From: Natronosalvus halobius
Lineage (GTDB): Archaea; Halobacteriota; Halobacteria; Halobacteriales; Natrialbaceae
Direction of reading: 5' to 3'
DNA length: 64,000 nt
Assembly (NCBI RefSeq): GCF_024138145.1
Contig: NZ_CP099997.1
Span: forward strand, 3,224,001 to 3,288,000
The position numbers and the translations under genes are program-made. Below the pieces are notes generated by a model. That model worked only from the letters and a program-made list of their open reading frames with translations. It made no database searches and was not told the origin of the DNA. This document shows, piece after piece, positions 1 through 64,000 of this stretch (positions are counted from its first letter, which is position 1; every line of letters begins with the position of its first letter).

Positions 1-853
1 GATATGCGAACTTTATGTCTCGAAATGGATTCAACAATTCGGGAAAATCAGCTATACTGTTCCAACTTCTAGTAACAATTCGTATTCGACGCTGAAGTTC
101 TGTTCTGGTTGAATCACTTGTTTCTTCCCAGGCGACGGCATCTGGAGCATACTTGACGAACTCTCCGTTTCGGATAATTGAAAGTGGTTCAGTAAAATCA
201 CTTATTGCAGCGGGTGATTGAGGTACGTACGATTCTGATCTAACCGCATAAATTGAGCCGTTCCCGCTGACAGGCGAATGAATTCGCGATTCAAGTCGCT
301 TAATCCAGGACTCGTATTTCCAGTAGAATGACTCGCCTTCGACGGCACTTGAGTCTTGATATCGTAATTCGCCAACGACACAACCCACATTTGAGGAAAA
401 ACCTTGCACAAGTTCAGCTATTGCGTCGGGTTCGTAGATGCTATTGGCATCTGAAAAGACGAGTAGATCCGCATCAACCTCATTTGCAACGCGGTTTTGA
501 CATTCCGTTTTCCCAACCCGCCCTTCAATTCGAATCAGAGTGACCCCTTGCTCTTGATATCCTGCAACTATTTCGTCTGTTCTGTCGTCTGACTCATCAG
601 AAAATACGATAATATTGAGTAACTCTGATGGGTAGTCCAATTGAAGACTGTTTTCAATTTTTTCGGCAATGACGTCCTCTTCATTATATGCTGCGATAAT
701 TAGCGCAACGCTCGGAAGACTTGTTCCTTCGTTTGATTGAACTCCCTCTTGGAATAGAGTCCAGAACTTAAGAGATATTGGATATAAAAAGAATGTATGA
801 ACTAATCCCAGAGCAGTTCCCCAGAACAAAATTGTCAATAATCTCAAAATCAT
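1..853 (-). CDS. Family 2 glycosyltransferase, C-terminus cut by window edge
   Basis: The first 284 codons of a membrane-associated GT2 enzyme, which transfers sugar from a nucleotide or lipid donor; the rest lies left of the window. A hydrophobic N-terminus (residues 1-30) precedes GT-A signatures: AAYNEE at 54-59, SDESDD at 85-90, FSDAN at 133-137 in the DxD metal-binding position, and RRIRIVTRSW at 255-264, which resembles the (Q/R)xxRW motif of processive GT2 enzymes. ATG at 851-853 was chosen because the hydrophobic segment starts there and an AT-rich TATA-like stretch (CAATTTGG, near 871-881) lies about 25 nt upstream. The gene is clearly AT-richer than the core genes of the window, which fits an acquired surface-glycan gene. 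The family is confident; the sugar and acceptor are unknown. Confidence 0.85.
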   Translation of the reverse strand, partial: MILRLLTILFWGTALGLVHTFFLYPISLKFWTLFQEGVQSNEGTSLPSVALIIAAYNEEDVIAEKIENSLQLDYPSELLNIIVFSDESDDRTDEIVAGYQEQGVTLIRIEGRVGKTECQNRVANEVDADLLVFSDANSIYEPDAIAELVQGFSSNVGCVVGELRYQDSSAVEGESFYWKYESWIKRLESRIHSPVSGNGSIYAVRSESYVPQSPAAISDFTEPLSIIRNGEFVKYAPDAVAWEETSDSTRTELQRRIRIVTRSWNSIADFPELLNPFRDIKFAY

Positions 854-1078
854 TGACTAGATCGGATACGTCCAAATTGATCGGTCCTGAATAGATGCTG
901 AGAAATTTGTCTGATATCCATATCTCATAATTCCAGTCCTTCATCAAGAATATGTCTATCTAATGCCGCTCCACATCTACAGTGACCTTTTCTAGGTTAT
1001 ATTTGATATTTGGTAAAATCATAGAATTATATAATAATAAGAATCAATGAATTCGAGAAAGCCCTACCTCCCACTCCA

Positions 1079-1813
1079 CTAATCATCCCCAGCAAACGAC
1101 AGCGCCGGCGACACCAGCCCTTCCAAGAATCGGAACCACCGTCCAACGAGTGTCTTGTTGTGATCGTCGGAGTCATCGACCTCGAAATAGGCTCTCAGCG
1201 CCCGCCCGAACCACGTTTCGTTAGGCTCTTTGAGATCTGTCTGTTCCGTATACCACGGCTTGAATCCCCGTCGCAACAGTGGGATCGGAATCTCGGCCTC
1301 TCCAGATTCAACTGTGACCAACTCGACGAACACCTTAGCAGCCTCCTCATACCGAATCGAGGCGCTTTGCTGAGGTCGCTCCCACACCGGCGGCTTGTCG
1401 AAGATCGTAAAGCCATCCGCTGACTGGAATTCGACGACCGTGTTCTCGAGGTACTCAAATTGCGTCGGGACGAGTGGCTTTCGGATGAACGAATAACCGC
1501 TCGTGCCCGCCTCTTTTGTCCGTCGTTGTCGAAGCACTTCCCCCGAGGCCGACTCGAGTACCCATTCACCACCCGATTTCCGGACCCATGGCGTCGTAAA
1601 GTCGAACCCATTAATCGGTTGCTTCGCGTCACCTTCAGCGAGTATCGAGCCGTCAGGGCTGACCAACTGCAACACATCGTCGGGCGTCAATCGCCACGTG
1701 GCTTCAGACAGCTCGCGGGGAAGCAGATACCAGACATCGCTATCTTCTCGACGAACGAGCTTACGCTGGTTGTACAGGATCGTTCCCACCGTATCCGTAT
1801 CCTTAAACGCCAT
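1079..1813 (-). CDS. Hypothetical protein of an accessory cluster
   Basis: An open frame of 244 codons from ATG at 1813. The frame continues upstream to 1873, but that extension overlaps the preceding small gene, so the inner ATG is preferred. No family is recognised. The product is soluble-looking, with no membrane segments or signal peptide. It begins with a TVGTILYN stretch that echoes GTILYR in the neighbouring 2169-2834 product, so the two may share a small N-terminal fold. The stop of the upstream small gene (1803-1805) lies inside it, giving an overlap typical of tightly packed viral or plasmid operons. Function unknown; a cluster of such genes next to a D5-like protein suggests provirus or plasmid origin. 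Confidence 0.6.
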   Translation of the reverse strand: MAFKDTDTVGTILYNQRKLVRREDSDVWYLLPRELSEATWRLTPDDVLQLVSPDGSILAEGDAKQPINGFDFTTPWVRKSGGEWVLESASGEVLRQRRTKEAGTSGYSFIRKPLVPTQFEYLENTVVEFQSADGFTIFDKPPVWERPQQSASIRYEEAAKVFVELVTVESGEAEIPIPLLRRGFKPWYTEQTDLKEPNETWFGRALRAYFEVDDSDDHNKTLVGRWFRFLEGLVSPALSFAGDD

Positions 1814-1988
1814 ACTGACAGGCCGCTTTGGCTTCGGGATGTTTCGTCCACAGCTTACTCTGTGCCTCCTCACGCGTCTCAGTAACGACGTGTAACTGGT
1901 GGCCGTGATAGGCGGCCCATGCGAGGTTCGTAATAAGCGTTGCCGGCTTTGTCTTGTTCTCGACTCGATTTCGTGGACGTAGATACAC
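1803..1988 (-). CDS. Small hypothetical ORF (61 aa) in accessory cluster
   Basis: A 61-codon frame starting at GTG 1986-1988, 12 nt after the stop of the preceding small gene and in the same frame as it. It overlaps the next gene by 11 nt. The middle of the product (NLAWAAYHGHQLHVVTETR) has protein-like amphipathic composition, but no family is recognised. A competing reading exists: GTG at 2002-2004 overlaps the upstream stop as GTGA and opens a 41-codon frame to 1879. The two frames exclude each other over most of their length. This one is preferred on composition only. Confidence 0.4.
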   Translation of the reverse strand: MYLRPRNRVENKTKPATLITNLAWAAYHGHQLHVVTETREEAQSKLWTKHPEAKAACQYGV

Positions 1989-2000
1989 CGTCGTTCTTAC

Positions 2001-2156
2001 TCACGATACTCGGTCTAGCTGCCCGTCAAGATACTGCGTCATCGGGTCGTAACCCGAGTTATCCACGTCGAGGCCGTCTTGGTCGACGGCGACGATCTCG
2101 TGGCCGTTCCGGAGCAGATATTCGATTCGTTCTGATCGGATGTTGTTTGTCATCAT
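2001..2156 (-). CDS. Small hypothetical protein (51 aa)
   Basis: Short frame starting MMTNNIRSERIEYLLRNGHE (ATG at 2154-2156 or 2151-2153) and ending TGA at 2001-2003. It lies 12 nt downstream of the D5-like gene and shares its strand, so it is probably co-transcribed. The acidic, compact product has no recognisable motif. Its size and packing between two accessory genes fit a proviral or plasmid operon. Confidence 0.45.
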   Translation of the reverse strand: MMTNNIRSERIEYLLRNGHEIVAVDQDGLDVDNSGYDPMTQYLDGQLDRVS

Positions 2157-2168
2157 CTGGTACTGTCG

Positions 2169-2834
2169 CTATTCGTAGCCGGCCGTGGCGTCGCTCGTGT
2201 GATTCAGCACGTAGCCGCTACCGGCCTCCTCTCGTGAGGCGGGTTCGATCCCTTTGGCTGCTAAGAGCTGACCGAAGCCGGGTCGGGACGGTCCAGCGGT
2301 TCCGGTGACGTTTCGACACCAGCAACTGAACTGTTCATAGAGCTCATCGCGTGTGACGGCATTTGTCTCGTCGGCCGCCTCTTCGAGGAACTCGTCGATA
2401 AACAGCTGCAGTGCTGCCGTGGAGGTAGTGCTCGCTCGTGGCAAGTCGTCGTCTAAGGGAATGTACCGCTTGTTCGTTCCCTGGTCTTCGACGTAGATCC
2501 GGACAACCGTTCGGCGGAACACGTCTGAACTGTACACTGTTTCGATGAGCTGGGCTGCCTCGTCTCGAGTGTTGACGTAGACGTTGACGGTGTCTACATA
2601 ATCGTCGATTTCCGTCGTGAGTGCCGACACCAGGTCGGGGGCGGAAGTCCATGTCAGATCTATCTGCTGGACGATTCCGTCCGTTCGGTACAGAATCGTC
2701 CCCGGCTTGACCGTTTCAACCGTCTGCTCATTGTGAGAGATATCGGTGTCGCTGTTGGCCTCGACATATCTGATCAGTCTCTCATACACCCCTTCGTGAT
2801 GATGGGTGTCGTCTGTGACTTCTGGTGTTGTCAT
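2169..2834 (-). CDS. Accessory protein with D5-primase-like C-terminal domain
   Basis: A 221-codon gene. The C-terminal third (about 140-215: FIDEFLEEAADE, then RDELYEQFSCWC, then PGFGQLLAAKGI) has the layout of the winged-helix domain that ends phage/plasmid D5-type primase-helicases: a helix, an aromatic-Cys helix, then a recognition helix before a Gly turn. No primase or SF3 helicase motif is present in the remaining 140 residues, so this is not a full replicase; it may be an orphan DNA-binding accessory protein. It is the first gene of a minus-strand cluster with 2001-2156, 1803-1988 and 1079-1813. The similarity is by eye and tentative. Confidence 0.55.
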   Translation of the reverse strand: MTTPEVTDDTHHHEGVYERLIRYVEANSDTDISHNEQTVETVKPGTILYRTDGIVQQIDLTWTSAPDLVSALTTEIDDYVDTVNVYVNTRDEAAQLIETVYSSDVFRRTVVRIYVEDQGTNKRYIPLDDDLPRASTTSTAALQLFIDEFLEEAADETNAVTRDELYEQFSCWCRNVTGTAGPSRPGFGQLLAAKGIEPASREEAGSGYVLNHTSDATAGYE

Positions 2835-3250
2835 GTTTTCCAGTGCAGAGGTGCCTGTCTCCGCGGCCAGTAGTTGTGATCGATGCGATGGTCGGAGTGC
2901 GGTGTGTGCGTTCCTTGTTGTACTTGCGGGCTGGGAGGAGAGGGGAGACTAATCGGCGCGGTCAATCGATCATCGTCGATTGACCACCACCATTTATTAA
3001 CTCCCGCTAGAAATTTAAGTGGGGTCAGCCAGGCTCTCTTGAGCCAGATGCAGTATTGACAGAGTTGATCTACAGAGATACAGCGAGAGTGCCTCGATCC
3101 TGACCCCGAGGCGGTCCATCGCTCTCGCTAACATCCACGCAACATTGTCAAACTATACGCCAACATCGAGGAGTTATAGAGCACAATGAGGGCCGAAAAC
3201 GTACGCTCTCCGGTCTAACCTCCTGCATAAAATAATTCACAATGTAGCGC
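2835..3250. other. Intergenic region, 416 bp, with one strong inverted repeat
   Basis: No convincing gene. It holds the putative control region of the accessory cluster (see 2960-2985) and an AT-rich stretch (TTTATTAA near 2992-3000) that could be a TATA box for the minus-strand cluster. The 3000-3250 part has no open frame that looks coding on either strand. Confidence 0.5.
2960..2985. promoter_or_regulatory. Perfect inverted repeat upstream of accessory cluster
   Basis: GGTCAATCGA at 2960-2969 and its exact complement TCGATTGACC at 2976-2985 are separated by six bases. It lies 126 nt upstream of the 2834 start and beside the AT-rich TATTAA stretch, so an operator is more likely than a terminator. 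It is not followed by a T-run on either strand. Confidence 0.45.
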
Positions 3251-4708
3251 CTATCGCACTGTCTCCCACACGTCCTCGACGACCTTCCACACCTGCCGAA
3301 TCACGATCTTCACGTCGAACCAGAAAGACTGCCGCCGGATGTACTCGAGGTCGTAGCGCAGCTTCATCCCGGGATCGGTGCTCTTCGCGTCGTTAATTTG
3401 CGCCAGTCCCGTCAGCCCTGGCTTCACGAACCAGCGTTTGCGCCAGGCGGGCGTATCTTCCTCGAGCAGGATCTCCTCTTCGGTCCAGGCGGCCCGCGGG
3501 CCGACGACGCTCATCTTCCCGACGAGGATCGACCATAGCTGTGGAAGTTCGTCCAGGTGCGTCTTCCGTAACACGCGCCCAACACGCGTGATCCGGTCGT
3601 TCGACTCGTCGTCGACGGGCTCGGCGGAGTCCCCTTCGGGGACCATCGACCGGAACTTGTAGACGGGGAACGTTTCGCCGAAGCCGGCGGTTCGATGCTG
3701 TTTGTACAGTACTGGTCCCGGGCTGTCGAGTTTGACAGCCGCGGCGATCAGCGTCATCAACGGCCCGAAGATGATCAGACCCACAGCAGCGAACACCACG
3801 TCGAACAGCCGCTTGAACACGTGATCGAGCGGGTCCCACGGCTCGAGGTCCACGTCCACCAGCTCCCCGACGTCGTCGGTGTTCACGAGCACGCTCGAGG
3901 CGTACTCCCGGTGGACTTTCGCGGCGACGCCGTGTTCGTGACACGCATCCAGGGCACCGAAGAACTCCGCACGGTCGGCCCGGAAGAACGCTAGAACAAC
4001 CGTGTCGACGTCGTACTCGACCAGGACGTCCTCCAGCCGAGAAAGTCCGCCGAGTCTGGTCATCGCCCCCAGGCGGCCGTACTCGTCGATGGCCGCTTCG
4101 AGATCCGCGAGGCGGTCCTCCTCGACCGTCCCTCCGTCGGTCAAGACGCCGTCGACTTCCGCACCGGAGTGTCCATCCATCGTGGGCCGGGTCGGACACA
4201 GGTAGCCGATTACGGGTGCATCGATGGATGGCGCGACCCGTTTGATCTGGTGGAGGTCGTCGCCGACGATCAGCGTTCGACCTGACTCGCCGGCCGGTCG
4301 CCGGCGCACCTGGAAGAACCAGATCGGTACCGTGACGGCCAGGATTACGACGGTCATCGTGAGCGTCTGGCGGGGCAGTCGGTGAGACCACTTGAAGTAC
4401 CCCAGCGTCGCCATCGCCAATCCGGCTACGATCACGCGCTTCTCGGCGATGAAGATCGTATCGAGCGCTCGCCGGGGCTGTGGCTTGTACAGCGGCAACA
4501 GTGCCCCGACTACGGCCACCGCGCTCAGCGCTAGCGCCCAGCGTAGTGACGCCCCGTCAAGGACCGTCGGCTCGAGGCGATCGAACAGCGGCACGTGCGT
4601 CGTGAACAGGCGCTGTGGGATCGGGTGGTTCGCGATAAGAACGGCAGTAATCGTTAGCGCGAGTATCCCGCCAGCGCTCACGATCCGGTACTGCCATCCC
4701 TTCAACAT
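3251..4708 (-). CDS. WbaP/EpsE-type polyprenyl-phosphate sugar-phosphate transferase
   Basis: A polyisoprenyl-phosphate hexose-1-phosphate transferase of 485 residues, which would load the first sugar-phosphate onto a lipid carrier to begin exopolysaccharide or glycan assembly. N-terminal membrane segments (about 1-135) lead into a Rossmann-like CoA-binding-type region (about 140-275). The bacterial sugar-transferase domain (about 285-485) has a membrane re-entrant helix, then VYKFRSM, the catalytic [20 protein letters not shown] block, and [10 protein letters not shown]. Length and order match the EPS sugar-transferase family. A TATA element sits 23-31 nt before the ATG, so the mRNA is probably leaderless. 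It is divergent from the sulfatase-like gene at 5020. The sugar specificity (Glc, Gal or other) cannot be read from sequence. Confidence 0.93.
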
Positions 4709-4730
4709 CTACAACACTTCCTGTGTCCTG

Positions 4731-4739
4731 AATATATAT
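4731..4739 (-). promoter_or_regulatory. TATA box for the WbaP-type gene
   Basis: Minus-strand ATATATATT centred about 27 nt upstream of the ATG at 4708, the spacing expected for an archaeal leaderless transcript. Confidence 0.6.
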
Positions 4740-4972
4740 GTCTTTGGAAATTGACGAATGTCTAACACCATCGGATATAACGATTGTGGCCAATCGCCTG
4801 AGGCGTCATGGGTCGTACTAGATCGCTATTCTCCTTGGAACCATTAACTTCTCCCTGGATATATTAAGCTAGCTACCAATTGTGCTCGATCACCGTGATC
4901 ATCGATACGAGTATTGGCCGGGACATCTCTCGTATCGTCAGTTTCCACGCCGTTGATACCCGTCCCACTTTC

Positions 4973-5010
4973 TATATACTGGTTCGTGGAATCCGGGAGC
5001 AAGTGAGGAG
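4973..5010 (+). promoter_or_regulatory. TATA box and Shine-Dalgarno for the 5020 gene
   Basis: TATATA at 4973-4978, then GAGGAG at 5005-5010, nine bases before the ATG at 5020. Unlike most genes here, this one appears to have a short leader with a ribosome-binding site, which supports the chosen start. Confidence 0.55.
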
Positions 5011-5019
5011 AGCGAACAT

Positions 5020-6009
5020 ATGGGATTGCAGCTCAATCTACCAGCCATCGGGGACGTACGACACGGGCTAGAAGACCCGGTAAAATCCCTCAAAGGGGGC
5101 TCGTTACGCGTCTACCAGGGTCTGTGGTACACGCTGACCTCGAGACATCAACTGGGTACGAATATCTTCGAGCGGGACTGGGACGTCTTGCTCGTCCTGG
5201 ATGCCTGTCGGGTCGATGCCCTCCAGGCAGTTGCTCCCGAGTACGACTTCATCGATGAAATCGACGGAATCGACGAAATCTGGTCGGTCGGCAGCAACTC
5301 CCACGAGTGGATCGCCCAGACGTTCACGAGCGAGTACGAGGCGGAAATCACGGATACGACCTACGTGACCGGAAACGGCTTCACGAAGCGGATATTCGAG
5401 ACGCAAACGTTCCCACCCTCGAAGATCACGGTGCCGTTCACCTGGACGAACTGGGACGTCGTCCAGGAGTCCCAGCTCGAGCGACTCATCGAGGTGTGGA
5501 AACATCACCGGGACGAGGACCTGAAAGGCGTCCCACCCGGAATCCTCACCGACTACGCGATCGACATCGCGCGAACCCAGCGTCCAGAGCGACTGCTGGT
5601 TCACTACATGCAACCCCACGGGCCGTACCTCCACGGCCCGGTGACCGAGAACCGCGACCCGAGCGACATCGAACGCGAAGCGTGGCGGGCCCTCCGGGAC
5701 GGGAAGGCCTCGTTCGAAACCATCTGGGACCTCTACCTGGACAACCTTCGACTGGTCCTCGACGACGTCGCGGAGTTACTCGAGAACGTTGATGCCGACA
5801 AGGTCGTCATCACGGCCGACCACGGCGAGGCGTTCGGCGAGTTCGGTGCCTACGGCCACCCGGAGGGATTCCCCCATCCGGTGGTCAAGAAGGTCCCGTG
5901 GGTGGAGACGAGCGCGACGGACACGGGGACGCGACAGCCGGACATCGAACGCGAGGCTGGCCCCGAAACCGACGTCGAAGAGTACCTCCGCGACCTCGGG
6001 TACCTGTGA
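5020..6009 (+). CDS. Sulfatase/alkaline-phosphatase-superfamily protein
   Basis: A 329-residue member of the alkaline phosphatase superfamily, which hydrolyses or transfers sulfate or phosphate esters. WDVLLVLDACRVDAL (about 54-70) is the N-terminal metal-binding strand with the first metal-ligand Asp. LLVHYMQPHGPY (about 195-207) and VVITADHGEAFGE (about 262-275) are the middle and C-terminal metal-binding blocks. There is no signal peptide or transmembrane helix, so it probably acts in the cytoplasm or on the inner face. Haloarchaea often place such genes in glycosylation clusters, and here it is divergent from a WbaP-type transferase, so modification of a surface glycan is a reasonable inference. 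The substrate is not determinable. Confidence 0.8.
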   Translation: MGLQLNLPAIGDVRHGLEDPVKSLKGGSLRVYQGLWYTLTSRHQLGTNIFERDWDVLLVLDACRVDALQAVAPEYDFIDEIDGIDEIWSVGSNSHEWIAQTFTSEYEAEITDTTYVTGNGFTKRIFETQTFPPSKITVPFTWTNWDVVQESQLERLIEVWKHHRDEDLKGVPPGILTDYAIDIARTQRPERLLVHYMQPHGPYLHGPVTENRDPSDIEREAWRALRDGKASFETIWDLYLDNLRLVLDDVAELLENVDADKVVITADHGEAFGEFGAYGHPEGFPHPVVKKVPWVETSATDTGTRQPDIEREAGPETDVEEYLRDLGYL

Positions 6010-6121
6010 CGCCTCGAGTGGCGAACACCGCATGGCTCACTCCCAGTGGACTGTCCAGGAGGACTCGAGAACGACGGTCCGCGGTGAATTTCTAGGGGTC
6101 CTGTCGGCGATTCACCACAGC

Positions 6122-6138
6122 CGAAAGTTTGTTTTACC
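6122..6138 (+). promoter_or_regulatory. BRE/TATA promoter for the 6159 gene
   Basis: CGAAAGTTTGTTTTACC lies 21-37 nt before the ATG at 6159. It resembles the GAAAGTATTTGTG promoters found elsewhere in the window and predicts a leaderless mRNA. Confidence 0.5.
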
Positions 6139-6158
6139 TGTAATTCAATATCGTTGGT

Positions 6159-8819
6159 ATGTCTTCTCTGGGTCGTTTACCGTTCTCACGTCGACGAGTA
6201 CTCACTCTCGCATCGGCGCTTCCGTTTCTCGGCCTGGTGTCGAATACGGCAGCGAAGACGAGCGACGTGTTCGTTACCGAGGACGATTCGACAGTACAGC
6301 TCGGGAACGGCCTGATCGAAATCACGTTCGACAAAGTGAGAGGGAGCATTGAGCAAGTGCGCGCCGTCGATCTGGACCTCGATTTGCGAAGTGAATCGGG
6401 AAAGGGACCGGAGATGGCGTGGGAACTCACCTTTTTCCATGCCGAAACGCCCAGGCTGTCCGCACCATCGTACGGTGCAGAATTGACCGCGATAGAGACG
6501 CGAGCCGACGATGATTCGGTCGGCGTAACGATGACGTGGGCGAATCCCCGTCTGTATCCAGCCGTAGAGGAGGGCCCTCGATTCGACGGCGAGGTCACGG
6601 TCGACGTTACGATCAAGGAAAACGATCCGCTGTCCTACTGGGACATTCACGTCGAGAACAACGACGAGCTAGCGATCAAGTCGGTCCAGTGTCCGAAGAT
6701 CATGGATATCGAGGCCGTCGCCGAGGACGGAACGGACGGGATCACGCTCCCGTCCCAGATGGGCCGTCGCTTCGTGAATCCAACGCACAAATTCGAGGAA
6801 CTCGGCGAGGAGGTGGGCATGACCTATCCCTCTGGCTTCGGGACGATGCAGTTTACCGCCTACACCGGACCCAACGGTGGATTCTACTCCGATGCACGCG
6901 ACACCGACGGCCACGTCAAACGATGGCGGTGGGGTCAGAGCTGGGAGGATCCGGGAAAACTCAGATTCGAGGCGGCGTACTTTTCACCGAACCTACCCGG
7001 TGAAAACGTCAGCGTCCCGTATACTGTCACGCTCGGTGCACTGGACGGCCGCTGGTACGATGCGGCCGACCGGTACCGCTCGTGGATGGATTCCGAGGGG
7101 TGGCTTAGCGGGTACAAACAGAACCAGCCGGACTGGCTTCGCGACCTCGGCGCAACGTATCGCATCGAAACGTACCATCCGGAAGGGACGAAGATCGAAT
7201 TCGAGCGAGCCGGTGAACTCGTCCAGGAGATGCAGTCGTATCTCGATGTCCCGCTCCAGTTCCAGTTCGGACAGTGGCAACACGGCCCGGACGATTCACC
7301 CGTCGAAGGCTGGGAGGAGTTCGGCAAGACCGTAGAAACGGCGACATCCGCTGGAATTCGGACGAACTCGTTCGTCGGCGGGAATATTATTAACCGTGAC
7401 TTCTCCGTCTTCGAAGAGAACGACGACGCAACAGATTGGGTCGTTCGCGACGAATCCGGTGAGCGCGATTGGCTCGACGACCAGGAAGAGTTGTACCTGG
7501 TAGAAACCACCCAGGACGGATGGCAACAGTACATTCGATCCTACATCGAGAACCTCCTCGAGCGTGGGGTAACGGAGATCCAGTTCGACGGATTCCCGTA
7601 CGTCTTGCCCGACTGTCACGCCTCGAACCACGACCATCCACCGGGACAGGGTGGCAACTGGTACGCAACTGCTGCCCGTGAGGACACGCGCGAGTTACGG
7701 ACCATGCTCAGACAGTTCGACGATGGCGTCTTGAGTGGTGAGGGCATCTGTGACTTCTACCTCCCGTATCTGGACGTGTTCAACACACGGGACGTATTCG
7801 GCGAGACGTACATCCAGGATTACGACGCCGGCTGGATCGAGATGATCCCGCTGTTCGAATACGCCTTCGGCGACGTGGTGGTCTCCAGAAACCAGAACCA
7901 CGGCGGCCCCGATTACAGGCCGACGATCACGTGGTTGCACACCGCCCGTTCGCTGTTGTGGGGCGCCCTCCCAGTGTTTCGACACGGTGATCCGGAAGCC
8001 GATCCCGAAACGTCGGGATTCAACGATCCGTCTGCCTCGCTCGAGTACGTGAGACGGGCCGCTCGAGCACGGGCCTACTACGCGAACCGGTTTCTCGCGC
8101 GTGGCACGATGCTTCCGCCACCGATCGTCGACAGCGACGAGGTGGTTCTCACGACCGAGAGCGGCCTCGAACGGCCGACCGACGCGATCCAGGCGAGTGC
8201 CTGGGAATCCGACGCCGGTGAAACGGGCGTGATACTGACGAACGTCAGCAGCGGTGACACGCCACGAACAGCACACGTCGACCTCGCATTCGACGATCAG
8301 CCGTTTACTATTCCGGAGGGGGAGTCGATCACGTATGCGGTTCGCAACGGGGACTATGAGCGCGTCGAGGCCAAATCCGCTTCCGAAATATCGATCGAGG
8401 TAGCTCCCGATGACGTGGTTCTTGTCGTCGTCGCGCCCCAGAACGACGACTACGAATCGGCGCTCGAGGCGATTGTGACGGTCCAGGAAACGCCTGAGGA
8501 CGAACGCAACGATGAGGCGTTCATCGAAGCCAAGCGAGCGTTCGAATCCGGAGACTACGCTGACGCACTTGAGCGTGCGGAATCGGCCCTGTCAATGGCC
8601 ACCCAATCGTCCGAAGAAGAGGGATCTGGGAACGAGAGTACCGAACCAGATCCTGAACGCACGGGTGATGAGCCCGAGCCCGAGAGCGAGGGTAACGAAC
8701 CTGGATCTGAGAGCAAGAGTAGTGAGGCGATCCCTGGGTTCGGTGTGGTTGCCGGTGTAATAGGCGTAATCGGTGCTATGGGGACCAAGCTACTGACGGA
8801 TAGTCGTAGAAGCGAATAG
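6159..8819 (+). CDS. Tat-exported, PGF-CTERM-anchored glycoside-hydrolase-like protein
   Basis: An 886-residue secreted protein. The N-terminus has a twin-arginine signal (SRRRVLTLASALPFLG, about 10-25). The body looks like a large carbohydrate-active fold: a beta-sandwich region to about 320, then a TIM-barrel-like region. There TEIQFDGFPY puts Asp at 477 at the end of a strand, and LSGEGICDFY puts Glu at 528, a spacing that fits a retaining hydrolase pair. AADRYRSWM near 308 is typical of DUF6259-type proteins. After about 770 come a helical segment, an acidic Ser/Glu/Pro linker (about 815-855) and IPGFG plus a transmembrane helix and Arg tail: the PGF-CTERM signal cleaved and lipid-anchored by archaeosortase. 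It is probably attached to the cell surface and acts on polysaccharide. The DUF6259 assignment is tentative. Confidence 0.75.
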   Translation: MSSLGRLPFSRRRVLTLASALPFLGLVSNTAAKTSDVFVTEDDSTVQLGNGLIEITFDKVRGSIEQVRAVDLDLDLRSESGKGPEMAWELTFFHAETPRLSAPSYGAELTAIETRADDDSVGVTMTWANPRLYPAVEEGPRFDGEVTVDVTIKENDPLSYWDIHVENNDELAIKSVQCPKIMDIEAVAEDGTDGITLPSQMGRRFVNPTHKFEELGEEVGMTYPSGFGTMQFTAYTGPNGGFYSDARDTDGHVKRWRWGQSWEDPGKLRFEAAYFSPNLPGENVSVPYTVTLGALDGRWYDAADRYRSWMDSEGWLSGYKQNQPDWLRDLGATYRIETYHPEGTKIEFERAGELVQEMQSYLDVPLQFQFGQWQHGPDDSPVEGWEEFGKTVETATSAGIRTNSFVGGNIINRDFSVFEENDDATDWVVRDESGERDWLDDQEELYLVETTQDGWQQYIRSYIENLLERGVTEIQFDGFPYVLPDCHASNHDHPPGQGGNWYATAAREDTRELRTMLRQFDDGVLSGEGICDFYLPYLDVFNTRDVFGETYIQDYDAGWIEMIPLFEYAFGDVVVSRNQNHGGPDYRPTITWLHTARSLLWGALPVFRHGDPEADPETSGFNDPSASLEYVRRAARARAYYANRFLARGTMLPPPIVDSDEVVLTTESGLERPTDAIQASAWESDAGETGVILTNVSSGDTPRTAHVDLAFDDQPFTIPEGESITYAVRNGDYERVEAKSASEISIEVAPDDVVLVVVAPQNDDYESALEAIVTVQETPEDERNDEAFIEAKRAFESGDYADALERAESALSMATQSSEEEGSGNESTEPDPERTGDEPEPESEGNEPGSESKSSEAIPGFGVVAGVIGVIGAMGTKLLTDSRRSE

Positions 8820-8946
8820 CTCTCTCCTCCTTTTATCGCTCTCAAAGTCACGTTGCTCGGGCCATTTTGTGGCTCGTCGTCACAGATACCGGACTCTTTT
8901 CGAACGACTCCAAAGCACCCGGGTGCACCGTATCTGGCGTCACCAT

Positions 8947-10953
8947 CTAGTGCATCTGAGCTTCGGTATCGATTTCGAATCGGGCGCCACCGGTAACCCC
9001 CTCACAGACGTCGATGCGCCAGCCGTGGGCCTCGATCACGTCGCTCACGATCGCCAGGCCGAACCCGGTTCCGTCACCCTTCGTCGTGTGCCCGCGCTCG
9101 AACACCAGCCCTCGATAGGCAGCGTCGATTCCGTCACCGTCGTCGAAGACGACGACCCCGCGTGCAGGGTCCGAATCCAGGTGTCCGACCCGGATGGCGA
9201 CCGGAGGATCGTTGTGTTCGATCGCGTTGCGAAACAGGTTCTCGAAGACGTGGAGCAGTTGCCCCCGGTCGCCGTTGATCGTCCACCCCGCCTCGAGGTC
9301 GCACTCGAGAGTGGCCCCATCGGTTCGCATGGCCCGCCAGGCGTCTTCGGCGACGGACTCGATCACCACGGGTTCTGGCTCCTCGAGAGTCGCCCCAGCC
9401 CGCGCCATGGTCAGGAGGTTAGTGATCATCGTTTCCATGCGCTCGTGAGCGTCGTGGATAGCCTGGAAGTCCGCCTGGCGTGCGGACTCCTCGGCAAATC
9501 GCGTGTAGGTCTGGGCGTGTCTGAGCGGGGTTTGTAGGTCGTGGCTGATCACGCCCGCGAACTCATCGAGGCGCTGGTTGGTTCGCTCAAGTTCTCGTTC
9601 ACGGGCGTTTCGTTCGGTGACGTTGCGGGAGTTGATGACGACGCCGCCGACGATGTCGTTGTAGAGGAGGTTCACGGCGACTCCCTCGAAGGCCACCCAG
9701 GACCCGTCGCGATGCCGGATGCGGTATCCGAACCGCGTTTCCGCCTCCGGGTCGTCGAGCAAGGCGGTGAATTCTCCGGTGGCGTCCGATAGATCGTCTT
9801 CGTGAACGAGATCGAGGAGGCGCTTTCCGACGAGTTCGCTCGGACGGTACCCGAGAGCCGATCGGATAGAGGGGCTGACGTAGGAAACGTTGCCATCGGC
9901 ATCGACGACCGTCACGACGTCGGAAACGTTCTCGATGAGCGCCTGAAACCGCTTTTCGGCCCGGCGCTGGTCGGTGATGTCTCTGAACATCAACACCAGC
10001 CCATCGGTGCGTTCGTCGCGGACTGGGGAGACGGTCGTCTCGACGATCGTCCCGTTTCGAGTGATGTTGAGTTCCTGTGTCGTCCCGTCGAGAAGCGGCT
10101 GAGACGCCGGCAGGACGGTTTCGATCGGCTTTCCGACCACTTGCTCCCGACCGAGCAGCGTTCGAGCAGCCGGGTTCAGATCGACGATTCGTCGCTCCGT
10201 ATCGACGACGAGATAGCCGTCGTGCATGTCCTCGATGACGCTGTCGCGGGCAATCGGAACGAGATCGAGCCAGCGATATCGGGATAAGGCGACGGCGATC
10301 AGGACACCGGTCGCCCCGAAGCCCCAGACCGAGTAGTTGATCGCGGTGATTCCGTTATGGGCGAGGACGTTCGCCACCCCTGGGATCAATGGAGCCAACA
10401 CGACGAGTCGCGCCTGTTTGTGATAGACGCCGCTCCCCCTGGCATCGAGGTACTCGAGAAAGAAGACGTAGATACCGGCCCCCGACAGCGCCCAATTGTA
10501 GAGGACGTAGAGCCAATAGATTGGGTTTTGGTAGGCTTCAATCGGGAGGAGGACCTCGGTGAACTGCACCGGATCGTGCATCAATCCGTGTGCGGGATTC
10601 GTCCAGGTCAACACGACCCAGCCCGCGGTCACGAGGTACACGGCGCCCAGACGCCGGGGCTCGAGCCAGCTCGTCCGGTTGGTGTACACTATGGCGAAAT
10701 GAAACAGGCCGGTCGACATGATGATCGCCGCCGAATCAACGGTCTTTGCCAGGACGAAGCCGATCGTGGGGTCCGTTTCGACGAGGAGGAGACTCTGCGG
10801 GAGCGTCCAGAAGGCGATTCCGGCGAAGAACACGGCCAGCGGGAGGACGTCCTCTTTCGGTCGCTGACGAGGGATGATGATGGCGAGGGCGAGATTCAAG
10901 AATCCAACGGCCGCGAGTGAGACCACGTGGACGGCAGTGAATTCCTGTACCAT
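8947..10953 (-). CDS. Sensor histidine kinase: 7TM, PAS-PAS, HisKA, HATPase
   Basis: A membrane sensor kinase of 668 residues from ATG at 10951-10953. Seven hydrophobic helices (about 1-225, HisKA_7TM type) are followed by two PAS domains (about 230-330 and 340-450). HisKA carries the phospho-acceptor in VISHDLQTPLRH (about 465), and HATPase_c has FENLFRNAIEHND (N box), FDDGDGID (G1) and GTGFGLAIV (G2). The frame stays open to 11028, but TTTTAT at 10975-10980 lies 22-27 nt before 10953 and would fall inside the longer version, so the shorter start is preferred. No response regulator is adjacent on the same strand; most haloarchaeal kinases of this type are orphans. The ligand is unknown. Confidence 0.9.
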   Translation of the reverse strand: MVQEFTAVHVVSLAAVGFLNLALAIIIPRQRPKEDVLPLAVFFAGIAFWTLPQSLLLVETDPTIGFVLAKTVDSAAIIMSTGLFHFAIVYTNRTSWLEPRRLGAVYLVTAGWVVLTWTNPAHGLMHDPVQFTEVLLPIEAYQNPIYWLYVLYNWALSGAGIYVFFLEYLDARGSGVYHKQARLVVLAPLIPGVANVLAHNGITAINYSVWGFGATGVLIAVALSRYRWLDLVPIARDSVIEDMHDGYLVVDTERRIVDLNPAARTLLGREQVVGKPIETVLPASQPLLDGTTQELNITRNGTIVETTVSPVRDERTDGLVLMFRDITDQRRAEKRFQALIENVSDVVTVVDADGNVSYVSPSIRSALGYRPSELVGKRLLDLVHEDDLSDATGEFTALLDDPEAETRFGYRIRHRDGSWVAFEGVAVNLLYNDIVGGVVINSRNVTERNARERELERTNQRLDEFAGVISHDLQTPLRHAQTYTRFAEESARQADFQAIHDAHERMETMITNLLTMARAGATLEEPEPVVIESVAEDAWRAMRTDGATLECDLEAGWTINGDRGQLLHVFENLFRNAIEHNDPPVAIRVGHLDSDPARGVVVFDDGDGIDAAYRGLVFERGHTTKGDGTGFGLAIVSDVIEAHGWRIDVCEGVTGGARFEIDTEAQMH

Positions 10954-10972
10954 GCCCTCTGCACGAAGGCCG

Positions 10973-10983
10973 GGATAAAATAT
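10973..10983 (-). promoter_or_regulatory. TATA box for the 7TM sensor kinase
   Basis: Minus-strand ATATTTTATCC, with its core 22-27 nt before the ATG at 10953; it decides the start codon. Confidence 0.5.
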
Positions 10984-11129
10984 GTTGCGTGGAGTGAAAT
11001 TCAATGTGGAGATAGACCCATTAGACACTGCTGGAAGCAGAAGGACGCGCTCACCGTCGTCAGAGACACGAACTCGAGAGAGAATCAGTGAACGAATCCC
11101 GCGGCCGAACGCAGGCCGGAGACTCCCGC

Positions 11130-14100
11130 TCAGCGACGGTTGGTGTCGACTCGACGCCCCAGGAGGCCGACGAAGAGGAGCGCCACGAGAGTGAGTCCGA
11201 CACCGAATCCGGGAATGGAGTCGTCGTCCGTGTCGTCGGACGGTTCGTCCTCACCGACCGAGCGGTCGTCGCCGTCTCCGTCACTGGTGTCGGATTCGGC
11301 GTCGTCCGATCCGGTGTCGTCGGATGTGCTGTCGTCGGGTGTGCTGTCGTCGGTGGAGTCGTCTTCCCCGGAGTCGTTTTCGTTCGATTCGTCTTCGTTC
11401 GAGGCGTCCTCGTCTGAATCGTCACCACTCGAATCGCCGTCGTCGGATTCGTCTTCAGGTAACTCTTCATCACACGTGCAATTGTCACCGTCGTCTGAAT
11501 CGTCACTGTCCGACTCGTCGTCATCCGAGCTATCGTCACTCGAGTCGTCATCACTCGAGTCATCGTCGCTCGAGTCATCATCCGAACTATCGTCCGATCC
11601 GTCGCTCGAGCCATCGTCGTCGGAGTCGTCAGCAGGCGTCGCGACTTCGAACGTGGTTTCGAACGGAGCCGCGTTTCCACCCTCATCGGCAACCGTGAGC
11701 ACGACGGTGTGTGAATCGCCATCCTCGAGCTCGAGGTCGAGGGTGGTCTCCGTGGACGTGATCTGCGTTCGGTCGTCGGTCGTCACGGTGACGCCGTCGA
11801 CTTCGAGACTGATCGAGTTGACGTCGACGCCTGAGAGCGCATCCTCGTAGGTGAAGTGAACGGTCGTTTCGTCGGTGCCTGCCGCGAGTTCGCCCCCATC
11901 AGCGGGCGTTACGCTCGTCAGCGTCGGCGCGTCCTCGTCGACGATCAACACGCCGTACGTCGAGAAGCCGTCCACGGTGGCCGTGAGGTGTGGCTCATCG
12001 TCGACGGAGACGATGGACGAGGCGACCGGATCCCACGTCTGGCTGCCCTCGTCGTAGTAGTGCAAGCCGACGTCGGTCACGTCGGTTCCCGCCGGCAACG
12101 TCGATTCGTCGATCGGCGTCGTGATGGTTGCGCCCTCGATGGTTCCCGTCTCGAGGTGGTAATCGAGGAAGTCATCGAGGTCGGCTGTCAGGAAGGTGAC
12201 GCCGATAGCGTCGTCGTCGAGATTCGCATTCACGGCCGTTTCCGAGAGCGCGAGGAACAGTTCCTGCGTCTGTAAGGCCTCATCAGCGTCGTCGGCGAGT
12301 TCGAACGCGATGGTCGTACCAGTTGCCTCGATTTCGATGACGCCATCGTCCAGGACGAACCCGGTGTGGACGACGGCGGAAGCACTGTCGTCGCCCTCGT
12401 TGCCGGCGCGATCGACGCCCGTCACGTCGACGGCGTATTCCCCGGAATCGTCGAACGTGAGTGTACCTGTGAATGTGGTGTTCGAGGGATCCGCCTCGAG
12501 ATCGGTGACCGTCGGAGCGGTCGCCGCGGTTGTCTGCCCCGTTGTGCCGTCGAAGCTGACGTCCACCGTGGGTAGCTCCGCAAGTGGTTCGTCGCTCTCG
12601 ATGACGATCGTTGCATCCTCGTGGTCGACGTCCTCGATGCTGACCGCGAGCGACGGCGACTGCCGGTCGATAACCAGCGTTTTCTCAGCCTGATCCATCC
12701 CACCGTTGTCGCGGTCGTCGGCGGCGAACGCCGACAGCTCGTAGCGGCCATCGTCGGGAAGCCGCTCGAACGGAATCGACGCAACCCAGGTGTCGCCCTG
12801 GCGGCTCGCTTCCGTCGAGACGCTGTAGGTCGTCTCGAGTGAACTGATGAGCACCGTCACCTCCTCGACCGGATGATCGGCGTCGACGGCCACCTCGACA
12901 GTGGCATCGTCGCTCGCGTACACGACTGGGCCATCGGTCTCGAGGGCGTCGTCGGCCGAGATGAAGTCGTTCGCACTCGAGTGACCTTCAACGGCGACGA
13001 TGGTCGGTTCGACGGTTGCCTGAGTCACGACGAGTTGGCCAGTCGATTGGTCACCCAACTCGAGGTCGTAAGTTCCCGGCTGCTCGAGGGTTGCGCTGAC
13101 GTTGAGCCCCCCGAGGTGGTACCAGCCCGGCTGGAGGGTCACTTCCTGACTACCGAGTTCGATCGGTTCGCCGCCGTCGGCCGGGATGGCGGTTAACGTG
13201 ATCGTTTCGGGCCCCTCGATGGTGCCGTTCTGATAGATGCCCCCGGTGACGGAGAACTCCTGACCTTCAGCGATCTCGAGCGCGGAGGCGGTGGCGGCGA
13301 TGACCTGGATGTCCGATTCGGCGGGAAGAACTTCGATGGTACCGGCGTGGCGATCGCCGAGTTCGAGGTCGTACGTGCCCGGTTCCTCGGGAACGTACGT
13401 GACGTTGAGTCCGCCAAGGTGATACCAGCCAGGCTGGAGCGTCACTTCCTGTGATCCCACGACAGCCGTTTCGCCGGTCTCGGTGTTCGTTGCGGTCAGT
13501 TCAATCTCTTCAGGCCCCTCGATAGTGCCGTTCTGGTAGACGCTTCCGGTGACGTAGAGATCTTCGCCCTCGACCAGTTCGACCTCCGAAACGCCGGCAG
13601 CGATGACCTGGATGTCCGATTCGGCGGGAAGAACCTCGATAGTGCCGGCGTGGCGATCGCCGAGTTCGAGGTCGTACTCGCCCGGTTCGTCGGGGATGTA
13701 CGTAACGTTGAACCCGCCAAGGTGGTACCAGCCCGGTTTCAGTGTTACCTCCTGGGATCCCACGACGATCTTTTCGCCGGTCTCGGTGTTCGTCGCGGTC
13801 AGTTCGATCTCCTCTGGCCCCTCGATGGTGCCGTTCTGGTAGACGCTTCCGGTGACGTAGAGGTCTTCGCCCTCGACCAGTTCGATCTCCGAGGCGGAGG
13901 CGGCAATCACCTGAACGTCCGATACGGCAGGTCCGACCTCGACTGTCCCGACGTCTCGATCGCCGAGAACCAGGTCGTAGGTACCGGCTTCGTCGGGGAC
14001 GTACGTGAGGTTGAGCGCGCCGAGGTGGTAGTAACCGGGCTGGAGCGTCACCTCCTGACTGTCGACCACTGCACCCTCCCCGGTTTCCTGGTCGATCGCG

Positions 14101-17100
14101 ATGAGTTCGATCGTTTCCGTCGCTTCGTCGCTCCCGTTCTGGTAGACGCTGCCGGTCACGTGGACTGGTTCGCCTTCGATCACTTCCGCTTCCGAGAGCG
14201 ACGACGCGATCACCTGAATGTCGGTGGCGATCTCGTTGACGGCGATGGTCGCGACCTCTCGATCACCCAGTTCGAGGTCGTAGGTACCGGCTTCGTCGGG
14301 GACGTACGTAACGTTGAGCGCGCCGAGGTGGTAGAAACCGGGCTGGAGGGTTACCTCCTGGGATTCCACGACGGTCGTCTCGCCGGTCTCGGTGTTCGTC
14401 GCGGTCAGTTCGATCTCCTGTGGTCCGTCGATATTACCGGCCTGGTAGATGCTGCCAGTGACGGACAGTTCCTCGCCGACATTGACCTCCACCTCTGAGA
14501 CGCCAGCGCCAATCACCTGAATGTCTGATTCGCCGGGCTCGACTTCGATGGTTCCGGCGTTGCGATCACCAAGTTGGAGTTCGTACGTGCCCGGATCTGG
14601 GACAACAGTGACGTTGAGCCCGCCGAGGTGGTACCAGCCGGGCTGAAGCGTCACCTCCTGGGATCCCACGATGGTCGTCTCCCCAGTCTCCTGATTAATA
14701 GCGGTGACCTCGATCTCTTCAGGCCCCTCGATAGTACCGTTCTGGTAGATGCTCCCGGTGACGTAGAGATCTTCGCCCTCGACCAGTTCGACCTTCGAAA
14801 CGCCGGCGGCGATGACCTGGACGTCCGATTCTGCGGGAAGAACCTCGATGGTGCCGGCGTGGTGGTCGCCGAGTTCGATATCGTATGTGCCTGGATCTGG
14901 GACGACCGTGACGTTGAGCCCGCCGAGGTGGTACCAGCCGGGATTCAGTGTCTCCACCTGGGTTCCGAGGACCGTAGACTCGCCGGTCTCCTGATCAATG
15001 GCGGTGACTTCGATCTCCTGGGGCCCCTCGATAGTGCCGTTCTGGTAGATGCTTCCGGTGACGTAGAGGTCTTCGCCCTCGACCAGTTCGACCTCCGAAA
15101 CGCCGGCGGCGATGACCTGGATGTCCGATTCGGCGGGAAGAACCTCGATGGTGCCGGCGTGGTGGTCGCCGAGTTCGAGGTCGAAGGTGCCGGCTTCGTC
15201 GGGGACGTACGTGACGTTGAGCATACCGAGGTGGTACCAGCCTGGATTCAGTGTTACCTCCTGAGATCCCACGACGGTCGTCTCGCCGGTCTCGGTGTTC
15301 GTCGCAGTCAGTTCAACCTCTTCAGGCCCCTCGATGGTGCCGTTCTGGTAAATGCTGCCAGTGACGTACAACACCTCACCTTCGACCAGTTCGATCTCGG
15401 AGGGGGCGGCAGCGATCACCTGAATGTCCGATTTCGCGGGTTCGACTTCGATCGTTCCGGCGTTTCTGTCGCCGAGTTTGAGGTCGTAGGAACCGGCGTC
15501 GTCCGGTTCGAACGAGGCGGTGATGTTGAGCCCGCCGAGGTGGTACCAGCCCGGCTGGAGCGTCACCGCCTGGCTCCCGAGTTCGATCGAGTCGCCGCCA
15601 TCTGTCGGGGTGGCGGTTAACGTGATCGCTTCGGGTCCCTCGATTGTGCCGTTCTGATAGATGCTTCCAGTGACGGAGAACGCCTTGCCGCCGACGACTT
15701 CGTCGTCCGTTGAGGAGGCGGCGATCACCTGAATGTCCGAGTACTGATGCTCGAGTGAGACGGTGTCGACGACGAGACTGTTGAGCATAATCGTGACCTC
15801 GTCGCTGTCGACACCCCCGGGAAGCGTATCTTCGGTCGGCGTCCACGAGAACTCGACGCCATCTCGTTCGAGACCGGGTTCGACCGTGACCGTCTGGCTC
15901 ATCTCCTCGTCGACGTGGTCGCCGCTGATCGTCATCACGACGGTGACGTCGCCCTCGACGTCGCCGGTGTTGTAGAGATCACCAGTAATCGTCACGACGT
16001 CGTCGATGGCTACGTCGGCATGACTCACGGAGCCGCCGTAGACGACGATGTCCGCGTCCTCGAGGACGGTTAGGTCGCCCGCGTGGGTCCCGCTCACGCT
16101 CACGTCGAACGTCCCCGCGGTGGCGAACACGTGTGTGAACGCGACCTGGTCGGTGTTGCCCGCCTCGAGCCAGACCGTCTCCGTAGCTACGACGTCGCCG
16201 TCGACCTCGAGTGCAACGGTGACATCACCGTCGACGGTCCCCGCGTTTTCGACGGTCGCCGTGATCTTGGTGGACTCGCCTTCGACGAGTTCGTCGGTGT
16301 CTAGCGTAGCGTCGATCACGTCCGGAATAGCGTTCGGTTCCTCACTGAACACGCCGAAGGTGCCAAACTCGTCGACATTCGTGGCATAGACGTACTTTTC
16401 GGATGTGTTCACTCCCGAATCGTACGATTCGTCACCTGGTGGCGACCAGGTGTCGTTCAGCCGCCAGAGGTCAAGTGTCGTGTCGTCGATACCGGTCAGG
16501 TCGGCCGCGTCGTAGTGGGCGAACAAGGTGTCTACGTGTGGTTCCTCGCCCGTCGGGCTGACGTTGACGTATCTCTCGAGTGAGTAGACGTCCGCCGGTA
16601 GAGTGTTCGGTTCGTCGGCGACGTCAATTTGGACGTCCTGTGCCTCGAACGAGAGGGTGACACCGTCCAGTTCGAGGTTCGAGACAGGGTTGTTCGTCGC
16701 GCCCTGGAACGACTGGAACCCGGAGGCGCTCTCGGTGACCGTTGCATCAATGATCTTATTCCCCGAGGCACCCCACGAGAAGGCGATTCCTGCGGCCTCG
16801 CTGTTCGACACCGAGAGGTCGGTGACGGTGTTGTTGTGACTGTCCGATCCAGCGACGAAGCCGTGCCAGCCGCTGTCGGTGATCACGACGTCGGTGAACG
16901 TGTTCTCGCTCGATCGGCTGGCGAGGTTGAGTGAACTGCCGCTGTTGTTGTGCAACTCGAGGCCGTGGAACTCGCTGTTGTCGGCGACGCTTAGTTGCAC
17001 CCCGCTGCCGTCGTTGTCGGCGGCGGTCACCGAGTGGAAGACGTTCCCGGTTACCGGCGTGTTCCACCGGGTGTCGCCTATGAGGAGGATCCCAGCGCCA

Positions 17101-20100
17101 TCGTTCTCGACGGCGGTAACGTTCGTCAGCTGGTTACCGTTACTGTCGTCGACGATGATGCCGTTCCAGCCGTTCCTGGCGACGCTGACGTTCTCGAAGG
17201 CGTTGCCCTGGTTGCTCTCGAGGTTCAGCCCGTACATCGTGTTGTCGTTGGCGACAACGTCGGTGAACGTATTCGACGACCCGAACGTGAGGACACCGGC
17301 CTGGTTCATTGAGGAATTTAGTCCCACGAACGAGTTCCCGGTAGAGCCCGATTGGACGCTCACGGCACCAGGACTGGACAACCCGCTCAGTTCGTCTTCG
17401 TTGCCGTAGGCGTGAACGTCCGTGAACGCGTTGCCGTGACTCGGCCCGCCAGCCCAGCCAACCTGGAGTCCACGATTGTCGTTGTACCGGATCGTAAGGT
17501 TCGAGACGTCGTTGTCATTTGCTGAACGGAGGTTGAACCCAGCGCCGTTGTGCTCGGTGACGACGTCCGTGACAGTCCCGTTGGTGGCCTCGTTGTAGTA
17601 CAGGCCGACATCCCAACCGGAGACCGTCACGTTGCGGACCGTGACGCGGTCGGCCCCGGTGACGGCGATCCCGTACTGGGTTCCGTCGTCGAGGCTCCCG
17701 CCCTGGATGGCGTACCCCATTCCGTCGAGAACGACGTCGTCTGCAGTGATCTCGAGGCAAGTTGCGCCACCCGCGAGGTCGTCGGTCAGCACGTAGTTTC
17801 CGGCGGCGTCGAGCACCGTACAGGTCTCTATTTCAATCACCTGATCAGAGAGCAGCGTCACCCGATCAGTGGCCGCGTCGTCCGCGCTTCGAACGGTCAC
17901 CTCGCCCTGGCCGTGGTCGGCTTCGTCGGTCGCCCACGTGAGCGCGACCGTTTCAGTCTCTCCGCCGCCAAGCGTCAGCTCCTGGGAGTCGACGACCGTC
18001 CCGTCGAAGCCCTCGAGCTCGATCGTCTGGGTGCCGGCCTCGTCGCCCGTGTTCTCGATCGTGACGGTGACCTCGAGGTCCTCGCCCGCGTTCACAGGCG
18101 CGTTGGTCCCATCGATCGACACGTCGAAGAACGCTTCTTCGGGTGGCTGCTCGATTTCGACCGTCTCCACAACCGAGTGACTCGCACTCCGAACGGCGAT
18201 CTCGTCGGTTCCGATCGTGTCGGCTGCCGTCTGCCACGACAGGCTTACCGACTCGGTCTCCCCACCCTCGAGGGTCAGATCCTCGACGGCGTCTACGACG
18301 GTGTCGTTGAAGTCGACCAGTTCGATCGTCTGGGTGTCCGCTTCGTCGTCGAGGTTTTCGACGGTGACGGTGACCGTCAGTACCTCGCCGGCGATTACGG
18401 GAGCGTTCGTGCTCTCGATTCCCACTTCGAACGTCGGTCCCGGGGGCAGTTCGCTCCACGGATCGAACAGGACGTTCTGATCGATCGAGTCACCGGTTCC
18501 ATCCGCTAGTCGCCCGGTGTCCGGATCCTCGACGTCGCCGCTCGGTCCGCTCGTCTCGCCCCACCAGGTGTGTCGGGCGTCCATCGGCCAGGAGGGGTGA
18601 CTGAGGTCGTAGACAATGCCCTCGGCGTTATCCACAATGTCGTTGAACCGAACGTCGACGTTGTCGACCCGGTAGTGGGCGTATATCCCGACGTCGTTGT
18701 TCGTGACGGCGTTGTCGTGAGCGGTCACGTCTCGGATGTACGCAATTCCGTACCCGTCCTTCAGCCCCTCGAGTTCGATCCCGACGCGATTCGCGTCGAC
18801 CGTGTTAGCCGTGATCTCGGTTTCGTCGGCGTCCTCGTGGATGAGCCCGTAGATTCCGGCCCCGGCGTTGTTCGAAATCGTGTTCCTGTCCACGACGGCA
18901 TTGGCCGAGTCCTCGAGAATGAGTCCGTGATCGCGGTTGGCCGTGAGCGTACTGTTGGCGATCGAGCTCGAATCGGCCTGGTCGAAGGTGACTCCACCGT
19001 AGCTGGCGTTCGAAACGGTGACGCCGTCGACGGTGACGTTACTCGAGCGTGTTGCGTGAACGCCAAGCCCGTCCGAAACCTCCAGGTCGGTTAGCGAGAC
19101 GTTGTCGGCCAGCGCGACTTGCATCGACGTGAGGTTCTCGCTGACGTCGTCGCCTGTAACCTCCAGGCCGTCAGTCTCGACGAAGATGAGCTGGGTCGCC
19201 TCGGCGTCGATAGTCGCGTTATCACCGGCTACGGTCGTGATGTGCCCTCCGTTTACCGTAGTGGCGGTGAAATTGTGTGCGTAGTATTCACTGTCCTCAC
19301 CGTCGATGAGCACACCCCTCTGGAACTCGTTGGATAGTACACGGCTGTTGGGTGCCTCGTTCAGCAGCAGATCGGCCCGGTTTCCGGCGGCGTAGTTGTG
19401 CTCGACTCGAGTCACCGATTGCTCCGAAATGATGATCCCGTACCCGTCGGTATCCGTGATCTCGTTCCAGAGCACCCGGGCTTCGTCGAACCCGGAGTAC
19501 TCCGATCTCGAGACGCGAACACCGCCGTCTTTACTGCCTGAGATCTCGTTTTGGCTGATCAGAACCTCCGGGGCCCGCGTCACGGAGATGCCGTGCTGGC
19601 CGCTGTCGTCGATCGTATTCTCCCGGACGACGATGTCCAGGAGATAATTTATGCGTACGGTTCTCGAGACACGAATCCCGTCACCACCCGATCCGCTGAC
19701 AGTGTTGTTGGCGACGCTCACGTCCTGTGCATTTATCACGAAGATGTTGTGTTCCGTGCTGTGGGTCACGGTGTTGTTCTCGATCATTGCACGCCGCGGC
19801 TGCTCGCTCCAGGAGCCGCCCTGGTATCCGACCTGAATCCCGGCCGTACCGAGAGTGGAACCGTCGTCGGTGTTCGTGACGATATTGTCCCGGATAATCG
19901 CGTCGTGGGAGGTCCCGGAGAGGTAAATCCCTCCCCATCCGCTGTTGTTGACGTCGTTTTGTTCGATAACCGCTTCATCGGAGTCGGACCCGACACGAAT
20001 TCCGTAGGTGTCGGTATTCGTCACCGCGTTCCCAACGATGTGGGTCTGATCGGATTCGTGGACGACGATTCCGTCGCTATTCCCTGTCGCGTTGTTCCCC

Positions 20101-22838
20101 TCGATGAATCCATCAAATGTACCGAACAGCTCGATACCGTGGCGGTTGCCCTGGAGCTCGTTAGCACGCAGTTCGGGGGCGCTCGAGGAGCGAACGTAAA
20201 TACCGACACCCAGGTTCGAATCGTCGTGGTCGAGGACGGTGTTCGTCTCGAGCAGCGCCCGTTCGGTGTCGACGATGCTGATCCCGTGTCGATTGTCCGA
20301 TGCGGTGTTGGATTCGATTTCGACATCGCTGGAATCGGCGAGTCGAATACCGTGGTAGGCGTTTTCTGTGAGCGTATTGCCTCGCAGGAACGCATTATCC
20401 GAGCCGCGAACGGTGACCCCGCCGGGCTGGGTCACCAGATACGCCTGGCTATCACTCTGCTGGGTGGTCAACGTACTGTTGGTGACCGTGTTGTTCGAAA
20501 TCTCTGCACCGTTGCTGAACGCAACCTGGATGCCCGTTGCAACGCCATCGAGTTCGTGACCCGAGACGTTGACGTTCGTCGAATCGACGACAAACACCTG
20601 TCCGACGCCATCGGGAACCGTTGGTGCGTCGGCGCCGCTCGTGTAGAACAATTCCTTACCGCCGACGGAGTTTTCATCGACCTCGTGTTCAAAGTGATCG
20701 AGGACGTCGCCATCGAGGAAGAGCCCCGTCTCGAGTGTGTTGTCGAGCACGCTCGCGTTCGTCGACTCTTTGAGGATCAGATCGGCTTCGTGACCGGAGG
20801 CCGTGGTGTTTTCGACGGTCGTCCCGTCGGACTGGTCGACGATGATCGCCGCGAAATCGTTGTTCATCGCGCTGTTGTTCGTTACCCTCGTATCCGCGGA
20901 CTCGAGGACGATGATTCCCGTCCCCTCCGAAAGAACGCCGGCGTTCTCCCACACCACGTTCCCGTCGACGGCGACGGAACTCGAGTCCTCGACGACGATC
21001 CCCTCGGTGTTGTCGGCGACGTCGTTGTGACTGACGTTGGTCCCATCCGCACCGAGGACGTGAATGCCGTACTCGCTGCCGGTCGTGACGGTGTTCGTCA
21101 CCACCCCGCCGATAGCGTTGGTGACCGTAACGCCGGTTTCGTCGTTATTCGATACGGTATTTTTGTCGACGACGGTCCCCACTGAATCGGATACACCGAC
21201 ACCGCTATGACCGTTTTCACTGAGTCCGTTCTCGACGACCGAAACGCCGTTTGACGCCGAAACGTGGATGCCATCGTCCCCGTTATTCGCCCCGTTATTG
21301 GTCGAGGCCGTCACGTCGAGCCCGTTCGAAATGAAGATGCCGTGTCGATCGTTTCCGGTCGCGTCGGTGTTCGTGAGGAGCGTCCCGTCTGAATCGACCA
21401 CTCGAACGCCGTCACCGTTGTTCGTCGCTGTATTGTTCTCGACGGTGCTCTCATCGTCTCGTGCGAGGTGAATCCCGGCGTCTCCATTATTGGAGACGGT
21501 GTTTCGCGTAAGCATTGCTCCCGCCGATTCGGCAATCTGGATCCCTATGGACGCGCTGTCAGTCGCCGTGACGTTTTCGACCAGCGCCCCGTCAGAGCCG
21601 ACGATGTACAGCCCGATATGGTGGGTATTCGTCGTCTCGAGGTCCGTAATCTGCGCCCCGTCACTGAACGCGACCTGCAGGCCAACGGGGACGTCGTTGA
21701 ACGAGCCGCCCGTGATCGAGACGTCGCTCGAGTCGACGATAATGGCCTGAGCGGCATCTTCAGGTATAGCCGGATCGGCGGCCCCCGAGACGTAATAGAG
21801 CGATCCGTCACCAACTGCGTTGTTCGTAACCGAGTGATCGAAGTGGGCGAGATCGGTTCCGTCGAAAACGACGCCCGAATCGAACGTGTTCTCCGTGAGC
21901 GTGAGGTTTGTTGACGACTCGAGGAGGAAGTCGATTCCTGCTCCGCTACCGGTAACGGTATTATTCTCGACGAGCGCGCCATTCGTCGACTGAACGTAGA
22001 TCCCGTACTCGTCGACGTTGGCGATCTGGTTGTTCACCACGACGGCGTCGTCTGCGTTCTCGAGGACGATCCCGCCGCGTTGATTGCTAAAGTCGTTGTC
22101 CGAGATGGTAACGCCGAGCGAATCTGAAACCACGAAGCGTGTTCCGTCTCCGTTCGTATTGTCGCTGATCTCGTTGCCCGTCACGAGCAGTCCATCGGCG
22201 TGAGAGACGTTGATGTCGTGTCCATTGCCGGTGATCGTATTGTTCAGCAACTCCACGTTCGAAGCGTTCGAGATCGTTAGCGTCGATTCGCCGTTCCAGT
22301 CGGTGTGTTTAGTGATCTCACTTTCCGAGAGGCGGACGTCATCCGAATCGTAAATGGCGAATCCCTCGTCGCCGTTGTCTGCGATGGAGACGTTTTTCAG
22401 GTGCGTTTCATGAGCGTTCTCGAGAAGAACACCGTACTCGTCGAAGTATTCGACGGTGAGGTTCTGAATCGTGACTCCCGTCGCCCCGTCGATGTGAATT
22501 CCCTTGTCGGCCTGATACGGCGCTGAAACGGCCGTTTCTTCGGCTCCGACTGCGACGAGGGCGATGTCATCGGTCGTTATCACCAGTTCCTCGTTGTACG
22601 TCCCGGGCTCGATACAGATCGTCTCTCCAGGAGCGGCCTCGTCGATCGCATCCTGTATACTGTCCTCCTCCGAAACCACGGTACAGTCCTCGAGATCCAG
22701 ATCAGTCAAAGACGGCGAATCGGTCGTCTGGGCCGCCGCGACACCGAACGGGACGAACACCGAACTGACCATTACCACCGAGCACAAAATCGCAAATAAT
22801 CGATAACGTGTACAATTCCTTGACGTTCTTCGATTCAT
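11130..22838 (-). CDS. Giant PGF-CTERM surface protein: beta-helix, CARDB and nine-repeat stalk
   Basis: About 3,902 residues, exported by Sec (signal to about residue 35, ending VAAAQT). Order: NosD/pectate-lyase-type right-handed beta-helix, about 50-1440, with three supra-modules each marked by a hydrophobic (I/V)FV-type strand and LQVA(F/L); two CARDB-like Ig domains (about 1470-1670); a second, shorter beta-helix (about 1685-2050); Ig/CARDB-like region to about 2360; nine tandem repeats of about 101 aa (2365-3276); Ig-like domains to about 3730; an Asp/Ser-rich linker (about 3735-3865) with one CTC pair; then IPGFGVG, a transmembrane helix and Arg tail (PGF-CTERM). Probably a surface adhesin or S-layer-associated stalk. 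GTG at 22853 would overlap the TATA spacing, whereas ATG at 22838 lies 24-29 nt from TATATA, so 22838 is chosen. No stop or frameshift was seen over 11.7 kb. Confidence 0.9.
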   Translation of the reverse strand: MNRRTSRNCTRYRLFAILCSVVMVSSVFVPFGVAAAQTTDSPSLTDLDLEDCTVVSEEDSIQDAIDEAAPGETICIEPGTYNEELVITTDDIALVAVGAEETAVSAPYQADKGIHIDGATGVTIQNLTVEYFDEYGVLLENAHETHLKNVSIADNGDEGFAIYDSDDVRLSESEITKHTDWNGESTLTISNASNVELLNNTITGNGHDINVSHADGLLVTGNEISDNTNGDGTRFVVSDSLGVTISDNDFSNQRGGIVLENADDAVVVNNQIANVDEYGIYVQSTNGALVENNTVTGSGAGIDFLLESSTNLTLTENTFDSGVVFDGTDLAHFDHSVTNNAVGDGSLYYVSGAADPAIPEDAAQAIIVDSSDVSITGGSFNDVPVGLQVAFSDGAQITDLETTNTHHIGLYIVGSDGALVENVTATDSASIGIQIAESAGAMLTRNTVSNNGDAGIHLARDDESTVENNTATNNGDGVRVVDSDGTLLTNTDATGNDRHGIFISNGLDVTASTNNGANNGDDGIHVSASNGVSVVENGLSENGHSGVGVSDSVGTVVDKNTVSNNDETGVTVTNAIGGVVTNTVTTGSEYGIHVLGADGTNVSHNDVADNTEGIVVEDSSSVAVDGNVVWENAGVLSEGTGIIVLESADTRVTNNSAMNNDFAAIIVDQSDGTTVENTTASGHEADLILKESTNASVLDNTLETGLFLDGDVLDHFEHEVDENSVGGKELFYTSGADAPTVPDGVGQVFVVDSTNVNVSGHELDGVATGIQVAFSNGAEISNNTVTNSTLTTQQSDSQAYLVTQPGGVTVRGSDNAFLRGNTLTENAYHGIRLADSSDVEIESNTASDNRHGISIVDTERALLETNTVLDHDDSNLGVGIYVRSSSAPELRANELQGNRHGIELFGTFDGFIEGNNATGNSDGIVVHESDQTHIVGNAVTNTDTYGIRVGSDSDEAVIEQNDVNNSGWGGIYLSGTSHDAIIRDNIVTNTDDGSTLGTAGIQVGYQGGSWSEQPRRAMIENNTVTHSTEHNIFVINAQDVSVANNTVSGSGGDGIRVSRTVRINYLLDIVVRENTIDDSGQHGISVTRAPEVLISQNEISGSKDGGVRVSRSEYSGFDEARVLWNEITDTDGYGIIISEQSVTRVEHNYAAGNRADLLLNEAPNSRVLSNEFQRGVLIDGEDSEYYAHNFTATTVNGGHITTVAGDNATIDAEATQLIFVETDGLEVTGDDVSENLTSMQVALADNVSLTDLEVSDGLGVHATRSSNVTVDGVTVSNASYGGVTFDQADSSSIANSTLTANRDHGLILEDSANAVVDRNTISNNAGAGIYGLIHEDADETEITANTVDANRVGIELEGLKDGYGIAYIRDVTAHDNAVTNNDVGIYAHYRVDNVDVRFNDIVDNAEGIVYDLSHPSWPMDARHTWWGETSGPSGDVEDPDTGRLADGTGDSIDQNVLFDPWSELPPGPTFEVGIESTNAPVIAGEVLTVTVTVENLDDEADTQTIELVDFNDTVVDAVEDLTLEGGETESVSLSWQTAADTIGTDEIAVRSASHSVVETVEIEQPPEEAFFDVSIDGTNAPVNAGEDLEVTVTIENTGDEAGTQTIELEGFDGTVVDSQELTLGGGETETVALTWATDEADHGQGEVTVRSADDAATDRVTLLSDQVIEIETCTVLDAAGNYVLTDDLAGGATCLEITADDVVLDGMGYAIQGGSLDDGTQYGIAVTGADRVTVRNVTVSGWDVGLYYNEATNGTVTDVVTEHNGAGFNLRSANDNDVSNLTIRYNDNRGLQVGWAGGPSHGNAFTDVHAYGNEDELSGLSSPGAVSVQSGSTGNSFVGLNSSMNQAGVLTFGSSNTFTDVVANDNTMYGLNLESNQGNAFENVSVARNGWNGIIVDDSNGNQLTNVTAVENDGAGILLIGDTRWNTPVTGNVFHSVTAADNDGSGVQLSVADNSEFHGLELHNNSGSSLNLASRSSENTFTDVVITDSGWHGFVAGSDSHNNTVTDLSVSNSEAAGIAFSWGASGNKIIDATVTESASGFQSFQGATNNPVSNLELDGVTLSFEAQDVQIDVADEPNTLPADVYSLERYVNVSPTGEEPHVDTLFAHYDAADLTGIDDTTLDLWRLNDTWSPPGDESYDSGVNTSEKYVYATNVDEFGTFGVFSEEPNAIPDVIDATLDTDELVEGESTKITATVENAGTVDGDVTVALEVDGDVVATETVWLEAGNTDQVAFTHVFATAGTFDVSVSGTHAGDLTVLEDADIVVYGGSVSHADVAIDDVVTITGDLYNTGDVEGDVTVVMTISGDHVDEEMSQTVTVEPGLERDGVEFSWTPTEDTLPGGVDSDEVTIMLNSLVVDTVSLEHQYSDIQVIAASSTDDEVVGGKAFSVTGSIYQNGTIEGPEAITLTATPTDGGDSIELGSQAVTLQPGWYHLGGLNITASFEPDDAGSYDLKLGDRNAGTIEVEPAKSDIQVIAAAPSEIELVEGEVLYVTGSIYQNGTIEGPEEVELTATNTETGETTVVGSQEVTLNPGWYHLGMLNVTYVPDEAGTFDLELGDHHAGTIEVLPAESDIQVIAAGVSEVELVEGEDLYVTGSIYQNGTIEGPQEIEVTAIDQETGESTVLGTQVETLNPGWYHLGGLNVTVVPDPGTYDIELGDHHAGTIEVLPAESDVQVIAAGVSKVELVEGEDLYVTGSIYQNGTIEGPEEIEVTAINQETGETTIVGSQEVTLQPGWYHLGGLNVTVVPDPGTYELQLGDRNAGTIEVEPGESDIQVIGAGVSEVEVNVGEELSVTGSIYQAGNIDGPQEIELTATNTETGETTVVESQEVTLQPGFYHLGALNVTYVPDEAGTYDLELGDREVATIAVNEIATDIQVIASSLSEAEVIEGEPVHVTGSVYQNGSDEATETIELIAIDQETGEGAVVDSQEVTLQPGYYHLGALNLTYVPDEAGTYDLVLGDRDVGTVEVGPAVSDVQVIAASASEIELVEGEDLYVTGSVYQNGTIEGPEEIELTATNTETGEKIVVGSQEVTLKPGWYHLGGFNVTYIPDEPGEYDLELGDRHAGTIEVLPAESDIQVIAAGVSEVELVEGEDLYVTGSVYQNGTIEGPEEIELTATNTETGETAVVGSQEVTLQPGWYHLGGLNVTYVPEEPGTYDLELGDRHAGTIEVLPAESDIQVIAATASALEIAEGQEFSVTGGIYQNGTIEGPETITLTAIPADGGEPIELGSQEVTLQPGWYHLGGLNVSATLEQPGTYDLELGDQSTGQLVVTQATVEPTIVAVEGHSSANDFISADDALETDGPVVYASDDATVEVAVDADHPVEEVTVLISSLETTYSVSTEASRQGDTWVASIPFERLPDDGRYELSAFAADDRDNGGMDQAEKTLVIDRQSPSLAVSIEDVDHEDATIVIESDEPLAELPTVDVSFDGTTGQTTAATAPTVTDLEADPSNTTFTGTLTFDDSGEYAVDVTGVDRAGNEGDDSASAVVHTGFVLDDGVIEIEATGTTIAFELADDADEALQTQELFLALSETAVNANLDDDAIGVTFLTADLDDFLDYHLETGTIEGATITTPIDESTLPAGTDVTDVGLHYYDEGSQTWDPVASSIVSVDDEPHLTATVDGFSTYGVLIVDEDAPTLTSVTPADGGELAAGTDETTVHFTYEDALSGVDVNSISLEVDGVTVTTDDRTQITSTETTLDLELEDGDSHTVVLTVADEGGNAAPFETTFEVATPADDSDDDGSSDGSDDSSDDDSSDDDSSDDDSSDDSSDDDESDSDDSDDGDNCTCDEELPEDESDDGDSSGDDSDEDASNEDESNENDSGEDDSTDDSTPDDSTSDDTGSDDAESDTSDGDGDDRSVGEDEPSDDTDDDSIPGFGVGLTLVALLFVGLLGRRVDTNRR
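11250..11640 (-). repeat. Low-complexity Asp/Ser-rich linker of the giant gene
   Basis: Simple-sequence DNA built from codons for Asp, Ser, Glu and Asn in imperfect tandem units (SDDDS-like). It forms an unstructured, highly acidic spacer before the PGF-CTERM tail, which is typical of haloarchaeal surface proteins that must cross the S-layer. Such DNA can change length by slippage. Confidence 0.75.
13010..15745 (-). repeat. Nine tandem ~101-aa repeats in the giant gene
   Basis: Nine in-frame units of about 304 bp each, starting S/T-D-I/V-QVIA and ending near GTIEV. Every unit has the Y/WYHLG-(A/G/M)-(L/F)-N core with an N-x-T/S sequon right after it, and eight of nine also carry a sequon in the YQNGT/S stretch (the fifth has YQAGN instead). 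Units 3, 4, 7 and 8 are most alike, which points to recent unequal exchange. The fold is likely Ig/CARDB-like. Confidence 0.85.
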
Positions 22839-22861
22839 GAACGAGACACTCACCCATCATG

Positions 22862-22867
22862 TATATA
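22862..22867 (-). promoter_or_regulatory. TATA box for the giant surface-protein gene
   Basis: TATATA (same on both strands), 24-29 nt before the ATG at 22838. It argues against the upstream in-frame GTG at 22853 as the start. Confidence 0.5.
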
Positions 22868-22971
22868 CTCGCGCTAACGCCCTGGTGAGTGAGTAAGGTA
22901 CCGCGAGGTAACCTGAAAACCGGATAGCCACCCCTCAATATTTTGAGCCGAGTCTCAGGAGACGGGATCCG

Positions 22972-23781
22972 TCACTCCTCGAGTTCGTCGAGTCGGTTTC
23001 GGGCCTGTGTGTACGCCTCAGTTGTTGCCAACTGATCGTGGGAATAGAGTGACTGAAAGAACGATAGTCGATTTTCCAGCGCGGCCCGTTCGCGTTCCCG
23101 AGGGGGTTCGTCACGCCGTTCCAGTTGGCGCTGAATCACCTCGAGCATCGTCTTACGGACGATCGGTTTTCGAAGAATCTCGTCACAGTTCGTGTCGAGT
23201 AAATTGACCTCGGGTCGATCGCCAACGAGAACTACCGTCCGACACGGTGGGTCGGCCGTCTCGTGGATTCGCCGAAACGTGCCACCGGGCAGTCCTTCAT
23301 CTACGAGCAGAATATCGGGATCGCTGTCGAGCTGGGCGCGCAAATCAGCATCGGTGTGCGCCTGGATTACGTTGTACTGATCGCTCAGCCATGCGCCGTA
23401 CATATCCGTGATCCGTCGATCGGAACCGGCGAGTACGACCGCCGGTGCCGTTGATTTCAGGTGTCGGTTCCCCCAGATAGTCAACGCCTCGAAGACCGGC
23501 TTCATATCGTGACCTGTGTCCGTCAGTTCGTACTCGACTCGAAGCGGTGATTCGCTCAACACGTTTCGTCGAACTAGACCGGTTTCGCGGAGTGTGCCGA
23601 GGGTTTCAGTCAGAACTTTTCCGGAGATCTCGGGAATCGCCTCGAGGAGTTCGTTGAACCCCATGGGGCCACGGTGAATAAGGTGAACGAGGACGACGGG
23701 TTGCCACTTTTTCGAGAGCAGCGAAAGGACCTCGAGCACGAGTTCCCCATCGACCGACCCGCCAACGTCGTGCCGATTCAT
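22972..23781 (-). CDS. HxlR winged-helix regulator fused to a degenerate receiver and HalX
   Basis: A 269-residue regulator. Residues about 10-110 are an HxlR-type winged helix (LVLEVLSLLSKKWQPVVLVH, then SGKVLTETLGTLRETGLV). About 125-230 resemble a response-regulator receiver: VDEGLPG holds the likely phospho-Asp position and ILRKP the conserved Lys, but the usual acidic pair at the first strand is replaced by GSD, so phosphorylation is doubtful. About 235-269 (LENRLSFFQSLYSHDQLATT) are a HalX-like helical tail. HxlR proteins normally end after the DNA-binding domain, so this fusion is unusual. ATG at 23781 is preferred over 23805 because TTATAT lies 23-28 nt upstream. It is divergent from the receiver-HATPase gene and downstream of the giant gene's promoter. 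Confidence 0.8.
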   Translation of the reverse strand: MNRHDVGGSVDGELVLEVLSLLSKKWQPVVLVHLIHRGPMGFNELLEAIPEISGKVLTETLGTLRETGLVRRNVLSESPLRVEYELTDTGHDMKPVFEALTIWGNRHLKSTAPAVVLAGSDRRITDMYGAWLSDQYNVIQAHTDADLRAQLDSDPDILLVDEGLPGGTFRRIHETADPPCRTVVLVGDRPEVNLLDTNCDEILRKPIVRKTMLEVIQRQLERRDEPPRERERAALENRLSFFQSLYSHDQLATTEAYTQARNRLDELEE

Positions 23782-23803
23782 GGGGTGCGTTTCTACGGAA
23801 ACC

Positions 23804-23809
23804 ATATAA
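23804..23809 (-). promoter_or_regulatory. TATA box for the HxlR-HalX gene
   Basis: Minus-strand TTATAT, 23-28 nt before the ATG at 23781. Confidence 0.5.
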
Positions 23810-23956
23810 CAGTTCGCTACACAGTTGACACTGACGTTCGCACACCCATGCCATCGCTCGCCTATCTTCGCCGTTCACCCGTTGCTATCTCCGGAATTCG
23901 GCCCGTTCGGACCGGGTGGATAGCTCGAATTCTGGCCCGCAGGCCGAGGTGATCGT

Positions 23957-25084
23957 GTGGAAACCGCTCGCTCACCCGATCAGGCTGACATCGACCTGCT
24001 GCTCGTCGAGGATAACCTGGACGACGCTCGGTTCGTCGAGCGTCTCATCGACGAGTATCAATCGCGGCGCAGTGGTAGCGAAAGCGAAGAATCGCTCGTA
24101 ATCAGTTCGCTCGATCACGTGGATCGGCTCGGCGAAGGAATCGAGCGGGTTCAGACGGAGCCACCGGACGTTATTTTACTCGACCTGATGCTTCCGGATA
24201 GCAGGGGTATCGAAACGGTCGAACGGATGGTCGAATCCACACCAGGTATTCCCGTAGTCGTCTTAACCGGACAAAATGAGAACGAGATTGGTATCGAGGC
24301 TATCCGGCGTGGCGCACAGGATTACCTGACTAAGGGGACGACGACGGGAGAACTCATCGTTCGAACGGTACGATACGCTATCGAGCGGATGCACACCCAG
24401 CGCGCAATCGTCGATCGAAACCACCGACTCGCGCTGTTGAACCAGCTCGTCCGACAGGACATCCGAAACGACGTGAGCATGATCGTCGGTTTAGGTGATC
24501 AGCTCCGAACGCAGGTCGATTCGACGGAAAAAGAGACGATCGAGTCGCTCTTGAAGGCTGCTGAACACGCCGTCGACCTCACCGACACAGCAGCGGAGGT
24601 GATGGACGTTCTCGCGGCAACTGAGGTGGGACGTGAACCCTGTAACCTCCTCCCGATCCTCGAGACGAGTATTGAACGCCTGCAGCACGAGCACGACGTG
24701 GACCTCACCTTCGAACGACGCTATCTCGCTGACACACCGCTGATCGTTTCCGCCTCACCGATGCTCGAATCGGTCTTCGATCACCTGCTGTCGAACGCTG
24801 TCGAGCACTCACCGCAGACAACGCCGCAAGTGACCGTAACCATCGATGCGACAGCCGACCGAGTGACCGTGGAAATAGCCGACGATGGTATCGGTATCGC
24901 CGACGCTCAAAAGGCGCTGCTCGTGGATCCGGCCACACACTCCGATATCCGGTCGGGGATCGGCGTCGGTTTCTATCTGGTCACGACGTTGCTCGACGTC
25001 TTCGACGGCACCCTCGAGATTGCGGATAACCACCCCCGTGGAACCAGTATTACCGTTTCACTCAGACGCGTCAACAACCAGTAA
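23957..25084 (+). CDS. Receiver-HATPase protein lacking the phospho-acceptor histidine
   Basis: A 375-residue signalling protein starting at GTG 23957. The N-terminal receiver (about 10-135) is canonical: LLLVEDN acidic pocket, ILLDLMLPD phospho-Asp, VVLTG, and YLTKG with the Lys. A helical segment follows, then HATPase_c (about 235-375) with DHLLSNAVEHS (N box), IADDGIGIA (G1) and GIGVGFYLV (G2). In related haloarchaeal proteins the dimerisation helix reads RHDIRN, where His is phosphorylated; here it is RQDIRN (CAG codon near 24451). Autophosphorylation at the usual site should therefore be impossible, while ATP binding looks intact. It is divergent from the HxlR-HalX gene, so the two may be one pathway. 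Confidence 0.85.
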   Translation: METARSPDQADIDLLLVEDNLDDARFVERLIDEYQSRRSGSESEESLVISSLDHVDRLGEGIERVQTEPPDVILLDLMLPDSRGIETVERMVESTPGIPVVVLTGQNENEIGIEAIRRGAQDYLTKGTTTGELIVRTVRYAIERMHTQRAIVDRNHRLALLNQLVRQDIRNDVSMIVGLGDQLRTQVDSTEKETIESLLKAAEHAVDLTDTAAEVMDVLAATEVGREPCNLLPILETSIERLQHEHDVDLTFERRYLADTPLIVSASPMLESVFDHLLSNAVEHSPQTTPQVTVTIDATADRVTVEIADDGIGIADAQKALLVDPATHSDIRSGIGVGFYLVTTLLDVFDGTLEIADNHPRGTSITVSLRRVNNQ

Positions 25085-25173
25085 AAATACCTTACTCGCC
25101 AATATTCTTCTTTCCGTTACCGGAACAGATGTCGATCCGACACGGCCTGAGGACCTGTCCCGATTGCACACCC

Positions 25174-25198
25174 GAGCAAGAAAGTATTTGTGACTGGA
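25174..25198 (+). promoter_or_regulatory. Leaderless promoter of the first aglF-like gene
   Basis: GAAAGTATTTGTG core, with ATTTG 26-30 nt before the ATG at 25216. The surrounding 24 bases are almost identical to the region before the second aglF-like gene (39900-39923). Confidence 0.6.
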
Positions 25199-25215
25199 AA
25201 TTCATCCTAAATGAC

Positions 25216-25947
25216 ATGCAAGCAGTTGTTCTGGCCGCGGGTAAGGGGACGCGATTGCGACCACTGACTGACGACAAACCGAAGGGGATGGTCGAAGTCG
25301 CCGGAAAGCCAATTTTGACTCACTGTCTCAAGCAAGTCGTCGACCTTGGGGCCGACGAGTTGATCATTGTCGTCGGCTACGAGAAAGAGAAGATCATCGA
25401 ACACTACGGCGATGATTTCCAGGATGTCCCGACCACCTATACGCACCAACGCGAACAGAAAGGGCTGGCTCATGCATTACTCACCGTCGAGGAGCACATC
25501 GACGACGACTTCATGCTGATCCTCGGGGACAACATCTTCCAGGCAAACCTCAGCGATGTCATCAACCGACAACGAGAGGACCGGGCGGACGCGGCGTTCC
25601 TCGTCGAGGAGGTTCCCTGGGAGGAGGCCTCCCGGTATGGCGTCTGTGATACGAACAAGTACGGCGAGATCACCGACGTCGTCGAGAAACCCGAGGAGCC
25701 GCCATCCAATCTGGTGATGACCGGCTTCTACACGTTCACGCCGGCGATCTTCCACGCCTGCCACCTGGTCCAGCCCAGCAATCGCGGCGAGTACGAGATC
25801 AGCGAGGCCATCGACCTGTTGATCCAGTCCGGGCGGACCATCGACGCCATCGCTATCGACGGCTGGCGAGCCGACATTGGCTACCCGGAGGATCGTGACG
25901 CAGCCGAGGAACGCATAGAAGAAGACCTCGAGACACCGACGGCCTAA
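25216..25947 (+). CDS. aglF: Sugar-1-phosphate nucleotidyltransferase (AglF-like), copy 1
   Basis: Makes UDP-glucose or a related nucleotide sugar from sugar-1-phosphate and UTP/dTTP, as in the AglF glucose-1-phosphate uridylyltransferase family of archaeal N-glycosylation. The 243-residue product starts MQAVVLAAGKGTRLRPLT (nucleotide-binding loop), then DKPKGM with the catalytic Lys, LGDNIF (metal Asp near 106) and EKPEEPPSN. The frame is open to 25129, but the inner ATG 25216 aligns with the family N-terminus and has the promoter at the right distance. It is a near twin of 39942-40679, differing at about 15 residues plus a two-residue insertion near the C-terminus. Confidence 0.88.
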   Translation: MQAVVLAAGKGTRLRPLTDDKPKGMVEVAGKPILTHCLKQVVDLGADELIIVVGYEKEKIIEHYGDDFQDVPTTYTHQREQKGLAHALLTVEEHIDDDFMLILGDNIFQANLSDVINRQREDRADAAFLVEEVPWEEASRYGVCDTNKYGEITDVVEKPEEPPSNLVMTGFYTFTPAIFHACHLVQPSNRGEYEISEAIDLLIQSGRTIDAIAIDGWRADIGYPEDRDAAEERIEEDLETPTA

Positions 25948-26118
25948 GGGTTCGCCTTCTTCAGTGCGGTATTCGTCTGTCTTTCTTTGAGCAGCGAGAG
26001 AGTCCTGTCATTCACGGCGGCTCCAATACTCAAGGACTTCTGACAGGAGCCACAAACCTTTGATTAGCTCAACGGGTATGCACCCGGATAGTACCGTTCG
26101 TACGTTTGCAGAGTAGAA

Positions 26119-26514
26119 CTACGGCTCGTCCGGACGCGGCGCGTTCTCGTACTTGACCATTTTCTCGGGCTTTTCGGTGATCGATTCGTAGATCCGTTGG
26201 AGCGTCTCTTCGGCCGCGAGGAGGTTGTGGGCCTCGAGGAATTCACGGCCCTCGTCGGTGAGTCCATAGAACTTCCAGGGGTAGCCCTGTGGGCGCTTAT
26301 CGTCGTCGAGCACGACCTCTTTAACGATACCAGAGTCGATCAACTTCTGGATGTGCTTATAGACGGTGGCATCGCTGACGCTGGGGTTGAGCGCCTCGAG
26401 TTCGTACATCGAGGGGAGCTGGTCGGGATGCTGGTGGCTGCTGTTGATGAGCGCAAATTGAGTTTGCTGGGTGGCATAACCCTGCCGAGGAACATTTGAT
26501 CTATTGATGATCAA
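26119..26514 (-). CDS. Winged-helix transcriptional regulator
   Basis: A small DNA-binding protein with a winged helix: QGYATQQTQFALI, LPSMYELEALNPSVSDATVYKHIQKLIDSGIV (recognition helix), then the wing PWKFYGLTDEG and a C-terminal helix. Such proteins are common in haloarchaeal islands, often near integrases. The start is uncertain: the frame is open to 26640, but that would overlap the divergent gene at 26598 and include junk-like residues, so TTG at 26512-26514 is used (131 aa). The first residues may therefore be wrong. It probably controls the divergent gene pair at 26598-28225, which shares its control region. Confidence 0.7.
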   Translation of the reverse strand: MIINRSNVPRQGYATQQTQFALINSSHQHPDQLPSMYELEALNPSVSDATVYKHIQKLIDSGIVKEVVLDDDKRPQGYPWKFYGLTDEGREFLEAHNLLAAEETLQRIYESITEKPEKMVKYENAPRPDEP

Positions 26515-26597
26515 CCCGCTATAATGAGGGCAAGTTGCACAGTCTTGCCGCTGATAAAGGTAAAGATTATTAATATGTTCGCGAAAGAGCACCCAAT

Positions 26598-27479
26598 ATG
26601 AGACAGATCGCTGATAGGGCGCGCGTGTATCTGTGGCCAAACCGCCGAAAATTGGAGTTAGTGGTTGTCCTCGGATCGGTGTTTCTTTTTGTTATCTACC
26701 AGTTCGTAGATAGGGCATCCTATATTAATTTCACTATTGAGCAGAACATCCTCCTCATTTGTATTTTCATTCTGTTGTTTTTGGAAGGAATGGCTACGGA
26801 ACTCACGAGAGCAACGGACCAGATTCGAAACGACGTCTCTATTATTCCTGGCCAGGGCCAGGGGAGCAAATCAAATCTCAAACGGACACTCTCTGATTAT
26901 ATAGCGTCTTACAGACCAAATGAGGTGAAAATGATTGAGTACAGCTCGTCAACGGTCGATTCTATCATCGAAGATGCTGTCCGCGAAGGCGCAGAAATCA
27001 AATTGCTACTGAAACACCCAGATAGCACGATTCCAAAGAACCAGCCAGATAAGATACTCAACCAGGTAAAAAGTCTCCATTCTGATTTAAATGGCTATCA
27101 AAATATGGAAATTCGATTCTACAGACAACCAGCGGGCTTACGAGCAAGGAAATTTGATAACGATCTTATCAACTGTGGCTGGTATACTTATCAGTACGAT
27201 GAAATACGTGGCACACACCTCAAAGGGCATACTAACCCAACTGTTTTATTGTCGGCCGAGGAAACTGAAGAATACAGATACATGGAAGACCTGTTTGACC
27301 GAATATTTATCAATTTATGGGAGAACGCGACTACCTTAGAAGAGATCTATGAAAATGATGAAGAATATACTGGCGAAGCAGTATTGGCATTCCGTAGATG
27401 GGTAGACCAGAAAGGATGTGAAAACTGGGTTAAATCTTTGTCTGGTAATAGAATTAACACGGCTGAACTCCACGCATGA
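26598..27479 (+). CDS. Membrane protein with phospholipase-D-like cytoplasmic domain
   Basis: A 293-residue protein with two adjacent N-terminal transmembrane helices (about 20-37 and 48-65) and a soluble domain. The latter has VKMIEYSSSTVDSIIEDAVR and AEIKLLLKHPD, which match the strand-helix-strand start of phospholipase-D-like domains, and ends with YRYMEDLFDRIFINLW. The HxK catalytic motif of true PLD enzymes is not seen, so it is probably a non-catalytic relative. TATA-like GATTATTAATAT (about 26563-26578) lies about 20-35 nt before the ATG. Its stop overlaps the next gene's start by four bases (ATGA), so the two are translationally coupled. AT-rich codon use marks it as acquired. Function unknown. 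Confidence 0.7.
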   Translation: MRQIADRARVYLWPNRRKLELVVVLGSVFLFVIYQFVDRASYINFTIEQNILLICIFILLFLEGMATELTRATDQIRNDVSIIPGQGQGSKSNLKRTLSDYIASYRPNEVKMIEYSSSTVDSIIEDAVREGAEIKLLLKHPDSTIPKNQPDKILNQVKSLHSDLNGYQNMEIRFYRQPAGLRARKFDNDLINCGWYTYQYDEIRGTHLKGHTNPTVLLSAEETEEYRYMEDLFDRIFINLWENATTLEEIYENDEEYTGEAVLAFRRWVDQKGCENWVKSLSGNRINTAELHA

Positions 27480-28225
27480 TTGATCAGAAGGTAGCACTTG
27501 TGACTGGAGCGGGACAGGGAATCGGTGCGGCAATCGCTGAAAAACTCTCCAGCGAAGGATACACGGTAGTCGTAAACGATGTCGATACGGATAAAGCACA
27601 AATAGTGGCTGAGCGAATCGACAACTCCGCTATCGAAACCATGCCAGTAGTCGCAGATGTCTCTTCTAAGTCAGAGGTTGAGAAGCTGGTATCGAGGGTT
27701 ATTGACACTTTCGGCCGTATCGATGTTCTTGTTAACAATGCTGGTGTCCAGACGATTGCACCATTTTTGGACCTGAAAGAGAGCGAGTGGGATCAGGTAT
27801 TGGATACCAATTTGAAAGGTGTGTTTCTTCTTACTCAGCAGGTGGCATCTACGATGATTGACAACGGTATCGAAGGAAATGTTGTAAATATCACTAGTAT
27901 ACACCAGGATATTCCAAGAAAAGAGAAGAATCACTACGACGCATCAAAAGCCGGTGCATGGATGTTGACACAAGAGATTGCGCTCGAACTGGCAGAATAC
28001 GGTATTAACGTGAACGCAGTAGCACCTGGTGCTATCCAAACTCCAATGAACAGGGAAATAATGGAATCCGATGAGTTACGCGAAGAGGTCAATGCCAAAA
28101 CTCCATGGAACCGGATGGGCAAGCCAGAGGAGGTTGCCGATATTGTCGCATTTCTAGCGTCGGATACGGCGGAATATGTTACTGGCAGTTATCTCAGAGT
28201 TGATGGCGGTCGTAGTCTGGTGTGA
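27476..28225 (+). CDS. Short-chain dehydrogenase/reductase (SDR)
   Basis: A classical SDR of 249 residues using NAD(P)H: TGAGQGIG (about 11-18, cofactor loop), NDVD (about 36-39, where the Asp suggests NAD preference), NNAG (about 88-91), catalytic Ser in NITSIHQ (about 140), HYDASK (Tyr and Lys near 156 and 160), PGAIQTPM and the C-terminal DGGRSLV. It resembles FabG or sugar dehydrogenases; the substrate is unknown. It overlaps the membrane-protein gene by four bases and is convergent with the phosphohexomutase gene, with which it may share a sugar pathway. AT-rich like its neighbours. Confidence 0.9.
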   Translation: MIDQKVALVTGAGQGIGAAIAEKLSSEGYTVVVNDVDTDKAQIVAERIDNSAIETMPVVADVSSKSEVEKLVSRVIDTFGRIDVLVNNAGVQTIAPFLDLKESEWDQVLDTNLKGVFLLTQQVASTMIDNGIEGNVVNITSIHQDIPRKEKNHYDASKAGAWMLTQEIALELAEYGINVNAVAPGAIQTPMNREIMESDELREEVNAKTPWNRMGKPEEVADIVAFLASDTAEYVTGSYLRVDGGRSLV

Positions 28226-28241
28226 CGACTAACCCCTCCCA

Positions 28242-29591
28242 CTAGGTGGTAGCAATTATTGTGCGAACGCGCTCTGCTCGCTCAGACGCCTCTTTCACAG
28301 AAGTTGCTTCAGCATAGACTCGCACAAACGGTTCTGTACCACTTGGCCGAACAAGAATCCACCCATCATCGAGGTCTACACGGTAGCCATCCATCGTCGT
28401 AACCGGTCCATCAGCCGTTTCTGCCCATGTCGACGCACGTGAAAGAATTTTATCACGGTCTGCTGTAGTATCGTATGGAATGTTCTTCCGTCGCAGATAA
28501 TAACCATCGTACGGAGCAACGACCGTACTGGCTGAACGCCCGGCTATCAACTGAAGGAATTTTGCCGCCACATAGCCACCGTCGCGGTTCAGACGGTGAT
28601 TCGGATAAATTATCCCACCATTCCCTTCACCTGCTATTGAAACTGATTCTCCCTCGTTTTGAATAGCCTTTACGCGACTCAAGATGTAGCTATTGCCAAT
28701 TGGTGTGTATTCAATTGAGGCATCATTCTTCCTGACGACATCCGCTAGTCTCTGTGAGGTATTAAATGCAGTTACAACAGTGTCACCTGGAGAGAGCTCA
28801 GCGTCAGCAAGTGCTGCAAGTGCCGTATCCCCTTCTATGAAATCCCCGTTCTCGTCCACGAAAATCACTCTATCCGCATCACCATCATGGGCAATTCCCA
28901 GGTCAGCGCCAATGGCAGGAACTGTTCGTATTAAATCACTAAGGCCCTCTTCGGTCGGTTCCGGATTCCGTCCCGGGAAGTTCCCATCAGGGTGCGTATT
29001 GAGTGTTATAACCTTACAACCCAGCATTTGGAGTAGAGTTGGTGATGTTAATGCACCTGCGCCATGGCCGGCGTCAAGGACCACTAATGGACGTTGATTC
29101 TCTATAACCGAACTATCTATTTCTGAAATAACACTCTCTATATATTCAGTATTTGCATCTTTGACTCGGTAGACCTGGCCGATCTCATTCCATTCAGGAA
29201 CTGATAACTCATCTGATCCCATCATCTCTCTAACTGCTTTCACTGAATTTCGTTCAAGAACCATTCCACGAGGACCAATCAGTTTTATCCCATTATACTC
29301 TGGCGGATTATGGGATGCCGTAATCTGTAGCGCCGGGGTTGTATTCACTTCGGCAAATCGTTGAATAGAAGGGGTGGGTACCACACCGAGCCGGGTGACG
29401 TTCACCCCAGAACTTCTCAGACCAACTACAGCTGCGTCTGCAAGCATCTCTCCTGTTAATCGAGTATCGCGGCCGACTGCAATGTGGTTAGTATCTAAAT
29501 ACGCTGCTGTAGCCTTACTGATACGCATGATGAACTCTGGCGAGATCTCCTTATTGGCAATCCCTCGAGCACCCATTCGACCAAATGTCAT
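28242..29591 (-). CDS. glmM: Phosphohexomutase (phosphoglucosamine/phosphomannomutase, GlmM-like)
   Basis: Interconverts hexose-6-phosphate and hexose-1-phosphate, feeding nucleotide-sugar synthesis. About 449 residues with the four-domain layout: active-site Ser in TASHNPPEYNG (about 92), metal loop DGDADR (about 230), sugar loop GEGNGG (about 317), and phosphate-binding RPSGTEPFVR (about 420). The frame opens at 29624, but the sequence conserved in the family starts at MTFGRMGARGI, and GGATTTGATA (29613-29622) is a promoter 22-31 nt before 29591, so the inner ATG is used. It ends 16 bases from the convergent SDR gene. GlmM versus ManB cannot be settled by eye. Confidence 0.88.
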   Translation of the reverse strand: MTFGRMGARGIANKEISPEFIMRISKATAAYLDTNHIAVGRDTRLTGEMLADAAVVGLRSSGVNVTRLGVVPTPSIQRFAEVNTTPALQITASHNPPEYNGIKLIGPRGMVLERNSVKAVREMMGSDELSVPEWNEIGQVYRVKDANTEYIESVISEIDSSVIENQRPLVVLDAGHGAGALTSPTLLQMLGCKVITLNTHPDGNFPGRNPEPTEEGLSDLIRTVPAIGADLGIAHDGDADRVIFVDENGDFIEGDTALAALADAELSPGDTVVTAFNTSQRLADVVRKNDASIEYTPIGNSYILSRVKAIQNEGESVSIAGEGNGGIIYPNHRLNRDGGYVAAKFLQLIAGRSASTVVAPYDGYYLRRKNIPYDTTADRDKILSRASTWAETADGPVTTMDGYRVDLDDGWILVRPSGTEPFVRVYAEATSVKEASERAERVRTIIATT

Positions 29592-29612
29592 GCCAGACAC
29601 TCTTATGGGGAC

Positions 29613-29630
29613 TATCAAATCCATTTCGGC
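29613..29630 (-). promoter_or_regulatory. Leaderless promoter of the phosphohexomutase gene
   Basis: Minus-strand CGAAATGGATTTGATA, related to GAAAGTATTTGTG; ATTTG lies 25-29 nt before the ATG at 29591. Confidence 0.45.
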
Positions 29631-29644
29631 CGGTAAGTACCACT

Positions 29645-30223
29645 AGCACGGTTCGGAATGGCCAAGAGGATGATGGCACTGTCTCTGCATCCACGAAAAA
29701 TTGCTGTTGGCGACCTGAGCGAGATTCGTAAGAACGAGAATGGCGAGTCTCGGAACTGAGGTCGGAGTAGAAACAAGAAACTCCACGGGTGGGAGTTTGA
29801 CTGCTTCACGAACTTGCTCGAATACAAGGCCGAGGAACACAGCACCCTCGTTGACTGTGTTTCGGAGCGAGATACGTCGAAGACGTGTTCGTGTTGTGGG
29901 CGCAAGCGTGATGCGAATCGTGTAGAGCGTAGGTTATACGTCTGTGATTTGTGCGGCGTGGTAATGAACGCGGATGTAAACAGTGCGGTGAACATCAGAA
30001 GCAGGATAACTCAGAGTCCTCCGACGGAGGATAGGGTAACGGTCGGTTGGCACGGTCAGTAGCCTACCTGTTCAATCAAACCTCGGGGCATTTCGCACCG
30101 AGCGAACAGGCCGGTTGCAAACCGTAATATCTCAACACTGAACAAATCGGAGATTTGCGAGGGACGCGAATCTTCGATTCGCTTGACCCGGGATCCTCGC
30201 GCTTCAGCGCAGGGGGATATCAA
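29645..30223 (+). pseudogene. tnpB: Decayed tnpB (IS200/IS605/IS1341 type) fragment
   Basis: The C-terminal third of an RNA-guided TnpB nuclease. One frame gives VGDLSEIRKNENGESRN, a TGA where Trp is usual (near 29757), KKLHGWEFDCFTNLLEYKAE, then the zinc ribbon CSCCGRK...CDLCG and NADVNSAVNI. Near 30045-30058 the frame shifts to VAYLFNQTSGHF and AGCKP, followed by another stop. The N-terminal half and the first RuvC Asp are gone. The 3' end (about 30200-30223) holds the GC-rich hairpin seen at right ends of these elements. It is a different lineage from the two elements at 35084 and 48937. Confidence 0.8.
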
Positions 30224-30412
30224 ACCCTCAACTGATACTATCTCTAACATCTGATTTTCAATCTCGTAGCCTCCCTCCCCACCTTCGAAACTCCACTTCA
30301 AATGCATCGTTCTAATGGTTGAAATCGCAATGTATAGTGATTTATCGGCGTCTTCTCGTAGAATCAAGCGGATGTGACTCCGCTAGACGAGTAGAGGAGG
30401 TGCTCTCGGCTA
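30224..30412. other. Spacer between tnpB remnant and broken MarR-like gene
   Basis: About 190 bp without a convincing frame on either strand. It lies just beyond the tnpB remnant's right end and abuts the stop of the MarR-like pseudogene. A partner gene that might once have followed the regulator is absent here. Confidence 0.4.
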
Positions 30413-30784
30413 TCACCGCTCGCTCTCCACGCTCGGATGTGGCTCGCTAGGGATGTGTTTGAGATAGCCGTCTCTGTCTTCCTCACCGAAGTACTCGTTG
30501 AACAGGGCCGTCGCCCATTCGTAGCTCGTGTAACCGTCAAGGTGATGGGCGCCGCCGGCAACCGCCCAGTACGTCACCTTGTGTTCGACCAAGACACGGT
30601 CTTTCAACCGCGAGAGCGCGGTACTGACTGCGCCTTCTCCAGGGCCAGTCTGGGAGGCAATTTCGCTTGCTTTGAACGCATAGTCCTCGTGTGCCACAAG
30701 AAACCCAAGAACCTAATCCGAAGTGGAAACGTCCTCGAGTTCACCGTCGCTCGCATTCTCGAAGGTGGCTTGATCGATGGACAT
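30413..30784 (-). pseudogene. MarR-like winged-helix regulator broken by a stop codon
   Basis: From ATG 30784 the frame reads MSIDQATFENASDGELEDVS, then TAG at 30713-30715, then continues in the same frame as LGFLVAHEDYAFKASEIASQ, the helix-turn-helix GAVSTALSRLKDRVLVEHK, and a C-terminal helix to 30413. The two halves join smoothly in one family, so the single TAG (probably a former CAG) inactivates an otherwise intact gene. The second half could still be made from GTG/ATG near 30697 but would lack the first helix. Regulators of this family are often paired with a small toxin-like gene; none is seen downstream. Confidence 0.7.
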
Positions 30785-30868
30785 GGTAAACGGGATACGA
30801 TGTCCAGCGTGAAGCTGGTCGCTTGTGGTGTACCTATCCGACGAGAGGGGTAAACGGGATACGATGTC
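30785..30868. repeat. Direct repeat upstream of the broken regulator
   Basis: GGTAAACGGGATACGATGTC occurs at 30785-30804 and again at 30849-30868, a 64-bp period. The first copy touches the ATG at 30784. It could be a tandem duplication or a pair of regulator binding sites. Confidence 0.6.
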
Positions 30869-30965
30869 TAGTATGTAGGGTGTTAGATTTGAAATCCACG
30901 TAACCACTGAAAGCGATGACGTCGGCGGGTATCGAGCCATGAGTAATTTACCTGCAAAGGAGTGC

Positions 30966-32492
30966 TCACGCCGTGTCGATCTCGGGGATCACGAACCGGA
31001 GGTAGTAGGCCTCACGGGTGTACGCGGCGTCCATCGACGGAGCGCTGTCCTGGACATACACGTGCGTGTCGACGAGTTCCTCGTCGTAGTGGACGATCAG
31101 ATCGCCCGTTTGGGCCGACCCCGTATTCTGGACGTCGCCAATGGCCAGCGCGCCGTACAGTTCGAGTTCGCCGTGCATGTACAGGGTCGATTCGGAAGCG
31201 TGGATGTACCCCGTTAGTGAGATAGTATCGGGCTCGGCGCGTTCGCCCCGTCGTTCTTCGCCCGCCTGGATATCACCGACGGCGAAGACCTGCACGGCGG
31301 ACGCCCGATGGGGGTTGCCGGCAGTTTCGATCCGGACGTCATCGCCTAGGTCGAGATTGCCGGTCACATACACCCGGAGATCCTCTTCGGCGACGATCGT
31401 CGTGTTCTCGAGGGTGAGATTGCCAGCGACGAACAGCGAGGTATCATCGGCCAGGCGGAGGGTCTCATCCCTAACCTCGAGGTCGTCGCTCGTGTGGTAC
31501 GACCCGCCGGCTTCGAGGGGAGTCAGGTCCGACGTTCCGAGCTGGGCGCCCTGGGTCGACTCCTGTGCGGCGATGACGTCGCCCGTGGGCACCGGCACGG
31601 AGACGTTGTCGGCGTACTCGACGACCTGGTCGTCCTCGAGCCAGGGGCCGGGATTGATCGACTCACTGGAGATGGCACGTTCGATCTGCAGGTCGACTGT
31701 GCCCCCACCGCCTGCCGCAAAGTCGAGCGCGTTCGGCGAGCGAATCGTCGCGTTGGCCCCGCGATTGCCACCACCATAGGCCCCCGCCGAGGAGACGTAG
31801 CTGTCGACCTGCAGGCGGTCGATCTCGCCGACCGTCACACCCCCTGTCTCGCCGAACGCGATCGCCGAGGAAACGGTCGGCGGCCGTGGCGCGTTCCCCC
31901 CTTCGAAGACCACCTCGACGGTCTCAGCATCGACCAGCCGCGCATCACCGCTCCCTTCGAGCGCCTCGTACCAGGCCGGCGCGTACTCGCTGTGAACGGT
32001 GAGGGTCACGTTGGCGGTCGGATCATCGACCCGAATCGCCGTCGTCCCCGTCCGCTCGAGGTCGCCAGAAAACCGCTCGCCGGCAAGTCGCGGCACCGTG
32101 ACCTGCGTCGACCGAGCGTGCGTCTCGACGGCCGGCTGTCCGATTGCTCGACCATCCTGCACCACGAGGCCGCCTTCGTACACCAGGTCGTCGGTCACCA
32201 GTCGCCCCATCGACTCGTTGTATGCCTCCTGGCCGTCCACCGTGATGACGAGCCGCCCACCCTCGACCCGGTCGTACGGTTCCTCGAGGCCGACTGCCTG
32301 GCGATCGCCTTCACCCAGCGAGGCAATCTCGTGGGCGACCGTCTGCATCTCGAGGCGATCCCGCTCTGTCTCGGCTTCGTCTTGCACTAGCTCTAACCCG
32401 CTGACTCCCACCGTCGCAATCGCCGTTGCTCCCACCAGTACCATCCCAAAGAGGAGAACGACCCCGAGAACCTCCGTCTGTGCACGCCCCAT
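30966..32492 (-). CDS. Type IV pilin-like exported protein (DUF7289-like)
   Basis: A 508-residue protein with a pilin/archaellin-type N-terminus: a short charged start, then QTEVLGVVLLFGMVLVGATA, one hydrophobic helix that prepilin peptidase would process and retain. The rest is a beta-rich ectodomain, with a C-terminal half (about 340-470) of short strand repeats such as LFVAGNLTLENTTIV and VYVTGNLDLGDDV, a small beta-helix. Length and layout fit the haloarchaeal DUF7289 family. TGTATACC at about 32511-32519 (minus strand) is a TATA box 20-28 nt upstream. Probably a surface-exposed, pilus-related or adhesive protein. No pilus ATPase gene is nearby. Confidence 0.75.
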   Translation of the reverse strand: MGRAQTEVLGVVLLFGMVLVGATAIATVGVSGLELVQDEAETERDRLEMQTVAHEIASLGEGDRQAVGLEEPYDRVEGGRLVITVDGQEAYNESMGRLVTDDLVYEGGLVVQDGRAIGQPAVETHARSTQVTVPRLAGERFSGDLERTGTTAIRVDDPTANVTLTVHSEYAPAWYEALEGSGDARLVDAETVEVVFEGGNAPRPPTVSSAIAFGETGGVTVGEIDRLQVDSYVSSAGAYGGGNRGANATIRSPNALDFAAGGGGTVDLQIERAISSESINPGPWLEDDQVVEYADNVSVPVPTGDVIAAQESTQGAQLGTSDLTPLEAGGSYHTSDDLEVRDETLRLADDTSLFVAGNLTLENTTIVAEEDLRVYVTGNLDLGDDVRIETAGNPHRASAVQVFAVGDIQAGEERRGERAEPDTISLTGYIHASESTLYMHGELELYGALAIGDVQNTGSAQTGDLIVHYDEELVDTHVYVQDSAPSMDAAYTREAYYLRFVIPEIDTA

Positions 32493-32636
32493 GGCGTGTC
32501 AGCCCAACGGTGGTATACATACACATTATGGCGAGTTTAACATTCTGCAAATCGAATGGGTTGCCTAACCGACGGGGTAACACGGGTAGGCGGCCAAATG
32601 GACTGTCCAGGACGCTCGAGCGACGCACCGACCTAA

Positions 32637-32963
32637 CTACGAATCCGGATCGACGAGTTCTGCCTGCCCGGCGGTCCCTTCGACCTCGGTCACGCGGACG
32701 GTCGCCTGGATGCCCATCACTTCTTCCTCGAGAAAGAGAACGAATCCACCGTCAGTCTTGCACACGAGCGTCCCGTCGGGCTTCTCGTCGACGATGTCGA
32801 CGGTTAGTTCGTCGCCCGGTTCGGGCTTTCCACCGAGGGGTTCGCCACATCGCCAGCACTCCGTATCGTACGCTGGCGTGCCTTCAGGCGCGTTGTTCGC
32901 GCCGCACCTCGGCGTATCACATTTGATGAACGTCTCGTGTTCGCCTGGTAGATAACGTCCCAC
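32637..32963 (-). CDS. Small zinc-ribbon plus beta-barrel protein
   Basis: A 108-residue product from GTG at 32963. It has a zinc ribbon with CDTPRC and CWRCG (about 15-42), followed by a TRAM/OB-like beta-barrel (GDELTVDIVDEKPDGTLVCK and VMGIQATVRVTEVEG). The order zinc ribbon then TRAM-like barrel suggests an RNA-binding role, as for small haloarchaeal TRAM proteins, but the barrel is not certain. The frame is open further upstream to a TTG at 32990, but TTTTTG there makes a better promoter 27-35 nt before the GTG. It stands downstream of the HTH/TumE-like operon on the same strand. Confidence 0.65.
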   Translation of the reverse strand: MGRYLPGEHETFIKCDTPRCGANNAPEGTPAYDTECWRCGEPLGGKPEPGDELTVDIVDEKPDGTLVCKTDGGFVLFLEEEVMGIQATVRVTEVEGTAGQAELVDPDS

Positions 32964-32999
32964 GCCACCACTGTCGAGAGCCAGGAGCAAAAAGGTCGT

Positions 33000-33116
33000 T
33001 CATTCCTCGAAGCGTCTCTGTGCTCGCCCGTAGATCGGTACTTCTGGCCAATCCCTGTTCTCGGCGAGGTGCTCGAGCAAATCGAGACCATAACCGGATT
33101 CCACTGCTACGCTCAC
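33000..33116 (-). CDS. Possible third gene of HTH/TumE-like operon (38 aa)
   Basis: GTG at 33114-33116 overlaps the preceding TGA (GTGA) and opens 38 codons (VSVAVESGYGLDLLEHLAEN, then DWPEVPIYGR). The composition is protein-like, with a short amphipathic helix and an aromatic tail. The coupled overlap matches that between the two genes before it, which supports translation. No family is recognised; it may be a truncated partner. Confidence 0.45.
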   Translation of the reverse strand: MSVAVESGYGLDLLEHLAENRDWPEVPIYGRAQRRFEE

Positions 33117-33559
33117 GGCGGATTGGTAAATGAATTTAATCGACTTTCGTCACCATGATCGTAGGCGGCTCGCCACATTGCGTGGACTGCCCGTGTGACG
33201 AGTGACACCTCCTCGACGGTAATACACGAGGGCTCTGCGGTCACACCCTGAACAGGTGGATGGAAGTGTTTCTCGGGAGAGTGGGTATTGGGATGGCGAT
33301 CGAATCGCCAGTTGACTTCATCGGTGTCGACGTAGTGGAACGAATACATTCCGCGCTCGCTCCACTGGACATCGAGACGCGCGCCGTCAGCTGCTCCGAT
33401 CCCGTCACCAAGTTCGATGTGGAGTTCGGTCGGAGCGATGGGATCATCGTAGGACGTCTCGTCGACGAGCGGCTCGAGCGTGCGCCAGAGGTCGCGAATC
33501 CGTCGAAGCGCGGGAAGGTAGATCGGACCGAACTCGCCGGCGCGATCAGCCCCTGTCAT
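33113..33559 (-). CDS. TumE-like (DUF6516-like) toxin candidate
   Basis: A 148-residue product from ATG at 33557-33559, which overlaps the upstream stop (ATGA). Helical N-terminus (YLPALRRIRDLWRTLEPLV), then a beta-rich core with VQWSERGMYSFHYVDTDEVN, FRDRHP-like RFDRHP, and a His cluster HSPEKHFHPP. The Tyr/Trp plus His pattern recalls the TumE toxin family (DUF6516), in which a beta-sheet core with conserved His is characteristic. It is preceded by an HTH gene in the antitoxin position, so a toxin-antitoxin pair is plausible. The similarity is by eye only. Confidence 0.55.
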   Translation of the reverse strand: MTGADRAGEFGPIYLPALRRIRDLWRTLEPLVDETSYDDPIAPTELHIELGDGIGAADGARLDVQWSERGMYSFHYVDTDEVNWRFDRHPNTHSPEKHFHPPVQGVTAEPSCITVEEVSLVTRAVHAMWRAAYDHGDESRLNSFTNPP

Positions 33560-34071
33560 GCAGTGAGCTGCTGGCTCGCCTCGCTGTATGCGAGGGCCGC
33601 CTGTGCGATAGAGAGGTTCTGCCGAGTGGTGCGCCACGTACTCAGGTCCTCCCATCCCTGCCCATCGTCGGCGTCGAGTTCACGTGCGAGTTCCTCGGGC
33701 GAAACGACGTCGTACTGGTCTTCGTACCGGCGAATCTCCCGTTTCATCCGTTTGATGCCGTCGAGCAACTCCTCACGAGTCGTTTCGCGTCGAAGCTCGC
33801 GAATACGGGTCATGAGTACACGGTCGGCGTTCCGTTTGTAGATCGTCGATCGCCCCTCCTGCTCGGCTTCGGCAAAGCCAGTGTTGACGAGCGCCTTACA
33901 GTGGCGACGCGCCGTCGGCTCGCTAACGAGCGCTCGCTCGGCGATGTCGGCCGCTGACTGTCCGTCGTGGGTCTGTTCGACGACCTCGTAGACGCGTTCG
34001 AACGGCGTCGTCTCGGCCTTCCACTTCGCTTTGACGTGCTTGTTGAGGTCGTTCCACGTCTCCTCAGTCAT
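33556..34071 (-). CDS. HTH regulator/antitoxin of the TumE-like pair (DUF7342-like)
   Basis: A 171-residue protein beginning MTEETWNDLNKHVKAKW. After TTPFERVYEVV comes a winged helix: QSAADIAERALVSEPTARRHCKALVNTGFAEAE, then a wing and two long charged helices with a likely coiled coil (RIRELRRETTREELLDGIKR). ATG at 34071 is used because AAACTATTTGTCC lies 25-29 nt upstream (ATTTG at 34096-34100) and the longer frame would run through that promoter. It overlaps the next gene by four bases. Probably binds its own promoter and neutralises the downstream product, as in other coupled HTH/toxin pairs (inference). Confidence 0.7.
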   Translation of the reverse strand: MTEETWNDLNKHVKAKWKAETTPFERVYEVVEQTHDGQSAADIAERALVSEPTARRHCKALVNTGFAEAEQEGRSTIYKRNADRVLMTRIRELRRETTREELLDGIKRMKREIRRYEDQYDVVSPEELARELDADDGQGWEDLSTWRTTRQNLSIAQAALAYSEASQQLTA

Positions 34072-34095
34072 AGTCTCACGTACGACTCGGGAGGA

Positions 34096-34107
34096 CAAAT
34101 AGTTTCC
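34096..34107 (-). promoter_or_regulatory. Leaderless promoter of the HTH/TumE-like operon
   Basis: Minus-strand GAAACTATTTGT, the same class as GAAAGTATTTGTG, with ATTTG 25-29 nt before the ATG at 34071. Confidence 0.5.
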
Positions 34108-34170
34108 TCAGAAAATAATTCTTTTTCCGTGGCCTCGAGCAGCTGCGTTCACGCGATCGCGGGATCGTAT

Positions 34171-35022
34171 CTAGACTATCACGGAAACGACCGTCCCGCC
34201 GACAATCGCCAATCCGCCGAGACCGAAACAGACCGCCCAGAAGGGCACTCGCTCGACGACTCGCATGAGGGCGTCGATGGTCAGGTACCCCACGATCCCG
34301 CTCACCACCAGCGCGACTACAGCTGGCACGGGCGCAATCCCGGGCAGCCCACCAGCGCCGACCATCGTCAGCGCCGCCGCGCCGAGACTCGCCGGAATCG
34401 ACAACAAAAACGACAGCCGAAACGCCGCAGGCGGCTCGTAACTCCGGAACAACAGGGCGCTCGTGGTCATCCCCGAACGTGAAATCCCGGGCAGGATGGC
34501 GAGGCCCTGGACGGCGCCCACCAGGATCGAATCCACCAGCGTCGGCTCCTCGCGGGTGCCCATCGAGACGGACTCGAGGCGCAACTGAATTACCCCAGTC
34601 AGAATCAGGAGGACGCCGATCAGGCCGATGAACACCCCACCCGTCAGCTGGCCCGCAAAATCGACGGCGAAGATATACAGCGGAATCCCTACCAGGCCGG
34701 TCATCATCGAAGCAAGCACGATGTAGGAGGCGAGCGCGTTCTCGCCCTCGTAGGCCTGGTCGGGTCGCCACCCGGGCACCGACTCGAGCGCCACCCAAAT
34801 CTCCTCGCGATAGTACGTCGCCGCCGAGAGGGTCGTCCCGACCTGCAAGAACAGCGCCAGCTGGAGCGCCACGCCGGGGTCGGTGCCGACGAGGGTCAGA
34901 AAGAGCGAGAGGTTGCCCTGACTGGAGACCGGCAGCCACTCGACGACGCCCTGGACGATCCCGGCGAGAATCGCGACGAGCAACTCGAGGTCCGACTCCG
35001 CGACGGCAACGAACGCCCCCAT
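34171..35022 (-). CDS. uppP: Undecaprenyl-diphosphatase-type lipid phosphatase (UppP/BacA)
   Basis: A polytopic membrane enzyme of 283 residues that removes phosphate from polyprenyl (in archaea probably dolichyl-type) diphosphate, recycling the lipid carrier for glycan transfer. QGVVEWLPVSSQGNLSL (about 23-39) is the first active-site motif with Glu and Ser, LPGISRSGMTTSALLF (about 175-190) the second with Arg, and about eight hydrophobic helices are visible. The usual GHL is GNL here. ATG 35022 matches the family N-terminus; the frame continues to 35052. It fits with the WbaP-type transferase and aglF copies in this window. The tnpB element begins 62 bp upstream. Confidence 0.9.
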   Translation of the reverse strand: MGAFVAVAESDLELLVAILAGIVQGVVEWLPVSSQGNLSLFLTLVGTDPGVALQLALFLQVGTTLSAATYYREEIWVALESVPGWRPDQAYEGENALASYIVLASMMTGLVGIPLYIFAVDFAGQLTGGVFIGLIGVLLILTGVIQLRLESVSMGTREEPTLVDSILVGAVQGLAILPGISRSGMTTSALLFRSYEPPAAFRLSFLLSIPASLGAAALTMVGAGGLPGIAPVPAVVALVVSGIVGYLTIDALMRVVERVPFWAVCFGLGGLAIVGGTVVSVIV

Positions 35023-35237
35023 GTCGTGGCTGACTCTCGAGTGGACACACAAGACCGTTTACATTCTCTGTTCCGTTTACCTGAATTGAGGCGCTAAGGC
35101 CCCTTCCTCAAGGAGCGACCGAAGGGAGCGAGTAGGGAGGGGATACAGCGCCGCACGAGTATCAAACACGTCCACCGCTCGGCCCACAGGCCCATGCAAT
35201 CACAACCCTTATTTGTGTAGTTTGTGTATATTGTGGT

Positions 35238-35360
35238 GTGGCCACGCGCAAGAACATCTCTCTCCGCGACGACCAAGCTGAGTGGGTCGAGGAGAACCAC
35301 CTCAACCTCTCGTCGTTCGTCCAGGAGAAACTTGACGAACTCATCGAAGAACGCTCGTGA
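35238..35360 (+). CDS. Small RHH-like protein coupled to tnpB
   Basis: A 40-residue gene starting GTG at 35238 and ending TGA at 35358-35360, which overlaps the tnpB start (GTGA). It reads MATRKNISLRDDQAEWVEEN and continues through LNLSSFVQEKLDELIEERS: a beta strand then two helices, the pattern of a ribbon-helix-helix DNA-binding protein. A copy with the same reading frame overlap precedes the decayed tnpB at 49455-49577, so the pairing is conserved within this element family. TTATTTGTG near 35208-35216 could be its promoter. Probably an autoregulator of tnpB or an element-end binding protein (inference). Confidence 0.75.
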   Translation: MATRKNISLRDDQAEWVEENHLNLSSFVQEKLDELIEERS

Positions 35361-36577
35361 ACTACAATTACAGGTATCGACTCCGACCGTCCGACGCTCT
35401 CGAAGCGCAGTTAGCGTGGACTGTCGATACCTGTAGACAGGTCTACAACCACTTCCTCCACCGACTCAACCGCACCGACGAAACCTCGATATACAGCGAA
35501 CAGAAACTCTTGCCGAGCCTCAAGAAGTGGTGGAACGACCTGAAAAGCGTTCACTCGAAAGTGCTTCAGAAGGTCGTTCAGCGGTTGTACGACAACCTCT
35601 CGACGCTTCGCGGACGGAAAGAGAACGGCCACCGCGTCGGGACGCTCAACTGGAAGGCACCGGGCGAGTACCGCAGTTTCACCTACAGTCAATCCGGCTT
35701 CAAGCTCAAGACCACGAGCGGTCGGACCCGACTGTGGCTCTCGAAACTCGGAGAAATCCCGCTCACCTTCCACCGTGATCTTCCCGACGACGCCGAAATC
35801 AAGACCGTCACGGTCAAGCAGGAACCCATCGGGAAGTGGTACGCCATCCTCGGCGTCGAGACACCGGATGACCCGCCGGAGAAGCCGGAGAAACCCGAGA
35901 AGTGCGTCGGTATCGACGTGGGGATTCTCAAGTACACCCACGACACTGACGGGATCGCCGTCGAATCTCTCGACTTATCCGATGAACGCGAGCGGTTGGA
36001 ACGCGCCCAGCGCGACCTCTCACGGAAGGAACACGGCTCCGCGAATTGGGAGGAACAGCGCCGCGTCGTGGCTGAATGTCACGCCGACCTGAAACGCAAG
36101 CGCCGTGACTTCCTTCATAAACTCTCGAACTACTACGCTCAGGAGTACGACCTCGTGGCGGTGGAGGACTTGGACGCCGCTGGGTTGGTCGAACTGCCGG
36201 GCAACTCTCGAAACCGCGCTGGCGCGGCGTGGGGGACGTTCCTGCGGATGCTCGAATACAAGTGCGAACGCGAAGGAACGCACTTCGTCGCGGTGAATCC
36301 GCGCGGAACGACGAAAGAGTGTGCGTCCTGCGGCGTTTCGACGGAGAAGCCGCTGTGGGTGCGCGAACACTCGTGTCTGGCGTGTGGGTTCGAGGCGGAT
36401 AGAGACGCGAACGCGGCGTGGAACATCCTTTCTCGCGGTATCAAGAAATTAGGAGTGGGACGCTCCGAACCAACGCCTGTGGAGACTGCGCTCCCTGTGG
36501 ATACGCCCGTATCTGCAAAGCGCGTCGTGGAAACAGGAAGCCCCACCCTCAAGCGCGAGCCGTCAGGCGAGCGGTAG
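35357..36577 (+). CDS. tnpB: RNA-guided endonuclease TnpB, apparently intact
   Basis: A 406-residue TnpB. The N-terminal helical region (about 1-180) carries the OrfB_IS605 features (NYNYRYRLRPSDALE, YNHFLHRL). The split RuvC nuclease has all three acidic residues: Asp in GIDVGILKY (about 190), Glu in VAVEDLDAAG (about 275), Asp in EADRDANAAWN (about 350). The zinc ribbon CASCG...CLACG (about 317-340) is intact. No stop or frameshift was seen. Start at GTG 35357, coupled to the upstream 40-aa gene. Known TnpB proteins cleave DNA at a target-adjacent motif guided by a right-end RNA, which helps retain the element. Confidence 0.92.
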   Translation: MNYNYRYRLRPSDALEAQLAWTVDTCRQVYNHFLHRLNRTDETSIYSEQKLLPSLKKWWNDLKSVHSKVLQKVVQRLYDNLSTLRGRKENGHRVGTLNWKAPGEYRSFTYSQSGFKLKTTSGRTRLWLSKLGEIPLTFHRDLPDDAEIKTVTVKQEPIGKWYAILGVETPDDPPEKPEKPEKCVGIDVGILKYTHDTDGIAVESLDLSDERERLERAQRDLSRKEHGSANWEEQRRVVAECHADLKRKRRDFLHKLSNYYAQEYDLVAVEDLDAAGLVELPGNSRNRAGAAWGTFLRMLEYKCEREGTHFVAVNPRGTTKECASCGVSTEKPLWVREHSCLACGFEADRDANAAWNILSRGIKKLGVGRSEPTPVETALPVDTPVSAKRVVETGSPTLKREPSGER

Positions 36578-36630
36578 GGTGGAGTAGTTCACATTCTCCG
36601 TTCGGACGACCACATTCCAGTGACCCGAAA

Positions 36631-37464
36631 TCAGTCGGCCGCCTGCCCACCGTCGATGGGGATCGTGTGTCCCGTGATGTACGACGCGTCGGACGAACAG
36701 AGGAAGGCGACCGCACCCGCCATCTCCTCGGGTTCGGCGATGCGGTCCATCGGGACGTCCCGCATCGCCGAGGTATCGAACTCGGCCCGAAGCGTCCAGA
36801 TCGCCATTCGCACCATCCCGATCGCCATCCGGACTCGATCCAGCAGCGACTGCGAACCGGCGGCGATGCCCAGCATCCCCGACTGGATGTTCGTCTTCGT
36901 CGGCCCGGGGGCGATGGCGTTGACCCGGATGCCGCGGCTGGCGTACTCGAGCGCGACCGACTTCGTGAGACCGACGACGCCGTGTTTGCTGGCCGAATAG
37001 CTGGCGAGGCCACCCATCCCGACCAGGCCCGCCTCGGAGGTCGTGTTGACGATCGCGCCGTGGCCCTGTGCTTCCATGACGGGGAGTTCGGCTCGCATAC
37101 ACGCCCAGACCCCCTTCAGGTTGATGTCTAACAGTTTGTCCCATTTCTCCTCGGTCAACTCCGCTGCTCCAGAGAAGCCGGTGAGGATCCCCGCGTTGTT
37201 GTGCGCGAAGTCGAGGCTCCCGTAGGTGTCGACTGCGACGTCGACCATCCGCTGGACCGACGCGAGGTCGGAGACGTCCACCTCGACGAAGGTCGCGTCG
37301 CCACCGGCGGCTTCGATCAGGTCGACGGTCTCGCGGGCGCTCGATTCGACGATATCGGCGACGACGACGTTGGCGCCTTCGTCGGCGAAACGCCGTGCAG
37401 ACGCCCGCCCGATTCCCGATCCCGCTCCGGTGACGAGTGCCGTCTTCCCGGCTAACCCTTTCAT
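36631..37464 (-). CDS. Short-chain dehydrogenase/reductase (SDR)
   Basis: A 277-residue SDR starting MKGLAGKTALVTGAGSGIG (ATG 37464); the frame opens to 37830 but only the inner start gives the family N-terminus. Features: TGAGSGIG cofactor loop, ADIV (Asp near 37, NAD-like), HNNAG, catalytic Ser in NTTSEAG, SYSASKHG (Tyr and Lys), and PGPTKTN. An extra helical stretch of about 20 residues (LLDRVRMAIGMVRMAIW) near the substrate loop is longer than usual and may shape specificity. The substrate is unknown. It lies 38 bp from the tnpB element's right end. Confidence 0.88.
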   Translation of the reverse strand: MKGLAGKTALVTGAGSGIGRASARRFADEGANVVVADIVESSARETVDLIEAAGGDATFVEVDVSDLASVQRMVDVAVDTYGSLDFAHNNAGILTGFSGAAELTEEKWDKLLDINLKGVWACMRAELPVMEAQGHGAIVNTTSEAGLVGMGGLASYSASKHGVVGLTKSVALEYASRGIRVNAIAPGPTKTNIQSGMLGIAAGSQSLLDRVRMAIGMVRMAIWTLRAEFDTSAMRDVPMDRIAEPEEMAGAVAFLCSSDASYITGHTIPIDGGQAAD

Positions 37465-37672
37465 GGTTGTCTCGGTCGATACTGTCCATCGAGACGTGTA
37501 TAGTGATTTGGGTGATTCGGTTCGTTCCGCGTACGAACGAAGGCCGCCACGGAATCCGTCGCCACTCGCACTGCCGAGCCGGACCCTCTGCTCGATCGTT
37601 CCCAACATCTGTTCACAGTGTTCGCGCCGTCTGCCTCCATCGTTTTCCCCGAAGCACCCGTAGTTCCAGGTA

Positions 37673-38176
37673 ATGACGTCACCGTATACACTCCTGAAAA
37701 CCGCCGTCTTCACCGTTGTCGTCCCCGGAACGGTCGTCGAACTCGTACCCCGAGTGCTCGCCCGATACGACAGAGAGTCCCCGACGCTCGACTCGCCGGC
37801 CGCCCGAACCGTCGGCAAGCTGTCTCTCATCGCCGGAGGGCTCCTGTACCTCTACACGGCGCTGCAGTTCTCGACCGAGGGTGACGGAACGCCCGCACCG
37901 AATGACGAACCGGCGACCCTCGTTACGGGCGGCGTCTACGCGTACACACGAAATCCCATGTACGTCGGCGTGGTCCTCCTTCTGGGCGGCCAGGCCGTTC
38001 GGTTCAAATCGCTCCACGTCCTCTGGTGGACGCTCGTCTGCTGGCTCGGCTTTCACCGTCGAATCCTCGAGTACGAAGAGCCCCACCTGCTCGAGAAGCA
38101 CGGCGACGCCTACGCGGAGTACTGCGAACGCGTCCCCCGGTGGTTTCCTGATCCCCGCTCGCTCGAGAACGACTAG
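37673..38176 (+). CDS. Isoprenylcysteine carboxyl-methyltransferase-family membrane protein
   Basis: A 167-residue integral membrane protein of the ICMT/PEMT type, which uses S-adenosylmethionine inside the membrane. Hydrophobic segments at about 8-28, 46-66, 92-112 and 118-130. The signature is GGVYAYTRNPMYVGVV (about 83-98) and the C-terminal EEPHLLEKHGDAYAEYCERV with PRWFP (about 134-160), which binds AdoMet. Archaea are not known to use CaaX proteins, so the substrate may be a lipid or another thiol. Not co-transcribed with the SDR, which is divergent from it. Confidence 0.85.
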   Translation: MTSPYTLLKTAVFTVVVPGTVVELVPRVLARYDRESPTLDSPAARTVGKLSLIAGGLLYLYTALQFSTEGDGTPAPNDEPATLVTGGVYAYTRNPMYVGVVLLLGGQAVRFKSLHVLWWTLVCWLGFHRRILEYEEPHLLEKHGDAYAEYCERVPRWFPDPRSLEND

Positions 38177-38263
38177 CTGCCTCCACGGCAGGCACTCGAG
38201 TGACCCGCAGGACACCGGCCAGGAGCGAAACGACGAAGTATCGGCCACGACTCGACCGAGACG

Positions 38264-38773
38264 ATGCACACCGCGGTCCGCCTCGGGCTCCTCACCGTCT
38301 GTCTCCTCGCAGCCGTCGGACTCGCGGTCCACTACGGGGCGACGTACGACGAGAACTGGCCCCACCCGACGGGCGACCAACTCGAGGGGAACGTCGACGA
38401 CTACACCGGTGAGCGGATCCTCCTCTTCGGAGAGGTCCACGCGGTCGAGGACGACGCGCTCGTCGTCCACGTGACCAACGACGCCGACGACGTCGTCCTC
38501 GAACTGACGGTCCACGGCTCTACCCCCGTCGAACCTGGCGGCGTCGTCCAGGTCTACGGCGTCCTGGAGGCCGATCAAACGATGACGCCGGACGAGGTCG
38601 TCGTCGTCAACGCGAACCCGTCCAGGACGCGGTACAAACACCTCGTCTCCCTTCTCGGCGGTCTCCTCGTCGCCGGCTACTTCCTCCGACACTGGCGGGT
38701 GGACGTCGCTCGCGTCGGCTTCGAGCCCCGTCATCGCGACCGCGAGAGCCAGGGGGTGACCGACGATGGCTGA
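38264..38773 (+). CDS. Membrane-anchored OB-fold-like protein
   Basis: A 169-residue protein with an N-terminal hydrophobic segment (about 5-22), a soluble middle domain with five short strands (ERILLFGEVHAVEDDALVVH, then VVLELTVHGSTPV and VVQVYGVLEAD), the pattern of a small OB-fold, and a second hydrophobic segment (about 125-142). It stands before and overlaps the metal-dependent-hydrolase gene by eight bases, so they form an operon. Such pairs of an OB-fold membrane protein and a YdjM-type hydrolase occur together in haloarchaea (recollection, not checked). Function unknown. Confidence 0.65.
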   Translation: MHTAVRLGLLTVCLLAAVGLAVHYGATYDENWPHPTGDQLEGNVDDYTGERILLFGEVHAVEDDALVVHVTNDADDVVLELTVHGSTPVEPGGVVQVYGVLEADQTMTPDEVVVVNANPSRTRYKHLVSLLGGLLVAGYFLRHWRVDVARVGFEPRHRDRESQGVTDDG

Positions 38774-39251
38774 CCTCCTCGCACACGTCCTCGTCGCCTA
38801 CGCGTGTTTCACCGTCCTGGGGTGGCGCCTCGAGTGGCTCACGCGGCGCTGGCTCGCCGTCGGCCTCGTCGGCTCGCTCTTGCCCGATCTCAACCGGATC
38901 GAACTGATCGTCTCCGACACCGCCACCGAAGCCGCGCTCGGCGTCCCCCTCGAGTTCGACGCGATCCACACTCTGGGTGGTGTCGTCCTCCTCGCTGTAG
39001 CAGGCACACTTTGCTTCCGTCACGACCACCGGCGCGCGTTCGGTATGCTGTTCGCGGGGGCGCTCTCTCACCTCGCTCTCGACGCGCTGAAAGTGTACGC
39101 CGACGGATTCTCGGGGGTCTGGCTGTATCCGCTCAGCTGGTACCGTCATCCGTCGCCGAACCTGTACGTCTCCTCGGAGCCGATCGTTCTCTTTTCGGCG
39201 ATCGTCGTGGCCACGGCCGTCTGGTGGATGGACCGCTCGTTCGGGTTTTGA
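38766..39251 (+). CDS. YdjM/DUF457-type membrane-bound metal-dependent hydrolase
   Basis: A 161-residue polytopic membrane protein. The metal-binding pattern of this family is visible: His in LLAHVLVAY (about 6), Asp in SLLPDLNRIE (about 42), His in AIHTLGG (about 70) and SHLALDALK (about 98-106, His and Asp). The hydrolase substrate is unknown for all members. It overlaps the OB-fold-like gene and ends at 39251, well before the toxin-antitoxin remnant. Confident as to family, not function. Confidence 0.8.
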   Translation: MADLLAHVLVAYACFTVLGWRLEWLTRRWLAVGLVGSLLPDLNRIELIVSDTATEAALGVPLEFDAIHTLGGVVLLAVAGTLCFRHDHRRAFGMLFAGALSHLALDALKVYADGFSGVWLYPLSWYRHPSPNLYVSSEPIVLFSAIVVATAVWWMDRSFGF

Positions 39252-39325
39252 GAACGGGCCTGACGTGTGTCTCCGTCGTCGCGAAATCGATGAAAAAGCC
39301 CCCGAGAGACCGTCGGAGCAATGTT

Positions 39326-39342
39326 GTACTACGACGTAGTAC
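39326..39342. promoter_or_regulatory. Palindrome at the antitoxin start (autoregulation candidate)
   Basis: GTACTAC at 39326-39332 and GTAGTAC at 39336-39342, separated by GAC; the palindrome ends two bases before the ATG at 39344. Antitoxins usually bind such sites in their own promoter. Confidence 0.55.
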
Positions 39343-39343
39343 T

Positions 39344-39656
39344 ATGTATACGATGTCGTCGATCAGCGCCCGAATTCCCGACGAGGACGAGGAAAACCTG
39401 GAGGAAGTGGCGGCACTTCTCGACGAGGACAAGAGCCCCGTTATTCGAAAGGCGCTTCGAGAGGGGGCTCTCTGACATTCGAATTCGTCTCGCAGTAGAA
39501 CAGTACCAGACCGGAGAACTCTCGACGAATCAGGCTGACAGGGTTGCCGGCGTGACCGTTGCACGATGGCTCGAAATCGCTCGTGACCGGAATCTCACGT
39601 CACACCTTTCACCAGATGATCTCGTTTCCGACATCGATAGTGCACGGGAGTTATGA
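39344..39656 (+). pseudogene. UPF0175-type antitoxin split by a frameshift
   Basis: The first part, from ATG 39344 (or 39353), reads SSISARIPDEDEENLEEVAA through DEDKSPVIRKALREG, then stops at 39473-39475. One base skipped in the G5 run at about 39459-39464 moves to a second frame reading SDIRIRLAVEQYQTGELSTN and QADRVAGVTVARWLEIARD, ending TGA at 39654-39656. Joined, the two halves form a normal UPF0175 antitoxin of about 100 residues with an N-terminal RHH-like region and C-terminal helices. An extra G in the homopolymer is the simplest explanation; a sequencing error there cannot be excluded. The stop overlaps the toxin remnant's ATG. Confidence 0.75.
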
Positions 39657-39853
39657 CCGTCATCTATCTCGATGCGACGACGCTCATCTCCCTCGGGACG
39701 ATCGGCGTGGTCGTCACCGCGGTCGATGAGGGATTGACCGAAAGCGAGGCCAAACGAATCGTCGAACGTGTCGACGAACACGGCCTTCACATGACTGCCG
39801 AACTTCGGGACACGGCGAACGAACGCATCGAAAATACTGCCAACAGGGAGTAA
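39653..39853 (+). pseudogene. PIN-domain (DUF3368-type) toxin with its middle deleted
   Basis: A 66-codon frame joins the first 16 residues of a PIN toxin (MTVIYLDATTLISLGTIG, with the first catalytic Asp) directly to the C-terminal region (VVVTAVDEGLTESEAKRIVE, HGLHMTAELR). A full DUF3368-type protein is about 150-170 residues, so roughly 90-100 residues including the remaining catalytic acids are missing. In intact relatives a second GTIG occurs just before VVV, so the deletion probably removed the DNA between the two GTIG-coding repeats. The upstream antitoxin is also broken. The pair is a decayed toxin-antitoxin locus. Confidence 0.7.
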
Positions 39854-39899
39854 ACACGGAATCGGCATCGTTCTTCTACAGCACGCCCATCGCCAGGTC

Positions 39900-39923
39900 G
39901 AGCAAGAAAGTATTTGTGACCGG
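39900..39923 (+). promoter_or_regulatory. Leaderless promoter of the second aglF-like gene
   Basis: GAAAGTATTTGTG again, with ATTTG 26-30 nt before the ATG at 39942; nearly identical to 25174-25198. Confidence 0.6.
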
Positions 39924-39941
39924 ACCTAATTCATTGATGTC

Positions 39942-40679
39942 ATGCAAGCAGTCGTTCTCGCGGCCGGGAAAGGCACTCGTTTGCGGCCACTAACCGACGA
40001 CAAACCGAAGGGTATGGTCGAGGTCGCTGGCAAACCGATTCTCACTCATTGCCTCGAGCAGGTCGTCGACCTCGGTGCCGACGAACTGATCGTCGTCGTC
40101 GGCTACGAGAAAGAGCAGATCATCGAACACTACGGCGACGACTTCCAGGACGTCCCGATCACGTACACCCACCAGCGCGAACAGAAGGGGCTGGCCCACG
40201 CCCTCCTCACCGTCGAGGAACACGTCGACGGCGACTTCATGTTGATCCTCGGGGACAACATCTTCCGGGCGAACCTCAGCGACGTCGTCAATCGACAGCG
40301 CGAACAGCGTGCCGATGCCGCGTTTCTCGTCGAGGAAGTTCCCTGGGAGAAAGCTTCTCGCTACGGGGTCTGTGACACCAACAAGTACGGTGAGATCACC
40401 GACGTGATCGAAAAGCCGGAGGAGCCGCCGTCGAACCTCGTGATGACGGGCTTCTATACGTTTACGCCGGCGATCTTCCACGCCTGTCACCTCGTCCAGC
40501 CCTCGGCCCGCGACGAGTACGAAATTAGCGAGGCCATCGACCTGCTGATCCAGTCCGGACGGACCATCGACGCCATCCGATTGGACGGTTGGCGGGCCGA
40601 CATCGGCTACCCCGAGGACCGGGACGCCGCGGAGGAACGGATTCGCGAGGAAGACGACCTCGAGACGCCAGCCGCCTGA
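39942..40679 (+). CDS. aglF: Sugar-1-phosphate nucleotidyltransferase (AglF-like), copy 2
   Basis: A near duplicate (245 residues) of the gene at 25216, carrying the same catalytic features: LAAGKGTRLRPLT, DKPKGM, LGDNIF. About 15 substitutions and a two-residue insertion near the C-terminus are seen. The promoter core is duplicated too. Codon usage here is more GC-rich than copy 1. Possible explanations are a segmental duplication or gene conversion; both copies look functional. Nucleotide-sugar supply for surface glycans is the likely role. Confidence 0.88.
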   Translation: MQAVVLAAGKGTRLRPLTDDKPKGMVEVAGKPILTHCLEQVVDLGADELIVVVGYEKEQIIEHYGDDFQDVPITYTHQREQKGLAHALLTVEEHVDGDFMLILGDNIFRANLSDVVNRQREQRADAAFLVEEVPWEKASRYGVCDTNKYGEITDVIEKPEEPPSNLVMTGFYTFTPAIFHACHLVQPSARDEYEISEAIDLLIQSGRTIDAIRLDGWRADIGYPEDRDAAEERIREEDDLETPAA

Positions 40680-40878
40680 GAGCAGCGCTACTCGACCCCG
40701 TTCCGAGTCGCCGGCAGCCAGTGATCAACGTTCCTCGCCTTCGCCTCGAGACGCCAGCAAACGCTACCGCGACCGCTGGGTCAAGAACGCACTCTCCACG
40801 TCCTGCATCGACCGCTACATGACAACAGCTATAGTCCAGCGTCGGCCTTGCCAGAAATATGATCGTGGTGGCTGACGT

Positions 40879-42009
40879 ATGGAGTTGATCGACGACGAGG
40901 GCAACCTCTTTGGCCGCGTCAACGTCGTCGACGCACTCGTCGTCCTGGTCTTGCTGGCCGTCGTCGTGGCCGGCCTCGCCGTTGTCGGCGTGCTCACGGG
41001 CGATGCCGAACCGGAAACCCGCTATGCGACGATCGACCTCGGTACTCAATCCGAACACGTCGCCGAACAGATCTCGGAGGGCGACGTCATGTACCTCGAA
41101 GGGAGTAGCGACAACCTCACCGTGACCGACGTCTATCGGTCAGCACCCGGTGGCGGCGAGGACCGCGCCGGTGGCGCGTCCGTCGTGATCCGGGCCGAAC
41201 TCAACGGGCAACTCGTCGAGGACGACCAGCGGGACGACCGCGTCTTCCAATTCGACGGTGAGCGCCTGCACGTGGGCCAGACCGTGACGATCGACACGCT
41301 CGACTACACGACCGAGGGCGAGGTCCGATCGGTGGGTGGCGAGGAGACGAGCCTTCCGGTGAACGAGACGCAACTCGTCCTGGAGACGATCGTTCCGACC
41401 GCGACCGCCGACGAGATCGCCGAAGGCGACACCTATCGCGTCGCTGGGGACACGGTTGCGACCGTCGAAACGGTCCAGACCCACGTCGCGAGCGACGATC
41501 AGCGCCGCGTGGTCGTCGGGCTCACCGCCAGGACGATCGACACCGGCTCCGGACCGACGCTCGGCAGTCAGCGGGTCGTGCTCGGCTCGACGATCCCCGT
41601 CCGAACCGACGCCTACGAGATCACGGGGAACGTCACGCGACGAGGGGCACTCGACGAGTCCGGCGAGGAGACGACCGTGAGCGTCACGGCAAAGATCGAC
41701 AACGTCAGGCCCGAGGTCGCCAACGGCCTCGAGGCTGGCATGACCGAAACCGAACGCGGCGAGACGGTCGCGACGATCGATGCCGTCGGATCCGAACCCG
41801 CGTCAGTCATCCTCGAGAGCGAGGACGGCAACATCTACGAACGCGACCATCCACGGAACCTCGATCTCACGCTCGAACTCACCCTCGAGGGACGGGAAAC
41901 CGAATCCGGACTCCGGTTCCACGGCGAACCGCTCCGGGAGGGCGAGACGATCGTCCTCGACTTCGGCACCGTCATCGTCACCGCCGAGGTTACGGACCTC
42001 GATCGATAA
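40879..42009 (+). CDS. DUF4330-family membrane-anchored protein
   Basis: A 376-residue protein with a short start (MELIDDEGNLFGRVNVVDAL), a single N-terminal transmembrane helix (VVLVLLAVVVAGLAVVGVL, about 20-40), and a large beta-rich soluble region of repeated strands. The N-terminal motif is typical of DUF4330 proteins, which are widespread in bacteria and haloarchaea; no function is known. It ends 15 bp before the next gene, with which it probably forms an operon. The helix and lack of a signal peptidase site suggest a membrane anchor with the bulk outside or in the cytoplasm (topology undecided). Confidence 0.75.
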   Translation: MELIDDEGNLFGRVNVVDALVVLVLLAVVVAGLAVVGVLTGDAEPETRYATIDLGTQSEHVAEQISEGDVMYLEGSSDNLTVTDVYRSAPGGGEDRAGGASVVIRAELNGQLVEDDQRDDRVFQFDGERLHVGQTVTIDTLDYTTEGEVRSVGGEETSLPVNETQLVLETIVPTATADEIAEGDTYRVAGDTVATVETVQTHVASDDQRRVVVGLTARTIDTGSGPTLGSQRVVLGSTIPVRTDAYEITGNVTRRGALDESGEETTVSVTAKIDNVRPEVANGLEAGMTETERGETVATIDAVGSEPASVILESEDGNIYERDHPRNLDLTLELTLEGRETESGLRFHGEPLREGETIVLDFGTVIVTAEVTDLDR

Positions 42010-42024
42010 CGCTCTCCCAGGCCG

Positions 42025-42933
42025 ATGCTCGACTCACTTCGAACCGCCCGCGAACGTTCGCACGTCGCGTCCATCCTCGAGCGGAGTCGCCGGACGCTCG
42101 AGACGGCGTTCGCCCACTCGTCGCTCGCCTCGATAGGCGGCCGTCTCGGTTCGTCGTCTTCGAGTCTAGACGAACAGGCCTCCCCCGTCGAACCCGTTAG
42201 CCGACAGAACGAACGCGACACTACGGCGGACACCTCGACTGGCGTCGACGAGTCGCTCGAAGCCGCGGAACCCCGAACGGCAAACGAACCCGTGACGACG
42301 AACGAACCCCGCTCGGCCGTCACCCGGGCCACCGAGACGTCGGTCGTCGCGTCCCGCGCTCGAGCAATACAGGGCGTTTTCACTCGCGCTGGTCGCTCCG
42401 CTCGCGTCGTGGCCGCGGCAACCGTTTCGGCGGGGTACGCGACCTCCTCGGGAATCTATCGCTGGCTCACGGCCGAACCCGACCCCGAGGTGATCGTCAT
42501 CGACCTGCGCGAGACCAGGACGGTCGGGCCCGTTTTTGTGGTCCTCGACCGTGTCATTGTGCTGGCCACCGCCGGACTCCCGACGTCGAGTGTCGCGTCG
42601 AGTGTCCGCTCGACAACCAACCGATTCAGCGCTCGTCCGATCCGTATCCTGAGTCTGTGTCTCCTTCCAGCGTTGCTCTCGAGTCTCCTCCTGTTGACGG
42701 CGACCGGCGCGATCACCGCACCACTCGCCGTCGTGCACGGACTGCTCGCCCTCGCCGCGACCATTGGCACGCGTTCGACCACGACCCTCGAGGACCTGCG
42801 CTCGACGCGAACCGCCGCCCTCCTTCGCGCGGCGTTCGAGCCGCCGGAACCACCCGAACGGTCAGCTGACGACTCGTCGTCCAGGATGTCGGACGAGCGC
42901 GAGGACGAGCGCGAAAGTCGTCGCCTCGAGTAA
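42025..42933 (+). CDS. Hypothetical membrane protein
   Basis: A 302-residue protein of unknown family. The N-terminal half is charged and Ser/Thr-rich (about 1-150) with no predicted fold. Hydrophobic segments are at about 165-185 and 210-248 (LCLLPALLSSLLLLTATGAI, then VVHGLLALAATIG). The C-terminus is Arg/Glu-rich. It follows DUF4330 by 15 bp on the same strand and probably shares its transcript, but the link does not identify a function. Real gene status rests on length, codon use and position. Confidence 0.55.
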   Translation: MLDSLRTARERSHVASILERSRRTLETAFAHSSLASIGGRLGSSSSSLDEQASPVEPVSRQNERDTTADTSTGVDESLEAAEPRTANEPVTTNEPRSAVTRATETSVVASRARAIQGVFTRAGRSARVVAAATVSAGYATSSGIYRWLTAEPDPEVIVIDLRETRTVGPVFVVLDRVIVLATAGLPTSSVASSVRSTTNRFSARPIRILSLCLLPALLSSLLLLTATGAITAPLAVVHGLLALAATIGTRSTTTLEDLRSTRTAALLRAAFEPPEPPERSADDSSSRMSDEREDERESRRLE

Positions 42934-42999
42934 CTCGCCGGTATCGCGACGGGATCGGCTTCTTGGCCGCTTCGGCGGTCACGGAATGCGCGCCGACGG

Positions 43000-43012
43000 G
43001 AACGTTTGTGTC
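43000..43012 (+). promoter_or_regulatory. Leaderless promoter of the BNR-repeat gene
   Basis: GAACGTTTGTGTC; the GTTTGTG part lies 25-31 nt before the ATG at 43035, matching the shared promoter class and deciding the start. Confidence 0.5.
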
Positions 43013-43034
43013 TCTCGAGGTCGTATTCCACCAC

Positions 43035-44069
43035 ATGACGACCGTCTACACGGCGCTCCCGAATCGACTGCTGGTCTCTCGAGACGATTCCGGTGGCACT
43101 GGCGACGACGACGGCGAGGACGGCGGCGATGGCGAGTGGGCACAGTCGACTCGCCTAGAGGGCTACGATCTCGAATGCGTCGCCGTCTCGCCCGACGCCC
43201 CGGACCGGGTCTTCGTCGGCACGTTCGAGGACGGCCTCTTTCGCTCGACCGACGGCGGGGACTCCTTCGACGCACTCGAGACGGACTTCGCTAGCGACGC
43301 GGTCATGGCGGCGACGGTCAGTCCCCACGATCCCGACGTCGTCTACGCGGGCACCGAACCCAGCCGCGTCTATCGCTCCGACGATGGCGGCGACACCTGG
43401 ACGCACCTCGAGGGGCTGGTCGACCTCCCCTCCGAGGAGGAGTGGTACTTCCCTCCGCGCCCGCACACCCACCACGTGCGCTGGCTCGAAGTCGACCCCC
43501 ACGATTCCGACCGGCTCTACGTGGGGATCGAAGCGGGGGCGTTCGTCATCCGCGACGAAGCCCGGGATAGCTGGCAGGAGCGCCCCGAAGGCTCGCGGAT
43601 TGACAATCACAGCCTCGCGACCCATCCCGATATGGCGGGTCGGGTGTACACCGCGGCGGGCGACGGCTACGCCCAGAGCGACGACGGCGGCGAGACCTGG
43701 AGTCACCCGCAGTCGGGCCTCGAGCATCGCTACTGCTGGTCGGTCGTCCCCCATCCCGAGGATCCCGACCGGGTGCTCCTCTCGAGTGCCAGCGGCGCCT
43801 CGAGCGCGCACACGGCCTCGCAGGCGAAGGCCTACGCCTACCGCAAACCGGGCCCGGATGCCGACTGGGAGCGCCTCGACGACCGCGGTCTCCCGATGGG
43901 AAAGGGGGTCGTTCGGACGATCTTCGACGAGTGTTCGGGGTCGATCTACGCCGTCAGCAACGCCGGCTGCTTCGTCTCACGGGACTTCGGCGATTCCTGG
44001 TCGGTGCTCGAGACCGACTGGGATGGCGAGGAGTCCAAAACGCCGCGCGGGCTGGCTGTCGTCGCGTAA
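43035..44069 (+). CDS. BNR/Asp-box repeat protein (beta-propeller)
   Basis: A 344-residue protein from ATG 43035; the frame is open to 42963, but the promoter at 43000-43012 fixes this start. At least four Asp boxes are visible: RSTDGGDSF, RSDDGGDTW, SDDGGETW and SRDFGDSW. They are spaced to form a beta-propeller like sialidase or photosystem II stability-factor (Ycf48) folds. There is no signal peptide, so it is probably cytosolic. The ligand and role are unknown; catalytic sialidase residues are not seen. Confidence 0.8.
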   Translation: MTTVYTALPNRLLVSRDDSGGTGDDDGEDGGDGEWAQSTRLEGYDLECVAVSPDAPDRVFVGTFEDGLFRSTDGGDSFDALETDFASDAVMAATVSPHDPDVVYAGTEPSRVYRSDDGGDTWTHLEGLVDLPSEEEWYFPPRPHTHHVRWLEVDPHDSDRLYVGIEAGAFVIRDEARDSWQERPEGSRIDNHSLATHPDMAGRVYTAAGDGYAQSDDGGETWSHPQSGLEHRYCWSVVPHPEDPDRVLLSSASGASSAHTASQAKAYAYRKPGPDADWERLDDRGLPMGKGVVRTIFDECSGSIYAVSNAGCFVSRDFGDSWSVLETDWDGEESKTPRGLAVVA

Positions 44070-44508
44070 CGGCGATTGCTAGCTCTTACGGCATTGGTTA
44101 CAGATCAACCGGCGCCACTCAGCGATGACGACCATTTCGGCATCTTCGGGCTCGTAACATCCTCGAAAACGTGAGAGTTCGGCTTCCCTACCAACGAAGT
44201 CTTCTATACATCTACCTACTCTCGATGGTAATCAATACTTCCGGCTAGCCTATCCTGAAATAGGCTATTTCAAAATTGGCTATTTCAGGATTCTTTGCGA
44301 TCACCTGAGGACAACTGGTGGGACTTCATCCGATCAACGTCGAAGCGACCAGCGATCCCATCCAATCAGTCGACGGGATACTTCGGGGTCTGGGAACGGA
44401 TTCGTCGGGGGTAGTCGCTCGAGCCGAGTGTGTGCCCGCCCGACACGCCCCCGGGTTCGAAATCCTTTTAGGCGCTACCCGGGCATAGTAGAGTAACTGA
44501 GTGATATC
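44070..44508. other. Intergenic region, 439 bp, with inverted repeat and gene remnant
   Basis: No complete gene. On the minus strand a short frame without a usual start (44215 down to TAG at 44079-44081) contains CYEPEDAEMVVIAEWRR and CNQCRKS, which look like the end of a small Cys-rich protein, so it may be a remnant. An inverted repeat is listed separately at 44252-44291. The rest is AT-rich spacer before the ribosomal genes. Confidence 0.4.
44252..44291. repeat. 12-bp inverted repeat with a nested repeat
   Basis: ATCCTGAAATAG at 44252-44263 and its complement CTATTTCAGGAT at 44280-44291, 16-bp loop. Inside, TGAAATAG and CTATTTCA also pair across a single base. It may be a terminator for the BNR gene, an IS end or a regulatory site; it lies about 220 bp before S24e. 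Confidence 0.6.
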
Positions 44509-44820
44509 ATGGACGTCGACATCATCTCCGAGGAGGAAAATCCCATGTTGCACCGCACGAACGTCACGTTCGAACTGACCCACGATGAGGCGACGCCCTC
44601 GCGTCTGCAGGTCCGTGACAGCCTCGCGGCGAAGATGAACAAGGACGCCGACGAGGTCGTCATCCGCAAACTCGACACCAAGTTCGGCATGCGAAAGACC
44701 GTCGGCCACGCGAAGGTCTACGAGACCTCCGCCCACGCTACCGAGGTCGAGCAGGATCACATGCTCGAACGCAACAAGATCGTCACCGACGAGAACGACG
44801 TCGAAGCGGAGGAGGCCTGA
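44509..44820 (+). CDS. rps24e: 30S ribosomal protein S24e
   Basis: A 103-residue archaeal S24e: [20 protein letters not shown] (start), then [20 protein letters not shown] and the conserved [14 protein letters not shown]. Full length with no changes seen. It is followed one base after its stop by S27ae, so the two form the usual archaeal operon, ahead of Kae1-Bud32. Confidence 0.97.
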
Positions 44821-44821
44821 G

Positions 44822-44956
44822 ATGGCACACTACGAACTCTACAACGACGAGGGCGAAGTCGAACGCGAACAGTGCCCGCGCTGTGGTGACTCGTTCCTCG
44901 CCGACCACGGCGACCGCCAGCACTGTGGCAAGTGCGGCTACACCGAGTGGGCGTAA
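44822..44956 (+). CDS. rps27ae: 30S ribosomal protein S27ae
   Basis: A 44-residue zinc-ribbon ribosomal protein with two Cys pairs: CPRCG and CGKCG (about 18-22 and 36-40). Starts [15 protein letters not shown] and ends GYTEWA. It begins one base after the S24e stop (TGAG-ATG), the conserved archaeal pair. Confidence 0.96.
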
Positions 44957-45032
44957 GCCGGCTCGCGTCGCCTCTCGTCGCCGTGTCGAACCGTACTCGA
45001 CCACGATTTTTCACAGGGGAGGAGCACAGACT

Positions 45033-46823
45033 GTGAGTCAGAACGCCCCCAGCGAGTCGGACACTGACTCCAGGACGGCCACTGACGCCAGTACCAACTC
45101 CGTCCCCGACCCCGACCCCGGACTCACTGACGACCGACCACCCCGGGTCCTCGGCATCGAGGGCACGGCGTGGGCGGCGAGTGCAGCCCTGTACGACGGC
45201 GACGACGTGGTGATCGAGACCGACGCCTACGAACCCGACAGCGGCGGCATCCACCCCCGCGAGGCCGCCGAGCACATGCACGACGCGATTCCGCGAGTCG
45301 TCGAGACGGTGCTCGAGCACGCCGCCGAGACGACGGACGAACGGCCGCCGATCGACGCCGTCGCCTTCTCTCGTGGTCCCGGCCTCGGCCCCTGCCTGCG
45401 CGTCGTCGGCACCGCTGCACGGGCGCTCGCGGGCACCCTCGAGGTACCCCTGGTCGGCGTCAACCACATGGTCGCCCACCTCGAAATCGGGCGCCACGCG
45501 GCTGACTTCGACGACCCCGTGTGTCTGAACGCTAGCGGGGCCAACGCCCACCTGCTCGCCTATCGCAACGGGCGCTACCGCGTCCTGGGCGAGACGATGG
45601 ACACCGGCGTCGGCAACGCCATCGACAAGTTCACCAGACACGTCGGCTGGTCTCACCCCGGCGGCCCGAAGGTCGAGGAAGCCGCGAAAGATGGCGAGTA
45701 CGTCGACCTGCCGTACGTCGTCAAGGGGATGGACTTCTCCTTTTCGGGGATCATGTCCGCGGCGAAAGCCGCCGTCGACGAGGGCCACGCCGTCGAGGAC
45801 GTCTGTTTCTCCCTCCAGGAGCACATCTTCGCGATGCTCACCGAAGTCGCCGAACGCGCGCTCTCGCTCACCGGCAGCGACGAACTCGTCCTCGGGGGCG
45901 GCGTCGGCCACAACGCCCGCCTCCGCGAGATGCTCGAGACGATGTGTGCCGACCGTGGTGCCGAGTTCTACGCCCCCCAGCCCCGATTCCTGGGCGACAA
46001 CGCCGGGATGATCGCCGTTCTCGGCGCGAAGATGTACGCCGCGGGCGACACCCTGGAGATTCCGGACTCCCGCGTCGATCCCGACTTCCGACCCGACCAG
46101 GTGCCGGTCACCTGGCGGAGCGACGAACCGGATCGGGCCGTCGCCGGGGGAGTCGATGGCGGCGAGAGTAGAGATGAAGAGGACAGCGAGGGTGAATACA
46201 GAGACGCGAGCGAGAGTGACGACGAAGCCGCGAGCGAGACGACGATTCGCGGCGCCGAAGCCGTCGTCACTCTCGAGCCCGAGGCCGGTCGCGTCCGCAA
46301 GCGTCGCCGCCCCAAACGCTACCGCCACCCCGATCTCGATGCGCGCCTGCGACGCGAGCGGACCACCCTCGAGGCACGCCTGACGAGCCACGCTCGACGG
46401 GCGGGCGTCCCGACGCCGGTGGTTCACGACGTCGACCACCAGGAAGCGACCCTCGAGTTCGAGTACGTCGGCGACGAGGATTTACAGAAAGCGCTGACGA
46501 TCGACCGGGTCGAATCCGTTGGACGGTCGCTCGCAACCATCCACGAGGCGGGGTTCGTCCACGGCGATCCGACGACGCGAAACGTGCGCGTCGACGCCGA
46601 CCGAACCTACCTGATCGACTTCGGGCTGGGCTATCACTCCGACCACCTGGAGGACTACGCGATGGACCTCCACGTCTTCGACCAGAGCCTGGTCGGGACG
46701 GCCGACGAGCCCGAGCCGCTCAGGGAGGCACTCCGGGTGGGCTACCGCGAGGCCGGGGACGAGGCGGTCCTCGAGCGTCTCCGCGAGATCGAGCGCCGGG
46801 GTCGGTACGTCGAAAAGGAGTGA
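45033..46823 (+). CDS. Bifunctional Kae1-Bud32 (tRNA t6A synthase and its kinase)
   Basis: A fusion of two KEOPS subunits, 596 residues. The Kae1 half (about 40-365) makes N6-threonylcarbamoyl-adenosine at tRNA position 37: VLGIEGTAWAASAA, GGIHPREAAEHMHDAI, and NHMVAHLEIG (His-x3-His metal site). An acidic, low-complexity linker follows (about 366-430), then the small kinase Bud32 (about 430-596) with VHGDPTTRNVRVD and YLIDFGLGY. GTG at 45033 gives an extra low-complexity N-tail of about 30 residues before the family start; a later start is possible. It follows the ribosomal genes by 76 bp. Confidence 0.92.
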   Translation: MSQNAPSESDTDSRTATDASTNSVPDPDPGLTDDRPPRVLGIEGTAWAASAALYDGDDVVIETDAYEPDSGGIHPREAAEHMHDAIPRVVETVLEHAAETTDERPPIDAVAFSRGPGLGPCLRVVGTAARALAGTLEVPLVGVNHMVAHLEIGRHAADFDDPVCLNASGANAHLLAYRNGRYRVLGETMDTGVGNAIDKFTRHVGWSHPGGPKVEEAAKDGEYVDLPYVVKGMDFSFSGIMSAAKAAVDEGHAVEDVCFSLQEHIFAMLTEVAERALSLTGSDELVLGGGVGHNARLREMLETMCADRGAEFYAPQPRFLGDNAGMIAVLGAKMYAAGDTLEIPDSRVDPDFRPDQVPVTWRSDEPDRAVAGGVDGGESRDEEDSEGEYRDASESDDEAASETTIRGAEAVVTLEPEAGRVRKRRRPKRYRHPDLDARLRRERTTLEARLTSHARRAGVPTPVVHDVDHQEATLEFEYVGDEDLQKALTIDRVESVGRSLATIHEAGFVHGDPTTRNVRVDADRTYLIDFGLGYHSDHLEDYAMDLHVFDQSLVGTADEPEPLREALRVGYREAGDEAVLERLREIERRGRYVEKE

Positions 46824-47206
46824 TTCAGATTGTTCTGGGGTCCCTGGCTACAGCGGAGCCGCAAGTCCGAAGTCGAGGCTGAGGCGGATTGGGTAGTTCA
46901 CGACCGGTCAGATTGTCCTTTTCTGTACTCGAGATGAGTCAGCCTTCCAACGGCCTGGGAAGAACCGTATCCCGCACTGCTGACTATCACCGTACCGTAC
47001 AGCGAATACGCCCCCAAACCGTCTGTCACCAACAGTGGCTGTGCCAACTCGATTTTGCTATGCTAGCCATTGAGTACACTTCGCATACCTTCAAGGCAAG
47101 CTAGTCTGTCTTTTGGCGTACAACGTATATGTATTCTTGTATTTCATGAATCAATTAACGAACAACGGTTTGATTTCCGGTCACGAGTCTCGAGGAGCGA
47201 TCACCC
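46824..47206. other. Intergenic region, 383 bp
   Basis: No convincing gene on either strand. A GGGTAGTTCAC word near 46888-46898 resembles the right end of the tnpB elements at 35084 and 48937, so a lost insertion is possible but weak. The 3' part carries a ribosome-binding site (GAGGAG just before ATG 47207) for the next gene. Confidence 0.35.
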
Positions 47207-47716
47207 ATGAGTAATCACACGAAACACACGGGCGCGATTCTCAGCAAATTGGCGAACGAGGGATCGATGAATACCGCGGCAGAACCGAACACCCTCTCTG
47301 TCGACCGTAACGAAAGCCACCAGTCCGCGGTCGAACGTGACCTCGAGGAGATGATGGCGCAGGTCGTTAGCGTCCTCCCTGCCGACGACGTTCGGTTCGA
47401 GGACGCGCTTCTCAAAGAAAATCTCGACGAGGTCCTCCTGATGCTCGTCACCCTCCACGACGGGGCCAACGGCAAGGAACTCCTCTCTACGCTAGCCACC
47501 TATTTCGACGTCCAGTTGAGCCCGGGCATCGTCTATCCAGCGCTTCACGATCTCGAGGACGAGGCCTTCCTGGAGATGCACCCAATGGTCCGCACGAAGG
47601 AATACTCGATTTCGAACGAGGACCACGTACGCGCGACGCTCGAGGCGACGATGGTTCAACACCTCGCGTTCGGTTTACTGCTTTCTGCGTTCCTCCCTCG
47701 ACTCAACTCACTATAA
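47207..47716 (+). CDS. PadR-like winged-helix regulator
   Basis: A 169-residue regulator. After a variable 60-residue N-tail, residues about 65-160 form the winged helix typical of haloarchaeal PadR-like proteins: LDEVLLMLVTLHDGANGKELL, then SPGIVYPALHDLEDEAFLEM (recognition helix and wing), KEYSISNEDHVRATLEATM and a C-terminal helix. Such proteins often control genes for stress or transport. GAGGAG lies just before the ATG at 47207. No obvious target is adjacent. Confidence 0.75.
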   Translation: MSNHTKHTGAILSKLANEGSMNTAAEPNTLSVDRNESHQSAVERDLEEMMAQVVSVLPADDVRFEDALLKENLDEVLLMLVTLHDGANGKELLSTLATYFDVQLSPGIVYPALHDLEDEAFLEMHPMVRTKEYSISNEDHVRATLEATMVQHLAFGLLLSAFLPRLNSL

Positions 47717-48097
47717 CTCCCACAACCGCTGCGACTGCGATAGCGATCTGCCGATTATCGTCGACACGCCACAGGAACGACGTTTTCAGGGAGTTTCCAT
47801 CGCTTATCTGGTAGCCGCTAGTTCTCGTTACAATGTGTTACCGTTGTGTTGCCGTCACTGCACTCGCTGCGGCGTTCGTCTGGGAACTGTGACGTTTCCC
47901 CCAGTTAGGCACAGCACCTCGAGGCCCAGATATCGAGCACTCATCGATCGACTCGTGGCCTGCTCTGGCTTCGTATTTCAACTTCTAGTGGATAATGCGC
48001 TATCTTGCCTTCTATCTGTAGCCGGTCTCATGAGACCAGACATGCAAACATCTTTTGTTCCATGGGCGGGTAGAGATGAGTAACAACTGTGATCCCT
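47717..48097. other. Intergenic region, 381 bp, with a palindrome before vapB
   Basis: No gene recognised. It contains the palindrome at 48024-48037 and an AT-rich stretch (AACATCTTTTGTTCC) that may be the promoter of the toxin-antitoxin pair. Otherwise nothing supported. Confidence 0.4.
48024..48037. promoter_or_regulatory. 14-bp palindrome upstream of the VapB-like gene
   Basis: GGTCTCATGAGACC is a perfect palindrome, about 60 nt before the ATG at 48098. A binding site for the RHH antitoxin VapB is a reasonable guess. Confidence 0.5.
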
Positions 48098-48409
48098 ATG
48101 AGCAGCAACGACACTAAGCACGTCCAGACGGAGTTGACCGGGGACGAATACGAACAGTTTCGTGAGTTCGCTCGAGAACACGGGCTGTCGCTCAAAGAGG
48201 CCGGGCACGAGGCGCTCATCGAGTGGGTCGAACGACAACAGCGAGCGGATCCAAACGACCGAGCGTTCACCGTCCTCGACGAACTCGAGGAAGACTCACT
48301 TCCAACGTCGGCGGAAACTGACGCTCGCGACGAAGATGATCTCCTTGAGAAGTGGGACGGTAGCGAGGAATCGTTCACGCTCGCCGACGACCCATCCGCG
48401 CGATCCTGA
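48098..48409 (+). CDS. VapB-like ribbon-helix-helix antitoxin
   Basis: A 103-residue antitoxin candidate: HVQTELTGDEYEQFREFARE (beta strand and first helix) and LSLKEAGHEALIEWVERQQ (second helix) form an RHH fold, followed by an acidic toxin-binding tail. ATG 48098 is used; the longer start at GTG 48089 is unneeded. It precedes the PIN gene by six bases (TGA then ATG), the standard order of a vapBC operon. A palindrome upstream suggests autoregulation. Confidence 0.72.
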   Translation: MSSNDTKHVQTELTGDEYEQFREFAREHGLSLKEAGHEALIEWVERQQRADPNDRAFTVLDELEEDSLPTSAETDARDEDDLLEKWDGSEESFTLADDPSARS

Positions 48410-48415
48410 CGTCAC

Positions 48416-48913
48416 ATGGCAGAGCCAGTCGACACACCGATTGGGACGGTCACGGCCGAGCATTTCCGACCTGGCCACGTTCGACACCAGGCCGTCGTTG
48501 GCCCGAAGTTCCTCTATGCACTGTTCAACCCCCGCGATCGGATGCATCCGGTCTCGCGGGCGTTCATGGCGTTCGTTCGCGATGGTGACCTTCCCTATCG
48601 TCGGCTCATCGTTAACGACCACATCGTTGACAAGGCGGCAACGCGGTTGAAAAAGCAGTCATCAATGCGGAACGCGGTCTCGTTTCTCACGACACTTGAC
48701 GAGAGTACGCTCTACCAGTTCGAAGATGTCTCCGAGGCCGTCTTCGATGCCGCCAAAGCAACGTTCGTCGAGTGGACGGATCTAGATGCGTCATTCACTG
48801 ATTTCGTCGTTGCAGCACACATGGACGCACTGGAGGTCGATCACATTCTTACGTACGACCAGCACTACGATGCGTTCGATGTGACGACACTCCCCTATCG
48901 AAACCAGAACTGA
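48416..48913 (+). CDS. PIN-domain (VapC-like) protein with first catalytic Asp replaced
   Basis: A 165-residue PIN protein. The C-terminal half has the normal acidic residues (LDASFTDFVVAAHMD, ILTYDQHYDAF). The N-terminal strand reads VVGPKFLYALFNPRDRM, whereas VapC relatives have VDTN or a similar motif with an Asp there; that Asp is Gly here (GGC, near 48508). PIN nucleases need this Asp for metal, so catalytic activity is doubtful. The N-terminal tail of about 25 residues is longer than usual. It partners the VapB-like gene. Confidence 0.7.
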   Translation: MAEPVDTPIGTVTAEHFRPGHVRHQAVVGPKFLYALFNPRDRMHPVSRAFMAFVRDGDLPYRRLIVNDHIVDKAATRLKKQSSMRNAVSFLTTLDESTLYQFEDVSEAVFDAAKATFVEWTDLDASFTDFVVAAHMDALEVDHILTYDQHYDAFDVTTLPYRNQN

Positions 48914-48951
48914 GCAGCGCCTCGCGGCCGATTCCTGTGAACTACCCCACC

Positions 48952-49455
48952 CTCCCGCTCGCCTGACGGCTCCTTTTTGAGCGTGACCTGCTTGAGTGCG
49001 ACGTCGTCGGGAATCTCTCGGTGGAGCCGGATTGGTATGTCCGCGAGTTTCGAAAGTGACAGCACAGTCTGACCGCCCTTCTTGTCGAGCTTGAAGCCAG
49101 ACTGGGTGTACGTGAAACTGCGGAACTCGCGCGGTGGCTTCCACTTGAGCATCCCGACGCCGTAGCCGTTCTGCTTGAGTCCCCCAAGAGATGTGACGTT
49201 CTACTCGATTCGCATGACCGCTGTTTGCAGGACTGTTGAGTATACGTCCGAGAGGCCATCCCACCAGTCTTTCAGAGACGGAATTTCGTCACGGATGGAC
49301 CGAACACGCTGATTGAGTGTGCCTGCGCTCTCGGGGATTTGCTCGAAGCGGTAAAGCGCATGATTGTACAGTTGCCTACAGATATCGCGGTGGCGGTCCA
49401 ACTCCTCGCATTGGGCGTCGGACGGCTCGAGGCGATACTTGTAGGCGTAGTACAT
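48952..49455 (-). pseudogene. tnpB: Internally deleted, stop-containing tnpB
   Basis: Reads from ATG 49455 as MYYAYKYRLEPSDAQ (N-terminus) to MRIE, a TAG at 49201-49203, then in the same frame NVTSLGGLKQNGYGVGM and KWKPPREFRSFTYTQSGF to VALKQVTLKKEPSG, joined to the last residues of TnpB (ER, then the old stop now GAG). The RuvC domain and zinc ribbon are gone. The junction falls between a middle repeat VKQEPIG and a C-terminal repeat LKREPSG that are visible in the intact copy, so deletion between short repeats is likely. Confidence 0.8.
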
Positions 49456-49577
49456 CAGGTCTCACGTTCCTCAATGAGTTCGTCGAGTTGGCCACGGACG
49501 AACGACGAGAGGTTCAGATGGTTATTCTCTACCCACTCGGCTTGGTCCTCTCGAATGGTGATGTTCTTCCGTCTCAT
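49455..49577 (-). CDS. Small RHH-like protein coupled to the decayed tnpB
   Basis: A 40-residue gene, ATG 49577 to TGA 49455-49457, overlapping the tnpB ATG by one base (TGATG). MRRKNITIREDQAEWVENNH and SSFVRGQLDELIEERET match the 35238-35360 product at most positions. Its frame is intact although its partner tnpB is broken, so it could still act on element ends or on other copies. Confidence 0.72.
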   Translation of the reverse strand: MRRKNITIREDQAEWVENNHLNLSSFVRGQLDELIEERET

Positions 49578-49840
49578 ATATGCGCATTATGTGCACTTAT
49601 GCGCATAACTCTTGCGCAACGTGGGCCTGTGGGTCTGCCGTAGTAGAGTGTATGAAAAACGAGCGGCGTTGACGAGACGTTTCGCGTCTCGTTCGTACAC
49701 CAGAAATCTTCGATTTCTAGGGACGCTGTATCCCCTCCCTGCTCGCTTCGCTCGCTGAGGAAGGGGGCTTAGCGTCTCAATTCCTCTACCACCTTCTGAA
49801 CACGACTAGTGTTTCTGAAGGGAGAGCGTCGACGAATCGC

Positions 49841-50569
49841 TCAGGCCGGCGTTCCTGGAACGGTCGGCTGAGTGTCGGGGTGCTCGCCAGGCCCGCCGTC
49901 ACGAAGCTGCTCGTACGCGCTGACGGTCGTCGCGAGCACGTACACCGTGATGGCTGCGCTGACGACCTGAGCCAGGATGCCCCCGACGATGCCAAGAAGG
50001 GCGACCGGAAGGGCGAACGCCGCCGTGACGACGGCGCCGGTCACGAAGACGGCGACGCCGAGGCCGAACAGCTGAAGCCGGTTGCCGCGGGTGAGCTGCC
50101 AACTGCTGCGAAAGCCCTCGAGCGCGTTCTGGTCCTCGACGGCGACGAAGACGCTCCAGTAGTAGAGGCTGACGAGCAAGAACAGTCCTGGAACGACGAA
50201 CAGGACGGTTCCGAAGGCGACGATCAGGGCGAACGCGATCCCGCCGAGGATTACGTTGAGCGTCGCCCAGCCGACGTTCCGACGCACGAACGCGTCCGGA
50301 ATCGTCTCCGTTTCGCCCGCGGCGAACGTGCGCAGGGCGACGATTGCGGCGACGACGGTGGCGATAGCGACGACGATCGAGAGCAATCCGGCGAACGCGC
50401 CGGCGATCCCGACGGTCGGCGCTACTGGCTCGCCAGTGTCGAGTCGCATCGGCGATAGAAGGACGCTCGCGATCGAGAGAATGGCGAAGACGGCGACGAA
50501 CCGTAGTCCGTTTCGAGTCGTGGCTCGCTCGAACCCATCAGTCATTGTATCGATAATAGGAATTCCCAT
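49841..50569 (-). CDS. Polytopic membrane protein (DUF7847-like)
   Basis: A 242-residue membrane protein with about six hydrophobic segments between residues 22 and 230, an amphipathic N-terminus (MGIPIIDTMTDGFERATTRN) and a short charged tail. Layout and length fit haloarchaeal membrane proteins of the DUF7847/glycerophosphoryl-phosphodiesterase-membrane-domain type; no catalytic motif is seen. ATG 50569 is supported by AGTATATGC (50592-50600) 23-31 nt upstream; the frame is open to 50767. Function unknown. Confidence 0.65.
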   Translation of the reverse strand: MGIPIIDTMTDGFERATTRNGLRFVAVFAILSIASVLLSPMRLDTGEPVAPTVGIAGAFAGLLSIVVAIATVVAAIVALRTFAAGETETIPDAFVRRNVGWATLNVILGGIAFALIVAFGTVLFVVPGLFLLVSLYYWSVFVAVEDQNALEGFRSSWQLTRGNRLQLFGLGVAVFVTGAVVTAAFALPVALLGIVGGILAQVVSAAITVYVLATTVSAYEQLRDGGPGEHPDTQPTVPGTPA

Positions 50570-50591
50570 ACCACTAGTAGGCGTCCGAGCA

Positions 50592-50620
50592 GCATATACT
50601 AGTACGCAGACATGTGTCTG
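50592..50620 (-). promoter_or_regulatory. TATA box and adjacent palindrome for the 49841 gene
   Basis: Minus-strand AGTATATGC at 50592-50600 (23-31 nt before 50569), with the palindrome CAGACATGTGTCTG at 50607-50620 just upstream of it, a likely operator position. Confidence 0.5.
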
Positions 50621-50791
50621 AAAGTCGGACAGTTCTCGCGGGATTGGTTCCTCTCCCCGATCGTCGGGTGGCGCTCTCATTCGACGAGGATTCGGCCAAA
50701 CGAACGGAGCGCTGCTCGATCGGTCGAACCCATCGCTCGACGGTCGCTCGACACTCGAGCCCTTCACAAAAGAAACGCAACCGAATCCGGC

Positions 50792-52078
50792 CTAGAGCAC
50801 GTACTCGCCGGCGACGTCCTGGGGCGTGACGACCTCTATCTCGCCGGCTTCTTCGAGTTCCTGGACGTGTCCCAGGGTGGCCTCGAGTTCGCCGACGCCG
50901 CCGTCGAATCGGACGAACGAGATGGCGGTGATGCCGCCTAGTTCGGCCGTCGTCTCGAGGGCCTCGCGAGCCTCGTCGCCGTCGGGGTGGACCAGACGCG
51001 GGCACAGTGCGGCGTTCGTGAGGTAGCCGTTGACGGGGTAGCCGCCCGTGAAGCCGAGTTCGTGGTTCGCTTCGACAGCTTCGATTGCCTCGTCGTTGTA
51101 CGCCCCGCCCGGGTAGGCGACGTACTCGGCGTCGTAGCCCTCGTCCTCGAGCCAGGCGGCCGCGTCTTCTATTTCGCTCGCGGGCGTCCGATCGCCCTCG
51201 AGGGCCGTCAGGTCGTTGCCGTGAGCGCCGTAGCTTCCGATGGTCCAGCCGGCGTCGGCGAGTTCGGCGACCTGATCTGCGGTGAGGCGGTCGCCCTCGT
51301 CGTCCTCGGAGGCACGGAGGCGGGATGGGGGGACGAACGCCGTCGCGGAGTAGCCGTACTCCTCGAGGAGGGGCATGGCCTCGGTGAGGTGAGATTCGTA
51401 GCCGCCGTCGAACTGGAGGAGGACGGTCGGATCGGGCTTGGGAACGAAGTGGAGGTCGTCGATCCAGGCCTCGGCCGTGCCGTCGCCGACCCAGATCGAG
51501 ATGTGGATCTCAGTGATCGCGCTCAGGTCGGGGTCGCCGTTGATGTACTCGACGCCGAAGTTCACGTGACGAATGGACATACCGTGGGTCCGCTGGCGGT
51601 AGACCACCTTGTCGCGGGTCTCGTCGTAGAGCTGGATGCCGACGTTGACCGTCGAGTGGGAGGCCACGGCCAGTCCGGGCGTGATCTGGGTCACGTCGAG
51701 GGGTTCGTCGAGTTCGCGCGCGATGCGAACCTGGGACTCTTCTTCGCTCGCCTCGAGAAGGACGGACTGGGAGCCGACGACCGAGTAGTCGGTGTAGGGG
51801 CTTGCCGACCCGGAGACGACCTGCCAGTCGGAGAGGTCTTCGAAGTCGTCGAAGGTTTCGGCTTCCGTCGGCACGTCGCCGTCACCGTTCCCCTCTCCGT
51901 TGTCGTCGCCGTTGCCGTCGCCATTCCCGTTGCCGTTACCATCGCCGTTCCCGTCGCCGTTGCCGTCCGGGTCGCTCGAGTTGCTGTCGTTTCCTCGCGG
52001 TTCGTCGGTCTCACCAAAGCCCATACAACCGCCGAGGGTCAGTGCGCCTGCCGTTGCGAGATAGGTACGTCGCTTCAT
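50792..52078 (-). CDS. Secreted lipoprotein with polysaccharide-deacetylase domain
   Basis: A 428-residue lipoprotein. MKRRTYLATAGALTLGGCMG has two Arg and a lipobox (Cys near 18), so it is probably exported (perhaps Tat) and lipid-anchored. A low-complexity Gly/Asn/Asp linker (about 30-70) leads to a beta-rich region (about 75-215, carbohydrate-binding-like). The C-terminal NodB-type domain (about 220-428) has VLLQFDGGYESH (usual FDDG altered to FDGG), GSYGAHGNDLTAL (metal His pair) and a YPGG motif. It may deacetylate or bind a surface polysaccharide. The altered FDDG motif makes catalysis uncertain. Confidence 0.8.
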   Translation of the reverse strand: MKRRTYLATAGALTLGGCMGFGETDEPRGNDSNSSDPDGNGDGNGDGNGNGNGDGNGDDNGEGNGDGDVPTEAETFDDFEDLSDWQVVSGSASPYTDYSVVGSQSVLLEASEEESQVRIARELDEPLDVTQITPGLAVASHSTVNVGIQLYDETRDKVVYRQRTHGMSIRHVNFGVEYINGDPDLSAITEIHISIWVGDGTAEAWIDDLHFVPKPDPTVLLQFDGGYESHLTEAMPLLEEYGYSATAFVPPSRLRASEDDEGDRLTADQVAELADAGWTIGSYGAHGNDLTALEGDRTPASEIEDAAAWLEDEGYDAEYVAYPGGAYNDEAIEAVEANHELGFTGGYPVNGYLTNAALCPRLVHPDGDEAREALETTAELGGITAISFVRFDGGVGELEATLGHVQELEEAGEIEVVTPQDVAGEYVL

Positions 52079-52262
52079 TGTCGCCGAAAAGGGGTACGAC
52101 GGGGGACGGGGATTGTTATGAACCGGTTGGCGTCCCCGTAGGTCACCACTTCCGAACGGTTTCGTGGCGAACCCGGCCGCTCGAACGGAGGCTCTATCCG
52201 GCGAAATCGCCCAATAATGTGGGTAGGCGACCGTTACCGACGGCCGGTCGCGTGCCGAATCC

Positions 52263-52880
52263 CTACTCGATGTCCGACGAGCGCTTCTCCTTTTCGAGTA
52301 CGCGAACGTGCTCGATTCGCGTGGCAGGGTACTGGCCGTGTTCGTCCTTTTCGACGGCCTTGACCATGTCCCAGACGACGTTCAACCCCGTGGTCACGCC
52401 TTCGAGGGCCTCCATCTCGCAGCCGGTTTTTCCCGTCGTCTCGACGGCGACCTCGAGTTCGAGCCGACCCGACACCGTTTCGTCGTCAGTCGGGCCGTCT
52501 CCCTCGTCTACGCTGTCTTCCCCGGGCGATCCCGCGCTCTCGTCCGCACCATCCTGGAGGAACCGAAACGCCGTGTCGACGTTCGTGATCGGAATCTGGT
52601 GACACATCGGGATCGTCTCCCAGGTGTGTTTGACGGCCTGAATCGCCCCGACGCGCGCGGTCGCGAGCACGTCGCCCTTGCCCACCTCGTCCGCGCGGAT
52701 CGCCTCGAGCGTCGATTCCCGAAGCCGGATCTCGCCGACGGCGACGGCCCGGCGTCGGGTATCGGGTTTGGCTCCCACGTCGACCATCTGGACATCGCCG
52801 TCGTCGGTCGTGTGGGTGAGGTCGCTCGCCGTCGATTCGTGCTGGTCGGCGTCCACGGTGTTCGATCGATCCTCACTCAT
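52263..52880 (-). CDS. moaC: Cyclic pyranopterin monophosphate synthase MoaC
   Basis: Second enzyme of molybdenum-cofactor synthesis, converting the MoaA product to cPMP. 205 residues, with the conserved MCHQIPITNVD (about 96), GKTGCEMEALEGV and VWDMVKAVEKD (catalytic Lys and Asp). An acidic insertion of about 35 residues (GADESAGSPGEDSVDEGDGP, about 110-140) is longer than in bacterial MoaC and halophilic in composition. The start at 52880 overlaps the nnr stop by eight bases; the two are one operon. Confidence 0.95.
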   Translation of the reverse strand: MSEDRSNTVDADQHESTASDLTHTTDDGDVQMVDVGAKPDTRRRAVAVGEIRLRESTLEAIRADEVGKGDVLATARVGAIQAVKHTWETIPMCHQIPITNVDTAFRFLQDGADESAGSPGEDSVDEGDGPTDDETVSGRLELEVAVETTGKTGCEMEALEGVTTGLNVVWDMVKAVEKDEHGQYPATRIEHVRVLEKEKRSSDIE

Positions 52881-54300
52881 CGTCCTCACCCCATATCGCC
52901 GCCGGAATTGCCTCGAGCAGGTCCGACGCGACCAGGCCGAGGTCGTGGCGATCCGCGACGTGCTCGCCGGCACGGCCGTTGACGTATGCGGCGGCCGTCG
53001 CCGCTGTGAAGGGGTCGGCGTGTTCGAGCAACCCCGCGACGATCCCCGACAGGAGGTCGCCGGTCCCGCCGACGGCCATCGCTGGCGTCCCAGCGCGGCT
53101 GATGCGGGTCGTCTCGCCGTCGGAGATGACGTCCGTCGCCCCCTTCGCAAGGACGACGTGGTCCAACTCCGCCGCGAAGGTCTCGATCTCGTCCGTGACC
53201 ACCCGGAGGTCGTCGGCCTCGGGCCCGCCCATCCCCGCGAGTTCGCGCCGGTTGGGCGTACAGACCAGCGTCGCCTCGGTCTCGAGACCAGGGACGACCT
53301 CGAGGGCGTCCGCGTCGACGACGGCTGGGCCGGTGTAGGTCTCGAGAAATTGCCGTGCGGCCTCGAGAGTCTCATCGGCGGTGCCCAGGCCGGGCCCCAG
53401 GACGACCACGTCGTCGTGGCGCTCGGCCGTCTCGACGAGTCCTTCGACCTGGTCGGGCGTTAGCACCTCGCCCTCGTAGGGCTGGACGATCAGGTCCTCA
53501 GCGTACCCCTGGATCTCTCCGGCGACCGTGTCGGGCGCGGCGACGAACGCGAGTTCCATGCCCGCCCGGAGCGCGGCCTGGGCGGCGAGCGCCGGCGCGC
53601 CTGTGTAGGGGCCGCCGCCGATGACGAACGCCCGACCTGTTCGCTCGGCGGGTCGAGCGAGGCCGACGTCGCCGGGGCCCGCGAATCGCTCCGCAGCTCT
53701 CGGGATGCCGATGTTGGCGACCTGGAGCGTCGCCTCGAGGGCTTCGAGTCCCGGTTTGGTGTCGTGAAAGGTGACGACGTGGTCGGCCACGACGCCGTTG
53801 TCGGCGTGCTCGCCCGCGTCGGCGTCGAACCCGGAGGGGACATCGACGCTTACCACCGTCGCGTCGGCCGTGTTGATCGCCCGGGCGGCCGAAGCTGCAG
53901 GTTCCCGGAGGTCGCCGCTGATCCCGGTCCCGAGCATCGCGTCGACGACCACGTCGCACTCGGGGAGGGAAAACGACCGGGAGTCGGTGACTGGCTCGAT
54001 ATCGTACTCGCCTCGCTCGAGCGCCTCCCAGTTCGCTCGCGCGATGTCGGTGCCGATGGCCTCCGGGCGGCCGAGCAACAGGGACGTCACGTCGTAGTCA
54101 TCGAGGAAGCGGACGGACACGAGGGCGTCCCCGCCGTTGTTCCCGCGGCCGGCGACCACGACGACCCGTGCGCCGGGGTCGGCGACGCGCTCGACGGCTC
54201 GAGCGACGGCGTTTCCACTGGATTCCATGAGCTGTCGGCGTGGGACGCCCAGCGCGGCGGCGTTCTCGTCGACGGCGGCCATCCGTTCGCCAGTGATCAT
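52873..54300 (-). CDS. nnr: Bifunctional NAD(P)H-hydrate epimerase/dehydratase
   Basis: A 475-residue repair enzyme that restores damaged NAD(P)H: the epimerase domain (YjeF_N, about 1-210: VVAGRGNNGGDAL, catalytic Asp in VVDAMLGTG) and the ADP-dependent dehydratase domain (about 215-475: VVLGPGLGT, VLKGA-like VLAKGATDV and GTGDLLSGIVAGLL). Both are complete. It overlaps moaC; co-transcription of nnr and moaC occurs in other haloarchaea (recollection). The start ATG at 54300 gives the family N-terminus. Confidence 0.94.
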   Translation of the reverse strand: MITGERMAAVDENAAALGVPRRQLMESSGNAVARAVERVADPGARVVVVAGRGNNGGDALVSVRFLDDYDVTSLLLGRPEAIGTDIARANWEALERGEYDIEPVTDSRSFSLPECDVVVDAMLGTGISGDLREPAASAARAINTADATVVSVDVPSGFDADAGEHADNGVVADHVVTFHDTKPGLEALEATLQVANIGIPRAAERFAGPGDVGLARPAERTGRAFVIGGGPYTGAPALAAQAALRAGMELAFVAAPDTVAGEIQGYAEDLIVQPYEGEVLTPDQVEGLVETAERHDDVVVLGPGLGTADETLEAARQFLETYTGPAVVDADALEVVPGLETEATLVCTPNRRELAGMGGPEADDLRVVTDEIETFAAELDHVVLAKGATDVISDGETTRISRAGTPAMAVGGTGDLLSGIVAGLLEHADPFTAATAAAYVNGRAGEHVADRHDLGLVASDLLEAIPAAIWGEDDE

Positions 54301-54500
54301 GCTCGAGCCTTCGCCGGCCTGCCCGTTGAAGATTGCGGGGTTCGGGTGAGGAGTCGTCGGTCGCCGGAGAAAGCGGGGTTCGGCTGATGAACCGCCGGTC
54401 GCCGGAGGGAATGGGCTTCAAGCGGCGAGTCATCGGGTCGATGGAGGAGGCGTGACGCGACCTGCGAGACGCTTAGGTCCCTCGAGCCCTACCGTCTCCC

Positions 54501-55010
54501 GTGAACGTCTTCTGGCTCGACGAGGACCCGCGCCTGGCGGCTCGCTATCACTGCGACGAGCACGTCAACAAGCTGTTGCTCGAGGCCGCGCAGGTACTGT
54601 GCACGGCGGCTCACGAGAACGGCTACGACGGCGACGACGAGTTCCTCTACGCCTCGACGCACGCGAACCACCCGGTCACGCGGTGGGCGACCGAGTCGGC
54701 AGCCAACTGGCGTCGTCTCCGCGAGCACGCCCGGGCGCTCAACGCGGAGTTTCGCGAGCGCTACGAAAAGCATGAGGACCACGCCAGCTGGACCGTTGTC
54801 GACCGAATCGATCCCGACCTGATCGACTTCCCGAGCGCGGAGCCGACCCCGCGACCACAGGCGATGCCCGAAGCGTACAGACGGCCCGGCGATCCCGTCG
54901 CCGCCTACCGGGCGTACTACGCAGCCGAGAAGGCCCCCTGGGCGACGTGGGCTCACACCGAGCGCCCGCCCTGGCTCGCCGAACTCGAGTCGGGCGACGG
55001 GGATGCGTGA
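54501..55010 (+). CDS. Conserved protein of a phage-like family (HxDKHV type)
   Basis: A 169-residue protein starting at GTG 54501. YHCDEHVNKLLLEAAQVLCTA (about 16-36), HANHPVTRWATES, RPQAMPEAYRRPGDPVAAYR and ATWAHTERPPWL correspond to a family seen in phages (YHVDKHVVKMILE, then PTH.NHP..W). Its function is unknown; Asp/His positions might bind a metal. No phage genes are next to it, so it may be a domesticated gene in this core region. Family assignment by memory only. Confidence 0.6.
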   Translation: MNVFWLDEDPRLAARYHCDEHVNKLLLEAAQVLCTAAHENGYDGDDEFLYASTHANHPVTRWATESAANWRRLREHARALNAEFRERYEKHEDHASWTVVDRIDPDLIDFPSAEPTPRPQAMPEAYRRPGDPVAAYRAYYAAEKAPWATWAHTERPPWLAELESGDGDA

Positions 55011-55013
55011 TCG

Positions 55014-55307
55014 TCAGTACCGAATCTCGAACCCGGTCTCGCCCTGTGGCTCTTCGTACTCGACGTCGACGTCGCTGACGTCGGCCGCCGGACTGCCCTC
55101 GTGACACCACTCGACCATCGACTCGACGGCCACCTCGGGGCCCTCGAAGACCGCCTCGACGCGGCCGTCGTCGAGGTTTGTGACCCAGCCGTCGACGCCT
55201 GCCTCTCGAGCCGTCTCTCTGGTCGTCGCTCGATAGTAGACGCCCTGCACCGTCCCGGAAACGAAGACGTGGGCTCGCATGCCGTCGTCGGGGCGTTCGT
55301 TCGTCAT
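55014..55307 (-). CDS. acyP: Acylphosphatase
   Basis: A 97-residue enzyme that hydrolyses acyl phosphates. GTVQGVYYRATTRETA has the catalytic Arg; GVDGWVTNLDDGRVEAVFEG has the catalytic Asn. ATG 55307 is used; an inner ATG at 55280 (MRAHVFVSG) also matches the family. It is convergent with the phage-like gene, three bases away. Confidence 0.92.
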   Translation of the reverse strand: MTNERPDDGMRAHVFVSGTVQGVYYRATTRETAREAGVDGWVTNLDDGRVEAVFEGPEVAVESMVEWCHEGSPAADVSDVDVEYEEPQGETGFEIRY

Positions 55308-55636
55308 ACGCGAGCAGTGGCTCGCGACGAGCAAAAAGGCACTCCCGAAAGGGGCTTGTTGGAAAGGGGGGGGGGGAGGCGAGGGGTGACTCGCGGGACA
55401 CCCGACGGACGAACGTCAACGCCCGGGTAGGGTGACCCGCGTACTACAGTGGTCAACGAACAGCTACATGTGGGTTCTTCCAAAATTGTTTGGGTCGCGT
55501 GAACACAGGTCAGGGGACCGCTCTCTGGAGTCGCCGACTCGCCACGGGTGGTCGGTCGCCGTCCTCGCAAGTGTGCACGCCGATCCATCCAGGACGGTTC
55601 GACCAACTATTTCTGAGTGAACGTCGAAATCGACCC
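55308..55636. other. Intergenic region, 329 bp, with G-tract
   Basis: No gene seen on either strand. Contains a run of eleven G at 55366-55376, where length polymorphism or sequencing error is likely. The end of the region holds the promoter of the next small membrane gene. Confidence 0.4.
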
Positions 55637-55894
55637 ATGGGTATCATCGACCGGTTCGAAACCGAGTACCTCGACGTCTCGAGTAGCCGTGCGACCGCGC
55701 GCGACATCGTCGAACTCGTCGTTGGGTCGGTGATCTTCGTCACGCTCGCCTGGGTGTTAGTCTCTACGTTCGTTGGCGAGGAGGCCGCGTTGGGCGTTGC
55801 GGTAATTCTAGGGATCATCTTCACTATCACGATACTGTCGCAGGCCTACTGGGGGCTCACCGGACGGTCGGATTATCGCGAGAACGACCGCTGA
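55637..55894 (+). CDS. Small two-helix membrane protein
   Basis: An 85-residue protein with two hydrophobic segments (about 30-47 and 51-72), charged ends and no signal peptide; starts MGIIDRFETEYLDV. ATG 55637 is preferred over the longer frame to 55490, whose extra part lacks protein-like composition. Unknown family. Confidence 0.6.
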   Translation: MGIIDRFETEYLDVSSSRATARDIVELVVGSVIFVTLAWVLVSTFVGEEAALGVAVILGIIFTITILSQAYWGLTGRSDYRENDR

Positions 55895-56001
55895 ACGCCG
55901 TCTCCCGCAACGATTGCGAACGCCACCCTCAGCGACGACCGATGCCATCATCGGCAATGACGCCGAACGCCACCCTCAGCGACGACCGCTGACCCGCAAC
56001 G

Positions 56002-56961
56002 TCACCGGGTCGGAATTCCGTCTTCGGGACGTGGATCCGGTTCGCCGGCCTTTCCCGTCTCGCGTCCGGGGACGGCCGACACCCGCCGGAAGACGGCTTC
56101 CGGGTCGCGGTTCCAGTGCCAGTGCCAGCGCGTCTTCAGGACACACCACAGTTTTCGTGACGTCGACAGCGACGGCTCGGTGTTCAGTACGTCGTACCCT
56201 CGGGCGCGGATGAGTGCGTGGTGTTCGGCGTACAGCACGGCCGCGAGCAGAACCGGAAGCTGGCAGTCCTCGGGGAGATGCTGGATGCCCGTGACGCCCT
56301 CCCGGTACAGCGACTCCGTTCGCCGGAGTTCTTCGGCCATCGCCGTCGCGAACGAGTCGGTCATCTCGAGGCGCTCGACCTGCTGCTCGGTGACCCCGTG
56401 GGCCGCGAGCGTCTCGAGGGGCAGGTAGATGCGGTCGCGTTCGAGCACGTCCTCGCGGACGTCTCGAAGGAAGTTCGTCATCTGGAACGCTTCACCGAGT
56501 TTGATCGCGTAGGGGAGCGCCGCCTCGGGATCCTCGGGGTCCATGATCGCCGTCATCATCACGCCGACGGCGGCCGCCGACCCGCGCATGTACGCCTCGA
56601 GGTCGGCGTAGGTGTCGTACCGACCGGTGTGGATGTCGGATTTCATCGCCTCGACGAACTCGTCGACCTCGGCGTCGCTGATCCCGTATCGTTCTCGAAG
56701 GTCGTTGAAGGCGATGAGGACCGGGTCGTCGGTGCGCTGTTCGCCCAGTGCCTGTGCCCGAAGGGTCTCGAGGCGGGCGGCTTGCTTCTCGGATGGAACG
56801 CCCGAGGCGTCGTCGACGACCTCGTCGGCGATCCGGAAGAAGCCGTAGAGGACGTGCGTCGGTTCCCGGACGCGCCGCGGCAGGAAGCGCGTCGCGAGAT
56901 AGAACGTCTTTCCGGTTCGTCGCTGAATTTCCTTGCCGGCGTGTACGTGTTCTCGATCCAT
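56002..56961 (-). CDS. crtB: Phytoene/squalene synthase (CrtB-type)
   Basis: A 319-residue trans-isoprenyl diphosphate synthase that joins two prenyl diphosphates head-to-head, for carotenoids (bacterioruberin) or squalene. The two Asp-rich motifs are present: YGFFRIADEVVDD (about 41-53) and FQMTNFLRDVREDVLERDRIYLP (about 160-182). ATG 56961 (MDREHVHAG) matches the family; the frame is open to 57027. Phytoene versus squalene specificity is not settled. Confidence 0.9.
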   Translation of the reverse strand: MDREHVHAGKEIQRRTGKTFYLATRFLPRRVREPTHVLYGFFRIADEVVDDASGVPSEKQAARLETLRAQALGEQRTDDPVLIAFNDLRERYGISDAEVDEFVEAMKSDIHTGRYDTYADLEAYMRGSAAAVGVMMTAIMDPEDPEAALPYAIKLGEAFQMTNFLRDVREDVLERDRIYLPLETLAAHGVTEQQVERLEMTDSFATAMAEELRRTESLYREGVTGIQHLPEDCQLPVLLAAVLYAEHHALIRARGYDVLNTEPSLSTSRKLWCVLKTRWHWHWNRDPEAVFRRVSAVPGRETGKAGEPDPRPEDGIPTR

Positions 56962-57060
56962 GTGAATCCCCTTCGTCGACCGATTCGACACCGATCCGAT
57001 ACTATACTGTCCGGCAGAAGCGTACAAAAAGGGAATCCCTCACTAGGTTAAGTTTCGCTC

Positions 57061-57075
57061 GAGAAAGTATTTGTG
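57061..57075 (+). promoter_or_regulatory. Leaderless promoter of the lipoprotein gene
   Basis: GAAAGTATTTGTG, with ATTTG at 57069-57073, 26-30 nt before GTG 57099; the same core and spacing as the aglF copies. Confidence 0.6.
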
Positions 57076-57098
57076 GGCTGGCCAGTAACGACGATACT

Positions 57099-58097
57099 GT
57101 GACGCGACGCGCCCTCCAGATCATCTTTGTGGTCGCCCTGATCGCTCTCGCCGGGTGTAACGGCTTCGCTGCGAGCCCGTTCGAGGACTCGAGTCCCGAT
57201 CGGGAGGCCTACGGTGTCGACGAGCCGCTGGATCCCGAGGAAATCGAGACCGAGACCGAGTTCGACGACGAGGCGACCCCGCCTGGAACCCCGAACAACG
57301 AGTCCGGATGGGTCGACGCCGGACAGGTATTACGAGCACACTCCGAGGCGACCCGGGGAACGACCTATCGCCAGCACAGTCGAAACGTACTCACCCTCGA
57401 GAACGGGACGACGCTGATCGACAATCGCGCTTCGCTGGCGGCCGACCCCGTAGCGGGCACCTTCCACGTCAGTGAACAGTTCGAAGGCCAGGTCTCGACG
57501 CAGTACCCACCATCGCACTTCCCCTTCCCCCTCGACGGGCTAACGGCGGCAGAACAGTGGGTCACCCAGTCTCCCGATTACGAACAGGTCGGGGCGTTCG
57601 AGTACGCGAACGGGTCGACGCGCTACCACCGAATTCGGTCCGGATTCATCGGCTACTACGGCGCGCAACAATCCATGATCAGCTTCGCCGAGAACGTCTC
57701 CGTGGAGCGACTCCAGGACGACGGCGACCGCTACTACCGGCTTCACTCGGAGACGCCACGGGACAGCAACTACCTCGAGGACGAGTTCCAGTTCGAGGCC
57801 TACGTTGACAGCGAGGGCGTCATCGTCTATACTGCCATCGAGGGAACGATGCGCTTCGAGGACATGCCGTATGCAGCGCGGCTCGACGAGGGGGAACTCG
57901 AAGGACAGACGATCACCGTCCAGCAAGTGACTACCACGACGGACATCAACGAGACGGACCTCGAGGAACCCGACTGGGTCGAGACGGCGCGAGAGGAGGC
58001 TCCCGATCGGGAAGACAGGCTCGAGCGCGGCGACGCCGAAGACGAACCGGCTGAAGGGAACGGCGACGACGCTCCTGAAAATAGTACTGACGACTAG
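57099..58097 (+). CDS. Secreted lipoprotein of haloarchaeal type (DUF7537-like)
   Basis: A 332-residue lipoprotein from GTG 57099: MTRRALQIIFVVALIALAGC, lipobox Cys at 20, an acidic linker to about 65, then a beta-rich folded domain (about 70-290) and an acidic C-tail. It resembles the haloarchaeal DUF7537 lipoproteins by layout; this is tentative. Its promoter matches that of the aglF genes, so they may be co-regulated. Function unknown. Confidence 0.7.
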   Translation: MTRRALQIIFVVALIALAGCNGFAASPFEDSSPDREAYGVDEPLDPEEIETETEFDDEATPPGTPNNESGWVDAGQVLRAHSEATRGTTYRQHSRNVLTLENGTTLIDNRASLAADPVAGTFHVSEQFEGQVSTQYPPSHFPFPLDGLTAAEQWVTQSPDYEQVGAFEYANGSTRYHRIRSGFIGYYGAQQSMISFAENVSVERLQDDGDRYYRLHSETPRDSNYLEDEFQFEAYVDSEGVIVYTAIEGTMRFEDMPYAARLDEGELEGQTITVQQVTTTTDINETDLEEPDWVETAREEAPDREDRLERGDAEDEPAEGNGDDAPENSTDD

Positions 58098-58151
58098 CTC
58101 GAGCAAAGTGCCCACCAAATAGCACTGGTGACTGGCGTTCGCCCAGCGTGT

Positions 58152-59396
58152 CTACACCTCGTCCTCGACCAACTCCTCGGCCAGCATCGGCAAGAACGTC
58201 CCGATGTCGGTGACCATCCCGATCGCCTGGGCGCTCCCACGGTCGAGCAACTGGGTGACGGTCGCGGGGTTGATGTCGACACAGACGGTCTTCGTCGTCG
58301 ACGGCAGGCAGTTGCCAACGGCTACCGAGTGCAACAGCGTCGAGAGCATCAGGACGAGGTCGGCCTGCTGGGCCTGCTCGCGGATCGCGTCCTGGGCCTC
58401 GATTGAGTCCGTAATCGTGTCCGGGAGCGGGCCGTCGTCCCGGATCGACCCCGCGAGCACGTAGGGGACGTCGTTAGTCACGCACTCGTACATGACGCCG
58501 CTGTCGACGATACCTGCGTCGACGGCCGCCTCGATCCCCCCGGCGCGGCCAATCTCGCTGATCGTGTAGATGTGGTGCTTGTGGCCCTTCCGTGGGTGCT
58601 CGAGTGTCTCCGTGTCGACGCCGAGAGAGGTTCCGTACAGGTCGCGCTCCAGGTCGTGGACCGCGAATCCGTTGCCCGCGCTCAGCGCGTCGACGTATCC
58701 CTCGCGGACCAGGTCGGCGAGGGCCTCCCGCCCCCCGGCGTGGACGATGGCGGGTCCACAGACGACCAGGACGGTGCCGTCGCTCTCGGCCACGTCGCGC
58801 ATCTCGTCGGCGATTTCCTCGATCAGCGACTTCGAGGGCCGCTCGCTCGAGACGCCACCCTGCATGAAGCCGAACGCGCTCCCCTTCCCGCGGGGCCGTT
58901 CGGGCGGTTCGACGCGAATGCCGGTTTCCCCCGTGACGACGAGGTCGCTTTCCTCGATGGCGTTGAGGACGCGCGTCCGCACGCGCACCTCGTCGGCCTC
59001 GTCCTCGGCGCGGGAGACGACCAACGCGCAATCCATCTCGACGTTCTCGACGGAGATCCACTCGCCGTCGACGCGGACCTCGGTCGGGTGGTTCGTCGTC
59101 GAGTAGAAGTCGATCGGCACCACCTGGTCGGCGGGCGCCGCCTCGAGCGTCGCGTCGCGCGGATCGGCGACGGTCGCGCCGTTCTGGTTGAGTTCGTGGA
59201 GGATCGCCCGGAGATCCGCCTCGCTTTCGGCGCTGACGGCCATCCGGCAATAGGACTCCGCGTGTTTGTGTCGCCCAACTTCGAACGCCTCGACGTCGAA
59301 CTCGCCGCCGAGGTCCATCACGGCCCCGAAACACCGGGCCATCGTCCCGGAGTCGATGATGTGCCCCTCGAGTTCGACGGTACGACTGACGGTCAT
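58152..59396 (-). CDS. TIGR00300/ArgZ-type archaeal ornithine cyclodeaminase-like enzyme
   Basis: A 414-residue member of the archaeal TIGR00300 family (LOR/SDH-like N-terminal region, then a nucleotide-binding C-terminal half). Members such as ArgZ/AgrE convert ornithine to proline. MTVSRTVELEGHIIDSGTMA is the family start; MQGGVSSERPSKSLI, VLVVCGPAIVHAGGREALA, LSAGNGFAVHDLERDLYGTS and GHKHHIYTIS are conserved blocks. ATG 59396 is chosen over 59450. Function assigned by family. Confidence 0.85.
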   Translation of the reverse strand: MTVSRTVELEGHIIDSGTMARCFGAVMDLGGEFDVEAFEVGRHKHAESYCRMAVSAESEADLRAILHELNQNGATVADPRDATLEAAPADQVVPIDFYSTTNHPTEVRVDGEWISVENVEMDCALVVSRAEDEADEVRVRTRVLNAIEESDLVVTGETGIRVEPPERPRGKGSAFGFMQGGVSSERPSKSLIEEIADEMRDVAESDGTVLVVCGPAIVHAGGREALADLVREGYVDALSAGNGFAVHDLERDLYGTSLGVDTETLEHPRKGHKHHIYTISEIGRAGGIEAAVDAGIVDSGVMYECVTNDVPYVLAGSIRDDGPLPDTITDSIEAQDAIREQAQQADLVLMLSTLLHSVAVGNCLPSTTKTVCVDINPATVTQLLDRGSAQAIGMVTDIGTFLPMLAEELVEDEV

Positions 59397-59576
59397 CGGT
59401 CGGGCTTGGTTCCGGGGGACCGTGAATCTGTGTATCACTCTATCACTCACTCGAAGGTCGGCGTGACCCGCGAGCCGATTTGCGGACCTCTCACCGCCGA
59501 CCCGAGCGCTCGTTCCTCGCCGTCCTGGAGGTTGTAGTCGACGACTACCAAAGTCACGCGAGAGTGATGGTCGCGT

Positions 59577-60323
59577 ATGGTCTCGGATCGCGAACTGGTC
59601 GACAAGTGGCGAACGTACGTGTTTCGACCCGCAGCCGACGAGGTCAGAGCGCTCCTGGAGCAGTTTCCCGACCGCCGGTCACTCACCGTCCCGTTCGACC
59701 GCTGCGGGACCGACTACCGCTTTTCGGCGCCGCTGCTCGAGCAACCCGACCGGACTCTCGAGGCCGGACGGGCGGCCCTCGGAGAGTTCGCCGAGGAACT
59801 CGGGGCACGGGAGGGACGGATTTACCCGGACGATCGGGTCTACCTACGGGTGACCGGGGCGCCGACGAGCGTCCGCCACTCGCTGTCGGATCTCGGCACG
59901 GAACACCTCAATCGGCTCGTGACCGTCGAGGGGACCGTCGCCGACGTGGACGCACCCGGTCCGCGGGTCGCCGTTGCCGGCTTCCGCTGTGACCACTGCG
60001 AGGAACTCGTCTCGGTTCGCCAACCGGGACGGTTTCTGCGTCGTCCGGGGCGCTGTCACCACTGCAACGCGAACGGGCCGTTCACGCTGGAACCGGATCG
60101 GGCTACCTGCGTCGACGCCCAGACCATCGCCATCAGCGACGACCACCGGACGCTCGCCGTCGAACTCGAACACGACCTCGTCGACGCTTTCTCGATCGGC
60201 GAGGAAGTCGAACTCGTCGCCATCCCCAGAGCGCGACTCGACGGCGAGACGACGACCGGCACCCTCGAACTCGAGGCCGTGAGTGCCGACCCCGGAAACG
60301 AAAACCCGGTGCCAGCGCCCTGA
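59577..60323 (+). CDS. Free-standing MCM N-terminal-domain-like protein
   Basis: A 248-residue protein resembling only the N-terminal part of the replicative MCM helicase: a helical domain (about 1-95), then an OB-fold with LGTEHLNRLVTVEGTVADVD, RCDHCEE and GRCHHCNAN (a four-Cys zinc ribbon about 140-165), and the OB continuation FTLEPDRATCVDAQTIAISD. The AAA+ ATPase and winged helix are absent and nothing related follows. It may compete or interact with full-length MCM on DNA, or be an unrelated OB protein. It precedes aIF2-beta by 46 bp. Confidence 0.7.
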   Translation: MVSDRELVDKWRTYVFRPAADEVRALLEQFPDRRSLTVPFDRCGTDYRFSAPLLEQPDRTLEAGRAALGEFAEELGAREGRIYPDDRVYLRVTGAPTSVRHSLSDLGTEHLNRLVTVEGTVADVDAPGPRVAVAGFRCDHCEELVSVRQPGRFLRRPGRCHHCNANGPFTLEPDRATCVDAQTIAISDDHRTLAVELEHDLVDAFSIGEEVELVAIPRARLDGETTTGTLELEAVSADPGNENPVPAP

Positions 60324-60369
60324 ACGCAAGAGCAGAACGGATTTACGTCGCGGGCCACTTGGCTCGACT

Positions 60370-60981
60370 ATGGATTACGAAGCGAGCCTCGAGCGCGCGA
60401 TGGAGAACGTCCCCGACATCGGCGGGGACGACAACCGACTGCAGATTCCCGACGCCCAGACCCAGAAGGACGGTGCCTTCACCCGGTTTACCAACCTCGG
60501 TGAGATCGCGGACGTCCTCTCGCGGGAGACCGACCACTTGCACCGATTCGTCCAGCGCGAACTCGGGACGAACGGGAAACTGGCCGATGGTCGCGGTCGG
60601 TACAACGGTTCGTTCTCCGGCCAGGACTTCGGCGCCGCGATCGATGCCTACGTCGAGGAGTACGTCCGCTGTTCGGAGTGTGGCCTGCCCGACACGCGAC
60701 TCGTCCGCGAGGACCGTACCCCGATGCTCCGGTGTGACGCCTGTGGGGCGTTCCGCCCGGTCACGAAGCGCTCCTCGAGCGCCCAGCAACAGACCCAGCG
60801 CGAGGCCGTCGAGGAAGGCCAGACCTACACGGTCGAGATCACCGGTACGGGTCGCAAGGGCGACGGAGTCGCCGAGAAAGGCGAGTACACGATCTTCGTT
60901 CCTGGCGCGAGCGAGGGCGACGTCGTCGAAATCTACATCAAGAACATCTCGGGCAACCTGGCGTTCGCCCGCCTCGACTGA
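60370..60981 (+). CDS. Translation initiation factor aIF2 subunit beta with TRAM tail
   Basis: A 203-residue aIF2-beta, part of the ternary complex that brings initiator tRNA to the ribosome. The N-terminal region is helical; the core has VLSRETDHLHRFVQRELGT, the zinc ribbon CSECGLPDT...CDACGA (about 100-125) and a C-terminal TRAM domain (GQTYTVEITGTGRKGDGVAE through SEGDVVEIYIKNISGNLAFARL). The TRAM tail is common in haloarchaea. ATG 60370 is used rather than upstream frames. Confidence 0.93.
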   Translation: MDYEASLERAMENVPDIGGDDNRLQIPDAQTQKDGAFTRFTNLGEIADVLSRETDHLHRFVQRELGTNGKLADGRGRYNGSFSGQDFGAAIDAYVEEYVRCSECGLPDTRLVREDRTPMLRCDACGAFRPVTKRSSSAQQQTQREAVEEGQTYTVEITGTGRKGDGVAEKGEYTIFVPGASEGDVVEIYIKNISGNLAFARLD

Positions 60982-61271
60982 CCCTCGAGTTCGCTCGGTT
61001 CGGTTGGATGCTACTCTTTGTAATTGGACACGAGCCTTGAGTCGACAGTACCTGGTGGGAGAACTTGTCAGTCGATACCGATGTGGGACGTGGCGGACCG
61101 GCCTATTTGACGCGAGAACTGCGCGCCGAGACGTCAGTCCACTCGGAAGCGTTGTCGTCGAAGACGGGGACTCGTTCGCAGCGCCTAGTCGGTGTCGCCC
61201 GCTCCTGCTCGAGAGACACGAAGCGGTCGTGAACGTTGAATTACCAGCAAAAACGAGAATCGACTCCCTGT

Positions 61272-63209
61272 TCAGTAGAACCGCCGGTAGGCCACGAACA
61301 GACCACCGACGACGACGACGCCGGCGACGCCTGCTGCGGCGGCAGCGGTCGTCGAAATCGGGAGCAGTGAGTCGTCGTCCTCACCTTCCTCGAGGAACGA
61401 GCGGACCTCGTCTTCATTGATCGAGGGGAACTCGCGATCCCACTCACCCGGCAGGTTGACGGTCGTGTCCTCGCCGACCTGGCGTTGTTCACGAACTTCG
61501 GCCTCGTCGGCGTCCTCGCCGACGAATCCTTCGACGGTGACGTACATCGTCGTCGTCGCGTTCTCGGTCTCGCCGTGGACCGCCGTGACCGTGAGGCCGT
61601 CCTCGGTCTCGAAGGGGACGCCCTCGAGTTCGGTCATGTTGCCGAAGGCGGTGGCCGTCTCGAACTCGGCCTCCTCCTCGGTGATGGACATCGTCGCCCT
61701 GGCCGTCTCGAACTCGGCAGCGCGGAAGTTCTCGATGGCGGCGGTGACTTCCTCGCCGATCATCGGATCCTGTTCTGCCATTTGCTCGTACTCGTCGAGG
61801 ATGCGCTCGAGCAGAGCGTCGTCTTTGGCAGCGTAGTCGTAGACGATGTTGATGTCGCCGTCGACCGTCTCGGCCTCGAAGGAAAGCGAGGTCTCCGCGA
61901 TGAACTGCTCGACATCGCGTTCCTCGAGTTCGTCGACGTAGTCGCCCCAGTTCTCGGCGTCGGCCGAGGAACTGAACTCCATGCTCGTCTCGTTGGGCGC
62001 CTGGGTCATCGAGAGTTCGAACTCGGACGTCTGTACGAGGTCCGCTTCCTTCTGAGCCTCGATCATCTGCCGGGCCTCGTCGAACTGGTCGGCGAGTTCG
62101 TCGTCGACGTCGTCGAGGGACTCGGCGATTTCGATGACGCCCAGGACGACCTGGTCGTAGTTGTGGATCTCGGTATTCCAGTCGATGACGACCGTCGAGC
62201 CGTCCTGCTCGGCGGAGAACTGGAGTTGCTCGATGTGCAACTCGGCGAGGCGGTCGGCGATCGCTCGTGCCTCGGTTTCGTCGAGGTCGAGTTCGGGATC
62301 GTTCTGGAGTTCCATCGCGATCATGTCGGCAACCTGGTCGTTGATGCCGGTGAAGGTAACCGAATACTCGAGGTCGACTGTCGCCGACTCGCCGTTGTCG
62401 TCGTAGCTGTAGGACTCGAGCGTGAGGTCGTAATCCCCGCCGAAGTTCATCGCGACGGACTGGAACTGGCGGTCGAGGGCGGCGCGTGCGTCCTCCTCGG
62501 TGGCCCAGTTGTCCTGCTCGTAGTCGCTGAGCGCTCGCGTTTCGCTCACTGAGAGGTCGTACTGGTCGTCGCTCTGGGTAAGCGTCATGTCGATGGTGAA
62601 GTCACCCTCTCCAGCGGGGGTTCCGCTGTCGACGGTCATCGTCCCCGAGGACTCGAACGTCGTCGCGGTGGTTCTGGTCTGTGCGGAGATGTCGACCGAT
62701 TCCTCCGCTTCGACGTAGTTACTCTCGTTGATTACCATCGCGAGGTTGGCGTTCGCCGCGTAGGTGGTTCGAGACTGTTCGAGGTTGACGTCGGCGCTGA
62801 ACTCGTCGTAGGCGTCGACGTCTCGGAACGTGAGGTCGGCCGAACTCGTGACCGACTCGGGGGACATTCGGAACGACGCGTCCCCGACCATGCCGAGTTC
62901 CTCGCTGACGTTCTCGTCCATCTCGGTGAAGTCGGCGCCGTAGAGGGCGTGCATGAGCCCCGTCTGGGTCTCGATACCGAACGTGCCAGAGACGGCCTCC
63001 GCGTCGGGGTCGTCCGAGGTCTCCTCGTAGACGAGCACGGCGTCGCCGTTCTCGGAGACGTAAACCTCGTCTGCTTCGTCGGGGTTTGCGTCGAATTCTT
63101 CCTGCGTCGACGCGCCTGTAGACTGCGTCGCCGCGATCGCCGTCGCTCCCAGACTCGCAACGAGAAAGAGCGACAGCACTAGTGCACCAATTTGTTTCTT
63201 GCGCATCAT
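61272..63209 (-). CDS. Secreted surface protein with C-terminal membrane anchor
   Basis: A 645-residue exported protein: Sec signal (MMRKKQIGALVLSLFLVASL, cleavage near 30), an acidic beta-rich ectodomain rich in Asp/Glu, then a C-terminal hydrophobic anchor (AAAAAGVAGVVVVGGLFVAY) and RRFY tail. The PGF motif is absent, so it is probably held by the helix alone. A TATA-like CTATTATG at about 63239-63246 supports the start at 63206-63209. Family unknown; relatives are typical haloarchaeal surface proteins. Confidence 0.7.
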   Translation of the reverse strand: MMRKKQIGALVLSLFLVASLGATAIAATQSTGASTQEEFDANPDEADEVYVSENGDAVLVYEETSDDPDAEAVSGTFGIETQTGLMHALYGADFTEMDENVSEELGMVGDASFRMSPESVTSSADLTFRDVDAYDEFSADVNLEQSRTTYAANANLAMVINESNYVEAEESVDISAQTRTTATTFESSGTMTVDSGTPAGEGDFTIDMTLTQSDDQYDLSVSETRALSDYEQDNWATEEDARAALDRQFQSVAMNFGGDYDLTLESYSYDDNGESATVDLEYSVTFTGINDQVADMIAMELQNDPELDLDETEARAIADRLAELHIEQLQFSAEQDGSTVVIDWNTEIHNYDQVVLGVIEIAESLDDVDDELADQFDEARQMIEAQKEADLVQTSEFELSMTQAPNETSMEFSSSADAENWGDYVDELEERDVEQFIAETSLSFEAETVDGDINIVYDYAAKDDALLERILDEYEQMAEQDPMIGEEVTAAIENFRAAEFETARATMSITEEEAEFETATAFGNMTELEGVPFETEDGLTVTAVHGETENATTTMYVTVEGFVGEDADEAEVREQRQVGEDTTVNLPGEWDREFPSINEDEVRSFLEEGEDDDSLLPISTTAAAAAGVAGVVVVGGLFVAYRRFY

Positions 63210-63348
63210 ACCTACTGGTAAGGTGGACACTTCATACGCATAATAGTTTCTGTGTCCGCTTGTTAGCAGATAACAATATTTGCCAGCGAAGACCGACGAT
63301 GATTCGTCGGGCTTTTGGCCGCTGACGCCCCATTCGCGAGTAACACCC

Positions 63349-64000
63349 GTGGCCCGCTATCACATCGAGACCTACGGCTGTACGTCCAATCGCGGCGAGA
63401 GCCGCGAGATCGAGCGGCGCCTCCGTGATGCGGGCCACTATCGCGTCGACGACCCGGAGACGGCCGACGTTGCCATCCTCAACACCTGTACCGTCGTCGA
63501 GAAGACCGAGCGAAACATGCTCGAGCGAGCCACGGAACTGAGCGAGGAGACCGCCGACCTGTTCGTCACCGGCTGTATGGCCCTCGCCCAGGGCGAGGAG
63601 TTCGCCACCCTCGATGCGCAGGTCCTCCACTGGGACGAGGTTCCGACCGCGGTCACCAACGGCGAGTGTCCCACGACGACGCCCGACGCCGAGCCGATCC
63701 TTGACGGCGTTATCGGTATCCTCCCCATCGCGCGCGGCTGTATGTCCGACTGCTCGTACTGCATCACGAAGCACGCGACGGGGAAAATCGAGTCGCCGCC
63801 GATCGAGGAGAACGTCGAGAAGGCGCGCGCGCTCGTCCACGCGGGGGCGAAAGAGATCCGGATCACCGGCCAGGACACCGGCGTCTACGGCTGGGACACC
63901 GGCGAACGCAAACTGCACGAACTCCTCGAGCGAATCTGTGCCATCGACGGAGACTTTCGCGTGCGCGTCGGGATGGCCAACCCGAAGGGTGTCCACGGCA
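63349..64000 (+). CDS. tRNA t6A methylthiotransferase (MtaB/CDKAL1 type), cut by window edge
   Basis: The first 217 codons of a radical-SAM methylthiotransferase that converts t6A37 to ms2t6A37. The N-terminal domain has HIETYGCTSNRGESREI (first Cys), ILNTCTVVEKTERNM (second) and TGCMALAQGEE (third). The radical-SAM CxxxCxxC follows: GCMSDCSYCITKHATG. The C-terminal half is beyond the window. It acts after Kae1-Bud32 (45033) on the same nucleotide. GTG 63349 is the start. Confidence 0.92.
   Translation, partial: MARYHIETYGCTSNRGESREIERRLRDAGHYRVDDPETADVAILNTCTVVEKTERNMLERATELSEETADLFVTGCMALAQGEEFATLDAQVLHWDEVPTAVTNGECPTTTPDAEPILDGVIGILPIARGCMSDCSYCITKHATGKIESPPIEENVEKARALVHAGAKEIRITGQDTGVYGWDTGERKLHELLERICAIDGDFRVRVGMANPKGVHG

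Follow-up and report, generated by a model that had tools for sequence, protein, structure and literature searches.

We consider it somewhat probable that the divergent genes REG and KIN form, together with a neighboring 7TM sensor histidine kinase, a three-protein module that controls the gene of a giant surface protein (GIANT), and in which contact replaces phosphotransfer between KIN and REG. In the window, i.e. the whole stretch of 64,000 nucleotides of Natronosalvus halobius DNA that was analyzed, the minus strand carries REG, the giant gene and the 7TM kinase gene one after the other, and KIN is transcribed divergently from REG (Table 1); the earlier picture of a REG/KIN pair flanking the giant gene was thus incorrect. 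The more general idea of the original prediction, a non-canonical switch of a surface protein, was strengthened by the conserved pairing of REG and KIN, by the confinement of GIANT to genomes with a degenerate pair and by an operator that tracks the recognition helix of REG. Since a matched DNA site precedes the surface-protein gene, the results suggest that the set still works as a switch, with KIN probably acting on REG by protein contact.

Table 1. Features of the REG/KIN locus (window coordinates).
Feature	Position	Strand	Basis or remark
REG: HxlR DNA-binding domain + pseudo-receiver + HalX tail	22972..23781	-	Pfam, family profile, homologues
KIN: canonical receiver + DHp + HATPase, pseudokinase candidate	23957..25084	+	Pfam, alignment
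Candidate operator dyad TTACC-TCGC-GGTAC before giant gene	22898..22911	-	1 mismatch to TTACC-N4-GGTAA
Second promoter element TTAGC, 20 bp past dyad	22873..22877	-	giant promoter comparison
Giant gene TATA box, 30 bp past dyad	22862..22867	-	
GIANT: secreted right-handed beta-helix/NosD + CARDB repeat protein, PGF-CTERM-like tail	11130..22853	-	likely start 22838 (M6)
7TM sensor histidine kinase, HisKA_7TM-PAS-PAS-HisKA-HATPase, H-box ISHDLQTPL	8947..11028	-	
Divergent REG/KIN promoter region	23782..23956	.	AACAGTT over REG TATA

The longest reading frame of REG comprises 277 codons (22972-23805, minus strand). A TATA-like element, TTATATGG, was read at positions 23802-23809, about 25 bp before an ATG at 23781, and the ATG at 23805 is located inside this element. 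For this reason, and because the spacing of about 25 bp fits a leaderless haloarchaeal transcript, the true start is probably at 23781 (M9), giving a leaderless gene for a protein of 269 aa. HxlR (PF01638, E 1.9e-24) was the sole Pfam match in REG, and the HxlR winged helix was found at the N terminus of all 30 REG homologues. The receiver of the window REG, searched alone, scored under the Pfam threshold, and its C-terminal part aligned with, without itself matching, the HalX domain (PF08663) that was matched by 19 of the 30 homologues. The profile of the 30 homologues matched HxlR structures and then receiver structures (positions 113-228). As the family profile finds the receiver and 19 homologues match HalX, the HxlR-receiver-HalX architecture is real, and the first description of REG, including its degenerate GSD receiver and its place in the window, agrees with reading frame, profile and homologues alike. 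An AlphaFold model made from two sequences (mean pLDDT 49.5) gave weak support for the receiver fold. Residues 127-129 of REG are G-S-D, where intact homologues have D-D-D. REG has kept its phospho-acceptor Asp and Lys and has Val in place of the switch Thr, so that the five active-site residues (DD, D, T, K) read G, S, D, V, K, which is not the set of a phosphorylatable regulator.

KIN matched Response_reg (E 4.4e-18) and HATPase_c (E 2.4e-17), and its H-box LVRQDIRND contains RQDIRND where RHDIRND is expected, with Gln replacing the phospho-acceptor His. Both the Pfam matches and the H-box are in agreement with the earlier reading of KIN as a canonical receiver joined to a HATPase with a His-to-Gln change, and the protein lacks the DHp His that marks an active histidine kinase. 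The receiver of the window KIN is complete (E-D, D, T, K), and the N, G1 and G2 motifs of its HATPase are all intact. It had also been claimed that neither part fits the standard relay; this is too broad, as KIN has a canonical receiver and the locus also encodes a 7TM kinase with its His.

The searches covered 195 genomes of the order, 125 of the family and a larger order sample, and 89 fetched stretches, each up to 20 kb, were compared. KIN was present in the same stretch at 72 of 74 REG loci of the main set, mostly adjacent, and both genes were found at all nine loci added later. Degenerate pairs were divergent with less than 400 bp between the genes in 29 of 42 cases; His-bearing pairs were arranged in tandem, some of them with intervening genes. 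The mirror-tree correlations between REG and KIN (0.53-0.62) fit co-inheritance and do not separate contact from shared descent.

In a tree of 78 concatenated REG/KIN pairs, from which the trait columns were excluded, the window pair fell in a clade of 42 (SH-aLRT 100). In this clade 38 of the 42 pairs have Q, T, K, R, E or S in place of the KIN His, nearly all lack the second pocket acid of REG (the metal-binding Asp) and most lack the switch Thr; of the other 36, more distant pairs, 34 retain the His and 35 the second acid. Over all 78 pairs, the His and the second acid are kept together in 36, lost together in 38 and mixed in 4. The fewest changes on the tree amount to three for each trait, so the losses of His and Asp are essentially a single coupled transition, and the coupling is without statistical power (only three independent pairs in the coevolution test of KIN His against REG pocket loss). 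The original prediction also raised the question whether GSD and Gln are shared by homologues. The loss of the second acid is indeed clade-wide, but the first acid is lost (G127) only in the window REG and one other homologue, and Gln is variable. As the tree needs 12 residue changes at the His position, with six different non-His residues, the Gln has no special meaning, contrary to what had been supposed, and a specific functional role for it was ruled out. Of the two observations that were to speak against the prediction, only one was made: homologues with His and acidic pocket do exist, yet the pairing is conserved.

The 7TM kinase, which adjoins the giant gene on its far side, matched PF16927 (E 1.8e-29) as well as HisKA and HATPase_c, and its 7TM input, His and HATPase are all intact. 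Related 7TM kinases recur at many loci of the degenerate clade, and several loci have none in the fetched stretch. Since the His (SHD motif) is retained in every one of the approximately 23 complete neighboring 7TM kinases, a phosphodonor for KIN is likely at hand, and the 7TM kinase is the probable donor for the KIN receiver. Such a kinase could also phosphorylate REG directly, with the KIN receiver acting as a phosphate sink or competitor and the degenerate pocket being merely less efficient; the REG phospho-acceptor Asp is kept in most members, and the Lys almost always. We find this unlikely, since almost the entire clade is without the second acid, which binds Mg directly, and without the switch Thr; the KIN receiver, by contrast, has kept all five residues. 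Weak phosphorylation of REG may nevertheless occur, as the phospho-acceptor Asp and the Lys remain, and would count against a switch by contact alone.

In HisKA proteins, an Asp together with an Asn after the H-box His is the type of motif used for receiver dephosphorylation. In KIN the kinase His is gone, but the D next to it and the N at a distance of four residues are still there (Q-D-I-R-N). Both are present in 11 of the 13 sequences with Gln and 10 of the 17 with Thr, as would be expected of a phosphatase-only protein. We give this explanation slightly less credit than direct phosphorylation of REG: its obvious substrate, the REG receiver, looks unphosphorylatable, the N is changed to T, R, A or D in several lineages, and DivL, a studied pseudo-histidine kinase, is without phosphatase activity (PMC4211667).

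Selection was measured by the Nei-Gojobori omega on close pairs, separately for each domain. Values below 0.5 were obtained in nearly all domain comparisons, with DHp and receiver the tightest; the DHp without its His was among the most constrained domains (0.03-0.17, compared with 0.13-0.40 for the HATPase). By this measure purifying selection acts on all domains of REG and KIN, and neither protein as a whole is decaying. A full set of unaltered HATPase motifs is present in 17 of the 42 degenerate pairs, among them that of the window, and the remaining pairs show changes; because they decay in over half of the clade, an ATP-driven step cannot be general, and the essential ATP-binding role implied when this domain was first singled out as a retained functional part is not supported. 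The least probable explanation, in which the pair is a decaying relic, with REG acting at its operator constitutively or via a small ligand and KIN dispensable, could draw on this HATPase decay and on the few REG loci without KIN in the fetched stretch, but it conflicts with the omega values, with the adjacency of the genes across many genera and with a KIN receiver that is canonical in 85 of 86 sequences.

A switch made of 7TM kinase, KIN and REG also has a candidate target. The GIANT protein begins with a signal-like sequence and contains beta-helix/NosD and CARDB repeats; its PGF-CTERM-like tail scored below the Pfam cut-off. Strong relatives were found in 27 of the 125 family genomes, and all 27 belong to the 36 genomes with a degenerate pair (Fisher p 5e-20, phylogeny ignored). 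The occurrence of the same pair beside surface proteins, which the original prediction implied, was found at 21 loci; here the giant gene lies near the pair and, as a rule, immediately follows REG in the same orientation. At two loci, genes for DUF7344 proteins replace the giant gene downstream of REG (L164, 10884-11468; L166, 9055-9696), the former preceded by a perfect dyad and a TATA box.

The candidate operator, TTACC-N4-GGTAA, is palindromic and located some 73 bp upstream of the giant gene start. In most giant promoters the dyad is followed by TWAGC after 19-20 bp (at 20 of the 30 promoters examined) and by the TATA box about 30 bp past the dyad. In the degenerate clade, 18 dyads with at most one mismatch were found no farther than 500 bp from REG, versus no more than two for any of 29 permuted arms. 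The composite operator pattern gave five matches in the 125 genomes, one per genome in five, and the reversed control gave one. Four of the five were located at a giant gene start, including one at a distance of about 240 kb from the pair and another on a contig different from that of the REG pairs; the fifth came immediately after REG, in front of a gene truncated at the contig end. These two tests are stronger than our first control on dyads upstream of GIANT, in which 4-bp arms gave a control maximum of 12 of 18 and 5-bp arms gave 7 versus a maximum of 5. At unlinked giant genes the dyad is still near -73 in most cases; it is missing at two giant promoters (L246, L251) and has three mismatches at L188. 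As background, such a site was present in the corresponding interval of 37 of 1107 other ORFs of at least 300 aa, some of which are REG neighbors, and the exact dyad was not found elsewhere in the genome of the window. A second one-mismatch dyad, ATACC-TACT-GGTAA, was noticed in the window at 63208-63221, at the start of a 652-aa ORF without Pfam match (61272-63230, minus strand); two such dyads per window were reached in 6 of 100 shuffles.

A second class of sites, resembling TTAGG-N4-CCTAA (class B), was found at seven linked loci (L132, L133, L180, L181, L185, L186, L188) and one unlinked (L252). The class B REGs form one clade (SH-aLRT 99), in which the recognition helix reads S(P/A/S)NML and not S(G/S/A)KVL, so that the change from GKV to PNM in the HxlR helix accompanies the site switch from TTACC-N4-GGTAA to TTAGG-N4-CCTAA. 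The operator class agrees with the REG helix at 18 of 18 linked giant promoters, a covariation that, class B being a single REG clade, represents one switch. At L180, KIN comes from a lineage that elsewhere accompanies TTACC-type (class A) sites, but both REG and operator are class B, which indicates that the operator follows REG. In His-bearing pairs the dyad is situated at -75 of a gene that is transcribed divergently from REG and whose product is DUF2334/polysaccharide-deacetylase-like (assigned by Pfam at L153, L191 and L195, and by position only at L192, L193 and L196), and at L233 the dyad was upstream of a beta-helix protein. Because the dyad is also found at His-bearing pairs, the DNA-binding half appears to be older than the loss of the relay residues. 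Judged from these comparisons, the link between REG, operator and giant gene is well supported.

An operator in the REG/KIN intergenic region was also considered and dropped, since the dyad was not found at 23782-23956 and the dyad scan there was no better than shuffles. AACAGTT or AACTGTT (window 23809-23815) was present right at the REG TATA in five close relatives and elsewhere in four more (AACWGTT with the REG TATA in 9 of 29, mostly close relatives, which may reflect ancestry plus TATA); this could be an autoregulatory site or shared ancestry. At L174, three TTTAGG-N4-CCTAAA dyads (6918, 7057, 8244) lie near solute-binding protein and permease genes; the REG helix of this locus does not predict them and they probably serve another regulator.

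The window contains further genes of possible interest. A pair of closely similar sugar nucleotidyltransferase genes in the same orientation (25129-25947, 39942-40679), a sugar transferase (3251-4708), a phosphomannomutase-like gene (28242-29624) and a polysaccharide deacetylase (50792-52078) probably make up a surface-glycan locus. The gene at 44883-46823 encodes TsaD (Kae1) followed by a phosphotransferase-like domain, probably a Kae1-Bud32 fusion, and 35357-36577 is an IS605 OrfB/TnpB-like gene (Cas12f1-like TNB domain). Adjoining the 7TM kinase, 6159-8819 encodes an 886-aa DUF6259 protein with a PGF-like C terminus, of which no relatives were found in the other fetched loci.

In the module that we propose, the 7TM sensor kinase would autophosphorylate and hand its phosphate to the canonical KIN receiver. 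KIN lacks the phospho-acceptor His and therefore has no His-Asp relay of its own; its DHp, nucleotide-bound or not, would serve as a docking surface shaped by the fused receiver. We infer a contact step in which KIN touches the REG pseudo-receiver, so that REG would be switched via binding and not phosphorylation, given the loss of the Mg-binding Asp and the switch Thr. The HxlR domain is then predicted, with strong comparative support, to bind the palindrome upstream of the giant gene. Activation instead of repression would be expected, since the dyad is upstream of the TATA and promoter elements, the place for an archaeal activator. An ancestral-looking form, in which the His of KIN and the Asp of REG would still work, survives in other haloarchaeal families.

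Neither HxlR-REC-HalX proteins nor pseudokinases are new; the conserved pairing of REG and KIN is. In the part of the 2018 census of archaeal two-component systems relevant here, HxlR-REC-HalX is a typical HalX architecture, and these haloarchaeal regulators have the same domain order as REG (Galperin et al. 2018, PMC5847659); that part gives no partner, target, operator or receiver degeneration. Beyond such entries, REG has a pseudo-receiver, a fixed REC-pseudokinase neighbor and a defined candidate operator. REG and the dyad also provide a candidate regulator and operator for this family of archaeal surface proteins of very large size. KIN resembles the archaeal REC-HisK proteins of the same census in having an N-terminal receiver followed by DHp and HATPase, and differs in the loss of the phospho-acceptor His in its clade and in having no PAS/GAF between (PMC5847659). 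DivL of Caulobacter (Childers et al. 2014, PMC4211667), likewise a histidine kinase core with its His replaced, has been turned into an allosteric reader of receiver phosphorylation; it is the nearest mechanistic precedent. However, the receiver bound by DivL is a separate protein (DivK~P) and the target of DivL is the kinase CckA, whereas the receiver of KIN is fused and its proposed output is a DNA-binding pseudo-receiver protein. We put forward tentatively the possibility of a conserved archaeal chain whose ordinary His-Asp transfer goes no further than the receiver of a REC-pseudokinase, from which point protein contact carries the signal to a pseudo-receiver transcription factor; if true, a phosphorelay joint would have been replaced by an allosteric one, with the partners staying paired across many genera. 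Like other pseudo-receivers and atypical response regulators, REG is a DNA-binding protein with a receiver fold without phosphotransfer residues, but characterized pseudo-receivers are greatly enriched for orphans and REG has a conserved dedicated neighbor (PMC12632262). According to the same 2025 review, whose authors know of no archaeal functional study, the switching of pseudo-receivers is still a mystery; the module described here, with its dedicated neighbor, canonical-looking relatives, candidate phosphodonor, target and operator, makes that question directly testable.
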